Assembly (NCBI GenBank): GCA_903920215.1
Contig: CAIXLG010000129.1
Coordinates: forward strand, 1-44,548
Direction: 5' to 3'
Source: an uncultured Chlorobiaceae bacterium
Lineage (GTDB): Bacteria > Bacteroidota > Chlorobiia > Chlorobiales > Chlorobiaceae
DNA length: 44,548 nt
The notes under the pieces were generated by a model. That model did no database searches. It had not been told where the DNA came from and saw nothing but the letters and a program-made list of their open reading frames with translations. Position numbers and translations under genes: made by a program. This document shows positions 1 through 44,548 of the stretch, piece after piece (position 1 is the first letter of the stretch; the number at the start of each line of letters is the position of its first letter).

Positions 1-51
1 ACCGAGTGCGGTAAAGGAACGGTCAAGTATTTTTCGGGTGCCGATATTCAT
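1..51 (-). CDS. pstA: PstA phosphate ABC transporter permease, N-terminal fragment cut by window edge
   Basis: Only the first 17 codons lie in the window, read leftwards from an ATG at 49-51. They translate as MNIGTRKILDRSFTALG, which resembles the N-terminal cytoplasmic segment of PstA permeases. The ORF begins 33 bp after the stop of pstC on the same strand, the usual pstC-pstA order. No clear ribosome binding site precedes it, and an in-frame TTG three codons upstream is an alternative start. The assignment rests mainly on position next to pstC. PstA pairs with PstC to form the membrane channel of the high-affinity phosphate importer. Confidence 0.7.
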   Translation of the reverse strand, partial: MNIGTRKILDRSFTALG

Positions 52-84
52 AACGAGCAAGACAAATAAGTTAGAGTACCACGC

Positions 85-1257
85 TCACTGACCGGAGAGG
101 ATTTTCCGCTGGCGGACAACAATGCGTTCACTGACAAGGTTGCTGATAAAGCTGATAACAAGCAGAAGCAGGCCCATGGCAAAAAGCACATGGTAACGCG
201 CTGAACCGGTGACCTGGTCGGCTTCGCCCATGTCGCCGGCAATGGTCGCCGTCAGTGTTCTGATGGCTTCAAGGTAGTTGAACCAGGGCTCGGGAATATG
301 GGAGGAGTTACCAGAGGCCATCCAGACGACCATGGTTTCGCCGAGAGCTCGCATAATACCGAGGATAACGGCTGCAAGAATGCCGCTGCTGGCAGCGGGA
401 AGAACGGTTTTAATGATAGTTTCAGCTCTGGTGGCGCCGAGCGCATAACTGCCTTCACGGATGTCGCGGCCGACGGCCTGAAGGGCGTCTTCGGAGACGC
501 TGACAATGGTCGGCAGGGCCATGAAGCTTAGAATAATCGAGACATTGAGCGCGTTGGTGCCGGTAAGAATCTGTATGGCGTAGAGCATGGTGCCGACCTT
601 GTACAGCATGAAAAGAGAGATGAGGCCAAACACGGTAAGCAGGAGCACGTAAAGTTGCTGACGGCGCAGAGGCTCCTTGACGCCAGCAGTAAGGAGATCG
701 GCGGAGACGAGAACAAGAAGCACGAGAAATGGTGTGACGAGGATCCACCATGCCCACATCAGCATGGGGCCGCCGTTGTTCTGGAGCATCGGAGCAAAAA
801 CGACAAGGGCAAAAAAGCCGAAAGCTACTGACGGTATGGCCGCAAGCATTTCTATGACGGGTTTGACATACTGCCGGACTGAAAACGGAAGAATATCGCT
901 CAGGCATATGGCTGCCGTAACACCCATGGGAACAGCAATAAGGGCGGAACCAAACGTTACCATCACGCTGCCGTAGATAATGGCAAGTGCTCCAAACCCG
1001 CCGGGGTGGTCGGCCGGGTACCAGTTTGAACTGGTGAAGAATTCACTGAATCCACGGAGCTGGAAAAAGGGAACGGCATCGCGGGCAACGAAGTAGAAGA
1101 TAAAGAGGACAACAACGGCGACAAACGAGGCAACACCGAGAAGCAGGCCTTCGCCTACTTTGTTTGCTGCCTTCTGCAGGGTGCGTTTGCGGGCGCTTAT
1201 GACAAATGCATTGGTCCGGTTACTGCCCCCGACGCTATCGTCTGCCATAGAGTCCAA
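85..1257 (-). CDS. pstC: PstC phosphate ABC transporter permease
   Basis: This 390-residue integral membrane protein is one of the two permease subunits of the PstSCAB inorganic phosphate importer. A cytoplasmic N-terminus of about 35 residues precedes the first hydrophobic helix (about 37-58). The ABC permease EAA loop, which contacts the PstB ATPase, is seen at about 267-296 (EGSYALGATRAE with the conserved glycine), followed by the typical RALGETM. The protein is longer than common PstC proteins (about 300-320 residues); the extra length lies in the N-terminus and a segment around 160-235 containing further hydrophobic helices. It is transcribed leftwards behind pstS and ahead of pstA. The hairpin at 1395-1423 should reduce readthrough from pstS into this gene. 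Identification is firm from the EAA region and synteny. Confidence 0.93.
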   Translation of the reverse strand: MDSMADDSVGGSNRTNAFVISARKRTLQKAANKVGEGLLLGVASFVAVVVLFIFYFVARDAVPFFQLRGFSEFFTSSNWYPADHPGGFGALAIIYGSVMVTFGSALIAVPMGVTAAICLSDILPFSVRQYVKPVIEMLAAIPSVAFGFFALVVFAPMLQNNGGPMLMWAWWILVTPFLVLLVLVSADLLTAGVKEPLRRQQLYVLLLTVFGLISLFMLYKVGTMLYAIQILTGTNALNVSIILSFMALPTIVSVSEDALQAVGRDIREGSYALGATRAETIIKTVLPAASSGILAAVILGIMRALGETMVVWMASGNSSHIPEPWFNYLEAIRTLTATIAGDMGEADQVTGSARYHVLFAMGLLLLVISFISNLVSERIVVRQRKILSGQ

Positions 1258-1391
1258 TAGTTAGTTTAACAAAAATCGCTTTTTTTGATGACCCAATCTA
1301 CTGGCTTTCACCGTAGCATCCAATGATCGATTTGTTACAAGTTTGAAACATTCAGCACCTAAAATTATGACCATTTTTTGGAATAGAAAAC

Positions 1392-1423
1392 AAAAAAGCC
1401 GGTAATTGTGGTTAACCGGCTTT
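1392..1423 (-). terminator. Rho-independent terminator or attenuator after pstS
   Basis: On the minus strand a perfect 9-bp stem (arms 1415-1423 and 1395-1403, AAAGCCGGT/ACCGGCTTT) with an 11-nt loop runs directly into six T residues (1392-1397). It lies 35 bp after the pstS stop and before pstC, so it would uncouple abundant binding-protein mRNA from the lower-level permease mRNA, as is common in binding-protein-dependent transport operons. Because the stem is fairly symmetrical, it could also act weakly on the other strand, but no plus-strand gene ends here. Confidence 0.75.
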
Positions 1424-1457
1424 GTAAAACTTAAGTCATGAAAAAATAACAACGGGC

Positions 1458-2282
1458 TCAGCGGTTAATAAAACCAAGTTCGGTGATTATCGCTTTACCG
1501 TTAGACGACTGAGGAAGGTTAATAAACTGTTTGACTGAACCTGAAGGTTGGCCGTTTGTATAAAAATAGAGGGGCCTGGAAACCTGATAGGTGCCATTTT
1601 TTACCGTTGTTACGCTTGGCAGAACACCGCTCACTGCAATTACTTTTACCGAACGGTCGACAAAGCCAAGGCCGAGAAAGCCTATTGATGAAAGGGTTGT
1701 GCTCACTCTGCTCTTTACGGCCCCGTTACTGGACTGGGTTTCGGCAGTGCCTGTTATCTTGACGCCTTTGCCTACGACCAGCTCCTTAAAGGACTCCTGG
1801 GTGCCGCTGTTGGATTCGCGTTGTATGACGACAATACGGGCATTTGGTCCCCCAACCTCTTTCCAGTTGGTGATTGCGCCGCGATAGATGCTGCTGATCT
1901 GGGCTTTGGTGAGTGAGGTTACAGGGTTACCGGGATGAACAACCATGGAAAGACCGTCGAGCGCAATAACATGAGCAACAGGATTAACACCCTTCTGCTT
2001 TGCTGCGGCTATCTCTTCCGGCTTCATCGCGCGGGACATTGCTGCAATGGTGCATGAGCCGTTAATAAGGCTTTTTGCGCCGTTGCCGCTTCCGGATTCA
2101 CTGACTGTGACACGAACTCCATATTTTTTAGTGAAATATGATGCGAAGGATTTTGCAAGGGGACCAACTGTTGTAGAGCCATCAAGGACAATAGCGTTTG
2201 TTGCGGCTTCAGTGGTTCCGAGAGCGGCAAAAACGGTAAGGGCAACGAGTAAGAGTAATTTTTTTATCATGGTAGCAGTCAT
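1458..2282 (-). CDS. pstS: PstS phosphate-binding periplasmic protein
   Basis: This 274-residue protein is the phosphate-binding component of the Pst importer. It starts with a Sec signal peptide (basic MIKK, a hydrophobic stretch, cleavage probably after TTEA at about residue 26). The mature part has the PstS-type ligand signatures: DGSTTVGPL near its start, the ESGSGNGAKSL segment, SRAMKPEE, and QRESNSGTQESF, whose Ser/Thr/Arg residues coordinate phosphate in this family. The first ATG is preceded by a weak GAAAG; a second in-frame ATG four codons later, right at MIKK, is an alternative start. It is the first gene of a leftward pst operon and is followed by a terminator-like hairpin before pstC. 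Phosphate-starvation control is likely but I see no convincing tandem Pho box. Confidence 0.93.
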   Translation of the reverse strand: MTATMIKKLLLLVALTVFAALGTTEAATNAIVLDGSTTVGPLAKSFASYFTKKYGVRVTVSESGSGNGAKSLINGSCTIAAMSRAMKPEEIAAAKQKGVNPVAHVIALDGLSMVVHPGNPVTSLTKAQISSIYRGAITNWKEVGGPNARIVVIQRESNSGTQESFKELVVGKGVKITGTAETQSSNGAVKSRVSTTLSSIGFLGLGFVDRSVKVIAVSGVLPSVTTVKNGTYQVSRPLYFYTNGQPSGSVKQFINLPQSSNGKAIITELGFINR

Positions 2283-2350
2283 ATACTTTCGATTCTAGTT
2301 ATTAATTCCATTTCCCCTCCATCACACTACAACATAAGATAGCGACAGGT

Positions 2351-2378
2351 ATGATAACTTTGAAATTTATCGAGTTAA
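2351..2378 (-). promoter_or_regulatory. Candidate sigma-70-like promoter for pstS
   Basis: Reading the minus strand, a TTAACT (plus coordinates 2373-2378) is followed after 16 nt by TATCAT (2351-2356), about 70 bp upstream of the pstS start. The match to -35/-10 consensus is partial (4/6 and 5/6). It lies in the 181-bp divergent region between pstS and the HAD hydrolase gene. Confidence 0.25.
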
Positions 2379-2463
2379 ATATACGCTTAAGCTCCAGAAT
2401 CGTTGACAGGTTTTTATAGGCACTGTCACGAACATCTTTTTTGAAACACTTGAAATAACCATC

Positions 2464-3117
2464 ATGACTTTCAATGCTGTTATTTTTGACCTGGACGGGA
2501 CGCTGCTTGATACCCTTCAGGATCTTTTCAATACTCTTAATTCTGTGCTATCGCGCCATAGCTACCCTACCCATACTCTTGATGAGTGCAGGTTTCTTGT
2601 GGGGCATGGCATGAGAGATCTGGTTCGGAAAGGTATACCGGAAGGGGCAAGGAATGAGGAGACGATCGACCTTCTGCTTAAGGATTTGATGGCAGAGTAT
2701 GCTGATAACTGGAAGATCAATTCACGGCCGTATCCCGGCATTGCCAGGCTGCTTGATACCATTACAGAACGGAAGATCAAAATGGCGATTCTTTCGAATA
2801 AAGCTGATCACTTTACCCGTCTGTGCGCTGAAAGTCTGCTTGGGAAGTGGCGTTTCGATGTGGTCATGGGTCAGCAGACGGGCATTGCTCCCAAGCCTGA
2901 TCCGGCAGGAGCGCTGCTTGTTGCAGGTATGCTTGGCGAGGAGCCGCCCGGGATTCTTTATGTGGGCGACAGCGGGGTTGATATGCTGACCGCTTCACGG
3001 GCTGGAATGTACGCTGTTGGTGTGCTGTGGGGCTTCAGGCCGGAGAGTGAGCTGCTGGAATTCGGAGCAAAAAGTGTGGTTGGACATCCGGAGGAAATTA
3101 TCGGATTACTTCAATAA
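2464..3117 (+). CDS. HAD-superfamily hydrolase, phosphoglycolate phosphatase-like
   Basis: This 217-residue cytoplasmic protein carries all four HAD phosphatase motifs: motif I DLDGTLLDT (nucleophile Asp9, acid/base Asp11), motif II serine in ILSNK (Ser111), motif III lysine in APKPDP (Lys144) and motif IV VGDSGVDM (Asp169 and Asp173). The helical cap inserted between motifs I and II (about residues 20-80) makes it a Gph/PGP-type C1-capped enzyme, so phosphoglycolate or another small phosphomonoester is the likely substrate. Length is typical. It is divergent from pstS and stands alone on the plus strand, with a repeat-rich region after it. Within this subfamily substrates cannot be told from sequence, so no gene symbol is assigned. 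Confidence 0.85.
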   Translation: MTFNAVIFDLDGTLLDTLQDLFNTLNSVLSRHSYPTHTLDECRFLVGHGMRDLVRKGIPEGARNEETIDLLLKDLMAEYADNWKINSRPYPGIARLLDTITERKIKMAILSNKADHFTRLCAESLLGKWRFDVVMGQQTGIAPKPDPAGALLVAGMLGEEPPGILYVGDSGVDMLTASRAGMYAVGVLWGFRPESELLEFGAKSVVGHPEEIIGLLQ

Positions 3118-3173
3118 GCCTTCGAAACCGGACAAATCGGACACGTATAAAAAAGAGTGGGCAGGGAAAGAAA

Positions 3174-3233
3174 GTGCTGAGTGCTGAGTGCTGAGTGCTG
3201 AGATAGTGGGCAGTTGGCAGTTGGCAGTTGGCA
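3174..3233. repeat. Heptamer tandem repeats (gtgctga)4 and (gtKggca)4
   Basis: Four perfect tandem copies of gtgctga occupy 3174-3201. After a four-base spacer come four copies of gttggca/gtgggca (3206-3233). The same two heptamers in the same order recur at 6061-6114, so this is a composite family rather than a chance run. Such heptanucleotide repeats are intergenic here and have no coding potential. Confidence 0.9.
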
Positions 3234-3259
3234 GTAAGAAAAGATAATTTCTGAGAAGA

Positions 3260-3293
3260 GAGATTTCTCACTGCGTGTCGAAATGACTGGGGG
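3260..3293. repeat. Scattered-repeat-like segment between heptamer blocks
   Basis: The sequence gagatttctcactgcgtgtc and the following gaaatgac stretch resemble a short intergenic repeat that, from memory, is dispersed in many bacterial genomes. It lies in the loop between two heptamer blocks that are partly complementary. Only one good copy is present in this window, so its repeat status cannot be shown here. Confidence 0.4.
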
Positions 3294-3326
3294 AAGGGAA
3301 AAAAAGAGTTGGCTGTGAATACTGTT

Positions 3327-3393
<67 letters not shown>

Positions 3394-3711
3394 GATTCCA
3401 GAGTTCAGGGGTGAGACACTGGTGTATATTGTCGGGACATATTTGATGTCCGGGCAGGATATAGATTGTGGTTTTATTAAATTTGCTGTAATTTGACAAA
3501 AGTAACAATAAAGAATTAAAGTATTATATTATAGATAGTTACTAAATATCATCCTGTTTGGTATCGTATCCGGCATGATAGTTGCCGTAAATTATCAGCA
3601 AACATCAGTTGCCGTTGTAATTTTTGTTATGGCGAATCAGAGAAGAAATCATGGAGACAAAATATGGCAAAGACCTCTTGTATTTCTTGAATTCAACAGC
3701 CCGATACCCAC

Positions 3712-6048
3712 ATGAAATCATATAATGGCTCCGCAGATATTGAGCAGAAGAGGGAATCTTTCATTATGCTCAATGCCGGCAACATTGATTGCTCTGTGGC
3801 TGGGGAGGAACTGCACCGGTTGAATCGTGCGCTCCTGGCGACAAATACATGCAATCATGCCCTGATGCATAGCTCAAATGAAATTGAATTGTTGCAGAAG
3901 ATTTGCAGCATAATGGTAGAGGTTGGTGGCTACCGTATGGCATGGGTTGGTTATGCGGAAACTGACGAGGCAAAAAGTGTATCTGTTGTTGCAGAGGCAG
4001 GGTTTATCGCTGATTATAATCAGCATCACCAGCTCTCATGGGCTGATGTTCCACAAGGAAGAGGGCCCGCAGGAATTACAATCCGCACGGGAGAGCCAAG
4101 TATTGTCAATCATATTCCTACTGACCCGCTTTTTAAACGTTGGCGCGAGAATGCAATAAATCATGGGTTTGCATCGCTTCTGACATTGCCGCTTAAAGCT
4201 GAGGCCGGAACCTTTGGGGTTTTGACTATCTATTCACCTAAACCCGATGCGTTCAATGCAATGGAGACCGAATTTCTCGTCTCGCTCACTGATAACCTGG
4301 GATATGGAATCACCATGTTGCGAAGCCGTGAGGCAAAACAGAGGGCTGAGAAGGAGCTGAAACAAAGTGAAGAACGGTTCAGGTCATTGTTTGAGGAGCA
4401 TTCCGCTGTCAAATTACTTATTGATCCTTCTTCCGGCAGCATCGTCGATGCGAATAAGGCTGCCGCAGCCTTTTATGGGTGGTCAGTTGAAGAGCTCCGC
4501 AAGATGCTTATTCAGGACATCAATACATCCTCGCCTGAAGGGGTTAAAGATGAAATGGAAAAAGCCCGGTCGAGAGGGAAAAACAAGTTTTCATTTCAAC
4601 ACCGCAGAGCAAATGGCTCCACCCGAGATGTGGAGGTATTAAGCAGCAAGATTGAGATTGCAGGCAAAGAGCTGCTCTACAGTATTATTCATGACATTAC
4701 TGAACGAAATCGTTATGAACAGCTCAATGCGTTCAGGCTTCGGATACTCCAGTTGGCAGAAACCTCTTCGACAGATGAACTGCTGACGGCAACGCTTGAT
4801 GAAGCGGAAAAATTAACAGGAAGTTCAATCGGTTGTGTGTTTTTTGTAGCAGAAGATCAAAAGAGCCTGATGCTCCAAGCTGTATCAACCAATACATTTG
4901 AACATAAGTGCAAGACTGAAGGAACGGGCCAGCACTATTCGCTGGACAAGACAGGTGTATGGACAGATGCGGTAAGGGAGCGAAAAGCGATTATTCATAA
5001 CGATTATGCCTCTTTGGCAAATCGCAAAGAAATGCCTGATGGTCATGCTGAAATAAGGCGCAAACTGGTTATTCCTGTAACCCGTGATGAAAAAATAGTT
5101 GCAATTATGGGAGTGGGAAACAAGCTCACAGATTATGAGGATAACGATATTGAGCGGGTAGAAACATTAGCCAATCAGGTCTGGGATATCGTTGCCAAAA
5201 AGATCGCTGAGGAAGAAAAGAAAAAACTTGCTGCACACTTACAGCACTCAACAAAAATGGAGGCGATCGGGCAGCTTGCTGCAGGCATTGCTCATGAAAT
5301 AAACAATCCCCTCAATTTTATCACGCTCAATGAATATAACCTCAGTGAAGATTTTAACGATCTTCGTGAAATTCTGAATCATTATCGCCGGATAGTTGCC
5401 CAAGTTGAGGGTATTGCCGCTGTTTCTGAAGAGATAGTGCAACTCCATGAAAAAGAGAACAACCTTGACATTGATGAGTTACTCAAGGAAATTCCGAAAA
5501 CTATTGAAGCATCAAAAAATGGAGTTGAGCGCATCAAAAACATCACCCAAAGTATGCGGAACTTCTCTCACAAAAACACGCAGAATACCTTACGTCCATT
5601 TGATATCAACGAGGCCATCCAGGATAACCTGATCATCACAAAGAATGAGTACCTCCACATTGCTACTATTGAAACAACGCTTGAAAATGTCCCACAAGTA
5701 AACGGCAATATATCGCAGATCAATCAGGTCTTACTGAACCTGATCATTAACAGCATTCATGCTATCAAGGCACAAAACAGAAACTCTCCGGGCAGCATCA
5801 CGATTAAAACATGGGCAACCCGGAAACATGTCTATTGCTCTGTGTCCGATGACGGTGAGGGAGTCCCTGAAGAGATCAAAGAACATATTTTTGAACCCTT
5901 TTTTACAACCAGGGTACCGGGGAAAGGCACCGGGCTCGGGTTAAGTATTTCTTACGACATCATTGTGCACAAACATGACGGGACGCTCTCCTGTGAGTGC
6001 CCGGAGAGGGGTGGAACTGTTTTCACGCTTTCACTGCCGGTAAAATAA
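3712..6048 (+). CDS. Sensor histidine kinase with GAF-PAS-GAF input
   Basis: The protein has 778 residues and no membrane segments, so it should be a cytoplasmic sensor. In order: a GAF domain (about 35-205), a PAS domain (about 220-340, [14 protein letters not shown] onward, ending ITERN), a second GAF domain (about 345-500) and the kinase core. The H-box is [18 protein letters not shown] with His528 as phosphoacceptor. A long helical insert separates it from the ATPase N-box ([10 protein letters not shown], about 676), G1 ([10 protein letters not shown]), F (FEPFFTT) and G2 ([11 protein letters not shown]) boxes. This arrangement is shared with the kinase at 6341-8377, showing paralogy. The ATG at 3712 has no clear ribosome binding site; MLNAGN at 3766 with AGAGGG upstream is an alternative start. 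No output domain is present, so a separate receiver, perhaps one of the two downstream, is probably its target. Confidence 0.88.
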
Positions 6049-6060
6049 ATAGGGAGGAAA

Positions 6061-6114
6061 GTGCTGAGTGCTGAGTGCTGAAGAGAGTTGGCAGTGGGCA
6101 GTGGGCAGTGGGCG
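6061..6114. repeat. Heptamer tandem repeats (gtgctga)3 and (gtKggcR)4, second block
   Basis: Three perfect gtgctga units (6061-6081) are followed by gttggca, gtgggca, gtgggca and gtgggcg (6087-6114). This reproduces the order and sequence of the block at 3174-3233, starting only 12 bp after the stop of the preceding kinase. It is non-coding and separates the two sensor kinase genes. Confidence 0.9.
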
Positions 6115-6126
6115 GTGAAGGGAAGA

Positions 6127-6166
6127 ATAGGTCTTATAGGTCGGATGGGACTTGTAGGACTTATAG
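6127..6166. repeat. Short tandem repeat of about 9 bp, taggactta type
   Basis: The segment consists of four to five diverged units of taggtctta/taggtcgga/tgggactt/taggactta. A related run (ggcctataggtcctatggga) lies at 44241-44260 immediately before the group II intron-like sequence, which suggests a dispersed intergenic repeat family. Confidence 0.6.
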
Positions 6167-6305
6167 CTCTTGCGGGTGATGAAAGAGAGAACCATCACGG
6201 GAGTTCGGGATGACGGGGAAAAGGGGTGAGAGGAAAAGCTGTGAACTAAAAAACGCTCACTTGGTTATCGGCATATACATAAAACGGGGTTAATGCGAAT
6301 AGAAA

Positions 6306-6311
6306 TATAAT
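6306..6311 (+). promoter_or_regulatory. Possible -10 element upstream of the hybrid kinase operon
   Basis: A perfect TATAAT lies 30 bp upstream of the start codon at 6341. No convincing -35 is found 16-18 bp before it, so this is only a candidate for the promoter of the kinase/phosphatase/polysaccharide operon. Confidence 0.25.
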
Positions 6312-6340
6312 TATATTGGGGTAACCCTTAACCAACTCAC

Positions 6341-8377
6341 ATGCAGGAATCCGAAGCAAAAGCTACAGTCCTTGTGGTTGATGACAGTACGACCATACGT
6401 ACCCTCGTTTCCAGTATCGTCAAGAAATCCGGCCATACTACCATGATGGCTGAGGATGGTATCAGCTGCATAGAAATCATAAACTCTCATCAGATAGATC
6501 TTCTGCTTCTCGATGTCCATATGCCGGGAAAAACCGGTCTTGAAGTTCTCTCGTATCTTCGTGATCATCATTTGAATATCCCGGTCATCATGATTTCGGG
6601 TTCGGCTGATATTGAAGAAGCGGTCAAGGCTCTGAAAATGGGAGCTTATGACTTTTTACTAAAACCGGTTAATCCAGACAAGCTTACCGTCACCGTAAAA
6701 AACGCCCTCGCAGAATCAGAACTCCGCAAAAACCTTAAACTATTTTCAGCGGCTATCGCACAAAACCCGCTGTCGATTATCATAACTGACACGCGTGGAG
6801 TTATAACGTATACCAACGAGGCGTTTACCTCTATTTCGGGATATAGCCAACAAGAGGTAATGGGCCGGAATATGAATACGCTGAAATCCGGAAAACACTC
6901 AAAGTCATTTTACAAAGATCTTTGGGAAACAATTACTTCAGGAAAGACCTGGACTGGTGAAATCATAAATAAAAAGAAAAGTGGGGAGCTATTCTTTGAG
7001 CAGGCTACTATCAGCCCAATCACTGGCAACAACTCCAAAATATCTCATTTCATAGGCATCAAGCAGGATATTTCCGAGCAGAAAAAGAAACAAGCTGAAC
7101 TTTCTTTGAGCGAAATGAGGTTTCATGATATGGCTAATCTGCTTCCTCAGACCATTTTTGAAATGAACATTCAAGGCCGGATTATCTATACTAACCGTAT
7201 GGGTTTTGAGACGTTCGGGTATACAAGGGAGGATTTTGAAAACGGTGTGCAGGCCACGATGCTTTTTGCACCGGAAGAGCGAGAGAAAGTGCGGTCAAAT
7301 ATGAAAAACCGCCTGGAGGACGTTCCTTTTGACAATCATGAATATACCGGCAGAAAAAAAGATGGAACCTTGTTCCCGATACTTGTGTATACTTCAAGGA
7401 TTTTCGAAAACGGAACGCTTGTGGGCATCAGAGGAATTGTACTCGACATCAGCGAACGCAAAGAGGCAGAAGACCAGCTCCAGCAACTCAACAGGACACT
7501 GGAGCAAAGGGTTGATGAGCGTACCCTGGATCTTGTAAAAAGCCAGCAACAAGTTATCCAGCAGGAAAAGCTTGCGTCCATCGGTCAACTTGCAGCAGGG
7601 ATTGCACACGAGATCAATAATCCCCTTAATTTTATCAAGATAAATTTTGTAACTCAACAGGGAAACATTGCTGATATTCTCTCTATCCTGAATGAGTATC
7701 GCGCGTTCACAAAACAAATTGACTCCAACACAGTGTATTCCAGTGAGCTGCAGAAGTTACACTCAATAGAGCAGGACCTTGACCTTGATATGCTGCTTGC
7801 TGATATTCCTCAAATCTTTGCCGAATCACAAGGAGGGTTTGAACGAATTACAACCATTATCAACAGCATGCGGAACTTTTCTTACAAGCACGCTCTCGAT
7901 GAGAAGGTTCTTTTCGATATGAACAAAGGAATCCGCGACACGCTTATCATTTCCCGTAATGAATACCGGTATTGTGCGGATATTGAAACCGACCTTAAAG
8001 ATTTACCGCCCGTGCCTTGTAATCCAGAGCAGATGAATCAGGTTTTTCTTAACCTGATCATCAACGGTGCACACGCTATAGCATCACAAAAAAGAGCAGC
8101 GAATGGAAAAATAAAAATTGCGACCTGGATAGACAGCACTTCAGTCTATTGCTCCGTTGCGGATGACGGACCGGGTATTCCGCTTGAAGTTCAAAAACAC
8201 ATTTTCGAGCCTTTTTTTACTACAAAAAAACCTGGAATTGGGACAGGGTTGGGACTCAGCATCTCTTATGACATTGTTGTGCATAAGCATCACGGAACAC
8301 TTACCGTTGATTGTCCTGAAGAGGGGGGAACCGTTTTTACTATTGCGCTTCCCATAAGGATCAATAAAGAACAATAA
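6341..8377 (+). CDS. Hybrid sensor histidine kinase: receiver-PAS-PAS-kinase
   Basis: This 678-residue soluble protein starts with a CheY-like receiver (about 7-122; acidic VDD at 13-14, phosphoacceptor Asp58 in LLDVHMPG, Lys108 in LLKPV). Two PAS domains follow (about 130-250 and 262-378, each with a PAC-type end, the second reading VLDISERKEAE). After a coiled coil (about 378-412) comes the kinase core, with His423 in [11 protein letters not shown] and ATPase boxes NLIINGAHAI, DDGPGIPLEV, FEPFFTT and [11 protein letters not shown]. The N-terminal receiver means the kinase is itself controlled by phosphorylation, possibly by the kinase at 3712-6048. Only two bases separate its stop from the start of the receiver-phosphatase gene, so the two are co-transcribed and probably functionally linked. 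The ATG has no good ribosome binding site. Confidence 0.88.
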   Translation: MQESEAKATVLVVDDSTTIRTLVSSIVKKSGHTTMMAEDGISCIEIINSHQIDLLLLDVHMPGKTGLEVLSYLRDHHLNIPVIMISGSADIEEAVKALKMGAYDFLLKPVNPDKLTVTVKNALAESELRKNLKLFSAAIAQNPLSIIITDTRGVITYTNEAFTSISGYSQQEVMGRNMNTLKSGKHSKSFYKDLWETITSGKTWTGEIINKKKSGELFFEQATISPITGNNSKISHFIGIKQDISEQKKKQAELSLSEMRFHDMANLLPQTIFEMNIQGRIIYTNRMGFETFGYTREDFENGVQATMLFAPEEREKVRSNMKNRLEDVPFDNHEYTGRKKDGTLFPILVYTSRIFENGTLVGIRGIVLDISERKEAEDQLQQLNRTLEQRVDERTLDLVKSQQQVIQQEKLASIGQLAAGIAHEINNPLNFIKINFVTQQGNIADILSILNEYRAFTKQIDSNTVYSSELQKLHSIEQDLDLDMLLADIPQIFAESQGGFERITTIINSMRNFSYKHALDEKVLFDMNKGIRDTLIISRNEYRYCADIETDLKDLPPVPCNPEQMNQVFLNLIINGAHAIASQKRAANGKIKIATWIDSTSVYCSVADDGPGIPLEVQKHIFEPFFTTKKPGIGTGLGLSISYDIVVHKHHGTLTVDCPEEGGTVFTIALPIRINKEQ

Positions 8378-8379
8378 CC

Positions 8380-10026
8380 ATGGCAAACTATAGTGAGATT
8401 ACTATTCTCTTTGTTGATGATGAATCCTTCATTCTCAGTTCAATAAACAGATTCCTCCGTAAAGAGCCGTATAAGAAACTCTTTGCTAAAAACGGCATAG
8501 AAGCGCTTGAGCTTATCAGACAAAATAATGTCTCCATAGTAGTATCTGATCTTCGAATGCCGGAAATGAACGGCCTGGAGCTGATCAGTGCAGTGAAAAA
8601 GCAAAATCCAGAGATACTTCGTCTTATACTCAGCGGTTCACAGGATATCGACCCTATTATTGAATCGATCAATACCGGTGAAGTCTTCCGCTTTATTCCA
8701 AAACCTGTCGACCCGCCGGCTTTCAAAGAAATTCTGAACGATGCAATTGATTACTATTGTTTGAAAAATGAACGGGAAAAGCTTTTTAATGAACTGTCAA
8801 TAAAAAATGAGGAACTGACCACTGCAAATAATGAGCTCCTTGTTATGTCAAAAAAATTGCAGCGCAGCGAGCAGGAGCTTCGCTCAATGGCTGATGCTGC
8901 ACATGATGCTGTTTTCATGCTGAATAATGCGGGATATATCATCTACCGTAACAGTGCAGCGGAAAATATGTTCGGATTCAGTCGCGAGCAATACGACAAA
9001 CAGAATTTTGTTGACCTTATTTCGCCAGACTCAGCCTCGTTTGATATCCAGGGGATATGCCAGATATCTTCGGGAGATATCCCCGGTATTGATGAGAAAA
9101 TGGTTCACCAGATTGTAGGCATAAGTAAAGACGGCAGTTCCCTCCCCCTTGAGATTTCTAAAGGATGTGTTCTGATTAATGATATACCGCACACTGTTAT
9201 CATAGCCCGGGATATCACGTCAAGGGTTGAAGCTGAAAGGAGCAGGGTGCGCTTTGAAGTCATGCAAAGGGAGTTTGAATCGGAGATTGAAAAAAAAATG
9301 CTTCAAAGCCCGGTACCTGATAGTTTGAAGGGAGTGTCGATTGCCCGGATGATGGTGCCTTCCGGCCATCTTGACGGTGATTTTGCTGATTTTATTATTT
9401 TTGACAGTCATCACGCTGACATCCTTATCGGCGATGTAATGGGACATGGTATTCAGGCCGCCCTGGTTGGTGCCGGTATAAAATCGCTCTTTCTGAAAGT
9501 ACTTGCTCAAACCAAATACCCGCATAGTGCACTTCCCGCACTGGAGGAGATCGTTGCCGGAGTACATGAGCGCTGTATTAATGAACTTATAGGTCTGAGT
9601 ACTTTTGCTACCCTGCTCTTTGTGCGCCTTGACCTTGAGGCCGGACTTATTTCAATTGTCGATTGCGGACATCCGCCGGTCATTCATTTTCATGCCGACA
9701 GAGGAACCTGCTCAATGCTCAAGGGGGAGAACCTGCCTATTGGCTTGATTGAACAACAGGAGTATCATGCAAACTCCTATTCCATACGCGAAAACGATAT
9801 TCTTGTGCTCTTTTCTGATGGAATCACTGAGTGCTCCCGGCCGGACATGACGATGTTCGGCGATCAACAACTTTTAGATATTATTGAAAAGCACCATACA
9901 TTACCATCACAGGAGATAATAGAAAAAATTAAAGAGGCTTTAACTCTCTTCTCAGGAAGAGATACTTATGATGACGATCTCTCCTGTATTGTTATCCGTA
10001 TAGGCTATATCGAAACAAAAGAATAA
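8380..10026 (+). CDS. Response regulator with PAS and PP2C (RsbU/SpoIIE-type) phosphatase output
   Basis: This 548-residue protein has a receiver (about 6-122; Asp57 in VVSDLRMPEMNG, Lys108 in IPKPV), a coiled coil (about 125-168), a PAS domain (about 170-290) and a C-terminal PPM/PP2C phosphatase domain (about 320-540). Metal-binding acidic residues of the RsbU/SpoIIE class are visible: LDGDFADF (Asp334), GDVMGHG (Asp352), FSDGITE and the C-terminal DDDLSCI. Enzymes of this class dephosphorylate phosphoserine or phosphothreonine on STAS-domain antagonists. Two STAS genes and an RsbW-like kinase lie 1.5-4 kb downstream in the same run of genes, making them the obvious partners. The upstream kinase gene ends two bases before this start, so it is the best candidate donor of phosphate to the receiver. 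Confidence 0.9.
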   Translation: MANYSEITILFVDDESFILSSINRFLRKEPYKKLFAKNGIEALELIRQNNVSIVVSDLRMPEMNGLELISAVKKQNPEILRLILSGSQDIDPIIESINTGEVFRFIPKPVDPPAFKEILNDAIDYYCLKNEREKLFNELSIKNEELTTANNELLVMSKKLQRSEQELRSMADAAHDAVFMLNNAGYIIYRNSAAENMFGFSREQYDKQNFVDLISPDSASFDIQGICQISSGDIPGIDEKMVHQIVGISKDGSSLPLEISKGCVLINDIPHTVIIARDITSRVEAERSRVRFEVMQREFESEIEKKMLQSPVPDSLKGVSIARMMVPSGHLDGDFADFIIFDSHHADILIGDVMGHGIQAALVGAGIKSLFLKVLAQTKYPHSALPALEEIVAGVHERCINELIGLSTFATLLFVRLDLEAGLISIVDCGHPPVIHFHADRGTCSMLKGENLPIGLIEQQEYHANSYSIRENDILVLFSDGITECSRPDMTMFGDQQLLDIIEKHHTLPSQEIIEKIKEALTLFSGRDTYDDDLSCIVIRIGYIETKE

Positions 10027-10044
10027 TTCAGGGGGCAGGCCTTT

Positions 10045-10788
10045 ATGAAAGCAGAACTCCTTGGTGTTGCTTTTGAGCAGGCAACAATGTCTACAGCTGT
10101 AGCTCAGATTCTGGATGCTGCAAGGCAAGGTCAGAAAGGAATAATCGTTACTCCCAATGTTGACCATATCGTTATGCTTCAGGATGATTCTGATATGCGG
10201 AGAATCTACGGGGAGGCTCTTTTTCGTTATGCCGATGGCATGCCTATTGTGTGGCTCAGCCGAATCAAGAAGAACCCTCTTCCCGAAAGGGTGGCAGGGT
10301 CTGACCTGCTTATAGCTCTCTGCAGACAAGCTGCCGGAACCGGCCTGAATCTATATTTTCTTGGTGGAAACCCTGGTATTGCAGACAAAGCTGCTGTAGA
10401 ATTGCGTAAACGATTTGCCGGCTTGAACATAGTTGGAACATGGTGTCCTCCTTTCGGCTTCGAACATGATAACGATGAAAACGAACGGATCATAAACGAT
10501 ATAAACTCACGGAGTGTTGATATTCTTTTTATAGGGGTCGGAGCTCCCAAACAGGAAAAATGGGCAGATGCACATATTGATCGTCTGAAGGTAGGTCCTA
10601 TTCTATGCGTTGGTGCCTCGTTTGATTTTGCTGCAGGGACTATTAAACGTGCTCCTTTATGGATTCAGCGTATAGGTTTTGAATGGTTTTGGCGACTGGC
10701 AAGCGAACCCGGGCGGCTCTGGAAGCGCTACCTTGTGCAGGACAGCCGGTTTCTCCCTTTGGCATTAAAAGAGATTTTCAATTCTTAA
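10045..10788 (+). CDS. WecG/TagA/CpsF family glycosyltransferase (GT26)
   Basis: This 247-residue protein matches the WecG/TagA family, which adds the second sugar (often a ManNAc or ManNAcA type residue) to a polyprenyl-pyrophosphate-linked sugar at the inner membrane face. Family signatures are TPNVDHIVM near residue 33, RYADGMPIVW (about 61), the LYFLGGNPGIADKA segment and IGVGAPKQEKW with a following basic C-terminus. An AGGGGG precedes the ATG. It lies 18 bp after the PP2C gene and 30 bp before the initiating sugar-phosphate transferase, the two enzymes expected to make the first lipid-linked disaccharide. The sugar donor cannot be read from sequence. Confidence 0.88.
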   Translation: MKAELLGVAFEQATMSTAVAQILDAARQGQKGIIVTPNVDHIVMLQDDSDMRRIYGEALFRYADGMPIVWLSRIKKNPLPERVAGSDLLIALCRQAAGTGLNLYFLGGNPGIADKAAVELRKRFAGLNIVGTWCPPFGFEHDNDENERIINDINSRSVDILFIGVGAPKQEKWADAHIDRLKVGPILCVGASFDFAAGTIKRAPLWIQRIGFEWFWRLASEPGRLWKRYLVQDSRFLPLALKEIFNS

Positions 10789-10818
10789 GATTCACAAAGA
10801 GCAGTAATAAGGAACACA

Positions 10819-11538
10819 ATGGAACTTGATCCAACGGTGCGAAAAGAGCTGATAAAGACCATAAGCAGCTCAATCAATCCCCGCTTCCGATACCGACGGC
10901 GCCTTAAAGTGAAGGCTTGGGAAACCACAATCATGCTTTCCTACCTTTTGAAAAGAGTGCTTGATTCGGCCGTATCGTTACTTGCCCTCGTTATGCTGCT
11001 TCCTGTTTTTATTTTGACCGCTGTTGCTATCTGGATCGAAAACCCGGGACCCGTGTTTTATGTTCAAATACGTGTCGGACTGAATGGCAAACATTTCAGG
11101 TTTTATAAATTTCGCTCCATGGTGATGAATGCAGACAACATCAAGAAGGAACTTGCTGCATACAATGAGTCGGGAGCAGGAGTGATTTTCAAAATGAAAC
11201 AAGACCCGAGGATTACGAAGGTTGGGAAAATCATTCGCAAGTTCAGTATTGATGAGCTGCCTCAACTTATCAATGTCCTCAAGGGGGATATGAGCCTTGT
11301 AGGACCCAGACCTCCACTACCGGCGGAAGTTGCAGAATATACCCTGGAAGAGCGTAAGCGGTTGCATATTATCCCCGGCATAACATGCCTGTGGCAGGTG
11401 AGCGGCAGAAGCGATATCCCCTTTACCGATCAGGTACGACTCGACATGCAGTATATACAAAGTGCAAGTTTTCTCAATGATGTTATCCTGCTTTTAAAAA
11501 CCATTCCTGCCGTTCTGACCGGCAGAGGAGCTTATTAA
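10819..11538 (+). CDS. Polyprenyl-phosphate sugar-1-phosphate transferase (initiating enzyme)
   Basis: This 239-residue protein belongs to the bacterial sugar transferase (PglC/WcaJ-core) family, which moves a sugar-1-phosphate from a nucleotide sugar to undecaprenyl phosphate and starts repeat-unit synthesis. One hydrophobic helix (about 46-70) anchors it; unlike WcaJ it lacks four additional N-terminal helices, so it is the small monotopic type. Conserved features are FRFYKFRSM, DPRITKVGKIIRKFSIDELPQ (split: the DEL dyad is the catalytic Asp-Glu), NVLKGDMSLVGPRP and GITCLWQVSGRS. AAGGA before the ATG is a good ribosome binding site. Its stop lies 9 bp before a STAS gene. The basic N-terminal 40 residues are unusual and precede an internal Met at 39, which could be an alternative start. 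Confidence 0.9.
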   Translation: MELDPTVRKELIKTISSSINPRFRYRRRLKVKAWETTIMLSYLLKRVLDSAVSLLALVMLLPVFILTAVAIWIENPGPVFYVQIRVGLNGKHFRFYKFRSMVMNADNIKKELAAYNESGAGVIFKMKQDPRITKVGKIIRKFSIDELPQLINVLKGDMSLVGPRPPLPAEVAEYTLEERKRLHIIPGITCLWQVSGRSDIPFTDQVRLDMQYIQSASFLNDVILLLKTIPAVLTGRGAY

Positions 11539-11547
11539 AAGAACACC

Positions 11548-11883
11548 ATGAACTTTCATGTAGACGCGTCAACCGGTAAGACACTTGGCCTTGTTGAATT
11601 AAGCGGAAGGCTGGATGCTGCTAACAGAAGTGAACTTTTAAAATCTTTTGCACTGTGGCAGCAGCAAGTTGACTTGTTTATTTTTAACTGCACCAAGCTT
11701 GACATGATTGACAGCAGTGGACTTGGGGCTATAGTGGCCTGCCTGCGCAAAGCGCTTGAACGAAACGGCGATTTGAAATTGGCAGGTCTGAATCCAAAAG
11801 TTTCTATGGTTTTTGAACTTACAAAGGCTAATAAACTTTTTTCAATTTTTCCTGATACTGGCAGTGCGATACAATCATTCTGA
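11548..11883 (+). CDS. STAS-domain anti-sigma-factor-antagonist-like protein 1
   Basis: This 111-residue protein is a single STAS domain of the SpoIIAA/RsbV type. The signature IDSSGLGAIV places the phosphorylatable serine at Ser56 or Ser57. In known systems the RsbW-type kinase phosphorylates this serine and a PP2C phosphatase removes the phosphate; only the unphosphorylated form binds its partner. It sits directly behind the initiating sugar-phosphate transferase and ahead of the chimera gene. No sigma factor gene is found in the window, so the regulated target is unknown. Confidence 0.9.
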   Translation: MNFHVDASTGKTLGLVELSGRLDAANRSELLKSFALWQQQVDLFIFNCTKLDMIDSSGLGAIVACLRKALERNGDLKLAGLNPKVSMVFELTKANKLFSIFPDTGSAIQSF

Positions 11884-11913
11884 AAAAAGCTGGCTGGAAT
11901 TAAACACTGCTCC

Positions 11914-13311
11914 ATGAAAACGCTCATTATCGTCAAAGAGAAGGATTATGAATGGCTCGGACCTGTTTTTCCCGGGATTCATCCGTTGCTTCTTCCGATA
12001 TGCAATAAGCCTTTTGCAGAGTTTCTGATTGACTTTTCTGTTCTTGCCGGGAGCGAAGCCATCCGGTTTGTCAGCGATGGCCCACTCGGCGATGTGGAAC
12101 AATATTGTGAAAACGGGAACCGTTGGGGTATTGCGATAAGCTATGGAAGTATTCTGGAGAATGACGACCTTCAGATGATTATTGAAAAAAATCAGCGTTA
12201 CTGTGTTGAGGAAAAAGTGCTGATTGTCAGCGGTTATGTTTTTATCCAATACGACAGGCAGCACGATTATAAAACACTTTTGGCATCTTTGCCTGACGGG
12301 GAGTTTCTCAGCTCGAACCATGGAAGCCTCCGCTTAAGAGGAGCTCGGCCTGCTGTGCATGAAACCATAGATAGAGTGCCTTTATCTCTTACAGGGCTTG
12401 ACTCGCTTGATGTGTATTATCGTCTCTCCATGGAAATTCTGAGTTACGCTTCATCTCCATATGTTCTGCCAGGTTACAACAATGAGGAGTATTGCCATAT
12501 CGGCAGAAATGTTGTTATCAGCAAAAGTTCTGAAATAAGAAAGCCGGTTATGATCGGCAATAATGTCCAGATTTTTGAAGGCTCAATCCTGGGACCAGGG
12601 GCTGTTATAGGAAGCAATGTCATTATTGACAGGGAATGCACGGTCACTGACAGTATCGTTCTGGAAAATACTTATATCGGCGAGCATCTCGAGGTTCAAA
12701 ACAGAATTGCTGCAGGTAATATTCTGATTGATCCGGAAAGCGGTATTTCTATTGTGATGGATGACCCTCATCTGTTAGCCGGCATTAAAAAAACAGGATC
12801 GGGGAAAAAGGTGTTTCAGTCATTCGTACACAGCATTGCAGCTTTATTCCTTATCGCCCTGCTGCTTATCCCTTTTCTTCTTCTTTCGCCTATCCTGATC
12901 CTTCAGGGAAAATGGAAACGAAGTAAAAACAGCTATTATACGTCTGGCGCCAGGAAACCCGTAACATTGACAACGACTACCATTGAAAGGAAGGGAATTT
13001 TGAGCACTCTTGCAGGAGCAATATCTCTTGACCGTTTTACTCTGCTTTTCAGTGTTTTTGCCGGCAAGCTAGCGCTTATCGGAAGCTTGCCCGTAGTGGC
13101 AAGACATGCCGGCAGTATGGATCTGAATACAATTGAATCATGGTATCACGCAGGGGTATTCAGTTACGCTGAAGCAGAAGACTGGCCTGTAAACGGAGGC
13201 GATACAGCCATAGTTGAACGATATTTTGCGGTTCATGGCAATCCCTTTCTTGATATCTCCATGACAATAAAGGCATTCTTTAATAGAATTCATGAAACGA
13301 AAACGCTATGA
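11914..13311 (+). CDS. Chimera: nucleotidyltransferase-like, hexapeptide and sugar-phosphate-transferase-like regions
   Basis: This 465-residue protein has an unusual architecture. Residues 1-145 resemble a sugar-1-phosphate nucleotidyltransferase, but the glycine-rich GxGTRL nucleotide loop is absent; only a shadow remains (HPLLLPICNKPFAEFLIDF). Residues about 205-285 form a left-handed beta helix of hexapeptide repeats (IGNNVQIFEGS, IGSNVIID, YIGEHLEV). A hydrophobic helix (about 302-330) follows, and residues 350-460 resemble the last part of a polyprenyl-phosphate sugar transferase (AGKLALIGSLPVV in place of KGDMSLVGPRP, and a WYHAGVFSY segment), again without the catalytic DEL dyad. It may be a membrane-bound scaffold or regulator rather than an enzyme. 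It lies between two STAS genes and overlaps the second by 4 bp, pointing to joint action. Function is unknown. Confidence 0.75.
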   Translation: MKTLIIVKEKDYEWLGPVFPGIHPLLLPICNKPFAEFLIDFSVLAGSEAIRFVSDGPLGDVEQYCENGNRWGIAISYGSILENDDLQMIIEKNQRYCVEEKVLIVSGYVFIQYDRQHDYKTLLASLPDGEFLSSNHGSLRLRGARPAVHETIDRVPLSLTGLDSLDVYYRLSMEILSYASSPYVLPGYNNEEYCHIGRNVVISKSSEIRKPVMIGNNVQIFEGSILGPGAVIGSNVIIDRECTVTDSIVLENTYIGEHLEVQNRIAAGNILIDPESGISIVMDDPHLLAGIKKTGSGKKVFQSFVHSIAALFLIALLLIPFLLLSPILILQGKWKRSKNSYYTSGARKPVTLTTTTIERKGILSTLAGAISLDRFTLLFSVFAGKLALIGSLPVVARHAGSMDLNTIESWYHAGVFSYAEAEDWPVNGGDTAIVERYFAVHGNPFLDISMTIKAFFNRIHETKTL

Positions 13312-13655
13312 TTATCAGTGAAAAAATCTGTAACAGCATTTCTGTCATTACCCTTCAGGGCACCCTTGATGCTTCGACTGCTTCGACACTGAAAACATTT
13401 AAACCTGCATTGGCAGCTTCGAGCCCTATTGTTATTGATTTTTCAAGGGTTGATTTTCTCGATAGCAGTGGTCTTGGTGCACTTGTAGGCATTGCACGGG
13501 AAAAAAGAAGCAAGGGAGGAGAGGTAACATTGGCCTGCTTGAATAACAAAGTCAGGAAAGTATTTGAAATTACTCAGGCATACAAGCTGTTTGATATTTT
13601 TGACGATGTTGAAGCTGCGACTTTACATGCCGAAAAAAAACAGGGGCACCTATGA
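13308..13655 (+). CDS. STAS-domain anti-sigma-factor-antagonist-like protein 2
   Basis: This 115-residue single STAS domain has the signature FLDSSGLGALVG, with Ser53 or Ser54 as the likely phosphorylation site. Its start overlaps the stop of the chimera gene (ATGA), and its own end overlaps the RsbW-like gene by 4 bp, so translation of all three is coupled. It is clearly related to the STAS protein at 11548-11883 but diverged. Two antagonists with one kinase suggests either two targets or different phosphorylation behaviour. Confidence 0.9.
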   Translation: MIISEKICNSISVITLQGTLDASTASTLKTFKPALAASSPIVIDFSRVDFLDSSGLGALVGIAREKRSKGGEVTLACLNNKVRKVFEITQAYKLFDIFDDVEAATLHAEKKQGHL

Positions 13656-14089
13656 ACGCCTTGATCACTCTTCCTGCTGAGATCCGCTTCATCAGGCTTG
13701 CATCGCTCACGGCATTGAAGGTTGCTGAGATATTTTCTGATTCACTCAATACAAAACAGAGTGGTGAAGATTTCTGTCATGCGTTTGAGCTTTCCGTCAG
13801 TGAAGCCTTTACGAATTCAGTTCGTTATGCCGTTCCATCGGGAGTAGATAACATGATCACCCTGAGTTTCAGTTCGGATAACAATAAGCTTACAGTGAGT
13901 ATCAGTGATAGTAACCCTCCTTTTAACCCTGACCCCACACCAGTGGATATATATAAGTACCCTGAAAAAGGATTTGGACTTTTACTGATTCGTCAACTTA
14001 TGGATAGTGTGACCTATACAAGGGATAATGGTACAAATCGGATTTCTTTGACAAAACAGACTGACAGAGCGCTGAACTTGAGCCTATAA
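13652..14089 (+). CDS. RsbW/SpoIIAB-like serine kinase (HATPase_c anti-sigma-type)
   Basis: This 145-residue protein is a stand-alone GHKL ATPase domain of the RsbW/SpoIIAB class. The N-box is ELSVSEAFTNSVRYA (catalytic Glu51 and metal-binding Asn55), followed by ISDSNPPF as a degenerate G1 box and GFGLLLIRQLMD as the G2-like box. In known partner switches such proteins bind either a sigma factor or a STAS antagonist and phosphorylate the latter. AGGGG precedes the ATG, which overlaps the end of the second STAS gene. It starts a switch module enclosed in polysaccharide genes, with a glycosyltransferase beginning 4 bp after its stop. Confidence 0.88.
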   Translation: MNALITLPAEIRFIRLASLTALKVAEIFSDSLNTKQSGEDFCHAFELSVSEAFTNSVRYAVPSGVDNMITLSFSSDNNKLTVSISDSNPPFNPDPTPVDIYKYPEKGFGLLLIRQLMDSVTYTRDNGTNRISLTKQTDRALNLSL

Positions 14090-14093
14090 CATA

Positions 14094-15389
14094 ATGAAAA
14101 ATAAAAAGTTAAAGGTACTCTTAATTATTGAGCAGTGTAATCCTGAATGGGCTTCAGTCCCATTGGTAGGCTATTGTTTCTATGCAAATATCAGCCAACT
14201 CGTTGATACGACTCTTGTCACGCATGAAAGAAACATGCCTGCCCTGGAAAAAGCTCACCCCGACAGAGATATTACCTACATTTCTGAAAGTACTTTTATA
14301 AAGAAATACTATTCTTTTGCTGAAAGGTTAAGCAAGCTGAATGAGAGAGTCATCTGGCCATTATACCATACGCTGACATACCCCGTTTATAGTGAGTTCA
14401 ATCGTCAGGTATACTCCAGGTTTAAGGAATCTATTCTTGAAGGCCATTATGATATTGTTCACGCCATGACACCGATGATGCCCCGCTATCCTGTAAAGGC
14501 AATTAAGGCATGCAAACATACACCATTCATTCTCGGCCCAGTAAATGGCGGTGTTCCTTTTCCAAAAGGTTTTCAAAAAGTGGCCAGACAAGAATTCTCT
14601 GATTTTAACTTTCTTCGATCAATCGGTCGATTCATTATTCCCGGCTATCGGGAAACCTATACAAAAGCTGACTACATTCTTGCCGGCTCTACGTATACCC
14701 TGAATCTGGTTAAAGAGCTCTTCGATATTAAAAATGAGAAGATTGAGTTATTTTACGAGAACGGAATCGGAAGTTCATTTTTGAAGACAGAAGAGAGCGT
14801 TTACGAGAGTACAACAAGGGAGATTAGAGTTACTAACCTTCTCTTTGTCGGGAGGCTGGTACCTTATAAGGGAACAGATATTCTGATTGATGCTATAAGC
14901 AGATTGGAAGCATCCATCAAGAAAAAAATTCTTCTGACGATCGTTGGTGACGGGTCGGAACGAACAACCTTGGAACAACTGGTTGAAAAGCTTAATCTTA
15001 AAGAAATAATTACTTTTACAGGTTGGGTTGATCAGAAGGATACGCTCCAATACTACAGCAATTCCGATATTTTCTGTTTTCCCTCAATTCGTGAGTTTGG
15101 TGGAGCTGTAGTGTTAGAAGCGATGGCCAATGGTCTTCCTTGTATTGTGGTTAATAACGGAGGAATTGGCGAATATGTTACTGAAGAAACCGGCTTTAGG
15201 ATTAATCCAGAGTCCAGGGAGTTTGTTGTTCAGGAATTAACGCTGTGTATAGAGAAATTAGTCATTAATCCATTGCTGCGCCAGACTATGTCAATAAAAG
15301 CTATTCAGCGGGTGAAAGAGTTTTCCTGGAGTGCCAAAGCTGAAGCGATTGTTCGTATTTACAATAAACTTTCAGCACACATGAAGTGA
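14094..15389 (+). CDS. Glycosyltransferase family 4-like
   Basis: This 431-residue protein is a retaining GT-B glycosyltransferase. The N-terminal domain contains HAMTPMMPRYP and the GPVNGGVPFPKGF segment typical of one GT4 subgroup. The C-terminal donor domain has LFVGRLVPYKGTDILIDA (about 252-269) and the EX7E-type motif FPSIREFGGAVVLEAMANG (about 323-341), which holds the nucleotide-sugar. No membrane helix is seen; such enzymes act at the cytoplasmic membrane face on lipid-linked acceptors. It starts 4 bp after the RsbW-like gene, so it shares that transcript. Donor and acceptor cannot be predicted. Confidence 0.88.
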   Translation: MKNKKLKVLLIIEQCNPEWASVPLVGYCFYANISQLVDTTLVTHERNMPALEKAHPDRDITYISESTFIKKYYSFAERLSKLNERVIWPLYHTLTYPVYSEFNRQVYSRFKESILEGHYDIVHAMTPMMPRYPVKAIKACKHTPFILGPVNGGVPFPKGFQKVARQEFSDFNFLRSIGRFIIPGYRETYTKADYILAGSTYTLNLVKELFDIKNEKIELFYENGIGSSFLKTEESVYESTTREIRVTNLLFVGRLVPYKGTDILIDAISRLEASIKKKILLTIVGDGSERTTLEQLVEKLNLKEIITFTGWVDQKDTLQYYSNSDIFCFPSIREFGGAVVLEAMANGLPCIVVNNGGIGEYVTEETGFRINPESREFVVQELTLCIEKLVINPLLRQTMSIKAIQRVKEFSWSAKAEAIVRIYNKLSAHMK

Positions 15390-15455
15390 ATCTGTTCAGG
15401 CTCAAATTGCCTGTCACATGGTCAGCAAACCCAAATTAACGTCCTAGGGAACCTT

Positions 15456-16430
15456 ATGATATCTGTTGTCATTGTAAGCTACAACACACGTGACATTCTT
15501 CGCAACTGTCTTCAGGCTTTGTTTGAATACAGTGGTGGAGTTGAAATGGAGGTTTTTGTCGTAGACAACAATTCCCATGATGGCTCTGCTGATATGGTAA
15601 AAAACGACTTCCCTTCCGTTCTTCTGATTGCAAACAATCAGAATCTCGGGTTTGCCGCAGCAAACAATCAAGCTTTTCCTCTTGCCAAAGGGAACTATAT
15701 CATCCTCCTAAATCCAGACGCCTATATCAGGCCGTTAGCTATTCAGAACAGCGTCAAATTCATGGACGTGACACCGAAATGCGGGCTTTGCGGAGGAAAA
15801 ATCATCTCCCCGGCAGGCCTGCTTGAACCCTCAGCACGGCGCTTTCCGTCAGCTCTCTCAAAATTCATCACTCTGTCAGGATTACGTGGAAAATATGCGA
15901 AGTCTCCAATTTTCAATTACCATGAATTTGGCGGTTTTGCTCATGACAAACCTCTTGAGGTTGACTGGGTACCAGGAACATTCTCCATTGTTCGCAAAAA
16001 GATGCTTGATGAAATAGGTCCTTTCGATGAAAGGTTTTATATCTATTACGAAGAGACCGATCTCTGTATGAGAGCCAAAAAAGCTGGCTGGACAATCTAT
16101 TTTATCCCTGATGCAGAAGTCACGCACATCGGTGGCGCCAGCAGCAAAACAAGAAAAGATAAATCGTTTGAAGAGAAAGCTTCTCAAGTGCTTATCTTCA
16201 GAATGCAAAGCGAATGGCTTTATTACCGTAAAAACAAGGGGGTTGCCGGGCTCCTTTCCAGTGCTGGAGTTGAATTGCTCTGGTATGCAGCCCGATTCAC
16301 AAAAAACCTTCTCTTCCCATTTGGTGATGCTGAAAATAAACGTTCGGCAGCAGTTTTTATCATCAAACAAATAATTTCATCACTTCAGGATACTAAATTC
16401 GGTAGCTTCTCACCCCCAATCCCCTGGTAA
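15456..16430 (+). CDS. Glycosyltransferase family 2, rhamnosyltransferase-like
   Basis: This 324-residue GT-A enzyme has the family 2 start SVVIVSYNTRDILRNCL, the donor-binding VVDNNSHDGSADMV, LGFAAANNQA and the LNPDAYI metal site, then the base-containing YYEETDLCMRAKKAGW. This variant is common among WbbL-type rhamnosyltransferases, so rhamnose is a reasonable but unproven donor. A GGGAACC precedes the ATG. It follows a 66-bp gap, the longest between genes in this part of the operon, and is six bases from the acetyltransferase gene downstream. Confidence 0.88.
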   Translation: MISVVIVSYNTRDILRNCLQALFEYSGGVEMEVFVVDNNSHDGSADMVKNDFPSVLLIANNQNLGFAAANNQAFPLAKGNYIILLNPDAYIRPLAIQNSVKFMDVTPKCGLCGGKIISPAGLLEPSARRFPSALSKFITLSGLRGKYAKSPIFNYHEFGGFAHDKPLEVDWVPGTFSIVRKKMLDEIGPFDERFYIYYEETDLCMRAKKAGWTIYFIPDAEVTHIGGASSKTRKDKSFEEKASQVLIFRMQSEWLYYRKNKGVAGLLSSAGVELLWYAARFTKNLLFPFGDAENKRSAAVFIIKQIISSLQDTKFGSFSPPIPW

Positions 16431-16436
16431 AGCATC

Positions 16437-16949
16437 ATGAATCTGTTCCAAAACTTACGAGCTGATCTAGCTACCTATGAAGGCAAATGGGGCAGCCAAG
16501 GATTCTGGGTCATGATTGTCTATCGTTTCGGAAGATGGCGCTATACTATTAGAAGTGGAATAGTTCGTAAACCATTTTCCCTGCTCTACAAACTACTTTA
16601 CAAGATTGTTCAGATACTTACAGGTATCGAACTTCCTTGTGAAGTTCCTGTAGGAAAGAACTTCCGCATCGACCATTTCGGGGATATCATCATCAGCGGA
16701 TATGCTAGTTTTGGAGACAACTGCATTATTCGTAACGGCGTCACCGTAGGATTGAAAAATATTTCTGAAAAAGCCGCGCCTTGTTTCGGGAACGATATAA
16801 GCATTGGAGCTGGAGCAAAAATCCTTGGAAATATCACTATCGGCAATAATGTTGATATCGGAGCAAATGCTGTAGTCCTGAAGCCAGTACCCGATAACTC
16901 CATCGCTGTTGGGATTCCGGCTAAAATCATTACAAAAAGATCTGCTTAA
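16437..16949 (+). CDS. Hexapeptide acetyltransferase, serine acetyltransferase-like
   Basis: This 170-residue protein has an N-terminal helical part (about 1-65) and a left-handed beta helix (about 70-165) with CysE-type repeats: FRIDHFGDIIISGYASFGDNC (histidine in the active-site position), IGAGAKILGNITIG, IGANAVVLKPVPDNSIAVGIPAK. The C-terminus ends at the point typical of short CysE/WcaB-type enzymes of polysaccharide loci. It probably O- or N-acetylates a sugar rather than making O-acetylserine, judging from its neighbours. A second related gene lies at 23483-23971. Confidence 0.85.
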   Translation: MNLFQNLRADLATYEGKWGSQGFWVMIVYRFGRWRYTIRSGIVRKPFSLLYKLLYKIVQILTGIELPCEVPVGKNFRIDHFGDIIISGYASFGDNCIIRNGVTVGLKNISEKAAPCFGNDISIGAGAKILGNITIGNNVDIGANAVVLKPVPDNSIAVGIPAKIITKRSA

Positions 16950-16966
16950 TCAACGTACCGGATACC

Positions 16967-18184
16967 ATGTACAAATTTACTGAATACATTACCTATAATC
17001 CGATGTTTCACTATGACCGGGTGGTTAAAACCATGGCAATTTACTTCTTTGTCTCTTTTTTTGTTTTCCTGACAGCTTGCAGCAGCATTTCTCCCAAGCC
17101 GTCACGAACCACCACAGCTCCAGAAAAAGATTTCAAAGCAGAACTCCCAAAAAAAACGCAGGAATTTGCAACTCCTGAAAAAATTGAGGCAGTCTCTCCG
17201 CATGAAGTGTATCAATACCGCCTTGGACCAGGAGATTTGGTCAACATTCTGGTATGGCACAGGCCTGAACTTTCACAGGAAAACATCGTAGTCTCCCCCG
17301 ATGGATTCATTACCGTTCCGAGAGTCGGAAGCCTCAACGTTATAAACCGTACACCCGACGAAGTGCAGAATATGATCACCTTAAAACTGGAAAGCCTCTA
17401 TATAAAACCTGAAGTAACAGTAAGAGTAAATGAGTTTCATAACAACAAAGCATTTGTTCTCGGTCGAGTTAGCAAACCGGGGGTTATCAATTTTCCCGGA
17501 AAAGGCACCCTTCTGGAAGCACTTGCTCTGGCAGGAGGCCTTCCAACAGATCAAGCTAAAGAGAACGCGCTAACAAAATGCGCCATTATCCGAGGCAATG
17601 ACACTGTTATATGGATCGACCTTCAAGATCTTCTTAAAAATGGAAATATGGCTTTGAACTCCCCGATCAGAAACAATGATGTCATCTATATTCCTGAAGC
17701 TACTGATGAACTGGTTTATGTAATGGGTGAAGTCGTGACACCTGGTGTCATTCAGATTCGAGGTGGAATGAATGTGCTTAAAGCAATAATGCTTGCTGGA
17801 GGAATGAACAAACAGGCTAATGCGGAAAAGGTATTCGTGATAAGACAACAAAATCTCAAAGGTGATGTTATCAAGGTCGATCTGAAAAACCTGCTTGAAC
17901 ACGGTGATTTCAGCCAGAACTTTGCACTTATGTCGAACGATATTGTCTTTATCAGCCCAAGTGGTATGGCAAAATTCAACTATGCGCTTGAAAAGCTGCT
18001 CCCATCTCTCAATGTACTTAGCATCGGCACCACCACTGCGGAATCATTTGGTATAATGGCCAAGTTACGAAGCCAACTCTGGGGTCAATCAGGATTTGTG
18101 AACACCAATACAGGAGTAACTATATCTACTGGAACAACTACCACCACGGGTACAAGTACATCGACAGGAACGACTGGACAGTAA
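16967..18184 (+). CDS. Wza-type outer-membrane polysaccharide export lipoprotein
   Basis: This 405-residue protein has a hydrophobic signal ending in the lipobox LTAC, so it should be lipid-anchored at the outer membrane. The poly-export domain (YRLGPGDLVNILVWHRPELS, about 84-160) is followed by two SLBB domains (VLGRVSKPGVINFPGKGTL, about 165, and VMGEVVTPGVIQIRGGMNV, about 252). Such proteins form the octameric channel for polysaccharide exit. The C-terminal 30 residues are almost only Thr, Gly and Ser. The ATG at 16967 gives an unusually long n-region of 22 residues before MAIYFFVSFFVFL; an ATG at 17033 would give a conventional signal peptide and may be the real start. Confidence 0.9.
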   Translation: MYKFTEYITYNPMFHYDRVVKTMAIYFFVSFFVFLTACSSISPKPSRTTTAPEKDFKAELPKKTQEFATPEKIEAVSPHEVYQYRLGPGDLVNILVWHRPELSQENIVVSPDGFITVPRVGSLNVINRTPDEVQNMITLKLESLYIKPEVTVRVNEFHNNKAFVLGRVSKPGVINFPGKGTLLEALALAGGLPTDQAKENALTKCAIIRGNDTVIWIDLQDLLKNGNMALNSPIRNNDVIYIPEATDELVYVMGEVVTPGVIQIRGGMNVLKAIMLAGGMNKQANAEKVFVIRQQNLKGDVIKVDLKNLLEHGDFSQNFALMSNDIVFISPSGMAKFNYALEKLLPSLNVLSIGTTTAESFGIMAKLRSQLWGQSGFVNTNTGVTISTGTTTTTGTSTSTGTTGQ

Positions 18185-18233
18185 TATCGATTTGAAGTTA
18201 TATTCAAAAAAATATGAAACCAATAAACTGACA

Positions 18234-19994
18234 ATGAAACTCATTCAACCCCCTACTAACATTAGTAAAATCTGGTCTCTCCTGTTGCCAAAAGAACGTC
18301 ATAATTCTATTATTCTGTTCATTTTAATGCTTATCGGCGTTGGGCTGGAAACGCTTGGAGTCGGGCTTGTTATTCCTGCGCTGTCTCTTTTTACACAAAA
18401 AAATTTTACCGCAAAATATCCAGCTCTTCTACCTTTACTCAATTTTTTTGGTAATCCAGACCAACACAGCTTGGTCGTTGGAGGTTTACTGCTGCTGCTC
18501 GGTGTCTATGTTATAAAAGCTGTTTATTTGGTATTTCTTACCTGGAATCAAAATCGCTTTACGTTCGACATTGGAGCAAGGCTTTCATTGCGACTGTTTA
18601 CTATTTACCTACGTCAACCATATGCGTTTCACCTACAACGTAACTCGGCACAGTTAATCCGAAATGTTACCAATGAAGTATCAATTTTCACCAGTAGCGT
18701 GTTATCGCCACTTATGCAGTTGTTTTCTGAGTCATTGATTGTTGTTGGCCTTTGCCTTATGCTGCTTGTTGTGGAACCTATTGGAACAATCTCCATTGTA
18801 TGCGTGCTTGGCCTTACTGGCTGGAGTTTCTTCCGTTTTACAGAAGGGAGTATAACGCGCTGGGGTAAAGCACGTCAGCATCACGAAGGGTTACGTCTTC
18901 AGCATTTACAGCAAGGCCTTGGCGGCGCGAAAGATGTTAAACTTCTTGGAAGGGAGAGTGATTTCTTAAAACAATACAGTATCCATAATAGAGAAAGTGC
19001 CAAGGTTAGTCGATTAAACGCTACCATGCAGCAGCTTCCTCGGCTTTGGCTTGAGTTGCTTGCTGTTTGCGGTCTTGTAGCTCTGGTGCTTGTTATGCTT
19101 GCACAGGGAGGGGCGCTCGAAACCATCATCCCAAAAATTGGCCTTTTTGCTGTTGTAACTTTTCGCTTGATGCCCTCAGTAAACCGCTTGTTGAATGTAA
19201 TGCAATCGCTTAAGTACTGTTTGCCTGTTATTGATATACTTCAAAAGGATCTGATCCTTTCTGCTCAAGATAATCCTGAAATTAAATCAACACAATCATC
19301 TTTCCAGAAATCCCTTGAGTTACAGAACATTACCTATACTTATCCTGGATCTGCCTTACCATCACTTAATGATATCTCACTTACCATAAAATGCGGTGAA
19401 TCAGTGGGGTTTATTGGTACCAGTGGCGCAGGTAAAAGTACTCTGGTTGATATACTGCTAGGCCTGTTACCTCCAGATCAGGGAATTGTAAAAGTAGACG
19501 GTGAAAACATTAAGCAAAATTTACGAGGGTGGCAGAATCAAATCGGGTATGTACCTCAATCAATTTATCTAACCGATGATACATTGCTTCGAAATATAGC
19601 CTTTGGACTTTCCAGTGAAAAAATTAATAAAGAAGCTGTTTTGAATGCAATTCGTGCAGCACATCTGGATGATTTTATTCAAAGTCTACCAGAAGGCATT
19701 GATACTGTTGTAGGAGAAAGAGGTGTTCGTCTTTCAGGCGGTCAACGTCAAAGAATCGGCATTGCACGCGCTCTCTACCACGATCCTTCAGTACTTGTGC
19801 TTGACGAAGCAACCAGCGCACTTGATTCAGCTACAGAACAAGGCGTTATGGACGCTGTTCGCGAATTGCAGGGCTCTAAAACCATTATTATTGTTGCTCA
19901 CCGTCTCAGCACTATCGAACAATGTGACCGACTATATCAGCTTGAAAATGGTCAAATAAAATCACAAGGCTCGCCCAATAAGATTCTTTATTAA
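18234..19994 (+). CDS. ABC transporter, PglK-type lipid-linked oligosaccharide flippase
   Basis: This is a half-transporter of 586 residues with fused membrane (about 1-320) and ATPase (about 355-580) domains. Its start (SLLLPKERHNSIILFI) followed by LETLGVGLVIPALSLF is characteristic of the PglK group, which flips polyprenyl-pyrophosphate-linked oligosaccharides. The ATPase has Walker A GTSGAGKST, signature LSGGQRQRIGIA, Walker B VLVLDEATSALD and the switch histidine in VAHRLS. I chose the ATG at 18234; a TTG at 18192 would add 14 residues, but neither has a clear ribosome binding site. As no Wzx flippase is visible, this is probably the repeat-unit flippase of the locus. Confidence 0.87.
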   Translation: MKLIQPPTNISKIWSLLLPKERHNSIILFILMLIGVGLETLGVGLVIPALSLFTQKNFTAKYPALLPLLNFFGNPDQHSLVVGGLLLLLGVYVIKAVYLVFLTWNQNRFTFDIGARLSLRLFTIYLRQPYAFHLQRNSAQLIRNVTNEVSIFTSSVLSPLMQLFSESLIVVGLCLMLLVVEPIGTISIVCVLGLTGWSFFRFTEGSITRWGKARQHHEGLRLQHLQQGLGGAKDVKLLGRESDFLKQYSIHNRESAKVSRLNATMQQLPRLWLELLAVCGLVALVLVMLAQGGALETIIPKIGLFAVVTFRLMPSVNRLLNVMQSLKYCLPVIDILQKDLILSAQDNPEIKSTQSSFQKSLELQNITYTYPGSALPSLNDISLTIKCGESVGFIGTSGAGKSTLVDILLGLLPPDQGIVKVDGENIKQNLRGWQNQIGYVPQSIYLTDDTLLRNIAFGLSSEKINKEAVLNAIRAAHLDDFIQSLPEGIDTVVGERGVRLSGGQRQRIGIARALYHDPSVLVLDEATSALDSATEQGVMDAVRELQGSKTIIIVAHRLSTIEQCDRLYQLENGQIKSQGSPNKILY

Positions 19995-20005
19995 GAAAAC
20001 ACACT

Positions 20006-21061
20006 ATGAACATATTAAAAAGTATATTATTACGGTATCGAAAGTATATTAATCGACCTCCTAAATTCGAAATAGATCATTCGAGTATTGAAGGAATAAC
20101 AATCACTTATTTAAGCCCTCTATCTGATCATAAAGGAAACGGTGCAAGTGGCGGCGTTAAAGTAATCTATAAACAATCCGACGCAATTAATAATCTTCTT
20201 TTCGAAAATTTTCAATCCACAGTATTACATCCTGATAACCTAAATTTCTCATGTACTTGGTTTGATTGCTCAACGAATTTTAAACGCAATTTCAATTTTA
20301 ATATTAATAAAGAGTTTGTCATAATACCTGAATTTTGGGCTGAACGATATGCTCCACAATGCAAATCCCTTGGCATTAAATATGGCATTTTTGTTCAGAA
20401 TGGCTACACATTTGGAGATGTAGACAGCACCCTTACTATTTCCACTTATTACGATGCAGATATTATTATAACAATATCTGATGATACAACTGATTGTTGT
20501 AAATTAGCATTCCCAACTTTATCTTCGAAAATAATGCGTATGCATTATTTTATTGATTCAAATAAATTTATACCTGACCTGCAAAAAGGCAACATAATCA
20601 CTTATATGCCAAGAAAACTTCCTAGACATTCAAGGTTAGTTATATTTTTTTTGGAACAACATCTGCCTGAACATTGGAAAATTATTCCAATAAATAATAT
20701 GACAGAAAAAGAGGTCATTGAAACTCTTCAAAAGTCGAAAATATTTTTATCATTCAGTGAGCTTGAGGGGTGGGGCCTGCCCCCAATAGAGGCGGGATTA
20801 ACAGGCAATAAAGTCATTGGATATACGGGAGAAGGAGGAAAAGAATATTGGCAACCACCTATTTTTTCAGAAATAATGATGGGTGATATAAAAAGTTTTG
20901 TCAAGGAAATTATTTCCGAAATAATTAAATTTGACACAAATACTGGATATAATATTGATAAAACAGCAATTAATAAATTATCTGATCTATATTCAAAAAA
21001 ACACGAAAACAATGATCTCCTTAAGCTTTCTAAAAAGATTGAACAAGCGCTGTTATTGTAG
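20006..21061 (+). CDS. Glycosyltransferase-like protein (GT4-type), AT-rich
   Basis: This 351-residue protein resembles GT-B enzymes related to rhamnan synthesis (WsaF-like): it has GASGGVKVIYKQSDAIN near residue 50, IKYGIFVQNGYTF at about 125 and a C-terminal EX7E-like motif FLSFSELEGWGLPPIEAG (about 248-265) with VIGYTGEGG following. The gene is clearly more AT-rich than its neighbours, with many Asn, Ile and Lys codons, suggesting recent acquisition into the operon. It starts 11 bp after the flippase gene. Identification as a glycosyltransferase is good; the sugar is unknown. Confidence 0.75.
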   Translation: MNILKSILLRYRKYINRPPKFEIDHSSIEGITITYLSPLSDHKGNGASGGVKVIYKQSDAINNLLFENFQSTVLHPDNLNFSCTWFDCSTNFKRNFNFNINKEFVIIPEFWAERYAPQCKSLGIKYGIFVQNGYTFGDVDSTLTISTYYDADIIITISDDTTDCCKLAFPTLSSKIMRMHYFIDSNKFIPDLQKGNIITYMPRKLPRHSRLVIFFLEQHLPEHWKIIPINNMTEKEVIETLQKSKIFLSFSELEGWGLPPIEAGLTGNKVIGYTGEGGKEYWQPPIFSEIMMGDIKSFVKEIISEIIKFDTNTGYNIDKTAINKLSDLYSKKHENNDLLKLSKKIEQALLL

Positions 21062-21142
21062 TTTTTTTATATATAGATTAAATAAAATATTTCAGACACT
21101 AATATAATTGCATCATGACTTTTTTTAAGATCAAGAACATTT

Positions 21143-23395
21143 ATGGTTAATGAGAATGTGATAAGGGAACCTCTTCCCTATGGGAAACCATCGAAATCCC
21201 TTGATTTTATAGGTTTTGCCAAACGGTATGGACTATTTATTCTTGTAATCGGTTCTTTTCTATTTACACTAACAGTCCCCATTGTTCTATTGATCAGCAA
21301 ACCTAACTACGAAGTTAAAGCTATCATGCGGGTTGACCCGGTTATGCCCTCGCTGATTACCTCAAGCGATGATCCTCAAATCATCAACTACTATCAGGAC
21401 TATGCCCGAACACAGGCACAACGGATGATGTCTTTTGATGTGCTAAAAAAAACTGTTGAAAAACTGACACCTGACGAAAAGGCAGCAATATTTCCAAAAG
21501 GAATGCCTACCGATAATTGTGCAAACATGCTCTCTTTTATCATAAAAACAAACCCCTTAACTGGCACACACCTTATTGAAATAACCGCATCAAGTCCAAA
21601 AAAAGAAGGTCTTGCTCCTCTTGTAAATAATTTTATGGCGGTGTTTCTTGAAAAAGTTCGCAAAAAATCCGAAATGCAGGACAATGAGCGACTGGTCTTC
21701 CTGAAAAATAAAAAAAAGGAGTTGACAATTGAGATCAGCACTATCGAAAATAAACTGATTATGCTCACAAAAGAGATTAATACCGCAACCTTTTCGGAAG
21801 GTTATAACATTGCCAGTAAGAAAACTGAGCAACTTCAAGCACTTTATGTCAAAGCACTTGGAGACCAAATAGCGACTAGAGCTCAATTAGATGAAAAAGT
21901 CAAATTGAATAACCAAATAAAAAGCCTGTCCCTTGAACCGATGGTTGAGGAAATGGTAATGAAAGACGCGTCTCTTAATATGACAAATTCATGGACCTAT
22001 CAGCAACAACAACAGATGAGAAGTTCTACTGATGGATTGACAAAAAATAATCCTGACCGCATCTATATTGAAGAGCGTATGAATGCTATGCGTGAATATG
22101 AAAAAAAACAGAAGAATGAACTCAATAAAAATGCCCACAAAATTCTGTATGGAATACGTGACTTCGGACTGAATAAAGAATTAATAACAGCCAAAAATGA
22201 CTTCGAAAGGACTAAAACTGTTGAAGAAAAAGTTAGAGAAGAACTAACAAAAAGCAGCACAGATGCAATAAAAACTTCTGTTGGACTTCATCGGGGCGAG
22301 TCACTTGAAGCAATACTAAAACACAAACGAGAACTGCTTGACCGTATTGATACCAGAATTCAAGAGCTTGAGGTTGAAGGGAAAGCTCCTCTTCACCTCT
22401 CAATTGAATCTGCCGCTCGCAAACCTGATCATGCAGAAGGATCAAACATAAAAAAACTGTTTATGATCTTTTTCAGCATTTCATTCGGTGCTATGGGATT
22501 TGTATTTTTTGCCTACGACTTCTTCGACAACCGTATACGTCGTTCCAAAGACATCGAACAGGCCCTCGGATATCCACCAGCATGTATAGTTCCACTATCA
22601 ACAAACAACATTCCATTTCATCAACTGATTTCTCTAGCTCCGGACAATGATGTATTTAAAGCTATCAAAAGTTTTGCTGTCAAACTCACTCTTGAAAAAG
22701 CTGAATCCAATGCTGCGATTATCCTATTTACAGGTGTAGATGGCGATTCAGGCTGCACCTCACTTTCCCTGAACACAGCAGAGGCACTCTCAACTCTCGC
22801 ACCAAAAGTGCTATTGATTGAAGGAAACATTGCTGACCCTGCTCTCAGTAAAATTGCTAATCTGGCATCGGAACCTTCAGGTCTTTCTGACTTTCTCAAC
22901 TCAACAGAGCCCTTGAATAACTTCATCGTCAGTAGCTCAACGTCCAACATTAGTATCCTGTATGCCGGAAACACCATAATCGAGAACATCTCTCAACATC
23001 GCGTCAAGGAGCTTTTTGAATCAGCCAGAAAAGAGTATGACTATGTATGCATTGACTGCGCCCCAGTTCTCCAAAGCGACCTTACTGAATACCTTGCTCT
23101 TTTTTCCGACATCATAGTTCTGATATCCGTTGGAGAAAGCACTTACTTCAACGATTTGAGAAAAGCTGCTGAACTTCTCGTACACCTTAAAGTTCCCGCA
23201 ATTGCACCTCTTCTTAATTGGGGTGGTTTCAAACGCAGGATGAGCATTGACAAACTCCTTGAAAAACAACCTGAAATTCTTGACAAAATCAATACAAAAC
23301 AGATTGAAGAAATTATTCAGAATCTTCCCGCAGCTAAGGAACTCATGAGTAAAATCAAAACCATTATCAACAGTACTCTTAAAAAAAGCAAATAA
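21143..23395 (+). CDS. Wzc-like polysaccharide copolymerase with degenerate BY-kinase domain
   Basis: This 750-residue inner-membrane protein has a Wzz-type periplasmic domain between two helices (about 30-52 and 437-458), with long coiled-coil stretches (about 180-420), and a C-terminal domain matching bacterial tyrosine kinases. That domain is degenerate. At the Walker A place it reads GVDGDSGCTSLS (residues 531-541), with Cys538 where the catalytic lysine belongs. Walker A prime is VLLIEGNIADP rather than the usual VLLIDaDlRrP, and Walker B is CIDCAPVL. The C-terminus (TLKKSK) lacks the tyrosine cluster. It probably sets chain length and bridges to the Wza-like channel without phosphorylation control. 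It lies in the same operon as that channel. Confidence 0.88.
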   Translation: MVNENVIREPLPYGKPSKSLDFIGFAKRYGLFILVIGSFLFTLTVPIVLLISKPNYEVKAIMRVDPVMPSLITSSDDPQIINYYQDYARTQAQRMMSFDVLKKTVEKLTPDEKAAIFPKGMPTDNCANMLSFIIKTNPLTGTHLIEITASSPKKEGLAPLVNNFMAVFLEKVRKKSEMQDNERLVFLKNKKKELTIEISTIENKLIMLTKEINTATFSEGYNIASKKTEQLQALYVKALGDQIATRAQLDEKVKLNNQIKSLSLEPMVEEMVMKDASLNMTNSWTYQQQQQMRSSTDGLTKNNPDRIYIEERMNAMREYEKKQKNELNKNAHKILYGIRDFGLNKELITAKNDFERTKTVEEKVREELTKSSTDAIKTSVGLHRGESLEAILKHKRELLDRIDTRIQELEVEGKAPLHLSIESAARKPDHAEGSNIKKLFMIFFSISFGAMGFVFFAYDFFDNRIRRSKDIEQALGYPPACIVPLSTNNIPFHQLISLAPDNDVFKAIKSFAVKLTLEKAESNAAIILFTGVDGDSGCTSLSLNTAEALSTLAPKVLLIEGNIADPALSKIANLASEPSGLSDFLNSTEPLNNFIVSSSTSNISILYAGNTIIENISQHRVKELFESARKEYDYVCIDCAPVLQSDLTEYLALFSDIIVLISVGESTYFNDLRKAAELLVHLKVPAIAPLLNWGGFKRRMSIDKLLEKQPEILDKINTKQIEEIIQNLPAAKELMSKIKTIINSTLKKSK

Positions 23396-23417
23396 TATCG
23401 AAAGAGGAGAACCATAA

Positions 23418-23486
23418 ATGAACAACTTTCCGGTACTGCTTGATCAGGGCTACCCAAGCCTCCTGGACAAAACATCACAACCATGA
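23418..23486 (+). CDS. Small leader-like ORF (22 codons) coupled to acetyltransferase
   Basis: A 22-codon frame begins at ATG 23418 behind AAAGAGGAG, the strongest ribosome binding site in this part of the operon, and ends at TGA 23484-23486, overlapping the ATG of the acetyltransferase (ATGA). The peptide reads MNNFPVLLDQGYPSLLDKTS plus QP and has no signal or membrane segment. It may serve to translate the following gene by coupling, or be a relic of a longer N-terminus. I know of no family for it. Confidence 0.5.
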   Translation: MNNFPVLLDQGYPSLLDKTSQP

Positions 23487-23971
23487 TATCAGCAACGGAA
23501 CCAGATTGGGAAAGAGAAAACCCGGTACGAGGGCGGTTCGAACCAGGAAAAAAACTGCTTGCTGCAATACGACATTTTCAGCGTCTTAGAACAAAAAGCG
23601 ATCTTATGTCAAAACTTATCAGGTCAATTGCAGTAGTTCAATACAGGTTTTGGAGCGCAATAACCGGAGCGGACATTCCGCTGAACTCGAAAATCGGTGG
23701 AGGGCTCTTGATCCCTCATCCAAACGGGATAGTTATTCATCCTGATGCTATAATAGGCCCCAACTGCCTTATCTTTCAGCAAGTCACCATCGGAGCAGGC
23801 TCCAAACCTGGTCTTCCGATTATCGAAGGGCATGTTGATATAGGTGCCGGCGCAAAAATTCTTGGGAACATCCATATCGGTGCCCATGCACGAATAGGTG
23901 CCAATGCTGTCGTCATAAACGATATACCCGCTAATACAACCGCAGTAGGCATACCAGCAGTCTTTCGGTAA
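23483..23971 (+). CDS. Hexapeptide acetyltransferase, serine acetyltransferase-like (second copy)
   Basis: This 162-residue protein has a helical N-terminus (about 1-60) and a CysE-type left-handed beta helix: LNSKIGGGLLIPHPNGIVIH (histidines in active-site positions), IGPNCLIFQQVTIGAG, DIGAGAKILGNIHIG and ARIGANAVVINDIPANTTAVGIP. It is related to the enzyme at 16437-16949. The ATG overlaps the stop of a 22-codon ORF and has no good ribosome binding site of its own, so translation is probably coupled. Likely role: acetylation of a sugar in the repeat unit. Confidence 0.85.
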   Translation: MISATEPDWERENPVRGRFEPGKKLLAAIRHFQRLRTKSDLMSKLIRSIAVVQYRFWSAITGADIPLNSKIGGGLLIPHPNGIVIHPDAIIGPNCLIFQQVTIGAGSKPGLPIIEGHVDIGAGAKILGNIHIGAHARIGANAVVINDIPANTTAVGIPAVFR

Positions 23972-24009
23972 TGATTAATGACAAGAAATAAAAATAAGGA
24001 CTGGTAACA

Positions 24010-25449
24010 ATGGGTGGCGCTGGAAATATTTTAGTACCAATCGCGTTCTTGGTTTTTCCACTTATAGTCATGCGTCTCTTTATAACGCTTGGCCCTCGTA
24101 AGGCAATAGCAATAGCCTTTGTTTTTGGGTGGATGTTTCTTCCTGTTGCAAACTACGACATCTTTCTCCTCCACAATACTAAAACGGCTGTTATATGCCT
24201 CAGTATTTTGGGGAACGCTTATCTCTTCGACAAGGAACAACTGTCAAAATTCCAGTTCAATGCAGCTGACATTCCAATGATTCTTTGGTGCATTGCCCCC
24301 TTTTTTTCCTCTATAGCTAACGGCGATGGTCCTTATGACGGCTTAGCGTCAAGCTTGGCCCAAAGCGAAAAGTGGGGAATGTCCTACTATATCGCAAGAA
24401 TATATTTCAGCAATGAAGAGAACATAAAAATACTCGCTTTTATCATTTTTATCGGAACACTGGTTTACATCCCATTCTGCTGGTATGAATTGATCATGAG
24501 CCCTCAGTTGCACCGGCTTACCTACGGTTTTCATCAAAGCGACTTCATTCAGACTCTTAGGGATGGAGGCGGATACAGGCCGATGGTCTATATGGAACAC
24601 GGGCTCATGACTGCAATGTGGATGGCACTCGGTGCATTCCTGGGAATCTGGATGTTTTTCACTGGGTTGCTGCCAAAAAAGATCATGCACATACCAGCGC
24701 TCTACCTTCTTATGCTGCTGATTTTCACCAACATCATGATGCGTTCGATGGGGGCTATTTCCCTGCTTATAATCGCTCTCTTAGTAGTTTATATTTCAAA
24801 TAAAACGAAAACAGCCCTTCTGATTCTCATCCTTCTTTTTGTTCCACATCTCTATATTTTCACCAGAACAACCGGCATTTGGGATGGCCGAAATCTTTCT
24901 AGCGCTGTATCTCAACAATACAGTAGTGAACGCTCGGGATCGCTACAATTCCGCTTTGACAATGAAACAATTCTGGTACAAAAAGCACTGCAAGGCAGTT
25001 TTTTCGGGTGGGGTGGATATGGCCGTTCGAGAGTTTACGATGAAAAAGGTAGAGATATCAGTATTACTGACGGATTGTGGATCATCACCTATGGTACAAA
25101 CGGAATATATGGGCTTGTTGTGATGGTTATCGCGATTCAATGGCCACTTTTTCTCTTTTTTTGGCGAGTTAAACCGGAATTGTGGAACACTAAAATATGG
25201 GGAAACTCTGCTGTTATGGCAGTCTTTCTCGGTATTTTTATGATCGATAATCTGCTGAACGCCATGATCAACCCTGTTTACATGCTTTGCAACGGCTCTC
25301 TGATTGGCATACTTCTCAACTCCTCAAAGGTCCTTGCTCTGAATAGTAATACAGGGTCTCTTGAAGCTAAAAAGGAGCAGAACCGGACAGTACATGGAAC
25401 CCGTTTTATTCCATCACCAAGCTTGAAACCATCTCGATTTATCGGGTAA
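24010..25449 (+). CDS. O-antigen ligase/polymerase-like (Wzy-type) membrane protein
   Basis: This 479-residue protein has roughly 10-12 hydrophobic helices and a large periplasmic loop in the second half (about 295-350), the layout of the O-antigen ligase/Wzy superfamily. That loop region contains QFRFDNETILVQKALQGSFF and GWGGYGRSRVYDEKG, then ITDGLWI, a pattern seen in EPS-locus polymerases. AAGGA lies about 10 bp upstream of the ATG. It is most likely the polymerase that joins flipped repeat units, because the locus has a copolymerase and an export channel but no other polymerase candidate; a ligase role is the alternative. Confidence 0.8.
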   Translation: MGGAGNILVPIAFLVFPLIVMRLFITLGPRKAIAIAFVFGWMFLPVANYDIFLLHNTKTAVICLSILGNAYLFDKEQLSKFQFNAADIPMILWCIAPFFSSIANGDGPYDGLASSLAQSEKWGMSYYIARIYFSNEENIKILAFIIFIGTLVYIPFCWYELIMSPQLHRLTYGFHQSDFIQTLRDGGGYRPMVYMEHGLMTAMWMALGAFLGIWMFFTGLLPKKIMHIPALYLLMLLIFTNIMMRSMGAISLLIIALLVVYISNKTKTALLILILLFVPHLYIFTRTTGIWDGRNLSSAVSQQYSSERSGSLQFRFDNETILVQKALQGSFFGWGGYGRSRVYDEKGRDISITDGLWIITYGTNGIYGLVVMVIAIQWPLFLFFWRVKPELWNTKIWGNSAVMAVFLGIFMIDNLLNAMINPVYMLCNGSLIGILLNSSKVLALNSNTGSLEAKKEQNRTVHGTRFIPSPSLKPSRFIG

Positions 25450-25468
25450 TTTTTTTGAGATTATTTGC

Positions 25469-25888
25469 ATGAAAAACCTGTTTCGAAAAGACAATCTTCT
25501 TAAGCCTGAATGGAATACTAACCGGTCACTCCTGATCTACTGGATACTGGGACTTGTTCTTATCTTTATAGGAAGTTTCATACCTCTATCAGGATTTGTT
25601 CACAATATTTTCCTTATTGATACTCTGCTACACATGATACTTTACAGTATGCTCTCATTTATTCCAATGATCCTGTTCAAAAGCAGAAAAAACGCTTTTC
25701 TGCTCTCTCTGGCTATAACGCCGATAGGGTACCTCCTTGAAACCTTACATATATTAGTAACCGAGGAGAGCTTCAGTGCCCTCAATGTTCTTGCCAACAA
25801 TGCTGGGGTTATTGCTGGAATTGCAACAGGCCTTGTTGTGCGCCTCAAATGTCACTACACTCACGAAAAACAAGAGATAAACCTGTAG
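25469..25888 (+). CDS. VanZ-like small membrane protein
   Basis: This 139-residue protein has about four hydrophobic helices and resembles VanZ-family proteins: an early SFIPLSGF segment, the DTLLHMILYSMLSFIPMILF helix with its conserved His, and the ALNVLANNAGVIAGIATGL end. VanZ-like proteins are frequent in EPS gene clusters, but their biochemical role is unknown. Its stop is immediately followed by the ATG of the next glycosyltransferase, indicating translational coupling. Confidence 0.75.
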   Translation: MKNLFRKDNLLKPEWNTNRSLLIYWILGLVLIFIGSFIPLSGFVHNIFLIDTLLHMILYSMLSFIPMILFKSRKNAFLLSLAITPIGYLLETLHILVTEESFSALNVLANNAGVIAGIATGLVVRLKCHYTHEKQEINL

Positions 25889-26974
25889 ATGAAAGAGAAG
25901 CTATCTAACAATATAAATCAAACAGAGCTGCCGGATATTGACTGCATCATTATCGGTGTCAATTGCGAAAAAACGCTGGAACGCTGCATCCGATCAGTAC
26001 TTTCAGGAAACTACCCTGAGCACAAGATGCAAATTATATATTCTGATGGAGGCTCATCAGACCGAAGTGTTGCCATTGCCCATCACAGTCAGGTAGATGT
26101 GATCGAACTCCACCCAGAATACCCCACCCCTGGTCTTGGAAGAAATGCTGGCTGGAAGGCAGGCCGATCAACTTATGTCCAGTTTCTCGATTCAGATACT
26201 ATCCTTGACCGAGAGTGGCTGAATACCGCAATAGATGCACTGAAGAACCCTGCTGTCGGGGCTGTCAGAGGTTACCGAAAAGAATTGCATCCGGAACGTT
26301 CCTTTTTTAACTGGATTGGCAATATGGAGTGGAACACTAAACCCGGCGAATGCGACAGCTTTGGTGGAGATGTCCTGATCCGTCGTTCTGCACTTGAAAC
26401 AACCGGGGGCTATGATGAAGAACTTGTTGGAGGGGAAGACCCTGAACTGAGCTGGCGCATAAGCCAGAATGGTTGGAAAATTCTCATGCTTGATGCACTC
26501 ATGACCAGCCATGACCTCGCTATGCTTAAAACAAGCCAGTACTTGAAACGCTCTTTCCGTTCAGGATATGGTTTTGCTGCTGTTCAAAGCAGGGTGGCCG
26601 GGACTGGAAGCAATTTCTGGAAAGCCGATCTGCGCAGGATTATGCTTAAGGGAGGGGGATTTTTCATCTTTTTGTTTACAGGAATAATCCTGCTTATACT
26701 TCGGCAGAGCTACCTCGGAATTGCCTGTTCTGTGCTGAGTATCATAGCAGGAAGTACCATGCTATTTTCACCCCGGCTGTTCAGAACCGAGAAATTCATG
26801 CGTGAAAACAACCTGAACAAAACAGAAGCAAAGAAATACGCATGGCACTGTTCATTGGTAGTTATACCTCAACTCTTCGGAATTATCCGCTTTTATTCCG
26901 GTCAATTATTCAACAAGCCACTGAAAAACAAGCGAAGCACTCTTAAAACAGGACTTTCAACCCCCGGCTCATGA
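25889..26974 (+). CDS. Glycosyltransferase family 2 with C-terminal membrane helices
   Basis: This 361-residue GT-A enzyme contains DCIIIGVNCEKTLERCIRSV, the donor-binding YSDGGSSDRS, GLGRNAGWKAG, the DXD site FLDSDTILD (about 107) and GGEDPELSWRI as the catalytic-base region. Two hydrophobic helices near 255-295 anchor the protein to the membrane. It starts directly at the stop of the VanZ-like gene and overlaps the following glycosyltransferase by 4 bp, so these genes form a tightly coupled translation unit. Donor unknown. Confidence 0.87.
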   Translation: MKEKLSNNINQTELPDIDCIIIGVNCEKTLERCIRSVLSGNYPEHKMQIIYSDGGSSDRSVAIAHHSQVDVIELHPEYPTPGLGRNAGWKAGRSTYVQFLDSDTILDREWLNTAIDALKNPAVGAVRGYRKELHPERSFFNWIGNMEWNTKPGECDSFGGDVLIRRSALETTGGYDEELVGGEDPELSWRISQNGWKILMLDALMTSHDLAMLKTSQYLKRSFRSGYGFAAVQSRVAGTGSNFWKADLRRIMLKGGGFFIFLFTGIILLILRQSYLGIACSVLSIIAGSTMLFSPRLFRTEKFMRENNLNKTEAKKYAWHCSLVVIPQLFGIIRFYSGQLFNKPLKNKRSTLKTGLSTPGS

Positions 26975-28191
26975 CATCAAAATCTATAGCTTATCTCTGC
27001 AGCGAGTACCCTGCAATTTCCCATACCTTTATCTACAGGGAAATTGAGTCCCTCCGTAAAGCGGGAATGAATGTCCATACCGCATCTATTCACAAGCCCT
27101 CTAACCTCTCGGTGATGACCACTGCAGAAAAGATGGAGGCAGAAACAACCCTGATGGTACTCTCGAAACCAATACCATCGATTATAGGCGCACATTGGCA
27201 CTGCATGTATAAAAACCCTTCTGGCTATCTGCGAATGGCAGCCGGAGCGCTTAAACTGTTGACAACAGGACCAAAAAGCCCGGTTAAAGCAATTGCTTAC
27301 TTTGCTGAAGCAGGTATTCTTTTGCAATGGCTGCACCGGCTCAGCATTACCCATATTCACGAGCACTTTGCAAATCCTACTGCCATTGTGGCCATGCTCA
27401 TGAAAACCTATGGCGGAGTAAGTTACAGTCTCTCGGTTCATGGGCCTGATATATTTTATCGTGTGGACTCCGCTATGCTTGAGGAAAAAATCAGGGAAGC
27501 TGCCTTTGTCCGTTGCATCAGCCACTACTGTCTCAGCCAAATCATGCGTATCAGCGAACCTGAGGCCTGGAACAAACTGCACATCGTCCGCTGCGGGGTC
27601 AATCCTGAGCTATACACTGTAAGAAAGGACCCCCATAATGCCATTCCAAACATTCTTTGCGTTGGCAGGCTGGTACCAGCTAAAGGGCAGCATATTATGC
27701 TCGAAGCCTGTCGGGTTCTTAAGCAAGAAGGCCTTCGATTTCAGGTCACAATCATTGGCGAAGGGCCTGACAGTAAGTCGCTTGAACAGTTCACAGCAAA
27801 AAATAACCTGAAGGATATAGTAACTTTCACAGGGGTCCTTGGGCAGAATACAGTCCGAGACTATTATGACAAAGCAGATATTTTTGTACTGGCAAGTTTT
27901 GCTGAAGGGGTACCTGTTGTGCTGATGGAAGCCATGGCCAAGGAGATTCCTGTTATATCAACAAGAATAACAGGGATCCCAGAATTGATTGATCACGAAC
28001 ATGACGGACTGCTTGCTACTCCCGGAGATGGTGAGGATCTTGCCAATCAGATACGAAAACTGCTTGTCGATTCTTTATTGCGACGTAAATACGGGCTGGC
28101 TGGACGAGAAAAAGTTATTTCACTTTACAACCAGCACATCAATAACCAGCAGATGGTTAATCTTTTCAATGAGGAAAGCCCAACGTTATGA
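26971..28191 (+). CDS. Glycosyltransferase family 4
   Basis: This 406-residue GT-B enzyme starts with AYLCSEYPAISHTFIYREIESL, typical of the GT4 subgroup found in EPS clusters. It has the IHEHFANP motif (about 130), VHGPDIF, the donor domain start CVGRLVPAKGQHIMLEA (about 230-246) and the EX7E motif ASFAEGVPVVLMEAMAKE (about 310-327). Its start and stop both overlap neighbouring glycosyltransferase genes by 4 bp (ATGA). Confidence 0.9.
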   Translation: MTSKSIAYLCSEYPAISHTFIYREIESLRKAGMNVHTASIHKPSNLSVMTTAEKMEAETTLMVLSKPIPSIIGAHWHCMYKNPSGYLRMAAGALKLLTTGPKSPVKAIAYFAEAGILLQWLHRLSITHIHEHFANPTAIVAMLMKTYGGVSYSLSVHGPDIFYRVDSAMLEEKIREAAFVRCISHYCLSQIMRISEPEAWNKLHIVRCGVNPELYTVRKDPHNAIPNILCVGRLVPAKGQHIMLEACRVLKQEGLRFQVTIIGEGPDSKSLEQFTAKNNLKDIVTFTGVLGQNTVRDYYDKADIFVLASFAEGVPVVLMEAMAKEIPVISTRITGIPELIDHEHDGLLATPGDGEDLANQIRKLLVDSLLRRKYGLAGREKVISLYNQHINNQQMVNLFNEESPTL

Positions 28192-29381
28192 TCATTCTTG
28201 AGGTTATTGTGAAAAGCATGCTTGTGATGCTGGCTTTGCCTGCAGGATATCTGCTCCTCTGTACCATTGGAGCCTACCTTTTCCGAAAAGAAATCGCTAC
28301 AAAAAACAAGTTTCTCAATATCGGAGTACTGATATCCGCTCATAATGAAGAAGAAGGAATTGTCCATACCCTTGAGGGTGTCTTTGCATGCGACTATCCT
28401 GCCAACAGCTATAAAATCTATGTTATTGCCGACAATTGTACAGACAAAACCGCTGAAAAAGCCCGCCAGGCTGGTGCTCTGGTTTTTGAACGTTTTGACA
28501 GCGACAATAGAGGCAAAGGGCAGGCACTCGACTGGTTTCTGAAAAACCATCTTGAAATCTATCGTCATACCGATATCATCACCATTATCGACGCTGATGT
28601 CTCCCCCGACAAAAGCTACCTTTGCGAAATCAGTGCATCACTCAGCGACCCTAATATTCAGGCTGTTCAGGCATTTAATAGCGTCAGTAACCCTAATGCC
28701 GGCTGGCGACCAGCACTAAGCGATGCAGCCTTTAACATATTCTGCCATTTGCGCATGGCCGGTTCAATAAAGCTATCAGGAACTGCAGTGCTTAAAGGCA
28801 ACGGCATGGCCTTCAAAACCGAGCTCCTCAAGCGCTATGGTTGGCCCTGCCACTCAATGGTAGAGGATATGGAGTTCACTCTTCGCCTCCTTGAGGATGG
28901 CATCTCTGTAAACTATAATCCTGATGCGGTTATCCGTAGCGAAATGGTAACCTCCAGTAAAAGCGCTACAAGTCAGAGAAACCGCTGGGAAGGTGGGCGT
29001 TTTATGCTCGTAAGAAAGATGACACTACCACTCCTAAAACTTTTTACCACATCAGGTCAAACACGCTACTTGTATGCTCTGGCCGAATTGGCCACTCCCC
29101 CGCTCTCACTGCTTGTCATGCTTTTTAGCCTTGCCACTGCTGGTGCGCTGATGCTGCTTAAGGGAGCATGGCTTATCCTTGCTGCGTCCTTCTGGCTTAT
29201 TCTTGTATTTTACGTCATCTCGGGACAGATTCAAAGACGAGCATCGTTATCAACCTGGCTTTACCTTGCAGCTGCTCCGCTCTATATTTTGTGGAAAATT
29301 CCAGTTTATGCAGGAATGATGTTGAAGAAAAAAAGTACTCTCTGGGTCAGAACTACAAGAGAATCTGAAAAAAAACAATGA
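28188..29381 (+). CDS. Membrane-embedded family 2 glycosyltransferase
   Basis: This 397-residue protein has an N-terminal helix (about 5-28), a GT-A domain and C-terminal helices (about 300-375). Processive-type GT2 motifs are present: ISAHNEEEGIVHTLEGV, IADNCTDKTAE, the DXD site IIDADVSPD, KGNGMAFKTEL, VEDMEFTLRL and QRNRW, the QXXRW motif of synthases such as cellulose and hyaluronan synthase. Without a c-di-GMP-binding PilZ domain it is shorter than BcsA. It is the last gene of the tightly packed run; a 12-bp palindrome (29399-29410) follows its stop but lacks a T-run. Confidence 0.87.
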   Translation: MIILEVIVKSMLVMLALPAGYLLLCTIGAYLFRKEIATKNKFLNIGVLISAHNEEEGIVHTLEGVFACDYPANSYKIYVIADNCTDKTAEKARQAGALVFERFDSDNRGKGQALDWFLKNHLEIYRHTDIITIIDADVSPDKSYLCEISASLSDPNIQAVQAFNSVSNPNAGWRPALSDAAFNIFCHLRMAGSIKLSGTAVLKGNGMAFKTELLKRYGWPCHSMVEDMEFTLRLLEDGISVNYNPDAVIRSEMVTSSKSATSQRNRWEGGRFMLVRKMTLPLLKLFTTSGQTRYLYALAELATPPLSLLVMLFSLATAGALMLLKGAWLILAASFWLILVFYVISGQIQRRASLSTWLYLAAAPLYILWKIPVYAGMMLKKKSTLWVRTTRESEKKQ

Positions 29382-29468
29382 ATTGGATATTAGATAATTT
29401 CTTCGAAGAATTTAATGGGATGAGGGGATAAAGTCGTAGACTGCAGTATTTCAATCGCATGTTTAAAA

Positions 29469-29822
29469 ATGCAAAAACTTACTGACGAGTACCAACAACT
29501 CTTAGGATTACCAGCCGTCTGGAAGGTAGATGATGTTAAGCTCTCGGTCTCTAGCATGAAGACAGAAGTTCGCATCAAAATTTACTGGTGTGAGCTTGTT
29601 GAGAAGTCTGGGCTAAAGCAAATGATCAAGGTACAAGAATTAATGGTTCGTCACGCAGGCAACATCCTCAACGACTTCAAACACAAAGTCTCGAATGCCA
29701 TGTCGGAGGCAATAAACAGCAAGATTCAGCTTTTAAAAGCAAGTTCGAGGGCGATTAGAAGCTCCGAATGCTATCGGATAAGAATCCCCTTTTACTGTGG
29801 AAAGCTGGAAATGCAAATATAG
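29469..29822 (+). pseudogene. Internally deleted ISL3-type transposase remnant
   Basis: The frame encodes 117 residues that look like two pieces of an ISL3-family transposase joined together. The first 30 residues (QLLGLPAVWKVDDVKLS) resemble the N-terminus, and residues 50-117 resemble the C-terminal end after the last catalytic residue (SNAMSEAINSKIQLLKASS and CYRIRIPFYCGKLEM). The zinc-finger and DDE catalytic middle, normally about 300 residues, is missing, so it cannot be active. No terminal inverted repeats are recognisable around it. It marks the boundary between the packed polysaccharide operon and the accessory genes. Confidence 0.7.
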
Positions 29823-29877
29823 ATGGTGAAGTAAAATGAAATTTAATTTCCATTAACATCAGCGAAATGCCATTTTT

Positions 29878-30618
29878 ATGACACGTATATATGACGCCAA
29901 GCAATTTAACACAGTGTATTCAGAACTAATCTGTAGAGGAAGCTTTCAAGAAAGCCCTGAGTACTATCAACTTTATCGCTCACGCTATGAAACTCTAGTT
30001 AAACAGTATTGTGATTTGGCACCACCCACTCCATTAAAAGTTTTAGACGTTGGTGGCGGACAACTAGGTTTGCTATGTAACAAATTGTGGGATGATGATG
30101 CTTATGTGGCTGATATTGGTGGAATTCACCTGGAATACCTTCAACATCAAGGACTAAAAGTAGTGAACTGGAATTTATGCTTAGAGGAGCAGCCATTTAA
30201 GGCAGAATTCGACTTTATATTCTTTTCTGAAGTTATTGAGCATCTTCCTTTGCCTGTTCATATTGTGTTAGAACGTCTAAGAATAGCACTCAAGCCAGGC
30301 GGCACGATTATCTGTTCAACACCTAACCTTTATCGTTTACGCAATGTTGTCTATATGGCTTTGGGAAAACAAATTTATGATTATTTCCGTGTACCAGAGA
30401 ATCAGGGGCTAGGGCATGTAATTGAATACAGTATTGATCACTTACGATGGCAATTTGAGAAGGCTGGCTTCGAGAATTGCAATATAGAATATTGCCAAAT
30501 GCATCACTCGCCAAATGATCTGGTTTTCAGAGTTATGTATTGGATTGGATCTCCACTATTCTTAATACCTCGTTTTCGTGACAACCTAGTAGCAATTGCT
30601 CAAGCTCCATCAAATTAA
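29878..30618 (+). CDS. Class I SAM-dependent methyltransferase
   Basis: This 246-residue protein has the class I fold: motif I VLDVGGGQLGLL (about 55-66), an acidic VADIGG after strand 2, FDFIFFSEVIEHLPLP (motif IV region) and LKPGGTIICSTPN (post-motif). EVIEHL and PGG resemble small-molecule or sugar methyltransferases. The gene is AT-richer than the operon, has no visible ribosome binding site and is followed by an attC-like structure (30659-30734), so it may be a captured gene cassette. Its substrate, perhaps a polysaccharide sugar, is not predictable. Confidence 0.82.
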   Translation: MTRIYDAKQFNTVYSELICRGSFQESPEYYQLYRSRYETLVKQYCDLAPPTPLKVLDVGGGQLGLLCNKLWDDDAYVADIGGIHLEYLQHQGLKVVNWNLCLEEQPFKAEFDFIFFSEVIEHLPLPVHIVLERLRIALKPGGTIICSTPNLYRLRNVVYMALGKQIYDYFRVPENQGLGHVIEYSIDHLRWQFEKAGFENCNIEYCQMHHSPNDLVFRVMYWIGSPLFLIPRFRDNLVAIAQAPSN

Positions 30619-30658
30619 GTTTACTATCTGTAATTTTGAAATGATTAACTAAGAAATA

Positions 30659-30734
30659 AGCTAACCATTCAGTGCAGCTGACGGACGAAAAGATCGCCAG
30701 CTTCGTTTCACGCCGCTGCCTGTTGTCGTTAGGC
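30659..30734 (+). other. attC-like recombination site downstream of the methyltransferase
   Basis: The 76-bp segment begins agctaac and ends gttaggc, matching the RYYYAAC...GTTRRRY core-site arrangement of integron attC sites with one deviation. Outer arms CTAAC/GTTAG (30661-30665 and 30728-30732) pair. Inner pairs GCAGC/GCTGC and ACGAA/TTCGT also fit a folded bottom-strand hairpin with unpaired bases between. It lies 40 bp after the methyltransferase stop in the orientation expected for a cassette. No integrase gene or second attC is seen in the window. Confidence 0.5.
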
Positions 30735-30763
30735 ATTATTAGTAATAATAACCGGAGAAATAG

Positions 30764-32749
30764 TTGAATCTGAAATATAGAGCTGACATTGACGGCCTCA
30801 GAGCTATTGCAGTATTGGCTGTAATATTTTTTCATGCAGATATCCCTGGATTTTCGGGTGGCTTTGTTGGTGTAGATGTTTTTTTTGTAATCTCCGGATT
30901 TCTTATTACATCCATTATTCTGAAAGAAATTCACGAAGGGACATTTTCTATCGCCAAGTTCTATGAACGAAGAATCAGAAGAATATTTCCTGCACTCTTT
31001 CCCGTTATTGCCTTTACACTTGTAGTCGGTATTTTTATTTTTGATTATAAGACATTCAAGCAATTAGGTCAAAGTATAACTGGAACAACACTTTTTGCTT
31101 CAAATGTATTATTCTGGATGCAATCAGGTTATTTTGATTCTCCCTCTTTACAAAAACCGTTATTACATACATGGTCCCTTGCCGTGGAAGAGCAGTTCTA
31201 TATTTTTTTCCCCTTGCTTCTTGCCGGAATTAGCAAATTTCTTAACAAGAAATATCTTCCATGGATACTCTTAATAGGATTTTTGTCCTTAATTACAAGC
31301 ATTTGGGGGGTATATAGTCACCCTGATGCTGCATTTTATCTTGTTCCAGCACGAACATGGGAATTATTGGTTGGATCAATTCTCGCTCTGAGAGTTATAA
31401 CACCACCAAAATCGAACATCTTTCGAAGTGTGCTTGCTATCCTTGGACTTACTCTCATTTTTTACAGTGTAGTGTTTTATACCAGGTTTACAATTTTTCC
31501 AGGACATAATGCTATCATTCCTGTCCTAGGCACTGCTTGTATCATTCATAGTGGTATTGGAGGCCAATCTAGTATTGGCAAACTGCTTGGTTTAAAGCCA
31601 TTAGTATTTATCGGCCTCATATCTTATTCCCTCTATCTCTGGCACTGGCCACTTATAGTGTTTTCGAAATACCTGCTTTTCCGCGATCTAAGCTCTCTTG
31701 AAGTTTCAGGAATAATTTTAATAACATTTATTATTTCAGCACTTTCTTTAAAATATATTGAAAAACCCTTTCGAGGAAATCAACCGATAATTCCAGAAAG
31801 ACAAAAACTTTTTGTTTTATCGATATCAATTATGTTGATCACCTCAATAATCGGCTTTGTGATTCATTTGCAGAATGGCATGCCGTATCGCTCTGAGGCA
31901 AATACAACTATCATGAAATTCGATAATGAGCAAGAGTGGAAAAGAAATGTTGAAATTGAAGAACATGCTATAAAAGAAATAACTGAAGGACAAACACCTC
32001 CTATAATCGGCAAAAAAAACACAACTCCAAGTTTTATATTGTGGGGTGACTCTCATGCACGAGTTTTAAGTACTATTGTATCTGATAAAGCAAATCAATA
32101 TAAATTATCCGGATTTTTAGCTACTAATAGCGGGACTCCCCCCCTGTTAAGTTTGGACGGCTACTCCGATCATTTTTTTGGAGCAAATTTCAACGAAAAG
32201 GTGATTTCGTTTATACGGTCACATAAAGAAGTTAAAACTGTTATTCTTTCCGGCAGGTGGTCTGCTTATGCCAATAAGGAGTATATGCAGAAAAATGACC
32301 CTCTAAACTGGTTACCGAAAGGAAATACCAGCATTTATTCTAATGAATTTTTGTTAAACAAAAGCATTATCAAAACAGTCAATACCCTGCTTAAACTTGG
32401 TCGTAAGATAGTAATTATAACTGACGTTCCTCAAATTGGGGGCGATCCTTTAAGGCTCTACTGCATAAATAGCTTAATAGGAGAGAGTTACAATGGACTT
32501 TTGCCATCAAAAAGTGATTACCGGAAAAGCAATAAAGCGGTCTACGATCTTTTTCAAGCTTTGTCAAAACGACATGAGGCTACACTAATATCTCCAGAAT
32601 CAATGCTTTTTGATAATAATGGAAGGGCAATATTCGTTTATAATAAGAAACTTCTCTACCGTGACGACAATCATTTATCAGATTATGGAACATTTCTTGT
32701 AGCGCCGTCATTTGATGATGCATTCAAAACAATGGCTTTTTCACATTAG
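30764..32749 (+). CDS. OafA/YrhL-type acyltransferase with SGNH domain
   Basis: This 661-residue protein has an N-terminal acyltransferase-3 membrane domain (about 1-360, around 10 helices) with RADIDGLRAIAVLAVIFFHA (conserved Arg and catalytic His24) and FVGVDVFFVISGFLI, HTWSLAVEEQFY and LYLWHWP. A periplasmic SGNH-type domain follows, with GDSHAR (Ser430) and DDNHLSDYG (Asp634 or Asp635, His637). Such fusions O-acetylate lipopolysaccharide or exopolysaccharide in the periplasm. I chose a TTG start because CCGGAG lies 7 nt before it and the sequence aligns from there. It directly follows the attC-like site. Confidence 0.9.
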   Translation: MNLKYRADIDGLRAIAVLAVIFFHADIPGFSGGFVGVDVFFVISGFLITSIILKEIHEGTFSIAKFYERRIRRIFPALFPVIAFTLVVGIFIFDYKTFKQLGQSITGTTLFASNVLFWMQSGYFDSPSLQKPLLHTWSLAVEEQFYIFFPLLLAGISKFLNKKYLPWILLIGFLSLITSIWGVYSHPDAAFYLVPARTWELLVGSILALRVITPPKSNIFRSVLAILGLTLIFYSVVFYTRFTIFPGHNAIIPVLGTACIIHSGIGGQSSIGKLLGLKPLVFIGLISYSLYLWHWPLIVFSKYLLFRDLSSLEVSGIILITFIISALSLKYIEKPFRGNQPIIPERQKLFVLSISIMLITSIIGFVIHLQNGMPYRSEANTTIMKFDNEQEWKRNVEIEEHAIKEITEGQTPPIIGKKNTTPSFILWGDSHARVLSTIVSDKANQYKLSGFLATNSGTPPLLSLDGYSDHFFGANFNEKVISFIRSHKEVKTVILSGRWSAYANKEYMQKNDPLNWLPKGNTSIYSNEFLLNKSIIKTVNTLLKLGRKIVIITDVPQIGGDPLRLYCINSLIGESYNGLLPSKSDYRKSNKAVYDLFQALSKRHEATLISPESMLFDNNGRAIFVYNKKLLYRDDNHLSDYGTFLVAPSFDDAFKTMAFSH

Positions 32750-32778
32750 ATAATCAAATATCACTATACAGACTGATC

Positions 32779-33498
32779 ATGACTATCATTGACTACTTCG
32801 ACAGAACAGTTATTATCAATCTTACGGAACGAGCGGACAGAAGGGCTGAAACCAGAGAAGAGTTTAAGCGTGCGGGATGGCAGATTGAAAATCAAAAAGC
32901 TGATTTTTTTACCGCAACCCGGCCTGAAATTGCTGCTGGATTTCCGAGTACCGGTGTAAGAGGTTGTTTTTTAAGCCATATGAACGCCATTAAAAAAGCA
33001 AAACACGACAATTTATCCAATATTTTGATAATGGAAGATGATATTGCTTTTATACCGGATATCAATACAATCGCTGATGAGGCATTACAAGAACTCGATC
33101 AGACAGAGTGGGGGTTTTTATATCTAGGTCATGAACACATATCAGGTCTTTCGACAAGCAAGAGACTCGAAGAAATAACTGAACCATTGCTTCTAAAACA
33201 TTTTTATGCTGTGAATTGTAAAATTTTTGAAAGATTTCTTCAGTATTTGGAACAAGTACTTGAGCGACCTCCGGGACATCCTAATGGAGGACCAATGTAC
33301 TATGATGGCGCGCTAACTACATTCCGCATGCAAAATCGTGATATCAATACATTTGTCATTTTGCCAAGTCTCGGCTATCAGAGAAGTTCCCGTTCAGATT
33401 TGCATCAGCACTCTTTATGGGATACATGGACATTTCTGAACCCTATGACTGCAGGAATTAGAAGGGTGAAAAATTTCATAAAAAGATCTGCCGGGTAA
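32779..33498 (+). CDS. Glycosyltransferase family 25 (LPS biosynthesis type)
   Basis: This 239-residue protein has the GT25 hallmarks: VIINLTERADRRAETREEF at the start, GVRGCFLSHMNAIKKA (about 60-75), LIMEDDIAF (about 83) and the late SLGYQRSSRSD. Members include LPS galactosyltransferases of LgtB/Lex type. It has no membrane helix. It starts 29 bp after the acyltransferase gene and probably decorates the same glycan. Donor unknown. Confidence 0.87.
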   Translation: MTIIDYFDRTVIINLTERADRRAETREEFKRAGWQIENQKADFFTATRPEIAAGFPSTGVRGCFLSHMNAIKKAKHDNLSNILIMEDDIAFIPDINTIADEALQELDQTEWGFLYLGHEHISGLSTSKRLEEITEPLLLKHFYAVNCKIFERFLQYLEQVLERPPGHPNGGPMYYDGALTTFRMQNRDINTFVILPSLGYQRSSRSDLHQHSLWDTWTFLNPMTAGIRRVKNFIKRSAG

Positions 33499-33575
33499 AC
33501 AAAATTTCATTTACTCCCTAAGAGTTCAATTCCCTGCTACTGAAGCGAGAAGCTTCACTCTAAACCTAATGAAAC

Positions 33576-34622
33576 GTGAAAATATCCATACTTTATGCAG
33601 GACTTACAACACCTCACGCTGGCTGGGTAGCTATCGATGAATTTGCCGAGTTGCTGGCACAATATTTTAAGGCAGAAATCCTCTCGCCAAAGCCTGTTAT
33701 GGGAACATCTATTGGTCGCTTGATTCACCCCCATCAAGTGAAATTCGAACCTTTGCATACAACTGGAGGTGACGTTCTTATCGTTGTGGCAAGAAGCCCA
33801 AGCGATCTGGGCATGATAAAGACAATACCAGGTTGCCGTAAGAAATTCGTTAAAATATACGGGTTTGTAACAGATTCATATTTTCAGTCTGGGTTTGTCA
33901 AGGAAACCGCTCTCTATGATGCTATAACGGTAACGGCTTATGAAGATATTGACTATCCAAAAAACAGGTTCGGTATTACCGTCCACCAATTGTATCAAGG
34001 GGCGGATTGTCTGACCTGGGTACCCCGCGAGATGAAGAACAGGGAAATAGATATTATAAGTTTTGGGCGCACACCCCCAAGCTATCACACCTGCTTTTCG
34101 CAATGCTTCCATCCGGCCAGTTCGCCCTATTTATATCTTCATTCTCCCTTGGGTAATTTATCGGGGTCTAGCGTCCATCTGGAGCGTGGCATGTTGTTTA
34201 AACTGCTGCATAGAAGCAGAATTTCACTAGCTTTTCATCTTTATGTTGAACCACAGGGCGATCGGCCACGCTCCATGATGGTAACCAGCAGATGGCTTGA
34301 ATCATTGCTGTCAGGGTGTATAGTCGCCGGACGGCGACCGGTCTCACGAATGGCGGATGACATGCTTTGCTGGCCCAATGCAACAATAGAACTCTCCGAG
34401 GATCCACAAACCGCTTCAGATGAGTTAATGACCCTTTTGTCACACAACGATAGTCTTGAGCAACAACGACGCAACAATATTTTCCAAACAATCAGTCACC
34501 ATGATTGGCGCTACAGGATAGCGTTTTTTTGTCGAGTAATGAATCTACCTATACCCGAGGCACTGCTCAACGATTTAGCTCGTTTGCAAGAGCTTGTTTC
34601 TTCGTATGAAATGTCGATTTAA
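33576..34622 (+). CDS. Glycosyltransferase-like protein, GT-B C-terminal domain
   Basis: This 348-residue protein is not clearly assigned to a known family. The N-terminus (MKISILYAGLTTPHAGWVA, from a GTG start) and GGDVLIVVARSP resemble an N-terminal Rossmann domain. The region SRWLESLLSGCIVAGRRPVS (about 242-261) resembles the donor-site segment of CgeB-like or GT1-type enzymes. No EX7E motif is obvious. No ribosome binding site is visible; a short hairpin (tgaagc/gcttca, 33541-33557) lies upstream. Its context among sugar-transfer genes supports a glycosyltransferase role, but this is a structural guess. Confidence 0.6.
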   Translation: MKISILYAGLTTPHAGWVAIDEFAELLAQYFKAEILSPKPVMGTSIGRLIHPHQVKFEPLHTTGGDVLIVVARSPSDLGMIKTIPGCRKKFVKIYGFVTDSYFQSGFVKETALYDAITVTAYEDIDYPKNRFGITVHQLYQGADCLTWVPREMKNREIDIISFGRTPPSYHTCFSQCFHPASSPYLYLHSPLGNLSGSSVHLERGMLFKLLHRSRISLAFHLYVEPQGDRPRSMMVTSRWLESLLSGCIVAGRRPVSRMADDMLCWPNATIELSEDPQTASDELMTLLSHNDSLEQQRRNNIFQTISHHDWRYRIAFFCRVMNLPIPEALLNDLARLQELVSSYEMSI

Positions 34623-34730
34623 CTATGAATTGCATTTTATAGGTTTTACCTCAAAAGTGCACATATATGAAAGTCCATATGTTTATAATCAGACCATCGT
34701 GAGCCATTCAATTAAAGTGTTCCAAAAACC

Positions 34731-35924
34731 ATGAGATCAAACCCACAAGTAATTTATTGCGGAGGTCCTGGAGATATTGCAGGCACGTTTCGCAGCTGGC
34801 TCACCGGAAAATATGACGCATCAGAGGTCTCTGACACTTATTCAGGTCAGTTCTTTGACCAGATTAAGGCGCGGGGTCTCTCTGCGTTAGTGCTTTCTAC
34901 ACATTCGCGCAAAGAATTATTAGTTGAAGGCCTCATCACCGTTGAGCATCGACCAAATAAGGCCACCGGTAAATCAGGTCTTGCTTATAAACTGGCCTAT
35001 ATGTCTCATTGGATTGGTGTTATTGGTACCATACTGCATCTTCGTCCTCGTGTAATTGTGATTGCAGATCTAGAGCATTGGTGGTTGTTGACAATTCCTG
35101 CCACGCTTGGCATTAAGGTAATAACCGATTTACAGTGCACTTTTTGGCCGCGTGGTTATCGATCTACAGCACTTTATGAAAGAATTTTACAGGGCTTAAA
35201 TGGCTTTTTCTGGAGGAATATTCCCATTGCTACAATTTGTATCTCACCGGAGTGCGAACGGCAAGTACGTGAAATGAGCTGTGATCAGGTCAGTGGCAGT
35301 CTCCTGCAGGCCAGGAGTTCTTATCAGCGCGCTAATTTTTCAGAAATCCCCCCCCCTTCCTGGGCTCCTGATTCATTCAGGTTAATGTTCGCTGGACGCG
35401 TAGAACGCTCAAAAGGTGTTTTTGATTTGCTTGATGTAATGTCAAATTTGATTGCCAACAACGATCACATTGTATTGCTTGACATTTGTGGAGGTGGAAC
35501 AGCTCTCAGTGAACTTCAAGCAGAGGTGACCCGACGTGGATTACAAGGTTGTATTAATATCCACGGCCAGTTGAACAGCTCCGAGATGCGTGCTGCCTAT
35601 GAGCGCTGTCACGTGGTTATTGTACCAACTACGGCTGATTTTCCAGAGGGTTTGAATCGTGTGGTGGTTGAAGGAGTGTTAGCCGGGCGGCCTGTAGTTG
35701 CAACAGACGTATGTCCTGCAGTTGATATATTACCGAGCTCAGTAATCACCGTCAAATGTGGTGACCAGCTGGCAATTACTGCTGCTATTAAGCGTCTTGC
35801 CAGTGATAGCAATTATTATGAGTCTATCCGCGGAAGTTGTGCCGCTGGGGCTGAGCAGTTTTATGATCGTGAGCAGAGCTGGGGCGCAGCTCTTAGTCGT
35901 GCACTTGATCTGGCGTTGAAATAA
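34731..35924 (+). CDS. Glycosyltransferase family 4
   Basis: This 397-residue GT-B enzyme carries the donor-domain features FAGRVERSKGVFDLLDVMSN (about 222-240), ICGGGTALSEL, IHGQLNSSEM and the EX7E-type PTTADFPEGLNRVVVEGVLAG (split; about 302-322), then VVATDVCPAVDIL. The N-terminal domain is less typical. It is the last plus-strand gene before a convergent NRPS gene and lies after a 108-bp gap containing no clear promoter. Acceptor and donor are unknown. Confidence 0.83.
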   Translation: MRSNPQVIYCGGPGDIAGTFRSWLTGKYDASEVSDTYSGQFFDQIKARGLSALVLSTHSRKELLVEGLITVEHRPNKATGKSGLAYKLAYMSHWIGVIGTILHLRPRVIVIADLEHWWLLTIPATLGIKVITDLQCTFWPRGYRSTALYERILQGLNGFFWRNIPIATICISPECERQVREMSCDQVSGSLLQARSSYQRANFSEIPPPSWAPDSFRLMFAGRVERSKGVFDLLDVMSNLIANNDHIVLLDICGGGTALSELQAEVTRRGLQGCINIHGQLNSSEMRAAYERCHVVIVPTTADFPEGLNRVVVEGVLAGRPVVATDVCPAVDILPSSVITVKCGDQLAITAAIKRLASDSNYYESIRGSCAAGAEQFYDREQSWGAALSRALDLALK

Positions 35925-36028
35925 GTATCGAAAATATCTCCATTTGAAGAAAAGGTGAAAAATACATTGGACGCGCCCCCGTTTACCATACCATCTGCGT
36001 ATGGAAAAAATCCGTTTATTAAAAAATT

Positions 36029-39000
36029 TTAGTTAGACATTTCTGTGTTTAAGGCTTTTATAATGGATTGATTTAATTTTTTTGCCAATATTTCAACATG
36101 AGGATATTCAACCATTCCAACATGACTACCTTCGCATTCAATAATCTCAACACCCCCTAAAGCAACATTTCCCCATCCTAACTGAGGATCATTGAGGTAC
36201 TGAGTATTAAGTATTGTCTCTTCACTTTTAAACAATACTACTTTCGCGGGATATGGATCTGGCCTATAGTTCTTTTCTATCTCACGATTTTCATCCCATA
36301 TAGCAAATTCCTTAAGACCTATCGAAATTTTATCGGTTCTTCCTGTTGCGTTGTAATACCACAACTGTGTGCGCCAATAGGAACGAACTACTTTTATTTT
36401 CACAAGTAACCATTTAGTTCTCAATCTATTACCTGCTTTTTGCATCAAGTAGGAAACTCCCTGTTTTTTAAATTTTTCCTGATGCTCTTTTACCATTCTT
36501 TTCATATCTGTTTTCTGAAAAAAAGCAGGCAAGATCGTATCAAAGAGCGCTACCAAACGAACATCTTCCCCCCTTACTCTCATTTGTCTGGCCATTTCGA
36601 AAGCGACAAGACTTCCAAAGGAAAAGCCTGCAAAGAGATAAGGGCCTGCAGGATAAACATGCTTCACTTCGGAAATGTAAAATTGTGCCAAGTCTTCCAC
36701 GCTATTTCCGATTTTCGGCCGTTTATCAAGAAGCTGGATAGATAGTCCATATATGGGACGGTCTTGGCCAAGATATTTTGCTATCGGCCTGCAATACTTC
36801 AAACCTATACCAAGAACGTGGATAAAGAACAGCGGCGGAAGCACCTTATTTACACTGCCTGACTGAATGCAGACCAAGCTGGAAAATTTAGAAGAGTGCA
36901 ATGACTCATCTTTTATCCTTGAAGCAAGATTTGCAATGGTCAATGACTGAAAAATATCAGGCAACGTTATTTTAGTGCCAATTTCTTTTTGAATTTTTGA
37001 CAGCAACTTCACTGCAATAAGAGAGTGGCCCCCAATTTCAAAAAAATCATCATGAATACCTATGGGATGAACTCCAATGACTTCCTCCCAAAGTATAACC
37101 AGTTGTTTCTCTATCTCATCTTCTGGCGGTTTATATGAATTGTTTATTTCAAGTGTTCTTTCTGGATGAGGCAAAGCTTTTCGGTCTATCTTTCGATTTG
37201 GAGTCAAAGGCATTTTATTCAGAAAAACAAAGGCAGATGGGATCATATAATCCGGAAGAGATTTCAGTATGAATACTCTAAGTTCCTTTTGCATATCCAT
37301 GACAGGCTTTTTTGCAACAACATAAGCCACTAATTTTTCTAAGCCTGGTAAATCATCCCAACGTATTACTACAGCTTCACTTACATTAGAGTGACTTCTC
37401 AACACTTCTTCGATTTCTCCAAGTTCGATTCGAAAACCGCGGATTTTGACTTGATGGTCAAGACGCCCGAGAAACTCAAGATTGCCGTCCGAACGATACC
37501 GCACCAAATCACCTGTTTTGTAGATGCGTGCGCCTGGCCTGCTGCTAAAAGGATCGGGAATGAATTTCTCTGCGGTGAGTTCCTTACGGTTCCGATATCC
37601 CCGAGCGAGACACAATCCGCCAATGTGCAGTTCACCCGGAACACCCATCGGGGTCAGATGCATTTCTTTATCAAGAACGTATACGGTACGATGTGGCAAA
37701 GGCTGACCAATCGGCACATACAGCCCTGTCAGACCTTCAGGAATGTCGTACAACGTTGTTGAAATCGTAGCCTCAGTAGGACCATAAACATTCAAAATAC
37801 GAGGCCATGGTTTGATCCAGCTTTCGCGAATGTTGAGTAACTTGGGTACCACCACATCGCCAGCGAGGATAATAAGACGAAGCAACGGGAATAGACTACC
37901 TTTGCAAGACAAAGACCAGAGTTGAAAGAATGCCGGAGGAAGTTCCAGTACTGTTACGCCCTGCTTTAGCATGCATTCATTCAACATTTCATCAGAAAGC
38001 AGACCAGGTGTTGGCAGTACTATTGCCGCACCAACAGAGAGCGTGGGGAGTATCTGCTCAAGCGAAGCATCAAAACTGATAGATGCAAACTGCAAAAAGC
38101 GGTCTTGAGTGGTCAGTTTAAAACAAGCTGGTATTGTTTGGCAATGTTGGGCAATTGATCGGTGTTCCACCGCTACCCCTTTTGGGCTTCCAGTAGAACC
38201 TGAGGTATAAATAATGTATGCAAGAGACCCGAAAGTTATGGGAAGATATGGATTACTCTTTGAATGGGTTGCAATATATTCCTGATCCCTGTCAAGATAG
38301 ATTGTATGCTCCGCTTTGAGCGGTATACGATCCAGCAAAACTGCCCTTGTGATCAGTATGCGAGCACCGGAATCCTCAAGCATGAACGTCAGGCGGGCGG
38401 CCGGATAGTCTGGATCAAATGGAACGTATACACAGCCTGCCTTAAGGATGGCGAGTAACGCTACTATAACCTCAGGTGAACGCTCAAGCAAAACAGCAAC
38501 CGGTTCTTCGGATTTTACTCCTAATACTATCAATGCATGCGCCAGTTGATTAGCGCGGGCATTAAGTTCAGCATAGGTGAGAATTACGTCTTCAAAGACA
38601 ACAGCCTCAGCATCAGGTGTTTTGGAGACCTGCTCTTCGAACAGTAGATGAACACAAGTATCATTTGGAAGCGAGAATGTCGTGGCGTTCCAGTCAATCA
38701 AAAGTTGTTTTTTTTCTGCTGAGGGCAGAATGTCCAATTCACACAATTGTGTATGCGGTGCCTTTTCCAGTGCATTAACAAGTGCCTCTATGGCGCACTC
38801 CATGAAAGCACAGATCCGCTCAGGTTCGATAGGGGTATCAACTTGGACCGTCATGCTAAATCCATCGCTTAAATCATCGACCGCCAAACTCAAGGGATAA
38901 TTGCTTTGTTCTTCAATCGTAATGAGTTCAATCCCTTCCTTTTGATAAGCTATATTGCCTAATTCTGAACTATGTCGATAATTAAGAAATGACGAAAAAA

Positions 39001-41995
39001 GCGGTGCTGAGACAGGAATCAAACTACAACGTTGCACGAGACTGAGTGATGCATGTTCATGAGGCATCAGCTCACGTAAACGCTGCTGAGTATCCTTCAC
39101 TGCATTAGCAACTGGACGTGCATCACAAGTGATGCGAAATGGAAGTGTATTCATAAAAAGGCCAAGCGCATGTTCTATTCCCTCTCCTCCCTGCATACGC
39201 CCAAAGAACACTGTGCCGAATACAACCTCTGTCTGATCGCAAAAGCGCGAAAGAACAAGTGCCCAAGCAAGATGAAACAATGCAGCTGGTGTAGCACCAA
39301 GAACGCGCGATGCCAATCGAAGCCGCAAAGCAAGTTCCGTAGGCAGATTACGGTGCGCCTCGACAAGTGTTGAACCATCACCATGAACATTAATCAAGCC
39401 AAATGGAGTGGTTGGATGCTCGATGTCACCGAGCATATCACGGAAAAAAGATTCATGCAGTTTGGTAGTAATCCCTCCACGTGCCATGAAAACAAAGTTG
39501 CGAAAAGGAAGAGGGGGCAGAAGGCGTTCTGCTTTTCCTTCCATAAGAGTTGCAATCTCTTCTAAAATGACCTCAAGTGTTCTGTGATCCATGATCAGAT
39601 GGTGCGAAAGCAATAACAATACCCATCGATCGCCGTCCTCTGCCAAAATTATACGCAGTAATGGTGCCTTTTTAAGATCAAGTCTTGTATAACGCGGGTT
39701 ATAGGCTTTAAACAATTGATCAGCAACTAAACCCGCACTGGGATCAAAATGCTGGATTTCGACAGGTAGCACTGCGTGACGCAAAACAACCTGCACTGGT
39801 TCGGACAACTTTTCCCAGACAATGGCAGTTCGCATTATGTCGTGACGATCGATAACCGATTGGAAGGCGGAAATAAACGCTTCACATCTGGCAAAAGTAT
39901 CTAAACGGAATAAATGATAAAGAAGGTAGACATCTCCAACATCTTGTGATAAATGGTGAAAAAAGATACCTTCTTGCAACGGTGCAAGTGGATAAATATC
40001 CTGTATGTTTCTCATGCCGCCATCAACTGTACTTGCTACTTGTTCGATCTCTGCTTGTGAAAGGGTGATCATAGACAGAAGATCGGGAGTAATAATTGTT
40101 GTTTCTGGCAGAATCAGGTTCTCTGGAATTGGAATAGACGATTCTTCACTTTGCGTATGGATGCGGATACGCGCAGCAAGTTCAAAGACTGTAGGGAATT
40201 CAAAAATCCACTCAACAGGAATACGAATTCCCAAAGTGTCACGCAAACGAGATACTAACAGGATCGCAATCAAAGAGTGACCACCAAGCTCAAAAAAGTT
40301 ATCGTGAATACTTAGGTTGCCCTGATGAAGCACCTTGCCCCACAGGACGACAAGAATCTCTTCGAGTTCATCGTTTGTGTCGACTGCATTACTCGTAACT
40401 GCAATTTCTTGTTCAACAAGTACTTTTCGATCGACCTTTCTGTTTGGAGTGAGCGGCAGCTCTGCAAGAAAAATAAATGCTGATGGAAGCATGTAGTCAG
40501 GAAGGGTCGCTTGCAGGAAAGCACGGATATCTTTAGTTGTGAGTGCTTTTTTTATTTGTTCCAAATTCTGAGCTTTGACAATATAAGCTAACAGTCGTTT
40601 GTCGTCATTTTGCTCGGTACGAGCTATAACAACAGCTTCGTGAATGTCTGGATGAGCAACAAGTGCCGCTTCTATTTCACCAAGTTCAATGCGATACCCC
40701 CGAATTTTGACTTGATGGTCAAGACGCCCGAGAAACTCAAGATTGCCATCAGGACGATACCGCACCAAATCACCTGTTTTGTAGAGGCGTGCGCCGGGAA
40801 TGCTGCTAAAAGGGTCGGGAATGAATTTCTCTGCGGTGAGTTCCGGGCGGTTCAGATATCCCCGGGCAAGACAGGCTCCACCAATGTGCAGTTCACCAGG
40901 TACACCAATAGGGGTTGGCTGCATCTCCTTATCAAGAACGTATACAGTTCGATGAGGCAAAGGTCGACCAATCGGCACCAAGGACCCAGAAAGCTTATCG
41001 GGAATATAATACATCGTAGCCGTAATCGTGGCTTCGGTTGGGCCATAGGTATTTACAAAACGAAGTCCAGGTCTGGTCCACGATTCTCGAACTTTGAGCA
41101 AACCGGGCGGAAGTACATCCCCTCCCGAATTAATCACGCGCAAAGAAGGTGGAGGATTACTTTGGAATGATAATGACCAGATTGAAAAGAATGAAGGAGT
41201 CAGATGCATTACTGTCACCTTCTGTTTACGCAGACAGGCGTCCAGAATTTCGGGTGAATTGAGTCCGGGTAATGGCAATACTATCGCTGCACCTGCAGAG
41301 AGCGGCGGAAGTATCTGTGCCAGCGAAGCATCAAAACTGAGTGAAGCGAACTGCAAGACACGGTCTTGAGTGGCCAGTTCAAAACAGGCTTGTATTGTTT
41401 GGCAGTGTTGGGCAATTGAAAGGTGTTCCACCGCTACCCCCTTTGGTCTGCCGGTAGAACCTGAAGTATAAATAATGTATGCAAGGGACTCCGGAGCTAT
41501 GGGTAAATCAGGGTTACTCTCGGAATAGGTTGCAAGAGATTCCTGGCCACTGTCAAGGTAGATGGTATGCTCCGCTTTGAGCGGTAAACGATCTCGCAAC
41601 GTTTCCCTGGTAATCAGTAAGCGAGCACCAGAATCCTCAAGCATGAACGTCAGGCGAACGGTTGGATAGTCAGGATCAAATGGAACATAAACACCACCTG
41701 CCTTGAATATGGCAAGTAACGCTATTATCGCCTCAGGTGACCGATCGAGCGCAACGGCAACCGGTGAATCAGCTCTAACCCCTAATGCTATCAATGCATG
41801 CGCCAGTTGATTAGCTCGAGCATTAAGTTCAGCATAGGTGAGAATTACGTCCTCAAAGACAACCGCCTCAGCATTCGGAGACTTTGCCACCTGAGCTTCG
41901 AACAGTAAATGAACACAGGTTTCCTCTGGAAGCGGTACTGTCGTAGCATTCCAGTCGATCAAAAGTTGTTTTTTTTCTGCTGGGGGCAGGTCCAT
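36029..41995 (-). CDS. Two-module non-ribosomal peptide synthetase, A-T-C-A-T-TE
   Basis: The 1988-residue protein starts at an ATG (41993-41995) preceded by TTTGGAGGATT, a strong ribosome binding site; an ATG seven codons upstream is unlikely. Order: adenylation domain 1 (about 20-545; YTSGSTGRPKG, YGPTEAT, YKTGDLVRY, NRKVDRK), carrier 1 (Ser574 in LGGHSL), condensation domain (about 640-1080; HHLIMDH at 798-804), adenylation 2 (about 1090-1600), carrier 2 (Ser1658 in IGGHSL) and a type I thioesterase (about 1720-1980; Ser1792 in GFSFG, late GSH histidine). It should release a dipeptide or a cyclised or transferred product. Tentative residue codes (DAAHISTITK and DAEEILVISK by hand alignment) match no substrate I can name. 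No MbtH or carrier-activating transferase is encoded here. Confidence 0.93.
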   Translation of the reverse strand: MDLPPAEKKQLLIDWNATTVPLPEETCVHLLFEAQVAKSPNAEAVVFEDVILTYAELNARANQLAHALIALGVRADSPVAVALDRSPEAIIALLAIFKAGGVYVPFDPDYPTVRLTFMLEDSGARLLITRETLRDRLPLKAEHTIYLDSGQESLATYSESNPDLPIAPESLAYIIYTSGSTGRPKGVAVEHLSIAQHCQTIQACFELATQDRVLQFASLSFDASLAQILPPLSAGAAIVLPLPGLNSPEILDACLRKQKVTVMHLTPSFFSIWSLSFQSNPPPSLRVINSGGDVLPPGLLKVRESWTRPGLRFVNTYGPTEATITATMYYIPDKLSGSLVPIGRPLPHRTVYVLDKEMQPTPIGVPGELHIGGACLARGYLNRPELTAEKFIPDPFSSIPGARLYKTGDLVRYRPDGNLEFLGRLDHQVKIRGYRIELGEIEAALVAHPDIHEAVVIARTEQNDDKRLLAYIVKAQNLEQIKKALTTKDIRAFLQATLPDYMLPSAFIFLAELPLTPNRKVDRKVLVEQEIAVTSNAVDTNDELEEILVVLWGKVLHQGNLSIHDNFFELGGHSLIAILLVSRLRDTLGIRIPVEWIFEFPTVFELAARIRIHTQSEESSIPIPENLILPETTIITPDLLSMITLSQAEIEQVASTVDGGMRNIQDIYPLAPLQEGIFFHHLSQDVGDVYLLYHLFRLDTFARCEAFISAFQSVIDRHDIMRTAIVWEKLSEPVQVVLRHAVLPVEIQHFDPSAGLVADQLFKAYNPRYTRLDLKKAPLLRIILAEDGDRWVLLLLSHHLIMDHRTLEVILEEIATLMEGKAERLLPPLPFRNFVFMARGGITTKLHESFFRDMLGDIEHPTTPFGLINVHGDGSTLVEAHRNLPTELALRLRLASRVLGATPAALFHLAWALVLSRFCDQTEVVFGTVFFGRMQGGEGIEHALGLFMNTLPFRITCDARPVANAVKDTQQRLRELMPHEHASLSLVQRCSLIPVSAPLFSSFLNYRHSSELGNIAYQKEGIELITIEEQSNYPLSLAVDDLSDGFSMTVQVDTPIEPERICAFMECAIEALVNALEKAPHTQLCELDILPSAEKKQLLIDWNATTFSLPNDTCVHLLFEEQVSKTPDAEAVVFEDVILTYAELNARANQLAHALIVLGVKSEEPVAVLLERSPEVIVALLAILKAGCVYVPFDPDYPAARLTFMLEDSGARILITRAVLLDRIPLKAEHTIYLDRDQEYIATHSKSNPYLPITFGSLAYIIYTSGSTGSPKGVAVEHRSIAQHCQTIPACFKLTTQDRFLQFASISFDASLEQILPTLSVGAAIVLPTPGLLSDEMLNECMLKQGVTVLELPPAFFQLWSLSCKGSLFPLLRLIILAGDVVVPKLLNIRESWIKPWPRILNVYGPTEATISTTLYDIPEGLTGLYVPIGQPLPHRTVYVLDKEMHLTPMGVPGELHIGGLCLARGYRNRKELTAEKFIPDPFSSRPGARIYKTGDLVRYRSDGNLEFLGRLDHQVKIRGFRIELGEIEEVLRSHSNVSEAVVIRWDDLPGLEKLVAYVVAKKPVMDMQKELRVFILKSLPDYMIPSAFVFLNKMPLTPNRKIDRKALPHPERTLEINNSYKPPEDEIEKQLVILWEEVIGVHPIGIHDDFFEIGGHSLIAVKLLSKIQKEIGTKITLPDIFQSLTIANLASRIKDESLHSSKFSSLVCIQSGSVNKVLPPLFFIHVLGIGLKYCRPIAKYLGQDRPIYGLSIQLLDKRPKIGNSVEDLAQFYISEVKHVYPAGPYLFAGFSFGSLVAFEMARQMRVRGEDVRLVALFDTILPAFFQKTDMKRMVKEHQEKFKKQGVSYLMQKAGNRLRTKWLLVKIKVVRSYWRTQLWYYNATGRTDKISIGLKEFAIWDENREIEKNYRPDPYPAKVVLFKSEETILNTQYLNDPQLGWGNVALGGVEIIECEGSHVGMVEYPHVEILAKKLNQSIIKALNTEMSN

Positions 41996-42291
41996 AATCC
42001 TCCAAATAAAAAACATTGGAAAAGGTATGACAATCGCGTTTCTTTTCCTGTTTTATACATTGAACTTCAAGAGCAGCAGGTTCAATTCAGCAAAAAAAAC
42101 ATGAACACACAGCTAAAGAGCTCTTAAAAATATTTTACGACAGTTTCAGGTTTGATTACACAAATAATCTCCTCTTTTAATATCACAACCAAATTGTTAA
42201 AGACAAAAATCTTAAGTTTTTTTTGTGGAGATTTTCAGGATCATATATGGAATTCATGTACTTAAACTATTCAATTTACGAGCGTATAAGT

Positions 42292-43365
42292 TCAAGCGAG
42301 AAGGTGGAGACGGGAAAAAACGTAGTCGAGGGAGTCTTCGTTGAGCACAATCCTTGAAAAGCCTGTTGAGCCGAGTTCCATTGGCCGGTTATCGCGGTCG
42401 CTGGTAAATTTTCGGCTCTGTTTGCCGTTATACCAATAGACAAGGCGTATTTTATTTCCTTCAATTTCAAGGGCGGTGATACCTCGTTTACCTATGGCAC
42501 AGCCGGAGTTGAAAACACTTGGGATAGTAAGGCTGTTATAGAGGCCACTGCGGAGACCGATTTTTTTACCCCGTTTGTAGCAGGTGGCGAGTTCAATCTT
42601 CATTGCTGAAATTTTCTTCTCGATTGAAGCGCGTTTTTCGCTGTCCGCTGAAGGATAAGCCCTGCAGAGTTCCTCGATGCGGAAGTTCAAAAAATCCACT
42701 TTGGAGAGTGATTCAAACAACGGGCGATGAGTGTGACCTATGATGGAAACAATTTTCGCCTGGTTTGAAAACTCATAAATTGATTTTTCGATTGCAAACC
42801 TGCGACGGCTGTTGTAGGCTGTTGAAAAGTTTCGTATGCCTACCGGCTTTGCAATGTAACGGAGAAAAAAAACAACAGCGCGACTGACTATAGGGTATGT
42901 CTCCCACAGCAGCACTGATGCCTGATGACCATGAAGAACAAGCAGGATTTCATCGCCGTATTGAATTTTCAGGGATTTTACCATCGATGAAGCAAGGCGG
43001 TACTTTTTCTCTTCCAGCAACTCCGCATCATGATTTCCGTAGGTTTTCCAAAAAAAACCGTTACACTCAAATTCTAGAAAAAGATCATAGATATCACCCC
43101 ACTTCTCTTCAATGCTTTCAAGAGGAAATTTGAACAGTTCCTCTATATCACCATTAAGGACGAGACTGTATTTTTCGGGCAGATAATAACTCCCAAGCAT
43201 GGCTTTGACCAGTTCGGCGTTGCGACGAAAATCATCACGCCTGCCACCATTGCCCATGTGCAGGTCGCTGAGAATAAGAACTTTTGAGGATTGACCGAGA
43301 GTAACCGGCCTGGCTTTCTGAAGCAGTAGTTCAAGCTGGGGATGTTTTTTTGTACTTAGACTCAT
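42292..43365 (-). CDS. Calcineurin-like metallophosphoesterase
   Basis: The 357-residue protein has the complete metallophosphoesterase signature: SDLHMGNGG (Asp34, His36), NGDIEEL (Asp73), YGNHDAE (Asn111, His112), LHGHQA (His145, His147) and GHTHRPLF (His211, His213). Spacing fits a dimetal centre as in LpxH-like and protein phosphatases. The C-terminal third (about 220-357) is a less conserved region with a helical charged stretch. It is transcribed in the same direction as the NRPS gene but separated by 297 bp, so it is probably an independent unit. The substrate cannot be told from sequence. Confidence 0.85.
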   Translation of the reverse strand: MSLSTKKHPQLELLLQKARPVTLGQSSKVLILSDLHMGNGGRRDDFRRNAELVKAMLGSYYLPEKYSLVLNGDIEELFKFPLESIEEKWGDIYDLFLEFECNGFFWKTYGNHDAELLEEKKYRLASSMVKSLKIQYGDEILLVLHGHQASVLLWETYPIVSRAVVFFLRYIAKPVGIRNFSTAYNSRRRFAIEKSIYEFSNQAKIVSIIGHTHRPLFESLSKVDFLNFRIEELCRAYPSADSEKRASIEKKISAMKIELATCYKRGKKIGLRSGLYNSLTIPSVFNSGCAIGKRGITALEIEGNKIRLVYWYNGKQSRKFTSDRDNRPMELGSTGFSRIVLNEDSLDYVFSRLHLLA

Positions 43366-43568
43366 ATTGAAACCACAGCAGGGTCTCCCTCTCAGTGTAT
43401 AATTGTGATCCGGAATGAAGGGTTATTATGATATACTTAAAATATTTTACCCTCGCAATATTGAAAGACGGTGAGCTATCCCGGAAGATTAAAGAAAAAG
43501 AGAAAAAAGAGCTTTCTTGTAGTCTTTGCTTTACCTCATATTGATTTATTAATTTTCTGCTTGAAATT

Positions 43569-44222
43569 TTGATTACTCCCCTTCGATTCAAAAAAATCCG
43601 TGAGATGCTTCTGCATCGGCAGCCTGATCTTACCGTTGTTATGGATAATGTGAATAAGGCTCACAATCTCTCGGCTATTCTTCGCAGTTGCGATGTTGTA
43701 GGCATCGGTCATGTCCAGGCGGTTTCCTACCGAAAATACATTCATGCCAGACAGAATAATGCTGCTGCAGGGTCAAGTAAATGGACAAAGCTGCATCTCT
43801 ATCATGACATTGCAACTGTCTATGAAAAATTGACTATGGAGGGCATGCAGATCCTTGTTGCGACCAACAAGGAGGGGTGTGTTGATTTTAGAGATGTCGA
43901 TTATACGGTTCCGACTGCAGTGGTGGTGGGAGCGGAATGGGACGGGATTTCGGAGGAGGCGGTAAACGGCGCTGATCATACTATTTCGGTACCAATGCTG
44001 GGGATGGTTGAGTCGTTGAATGTTTCTGTAGCGACAGGCGTCATTCTTTTTGAAGCCCAGCGCCAGAGGGAGAACAAGGGGATGTACGCTACACAGCAGC
44101 TTGACCCTGTGCTTTTTGAACAGTTGCTTTTTGAAGCTACCTATCCACGACTGAGCCATGAGTTAAGGGTGAACGGTACTCCTTATCCTCCACTTGATGA
44201 ACAGGGAAATATCTTGCTTTGA
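43569..44222 (+). CDS. trmH: tRNA (guanosine-2'-O)-methyltransferase TrmH
   Basis: The 217-residue protein is a SPOUT-class methyltransferase. The start (LRFKKIREMLLHRQPDLTVV) aligns with the N-terminus of TrmH, as does the following NKAHNLSAILRSCDVVGI with the catalytic Arg. Motifs 2 and 3 are VVGAEWDGIS and VPMLGMVESLNVSVATGVIL, which form the knot that binds S-adenosylmethionine. TrmH methylates the ribose of G18 in the D-loop of tRNA. A TTG start is chosen because the homologous N-terminus begins there and no ATG fits; no ribosome binding site is obvious. It ends 40 bp before the intron-like sequence. Confidence 0.88.
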   Translation: MITPLRFKKIREMLLHRQPDLTVVMDNVNKAHNLSAILRSCDVVGIGHVQAVSYRKYIHARQNNAAAGSSKWTKLHLYHDIATVYEKLTMEGMQILVATNKEGCVDFRDVDYTVPTAVVVGAEWDGISEEAVNGADHTISVPMLGMVESLNVSVATGVILFEAQRQRENKGMYATQQLDPVLFEQLLFEATYPRLSHELRVNGTPYPPLDEQGNILL

Positions 44223-44236
44223 AAGAAGAAGGGGGA

Positions 44237-44256
44237 ATAGGGCCTATAGGTCCTAT
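44237..44256. repeat. 20-bp near-perfect palindrome before the intron, related to the 9-bp repeat at 6127
   Basis: Positions 44237-44256 form a palindrome with a single G-T wobble (ataggg cctatagg tcctat). It shares the ctataggtcctatggg core of the repeat family at 6127-6166, and lies just after trmH and 6 bp before the first base of the intron-like sequence. A hairpin here could act as a weak terminator for trmH, though no T-run follows. Confidence 0.6.
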
Positions 44257-44262
44257 GGGACT

Positions 44263-44548
44263 GTGCGACGTGAAAGTCTTGTTGTGGAGTTGTCTGACAA
44301 ACAGACCAACTGTTCAGTCAGTTGAGACCGCCAGTACATGCCGGATAAGCAATTGCCTTGTGTGAAGCTATTGGTAAACGTACCCGCAGGAAACTGTAGG
44401 CTGATCCGTGAGGAAAAGCTGAATCTGCCAGCAACAGGCGGAGAGGGGCAAGGTCAGGATGACATGGCTAACATATGTGAACTGTTGATAAACGTCGTCA
44501 AGGACAACAAGCCAAAGTTGCTGATAGGCTTGAACCAAAAGGTATATG
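44263..44548 (+). mobile_element. Group II intron, 5' part (domain I), truncated by window edge
   Basis: From 44263 the sequence starts gtgcgacgtgaaagtc, the GUGYG 5' end typical of bacterial group II introns. It continues for 286 bp with the purine-rich, many-stem style of domain I (for example gaaactgtaggctgatccgtgagg). It has no long reading frame, as expected before a domain IV maturase gene. It runs off the window, so neither the reverse transcriptase nor domains V/VI can be checked. Class is not assigned. Confidence 0.7.

Follow-up and report, generated by a model that had tools for sequence, protein, structure and literature searches.

The output of the partner switch encoded in this Chlorobiaceae polysaccharide locus is probably the initiating phosphoglycosyl transferase (PGT) complex, reached through a pseudoenzyme scaffold, instead of a sigma factor or transcription (an estimated probability of about 0.62). 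Switches of the RsbUVW type normally free sigma factors. A factor of the SigB/SigF type is absent from this genome, and the switch lies within a polysaccharide cluster, which together indicate that polysaccharide synthesis is most likely switched directly.

The partner-switching locus and its genome

All coordinates are positions in the window, that is, the whole 44,548-nt stretch of DNA analysed (CAIXLG010000129.1, uncultured Chlorobiaceae bacterium), where the following features were recognised:

3712..6048, + strand, HK1, a GAF-PAS-GAF histidine kinase, likely the upstream sensor (Pfam; synteny in several relatives)
6341..8377, + strand, HK2, a receiver-PAS-PAS histidine kinase (Pfam; upstream of the PP2C gene in many relatives)
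8380..10026, + strand, receiver-PAS-PP2C (SpoIIE/RsbU-like) phosphatase (Pfam SpoIIE, E 1.6e-42)
10045..10788, + strand, WecG/TagA-type glycosyltransferase, a pathway gene (Pfam Glyco_tran_WecG, 2.8e-62)
10819..11538, + strand, initiating PGT (Pfam Bac_transf, E 1.5e-66; SIDELPQ dyad intact)
11548..11883, + strand, STAS1, with an IDSSGLG phosphosite (Pfam STAS, 5.5e-16)
11914..13311, + strand, chimera, a degenerate fusion of nucleotidyltransferase, hexapeptide and sugar transferase
13308..13655, + strand, STAS2, with an LDSSGLG phosphosite, RsbV-like partner of the kinase (Pfam STAS, 2.5e-20)
13652..14089, + strand, RsbW-like serine kinase (Pfam HATPase_c_2, 2e-21)
14094..35924, + strand, remaining polysaccharide cluster

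A preliminary description, made from the sequence alone, had placed a complete partner-switching module without a sigma factor at 8380-14089, and its seven open reading frames are present there in the order that it gave, all on the + strand and each with Pfam support, as is the phosphorylatable DSSGLG motif in both STAS proteins. The system begins upstream of that span, with HK1 and HK2; 2 bp separate the HK2 gene from that of the phosphatase, and HK2 is the likely donor for the phosphatase receiver. The genes of the chimera and STAS2, as well as those of STAS2 and the kinase, overlap by four bases. The serine sites of the STAS proteins are kept in nearly all aligned relatives, the N-box of the kinase is conserved in them and its ATP-binding boxes appear intact, and the stand-alone PGT, with both the catalytic Asp-Glu dyad and the Bac_transf domain, is predicted to be active. 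Downstream, the cluster encodes an EpsH-like GT4, a GT2, hexapeptide proteins, a Wza-type export protein, an ABC transporter, a Wzc-like chain-length protein, further glycosyltransferases, an acyltransferase and a probable Wzy-like polymerase.

An inventory of the whole genome (99.7% complete) found a single PP2C protein of the SpoIIE type, which is the phosphatase of this locus, and no free DSSGLG STAS proteins other than STAS1 and STAS2, so that one SpoIIE and two free STAS proteins make up a closed system. The search for sigma factors was extended from the module, which encodes none, to the genome, where RpoD (or an RpoD-like protein) and three ECF factors were detected and no SigB/SigF-type factor was found, either in the operon or elsewhere. 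Among high-quality genomes, the number of sigma factors shows no difference according to presence or absence of the module (3.8 with it versus 3.5 without, p 0.29).

The order PGT-STAS1-chimera-STAS2-kinase is fixed in 24 loci of the same genus, with STAS2 missing in one, and this recurrence indicates that the arrangement is not due to chance and bears out the expectation that gene order would be conserved in relatives. The receiver-PP2C gene lies upstream of the block in nearly all same-genus loci with enough DNA, and the PGT of the relatives (72-96% identity) always adjoins STAS1. STAS1 was found in none of 36 same-genus genomes without the chimera, and a kinase orthologue occurs in 15 of 15 genomes with the chimera and in one of 22 without it, bearing in mind that genes of one operon co-occur regardless of contact between their products. 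One genome of the genus (G021) contains an orphan trio of PP2C, STAS2 and kinase, lacking the chimera and distant from polysaccharide genes, which implies that the trio can work apart from such a locus. As for the module membership proposed at the outset, it holds for PGT, STAS1, chimera, STAS2 and kinase; the WecG-type enzyme falls outside the conserved unit, since about half of the relatives have only a distant member of the family or none.

The chimera and its intact relatives

The chimera is composed of a nucleotidyltransferase part (about residues 1-178), a hexapeptide beta-helix (about 194-280), a membrane helix (296-330) and a sugar-transferase part that extends to residue 465. Used alone as a query outside the genus, it retrieved only hexapeptide or nucleotidyltransferase fragments, with the exception of one member of the phylum, which led to a family of nucleotidyltransferase-hexapeptide-PGT fusions. 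The profile of this family matches the chimera over all three parts (hhalign 99.8%, E 4.4e-28). Inclusion of the fusion sequences raised the pLDDT of the structure model from 56 to 73, and the model predicts a retained nucleotidyltransferase fold and a membrane helix. The fold matches listed for it are nucleotidyltransferases only, which leaves the profile comparison as the basis for identifying the C-terminal part. In all 17 chimeras the PGT dyad is changed from DE to DR (ER in one), reading SLDRF or similar, and the GxGxR signature loop of the nucleotidyltransferase is replaced. Intact fusions keep both motifs, and the dyad of the stand-alone PGT is intact in 24 of 25 cases. Judged by these motifs, the chimera is catalytically dead at both ends, and we propose that it acts as a pseudoenzyme scaffold, while it could have another function, for example through its well conserved hexapeptide domain.

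The intact fusions belong to other classes of the phylum, and a STAS gene lies just 5′ of the fusion gene in all 19 loci with readable upstream DNA, which come from five families and are related loci, not 19 independent events. A PP2C gene is present in 18 of them, and the remaining locus starts at a contig end. A contig scan with a two-sequence fusion alignment gave two true fusions among 80, and the plain nucleotidyltransferase matches that made up the rest served as controls; across the 1.08 Mb of DNA from 90 control loci with a nucleotidyltransferase gene, no STAS gene was found. A GT2 gene also precedes the STAS gene in fusion loci, and the kinase shows a very weak HATPase match in several of them, with none recognised nearby in some. 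STAS1, STAS2 and the fusion-linked STAS proteins form three separate clades in the tree, and neither HMM scores nor the tree revealed an orthologous correspondence of STAS1 or STAS2 to the fusion-linked proteins. The wider proposition that a partner switch directly gates the initiating PGT, by way of the dead fusion in the genus and of the active fusion enzyme itself in other classes, stands at roughly even odds.

Alternative outputs and known systems

The three ECF factors and several GGDEF proteins encoded in the genome are possible distant targets of the switch. RsbW-like kinases classically bind sigma factors, and the kinase might serve one of the ECFs, or RpoD, as an anti-sigma factor, with the polysaccharide cluster merely part of the regulon. 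This is quite unlikely, however, since the classical targets of RsbW/SpoIIAB are of the SigB/SigF type missing here, the number of sigma factors is not tied to the module, one of the ECF genes is adjoined by a gene for a small membrane protein that resembles a cognate anti-sigma factor though without a family match, and the linkage of STAS genes to fusions in other classes would be left unexplained. A diguanylate cyclase elsewhere in the genome, whose c-di-GMP would then raise polysaccharide output, is slightly easier to defend as the STAS target, given the precedents of HsbA-HsbD, BgrV-BgrR and SiaC-SiaD (PMC8457831), but still unlikely: all the GGDEF matches are on other contigs, with none among the scanned proteins of the window, and neither the chimera nor the STAS-fusion linkage would be accounted for.

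Another member of the cluster (the Wzc-like protein, the export protein, the GT2 or the polymerase) could also be the target, the adjacency to PGT and chimera being mere operon order. GT2, hexapeptide and Wza genes do follow the block in most relatives, and the GT2 upstream of STAS in fusion loci points the same way. The only pathway members tied to STAS genes within the genus as well as in the other classes, however, are a PGT or fusion-type protein and, less tightly, a GT2, and Wza and Wzc are several genes away at varying distances, which makes such a target improbable. Least probable of all would be a chimera that is a working enzyme, such as a hexapeptide acyltransferase, untouched by the STAS proteins; the conservation of its hexapeptide domain would fit, but its other two domains have been retained despite the loss of catalytic motifs in 17 of 17, its gene lies between two STAS genes and overlaps that of STAS2, and STAS1 was not found without it.

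With the RsbU-RsbV-RsbW and SpoIIAA-SpoIIAB systems of Bacillus, the present module shares a PP2C phosphatase, a STAS protein with a phosphorylatable serine and a HATPase-type serine kinase encoded by adjacent genes; it differs in the missing SigB/SigF, the two STAS proteins, the receiver input and the location among polysaccharide enzymes and a PGT pseudoenzyme. The parallel drawn initially with the Vibrio syp locus holds loosely: in V. fischeri SypA is likewise a STAS protein of a polysaccharide locus under kinase and phosphatase control, whereas SypE unites both activities in a single protein, which here correspond to a receiver-PAS-SpoIIE protein without HATPase and a separately encoded kinase, together with two STAS proteins. 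In addition, the target of SypA was still called unknown in 2023 (PMC10120452), while the fixed neighbour seen here suggests one. The SiaABC-SiaD, HsbA-HsbD and BgrV-BgrR systems also act on an enzyme and not on a sigma factor, and SiaD is activated by unphosphorylated SiaC, but their target is a diguanylate cyclase (PMC8457831); SiaC, moreover, is a DUF1987 protein and not a classical STAS as the effectors here, and its locus, unlike this one, co-encodes the cyclase. In Myxococcus, the phosphorylation-controlled single-domain protein EpsW has been proposed to bind EpsZ, the initiating PGT, and to activate it (PMC12802240), although EpsW is a response regulator and not a STAS protein, and no PP2C/RsbW switch, fusion or pseudoenzyme is involved. 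The HmpU-HmpV-HmpW switch of Nostoc is tied to polysaccharide and motility, and the available portion of its report gives the target of HmpV as unknown and mentions no linkage to a PGT or fusion (PMC8256260). The literature searched yielded no precedent for a partner switch acting on a PGT, and nothing on a fusion of monotopic PGT and nucleotidyltransferase or on Chlorobium anti-sigma factors.

Proposed mechanism and implications

In the pathway proposed for the PGT complex as output, HK1 and HK2 would set the receiver state of the PP2C phosphatase, which, judging from the conserved motifs, would oppose the RsbW-like kinase at the serine that STAS2 and STAS1 each carry. One of the two, most likely STAS1, would in its unphosphorylated form dock on a membrane complex of chimera and PGT and permit chain initiation, and its phosphorylation would release it. 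The chimera would thus offer a docking platform, and the separate active PGT would carry out the chemistry. The direction, with the unphosphorylated form as the on state, is suggested by analogy with SypA and SiaC. The comparative data strongly favour the initial idea that an enzyme may be under direct control of the STAS proteins, and from these data we infer the contact.

STAS proteins of polysaccharide loci such as SypA and HmpV have been studied for years and, to our knowledge, have no known target. Undecaprenyl phosphate is a scarce shared carrier, which the initiating PGT commits to one polysaccharide. Comparative genomics now offers the initiating enzyme as a specific candidate target for a STAS switch. 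If this is true, partner switching would control polysaccharide output post-translationally, at the committed step, and would include a class that does without a sigma factor and acts on a defined enzyme; this may also hint at the targets of SypA and HmpV. The conserved pairs of STAS and fusion genes would then encode small complexes for structural work and reconstitution, and a signalling switch would have stayed tied to its enzyme after the fused form turned into a pseudoenzyme.

The gene block and its polysaccharide setting

The seven-gene module at 8380-14089 has the coordinates and order given in the preliminary description, with each domain backed by Pfam/NCBIfam and the expected motifs found in the kinase, STAS1, STAS2 and the phosphatase. 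Two histidine kinase genes precede it:

3712-6048, histidine kinase HK1, 5′ of the phosphatase gene
6341-8377, histidine kinase HK2, which stops 2 bp short of the phosphatase gene
8380-10026 (+), receiver-PAS-SpoIIE phosphatase (PP2C)
10045-10788 (+), WecG-type enzyme
10819-11538 (+), initiating phosphoglycosyl transferase (PGT)
11548-11883 (+), STAS1
11914-13311 (+), chimera
13308-13655 (+), STAS2
13652-14089 (+), RsbW-like kinase

Because chimera/STAS2 and STAS2/kinase overlap by 4 bases and the remaining gaps within the block measure only 9 to 30 bases, its genes are probably co-translated as a single unit. The genes 3′ of the block encode glycosyltransferases, Wza-type export and Wzc-like proteins, an ABC transporter and what is probably a polymerase; together they make this a cluster for polysaccharide synthesis and export. 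Arrays of 7-base tandem repeats (AGTGCTG, AGTTGGC, TGCCTAC and AGTGGGC) occupy 3173-3393, in the gap before HK1, and 6086-6117, in the HK1-HK2 gap; these repeats precede the sensor genes and may be prone to slippage. A two-module nonribosomal peptide synthetase of 1995 aa (36029-42016, minus strand; adenylation, carrier, condensation and thioesterase domains) directly adjoins the cluster.

A degenerate chimera and its intact relatives

Pfam recognises only hexapeptide repeats in the chimera. In a distant member of the phylum (G081), one locus (L069, on the same contig as L086) carries a STAS gene followed by those for a 518-aa fusion of nucleotidyltransferase, hexapeptide and complete sugar-transferase domains, a PP2C and a receiver-HATPase protein. 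The family of such fusions, gathered by searching with one of them the class to which G320 and G646 (locus L085, titled Ignavibacteriales) belong, consists mostly of proteins of 570-608 aa with NTP_transferase, hexapeptide and Bac_transf domains, and profile-profile comparison aligns it with chimera residues 25 to 402 (probability 99.8%, E 4.4e-28). Modelled with AlphaFold (mean pLDDT 73), the chimera has a nucleotidyltransferase fold that matches RmlA and tlr0611, a reduced C-terminal domain and a 35-residue helix at 296-330, which on this model is probably membrane-inserted.

The PGT dyad DE is catalytic in PglC/WbaP. All 17 chimeras have lost the GxGxR loop and changed the dyad to DR or ER, whereas both motifs are retained in the 11 aligned fusions, and 24 of 25 stand-alone PGTs from the chimera clusters still have the dyad. 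Since the chimera has lost both motifs and the PGT retains its own, the chimera is, judging by its residues, a double pseudoenzyme retained beside an active PGT.

Among 20 fusion loci, a stand-alone STAS gene lies just 5′ of the fusion in all 19 with readable upstream DNA: the two genes are 2-213 bp apart or separated by a single weakly HATPase-like gene. The same STAS HMM finds a STAS gene in none of the 90 control loci, which surround other nucleotidyltransferases and total 1.08 Mb. The STAS phosphosite is conserved as DSS or DST, and 18/19 loci have a PP2C nearby, those scanned bearing receiver domains; the exception starts at a contig end. As five families are represented (f5, f10, f33, f39 and f59), these loci are related yet not a single clone. 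In one sub-group, the upstream genes include those for an NtrC-type regulator and a receiver protein, and the fusion neighbourhood yielded no recognisable HATPase. In one family (L210:4631-6405), GT2-STAS-fusion-PP2C is preceded by a receiver protein and a sigma-54 activator of the NtrC type, an arrangement that recalls SypG of the syp locus. The protein between STAS and fusion (L201:7436-8008, L085:3448-4002 and equivalents) matches HATPase_c_2 very weakly (E about 0.002), has a long insertion and is perhaps a kinase-like adaptor.

Conservation within the genus

A full-length chimera is present in 25 of 61 same-genus genomes (one split, one with an in-frame stop) and, across the 101 genomes searched, was not seen outside this genus. 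The conserved order sought in relatives was recovered: PGT-STAS1-chimera-STAS2-kinase is contiguous and unchanged in 24 loci, the one departure being G039, with no STAS2 between chimera and kinase. A receiver-PP2C lies upstream in nearly all relatives' loci having enough DNA, and WecG is absent or represented by a distant member (34-38%) in about half. SpoIIE proteins occur in 25/25 chimera genomes but in 13/36 chimera-less ones of the genus, kinase orthologues (E below 1e-30) in 15/15 against 1/22, and STAS1 orthologues in none of the 36 without chimera. The single exception, G021, with neither chimera nor STAS1, carries an orphan PP2C-STAS2-kinase (RsbW) trio away from polysaccharide genes (L165:9200-11751). 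This orphan, together with the lack of STAS1 wherever the chimera is missing, indicates that the STAS2-kinase-phosphatase trio can stand on its own and that STAS1, chimera and PGT form one set.

A second PP2C-STAS2-RsbW trio lies beside the cluster in G026 and G039, and a second kinase on another contig in G010. In the G060 chimera (L064:9998-11332), a TGA interrupts the reading frame after codon 13, while the near-identical G025 copy is open; the G060 gene may be a pseudogene or start later. In G033 (L048:10001-11739), chimera and STAS2 are 69-71% identical to those of the window, and STAS1, PGT, kinase and EpsH 86-93%; from these identities, the chimera-STAS2 pair looks to have been exchanged together.

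Sigma factors and the target of the switch

The genome that carries the block is 3.04 Mb in size and 99.7% complete. It encodes a single SpoIIE-type phosphatase, that of the polysaccharide cluster, and four proteins matching HATPase_c_2, of which the block's kinase scores best. Of its five STAS matches, two are STAS1 and STAS2, one is a SulP transporter and two are longer proteins that lack DSSGLG; the last two (L073:8112-8726 and L074:3137-3994, contigs C29 and C67) have long acidic tails ending in basic, AT-hook-like KKRGRPKK/KKRGKSK stretches. Sigma-70 region 2 is matched by four proteins, three ECF and one RpoD-like (275 bits for NCBIfam RpoD, whereas SigBFG reaches just 108, below its cut-off of 234), and sigma number in high-quality same-genus genomes does not differ with the chimera (3.8 with, 3.5 without; p 0.29). 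As the sigma factors are RpoD-like or ECF and their count is unlinked to the chimera, the sigma-70 region 2 and NCBIfam searches of the own genome reveal no dedicated SigB/F-type target.

The proposal of a switch without a sigma factor, whose STAS proteins may control an enzyme or assembly complex directly, thus holds in part: the lack of a SigB/F-type target and the conserved order favour it, and direct control of an enzyme is read from gene linkage. From the strictness of that linkage we infer sigma-free partner switching with an enzyme or pseudoenzyme target, although linkage alone would fit either contact or co-regulation. Less probably, the output could run through c-di-GMP, GGDEF proteins being encoded elsewhere in the genome.

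A literature search, largely outside subscription journals, found no paper tying STAS or partner switching to a PGT or a nucleotidyltransferase-PGT fusion. For EpsW-EpsZ, a 2025 paper proposed that a small phosphorylation-controlled protein acts on an initiating PGT (PMC12802240). SypA is active when unphosphorylated (PMC10120452), and unphosphorylated SiaC activates SiaD (PMC8457831); by analogy with these two, the unphosphorylated STAS would be the permissive form. In the case of an enzyme or pseudoenzyme target, the sensor kinases would set the state of the phosphatase receiver, and the phosphatase and RsbW-like kinase that of STAS2 and STAS1. Finally, unphosphorylated STAS1, the candidate effector, would dock on the chimera-PGT assembly, permitting initiation.
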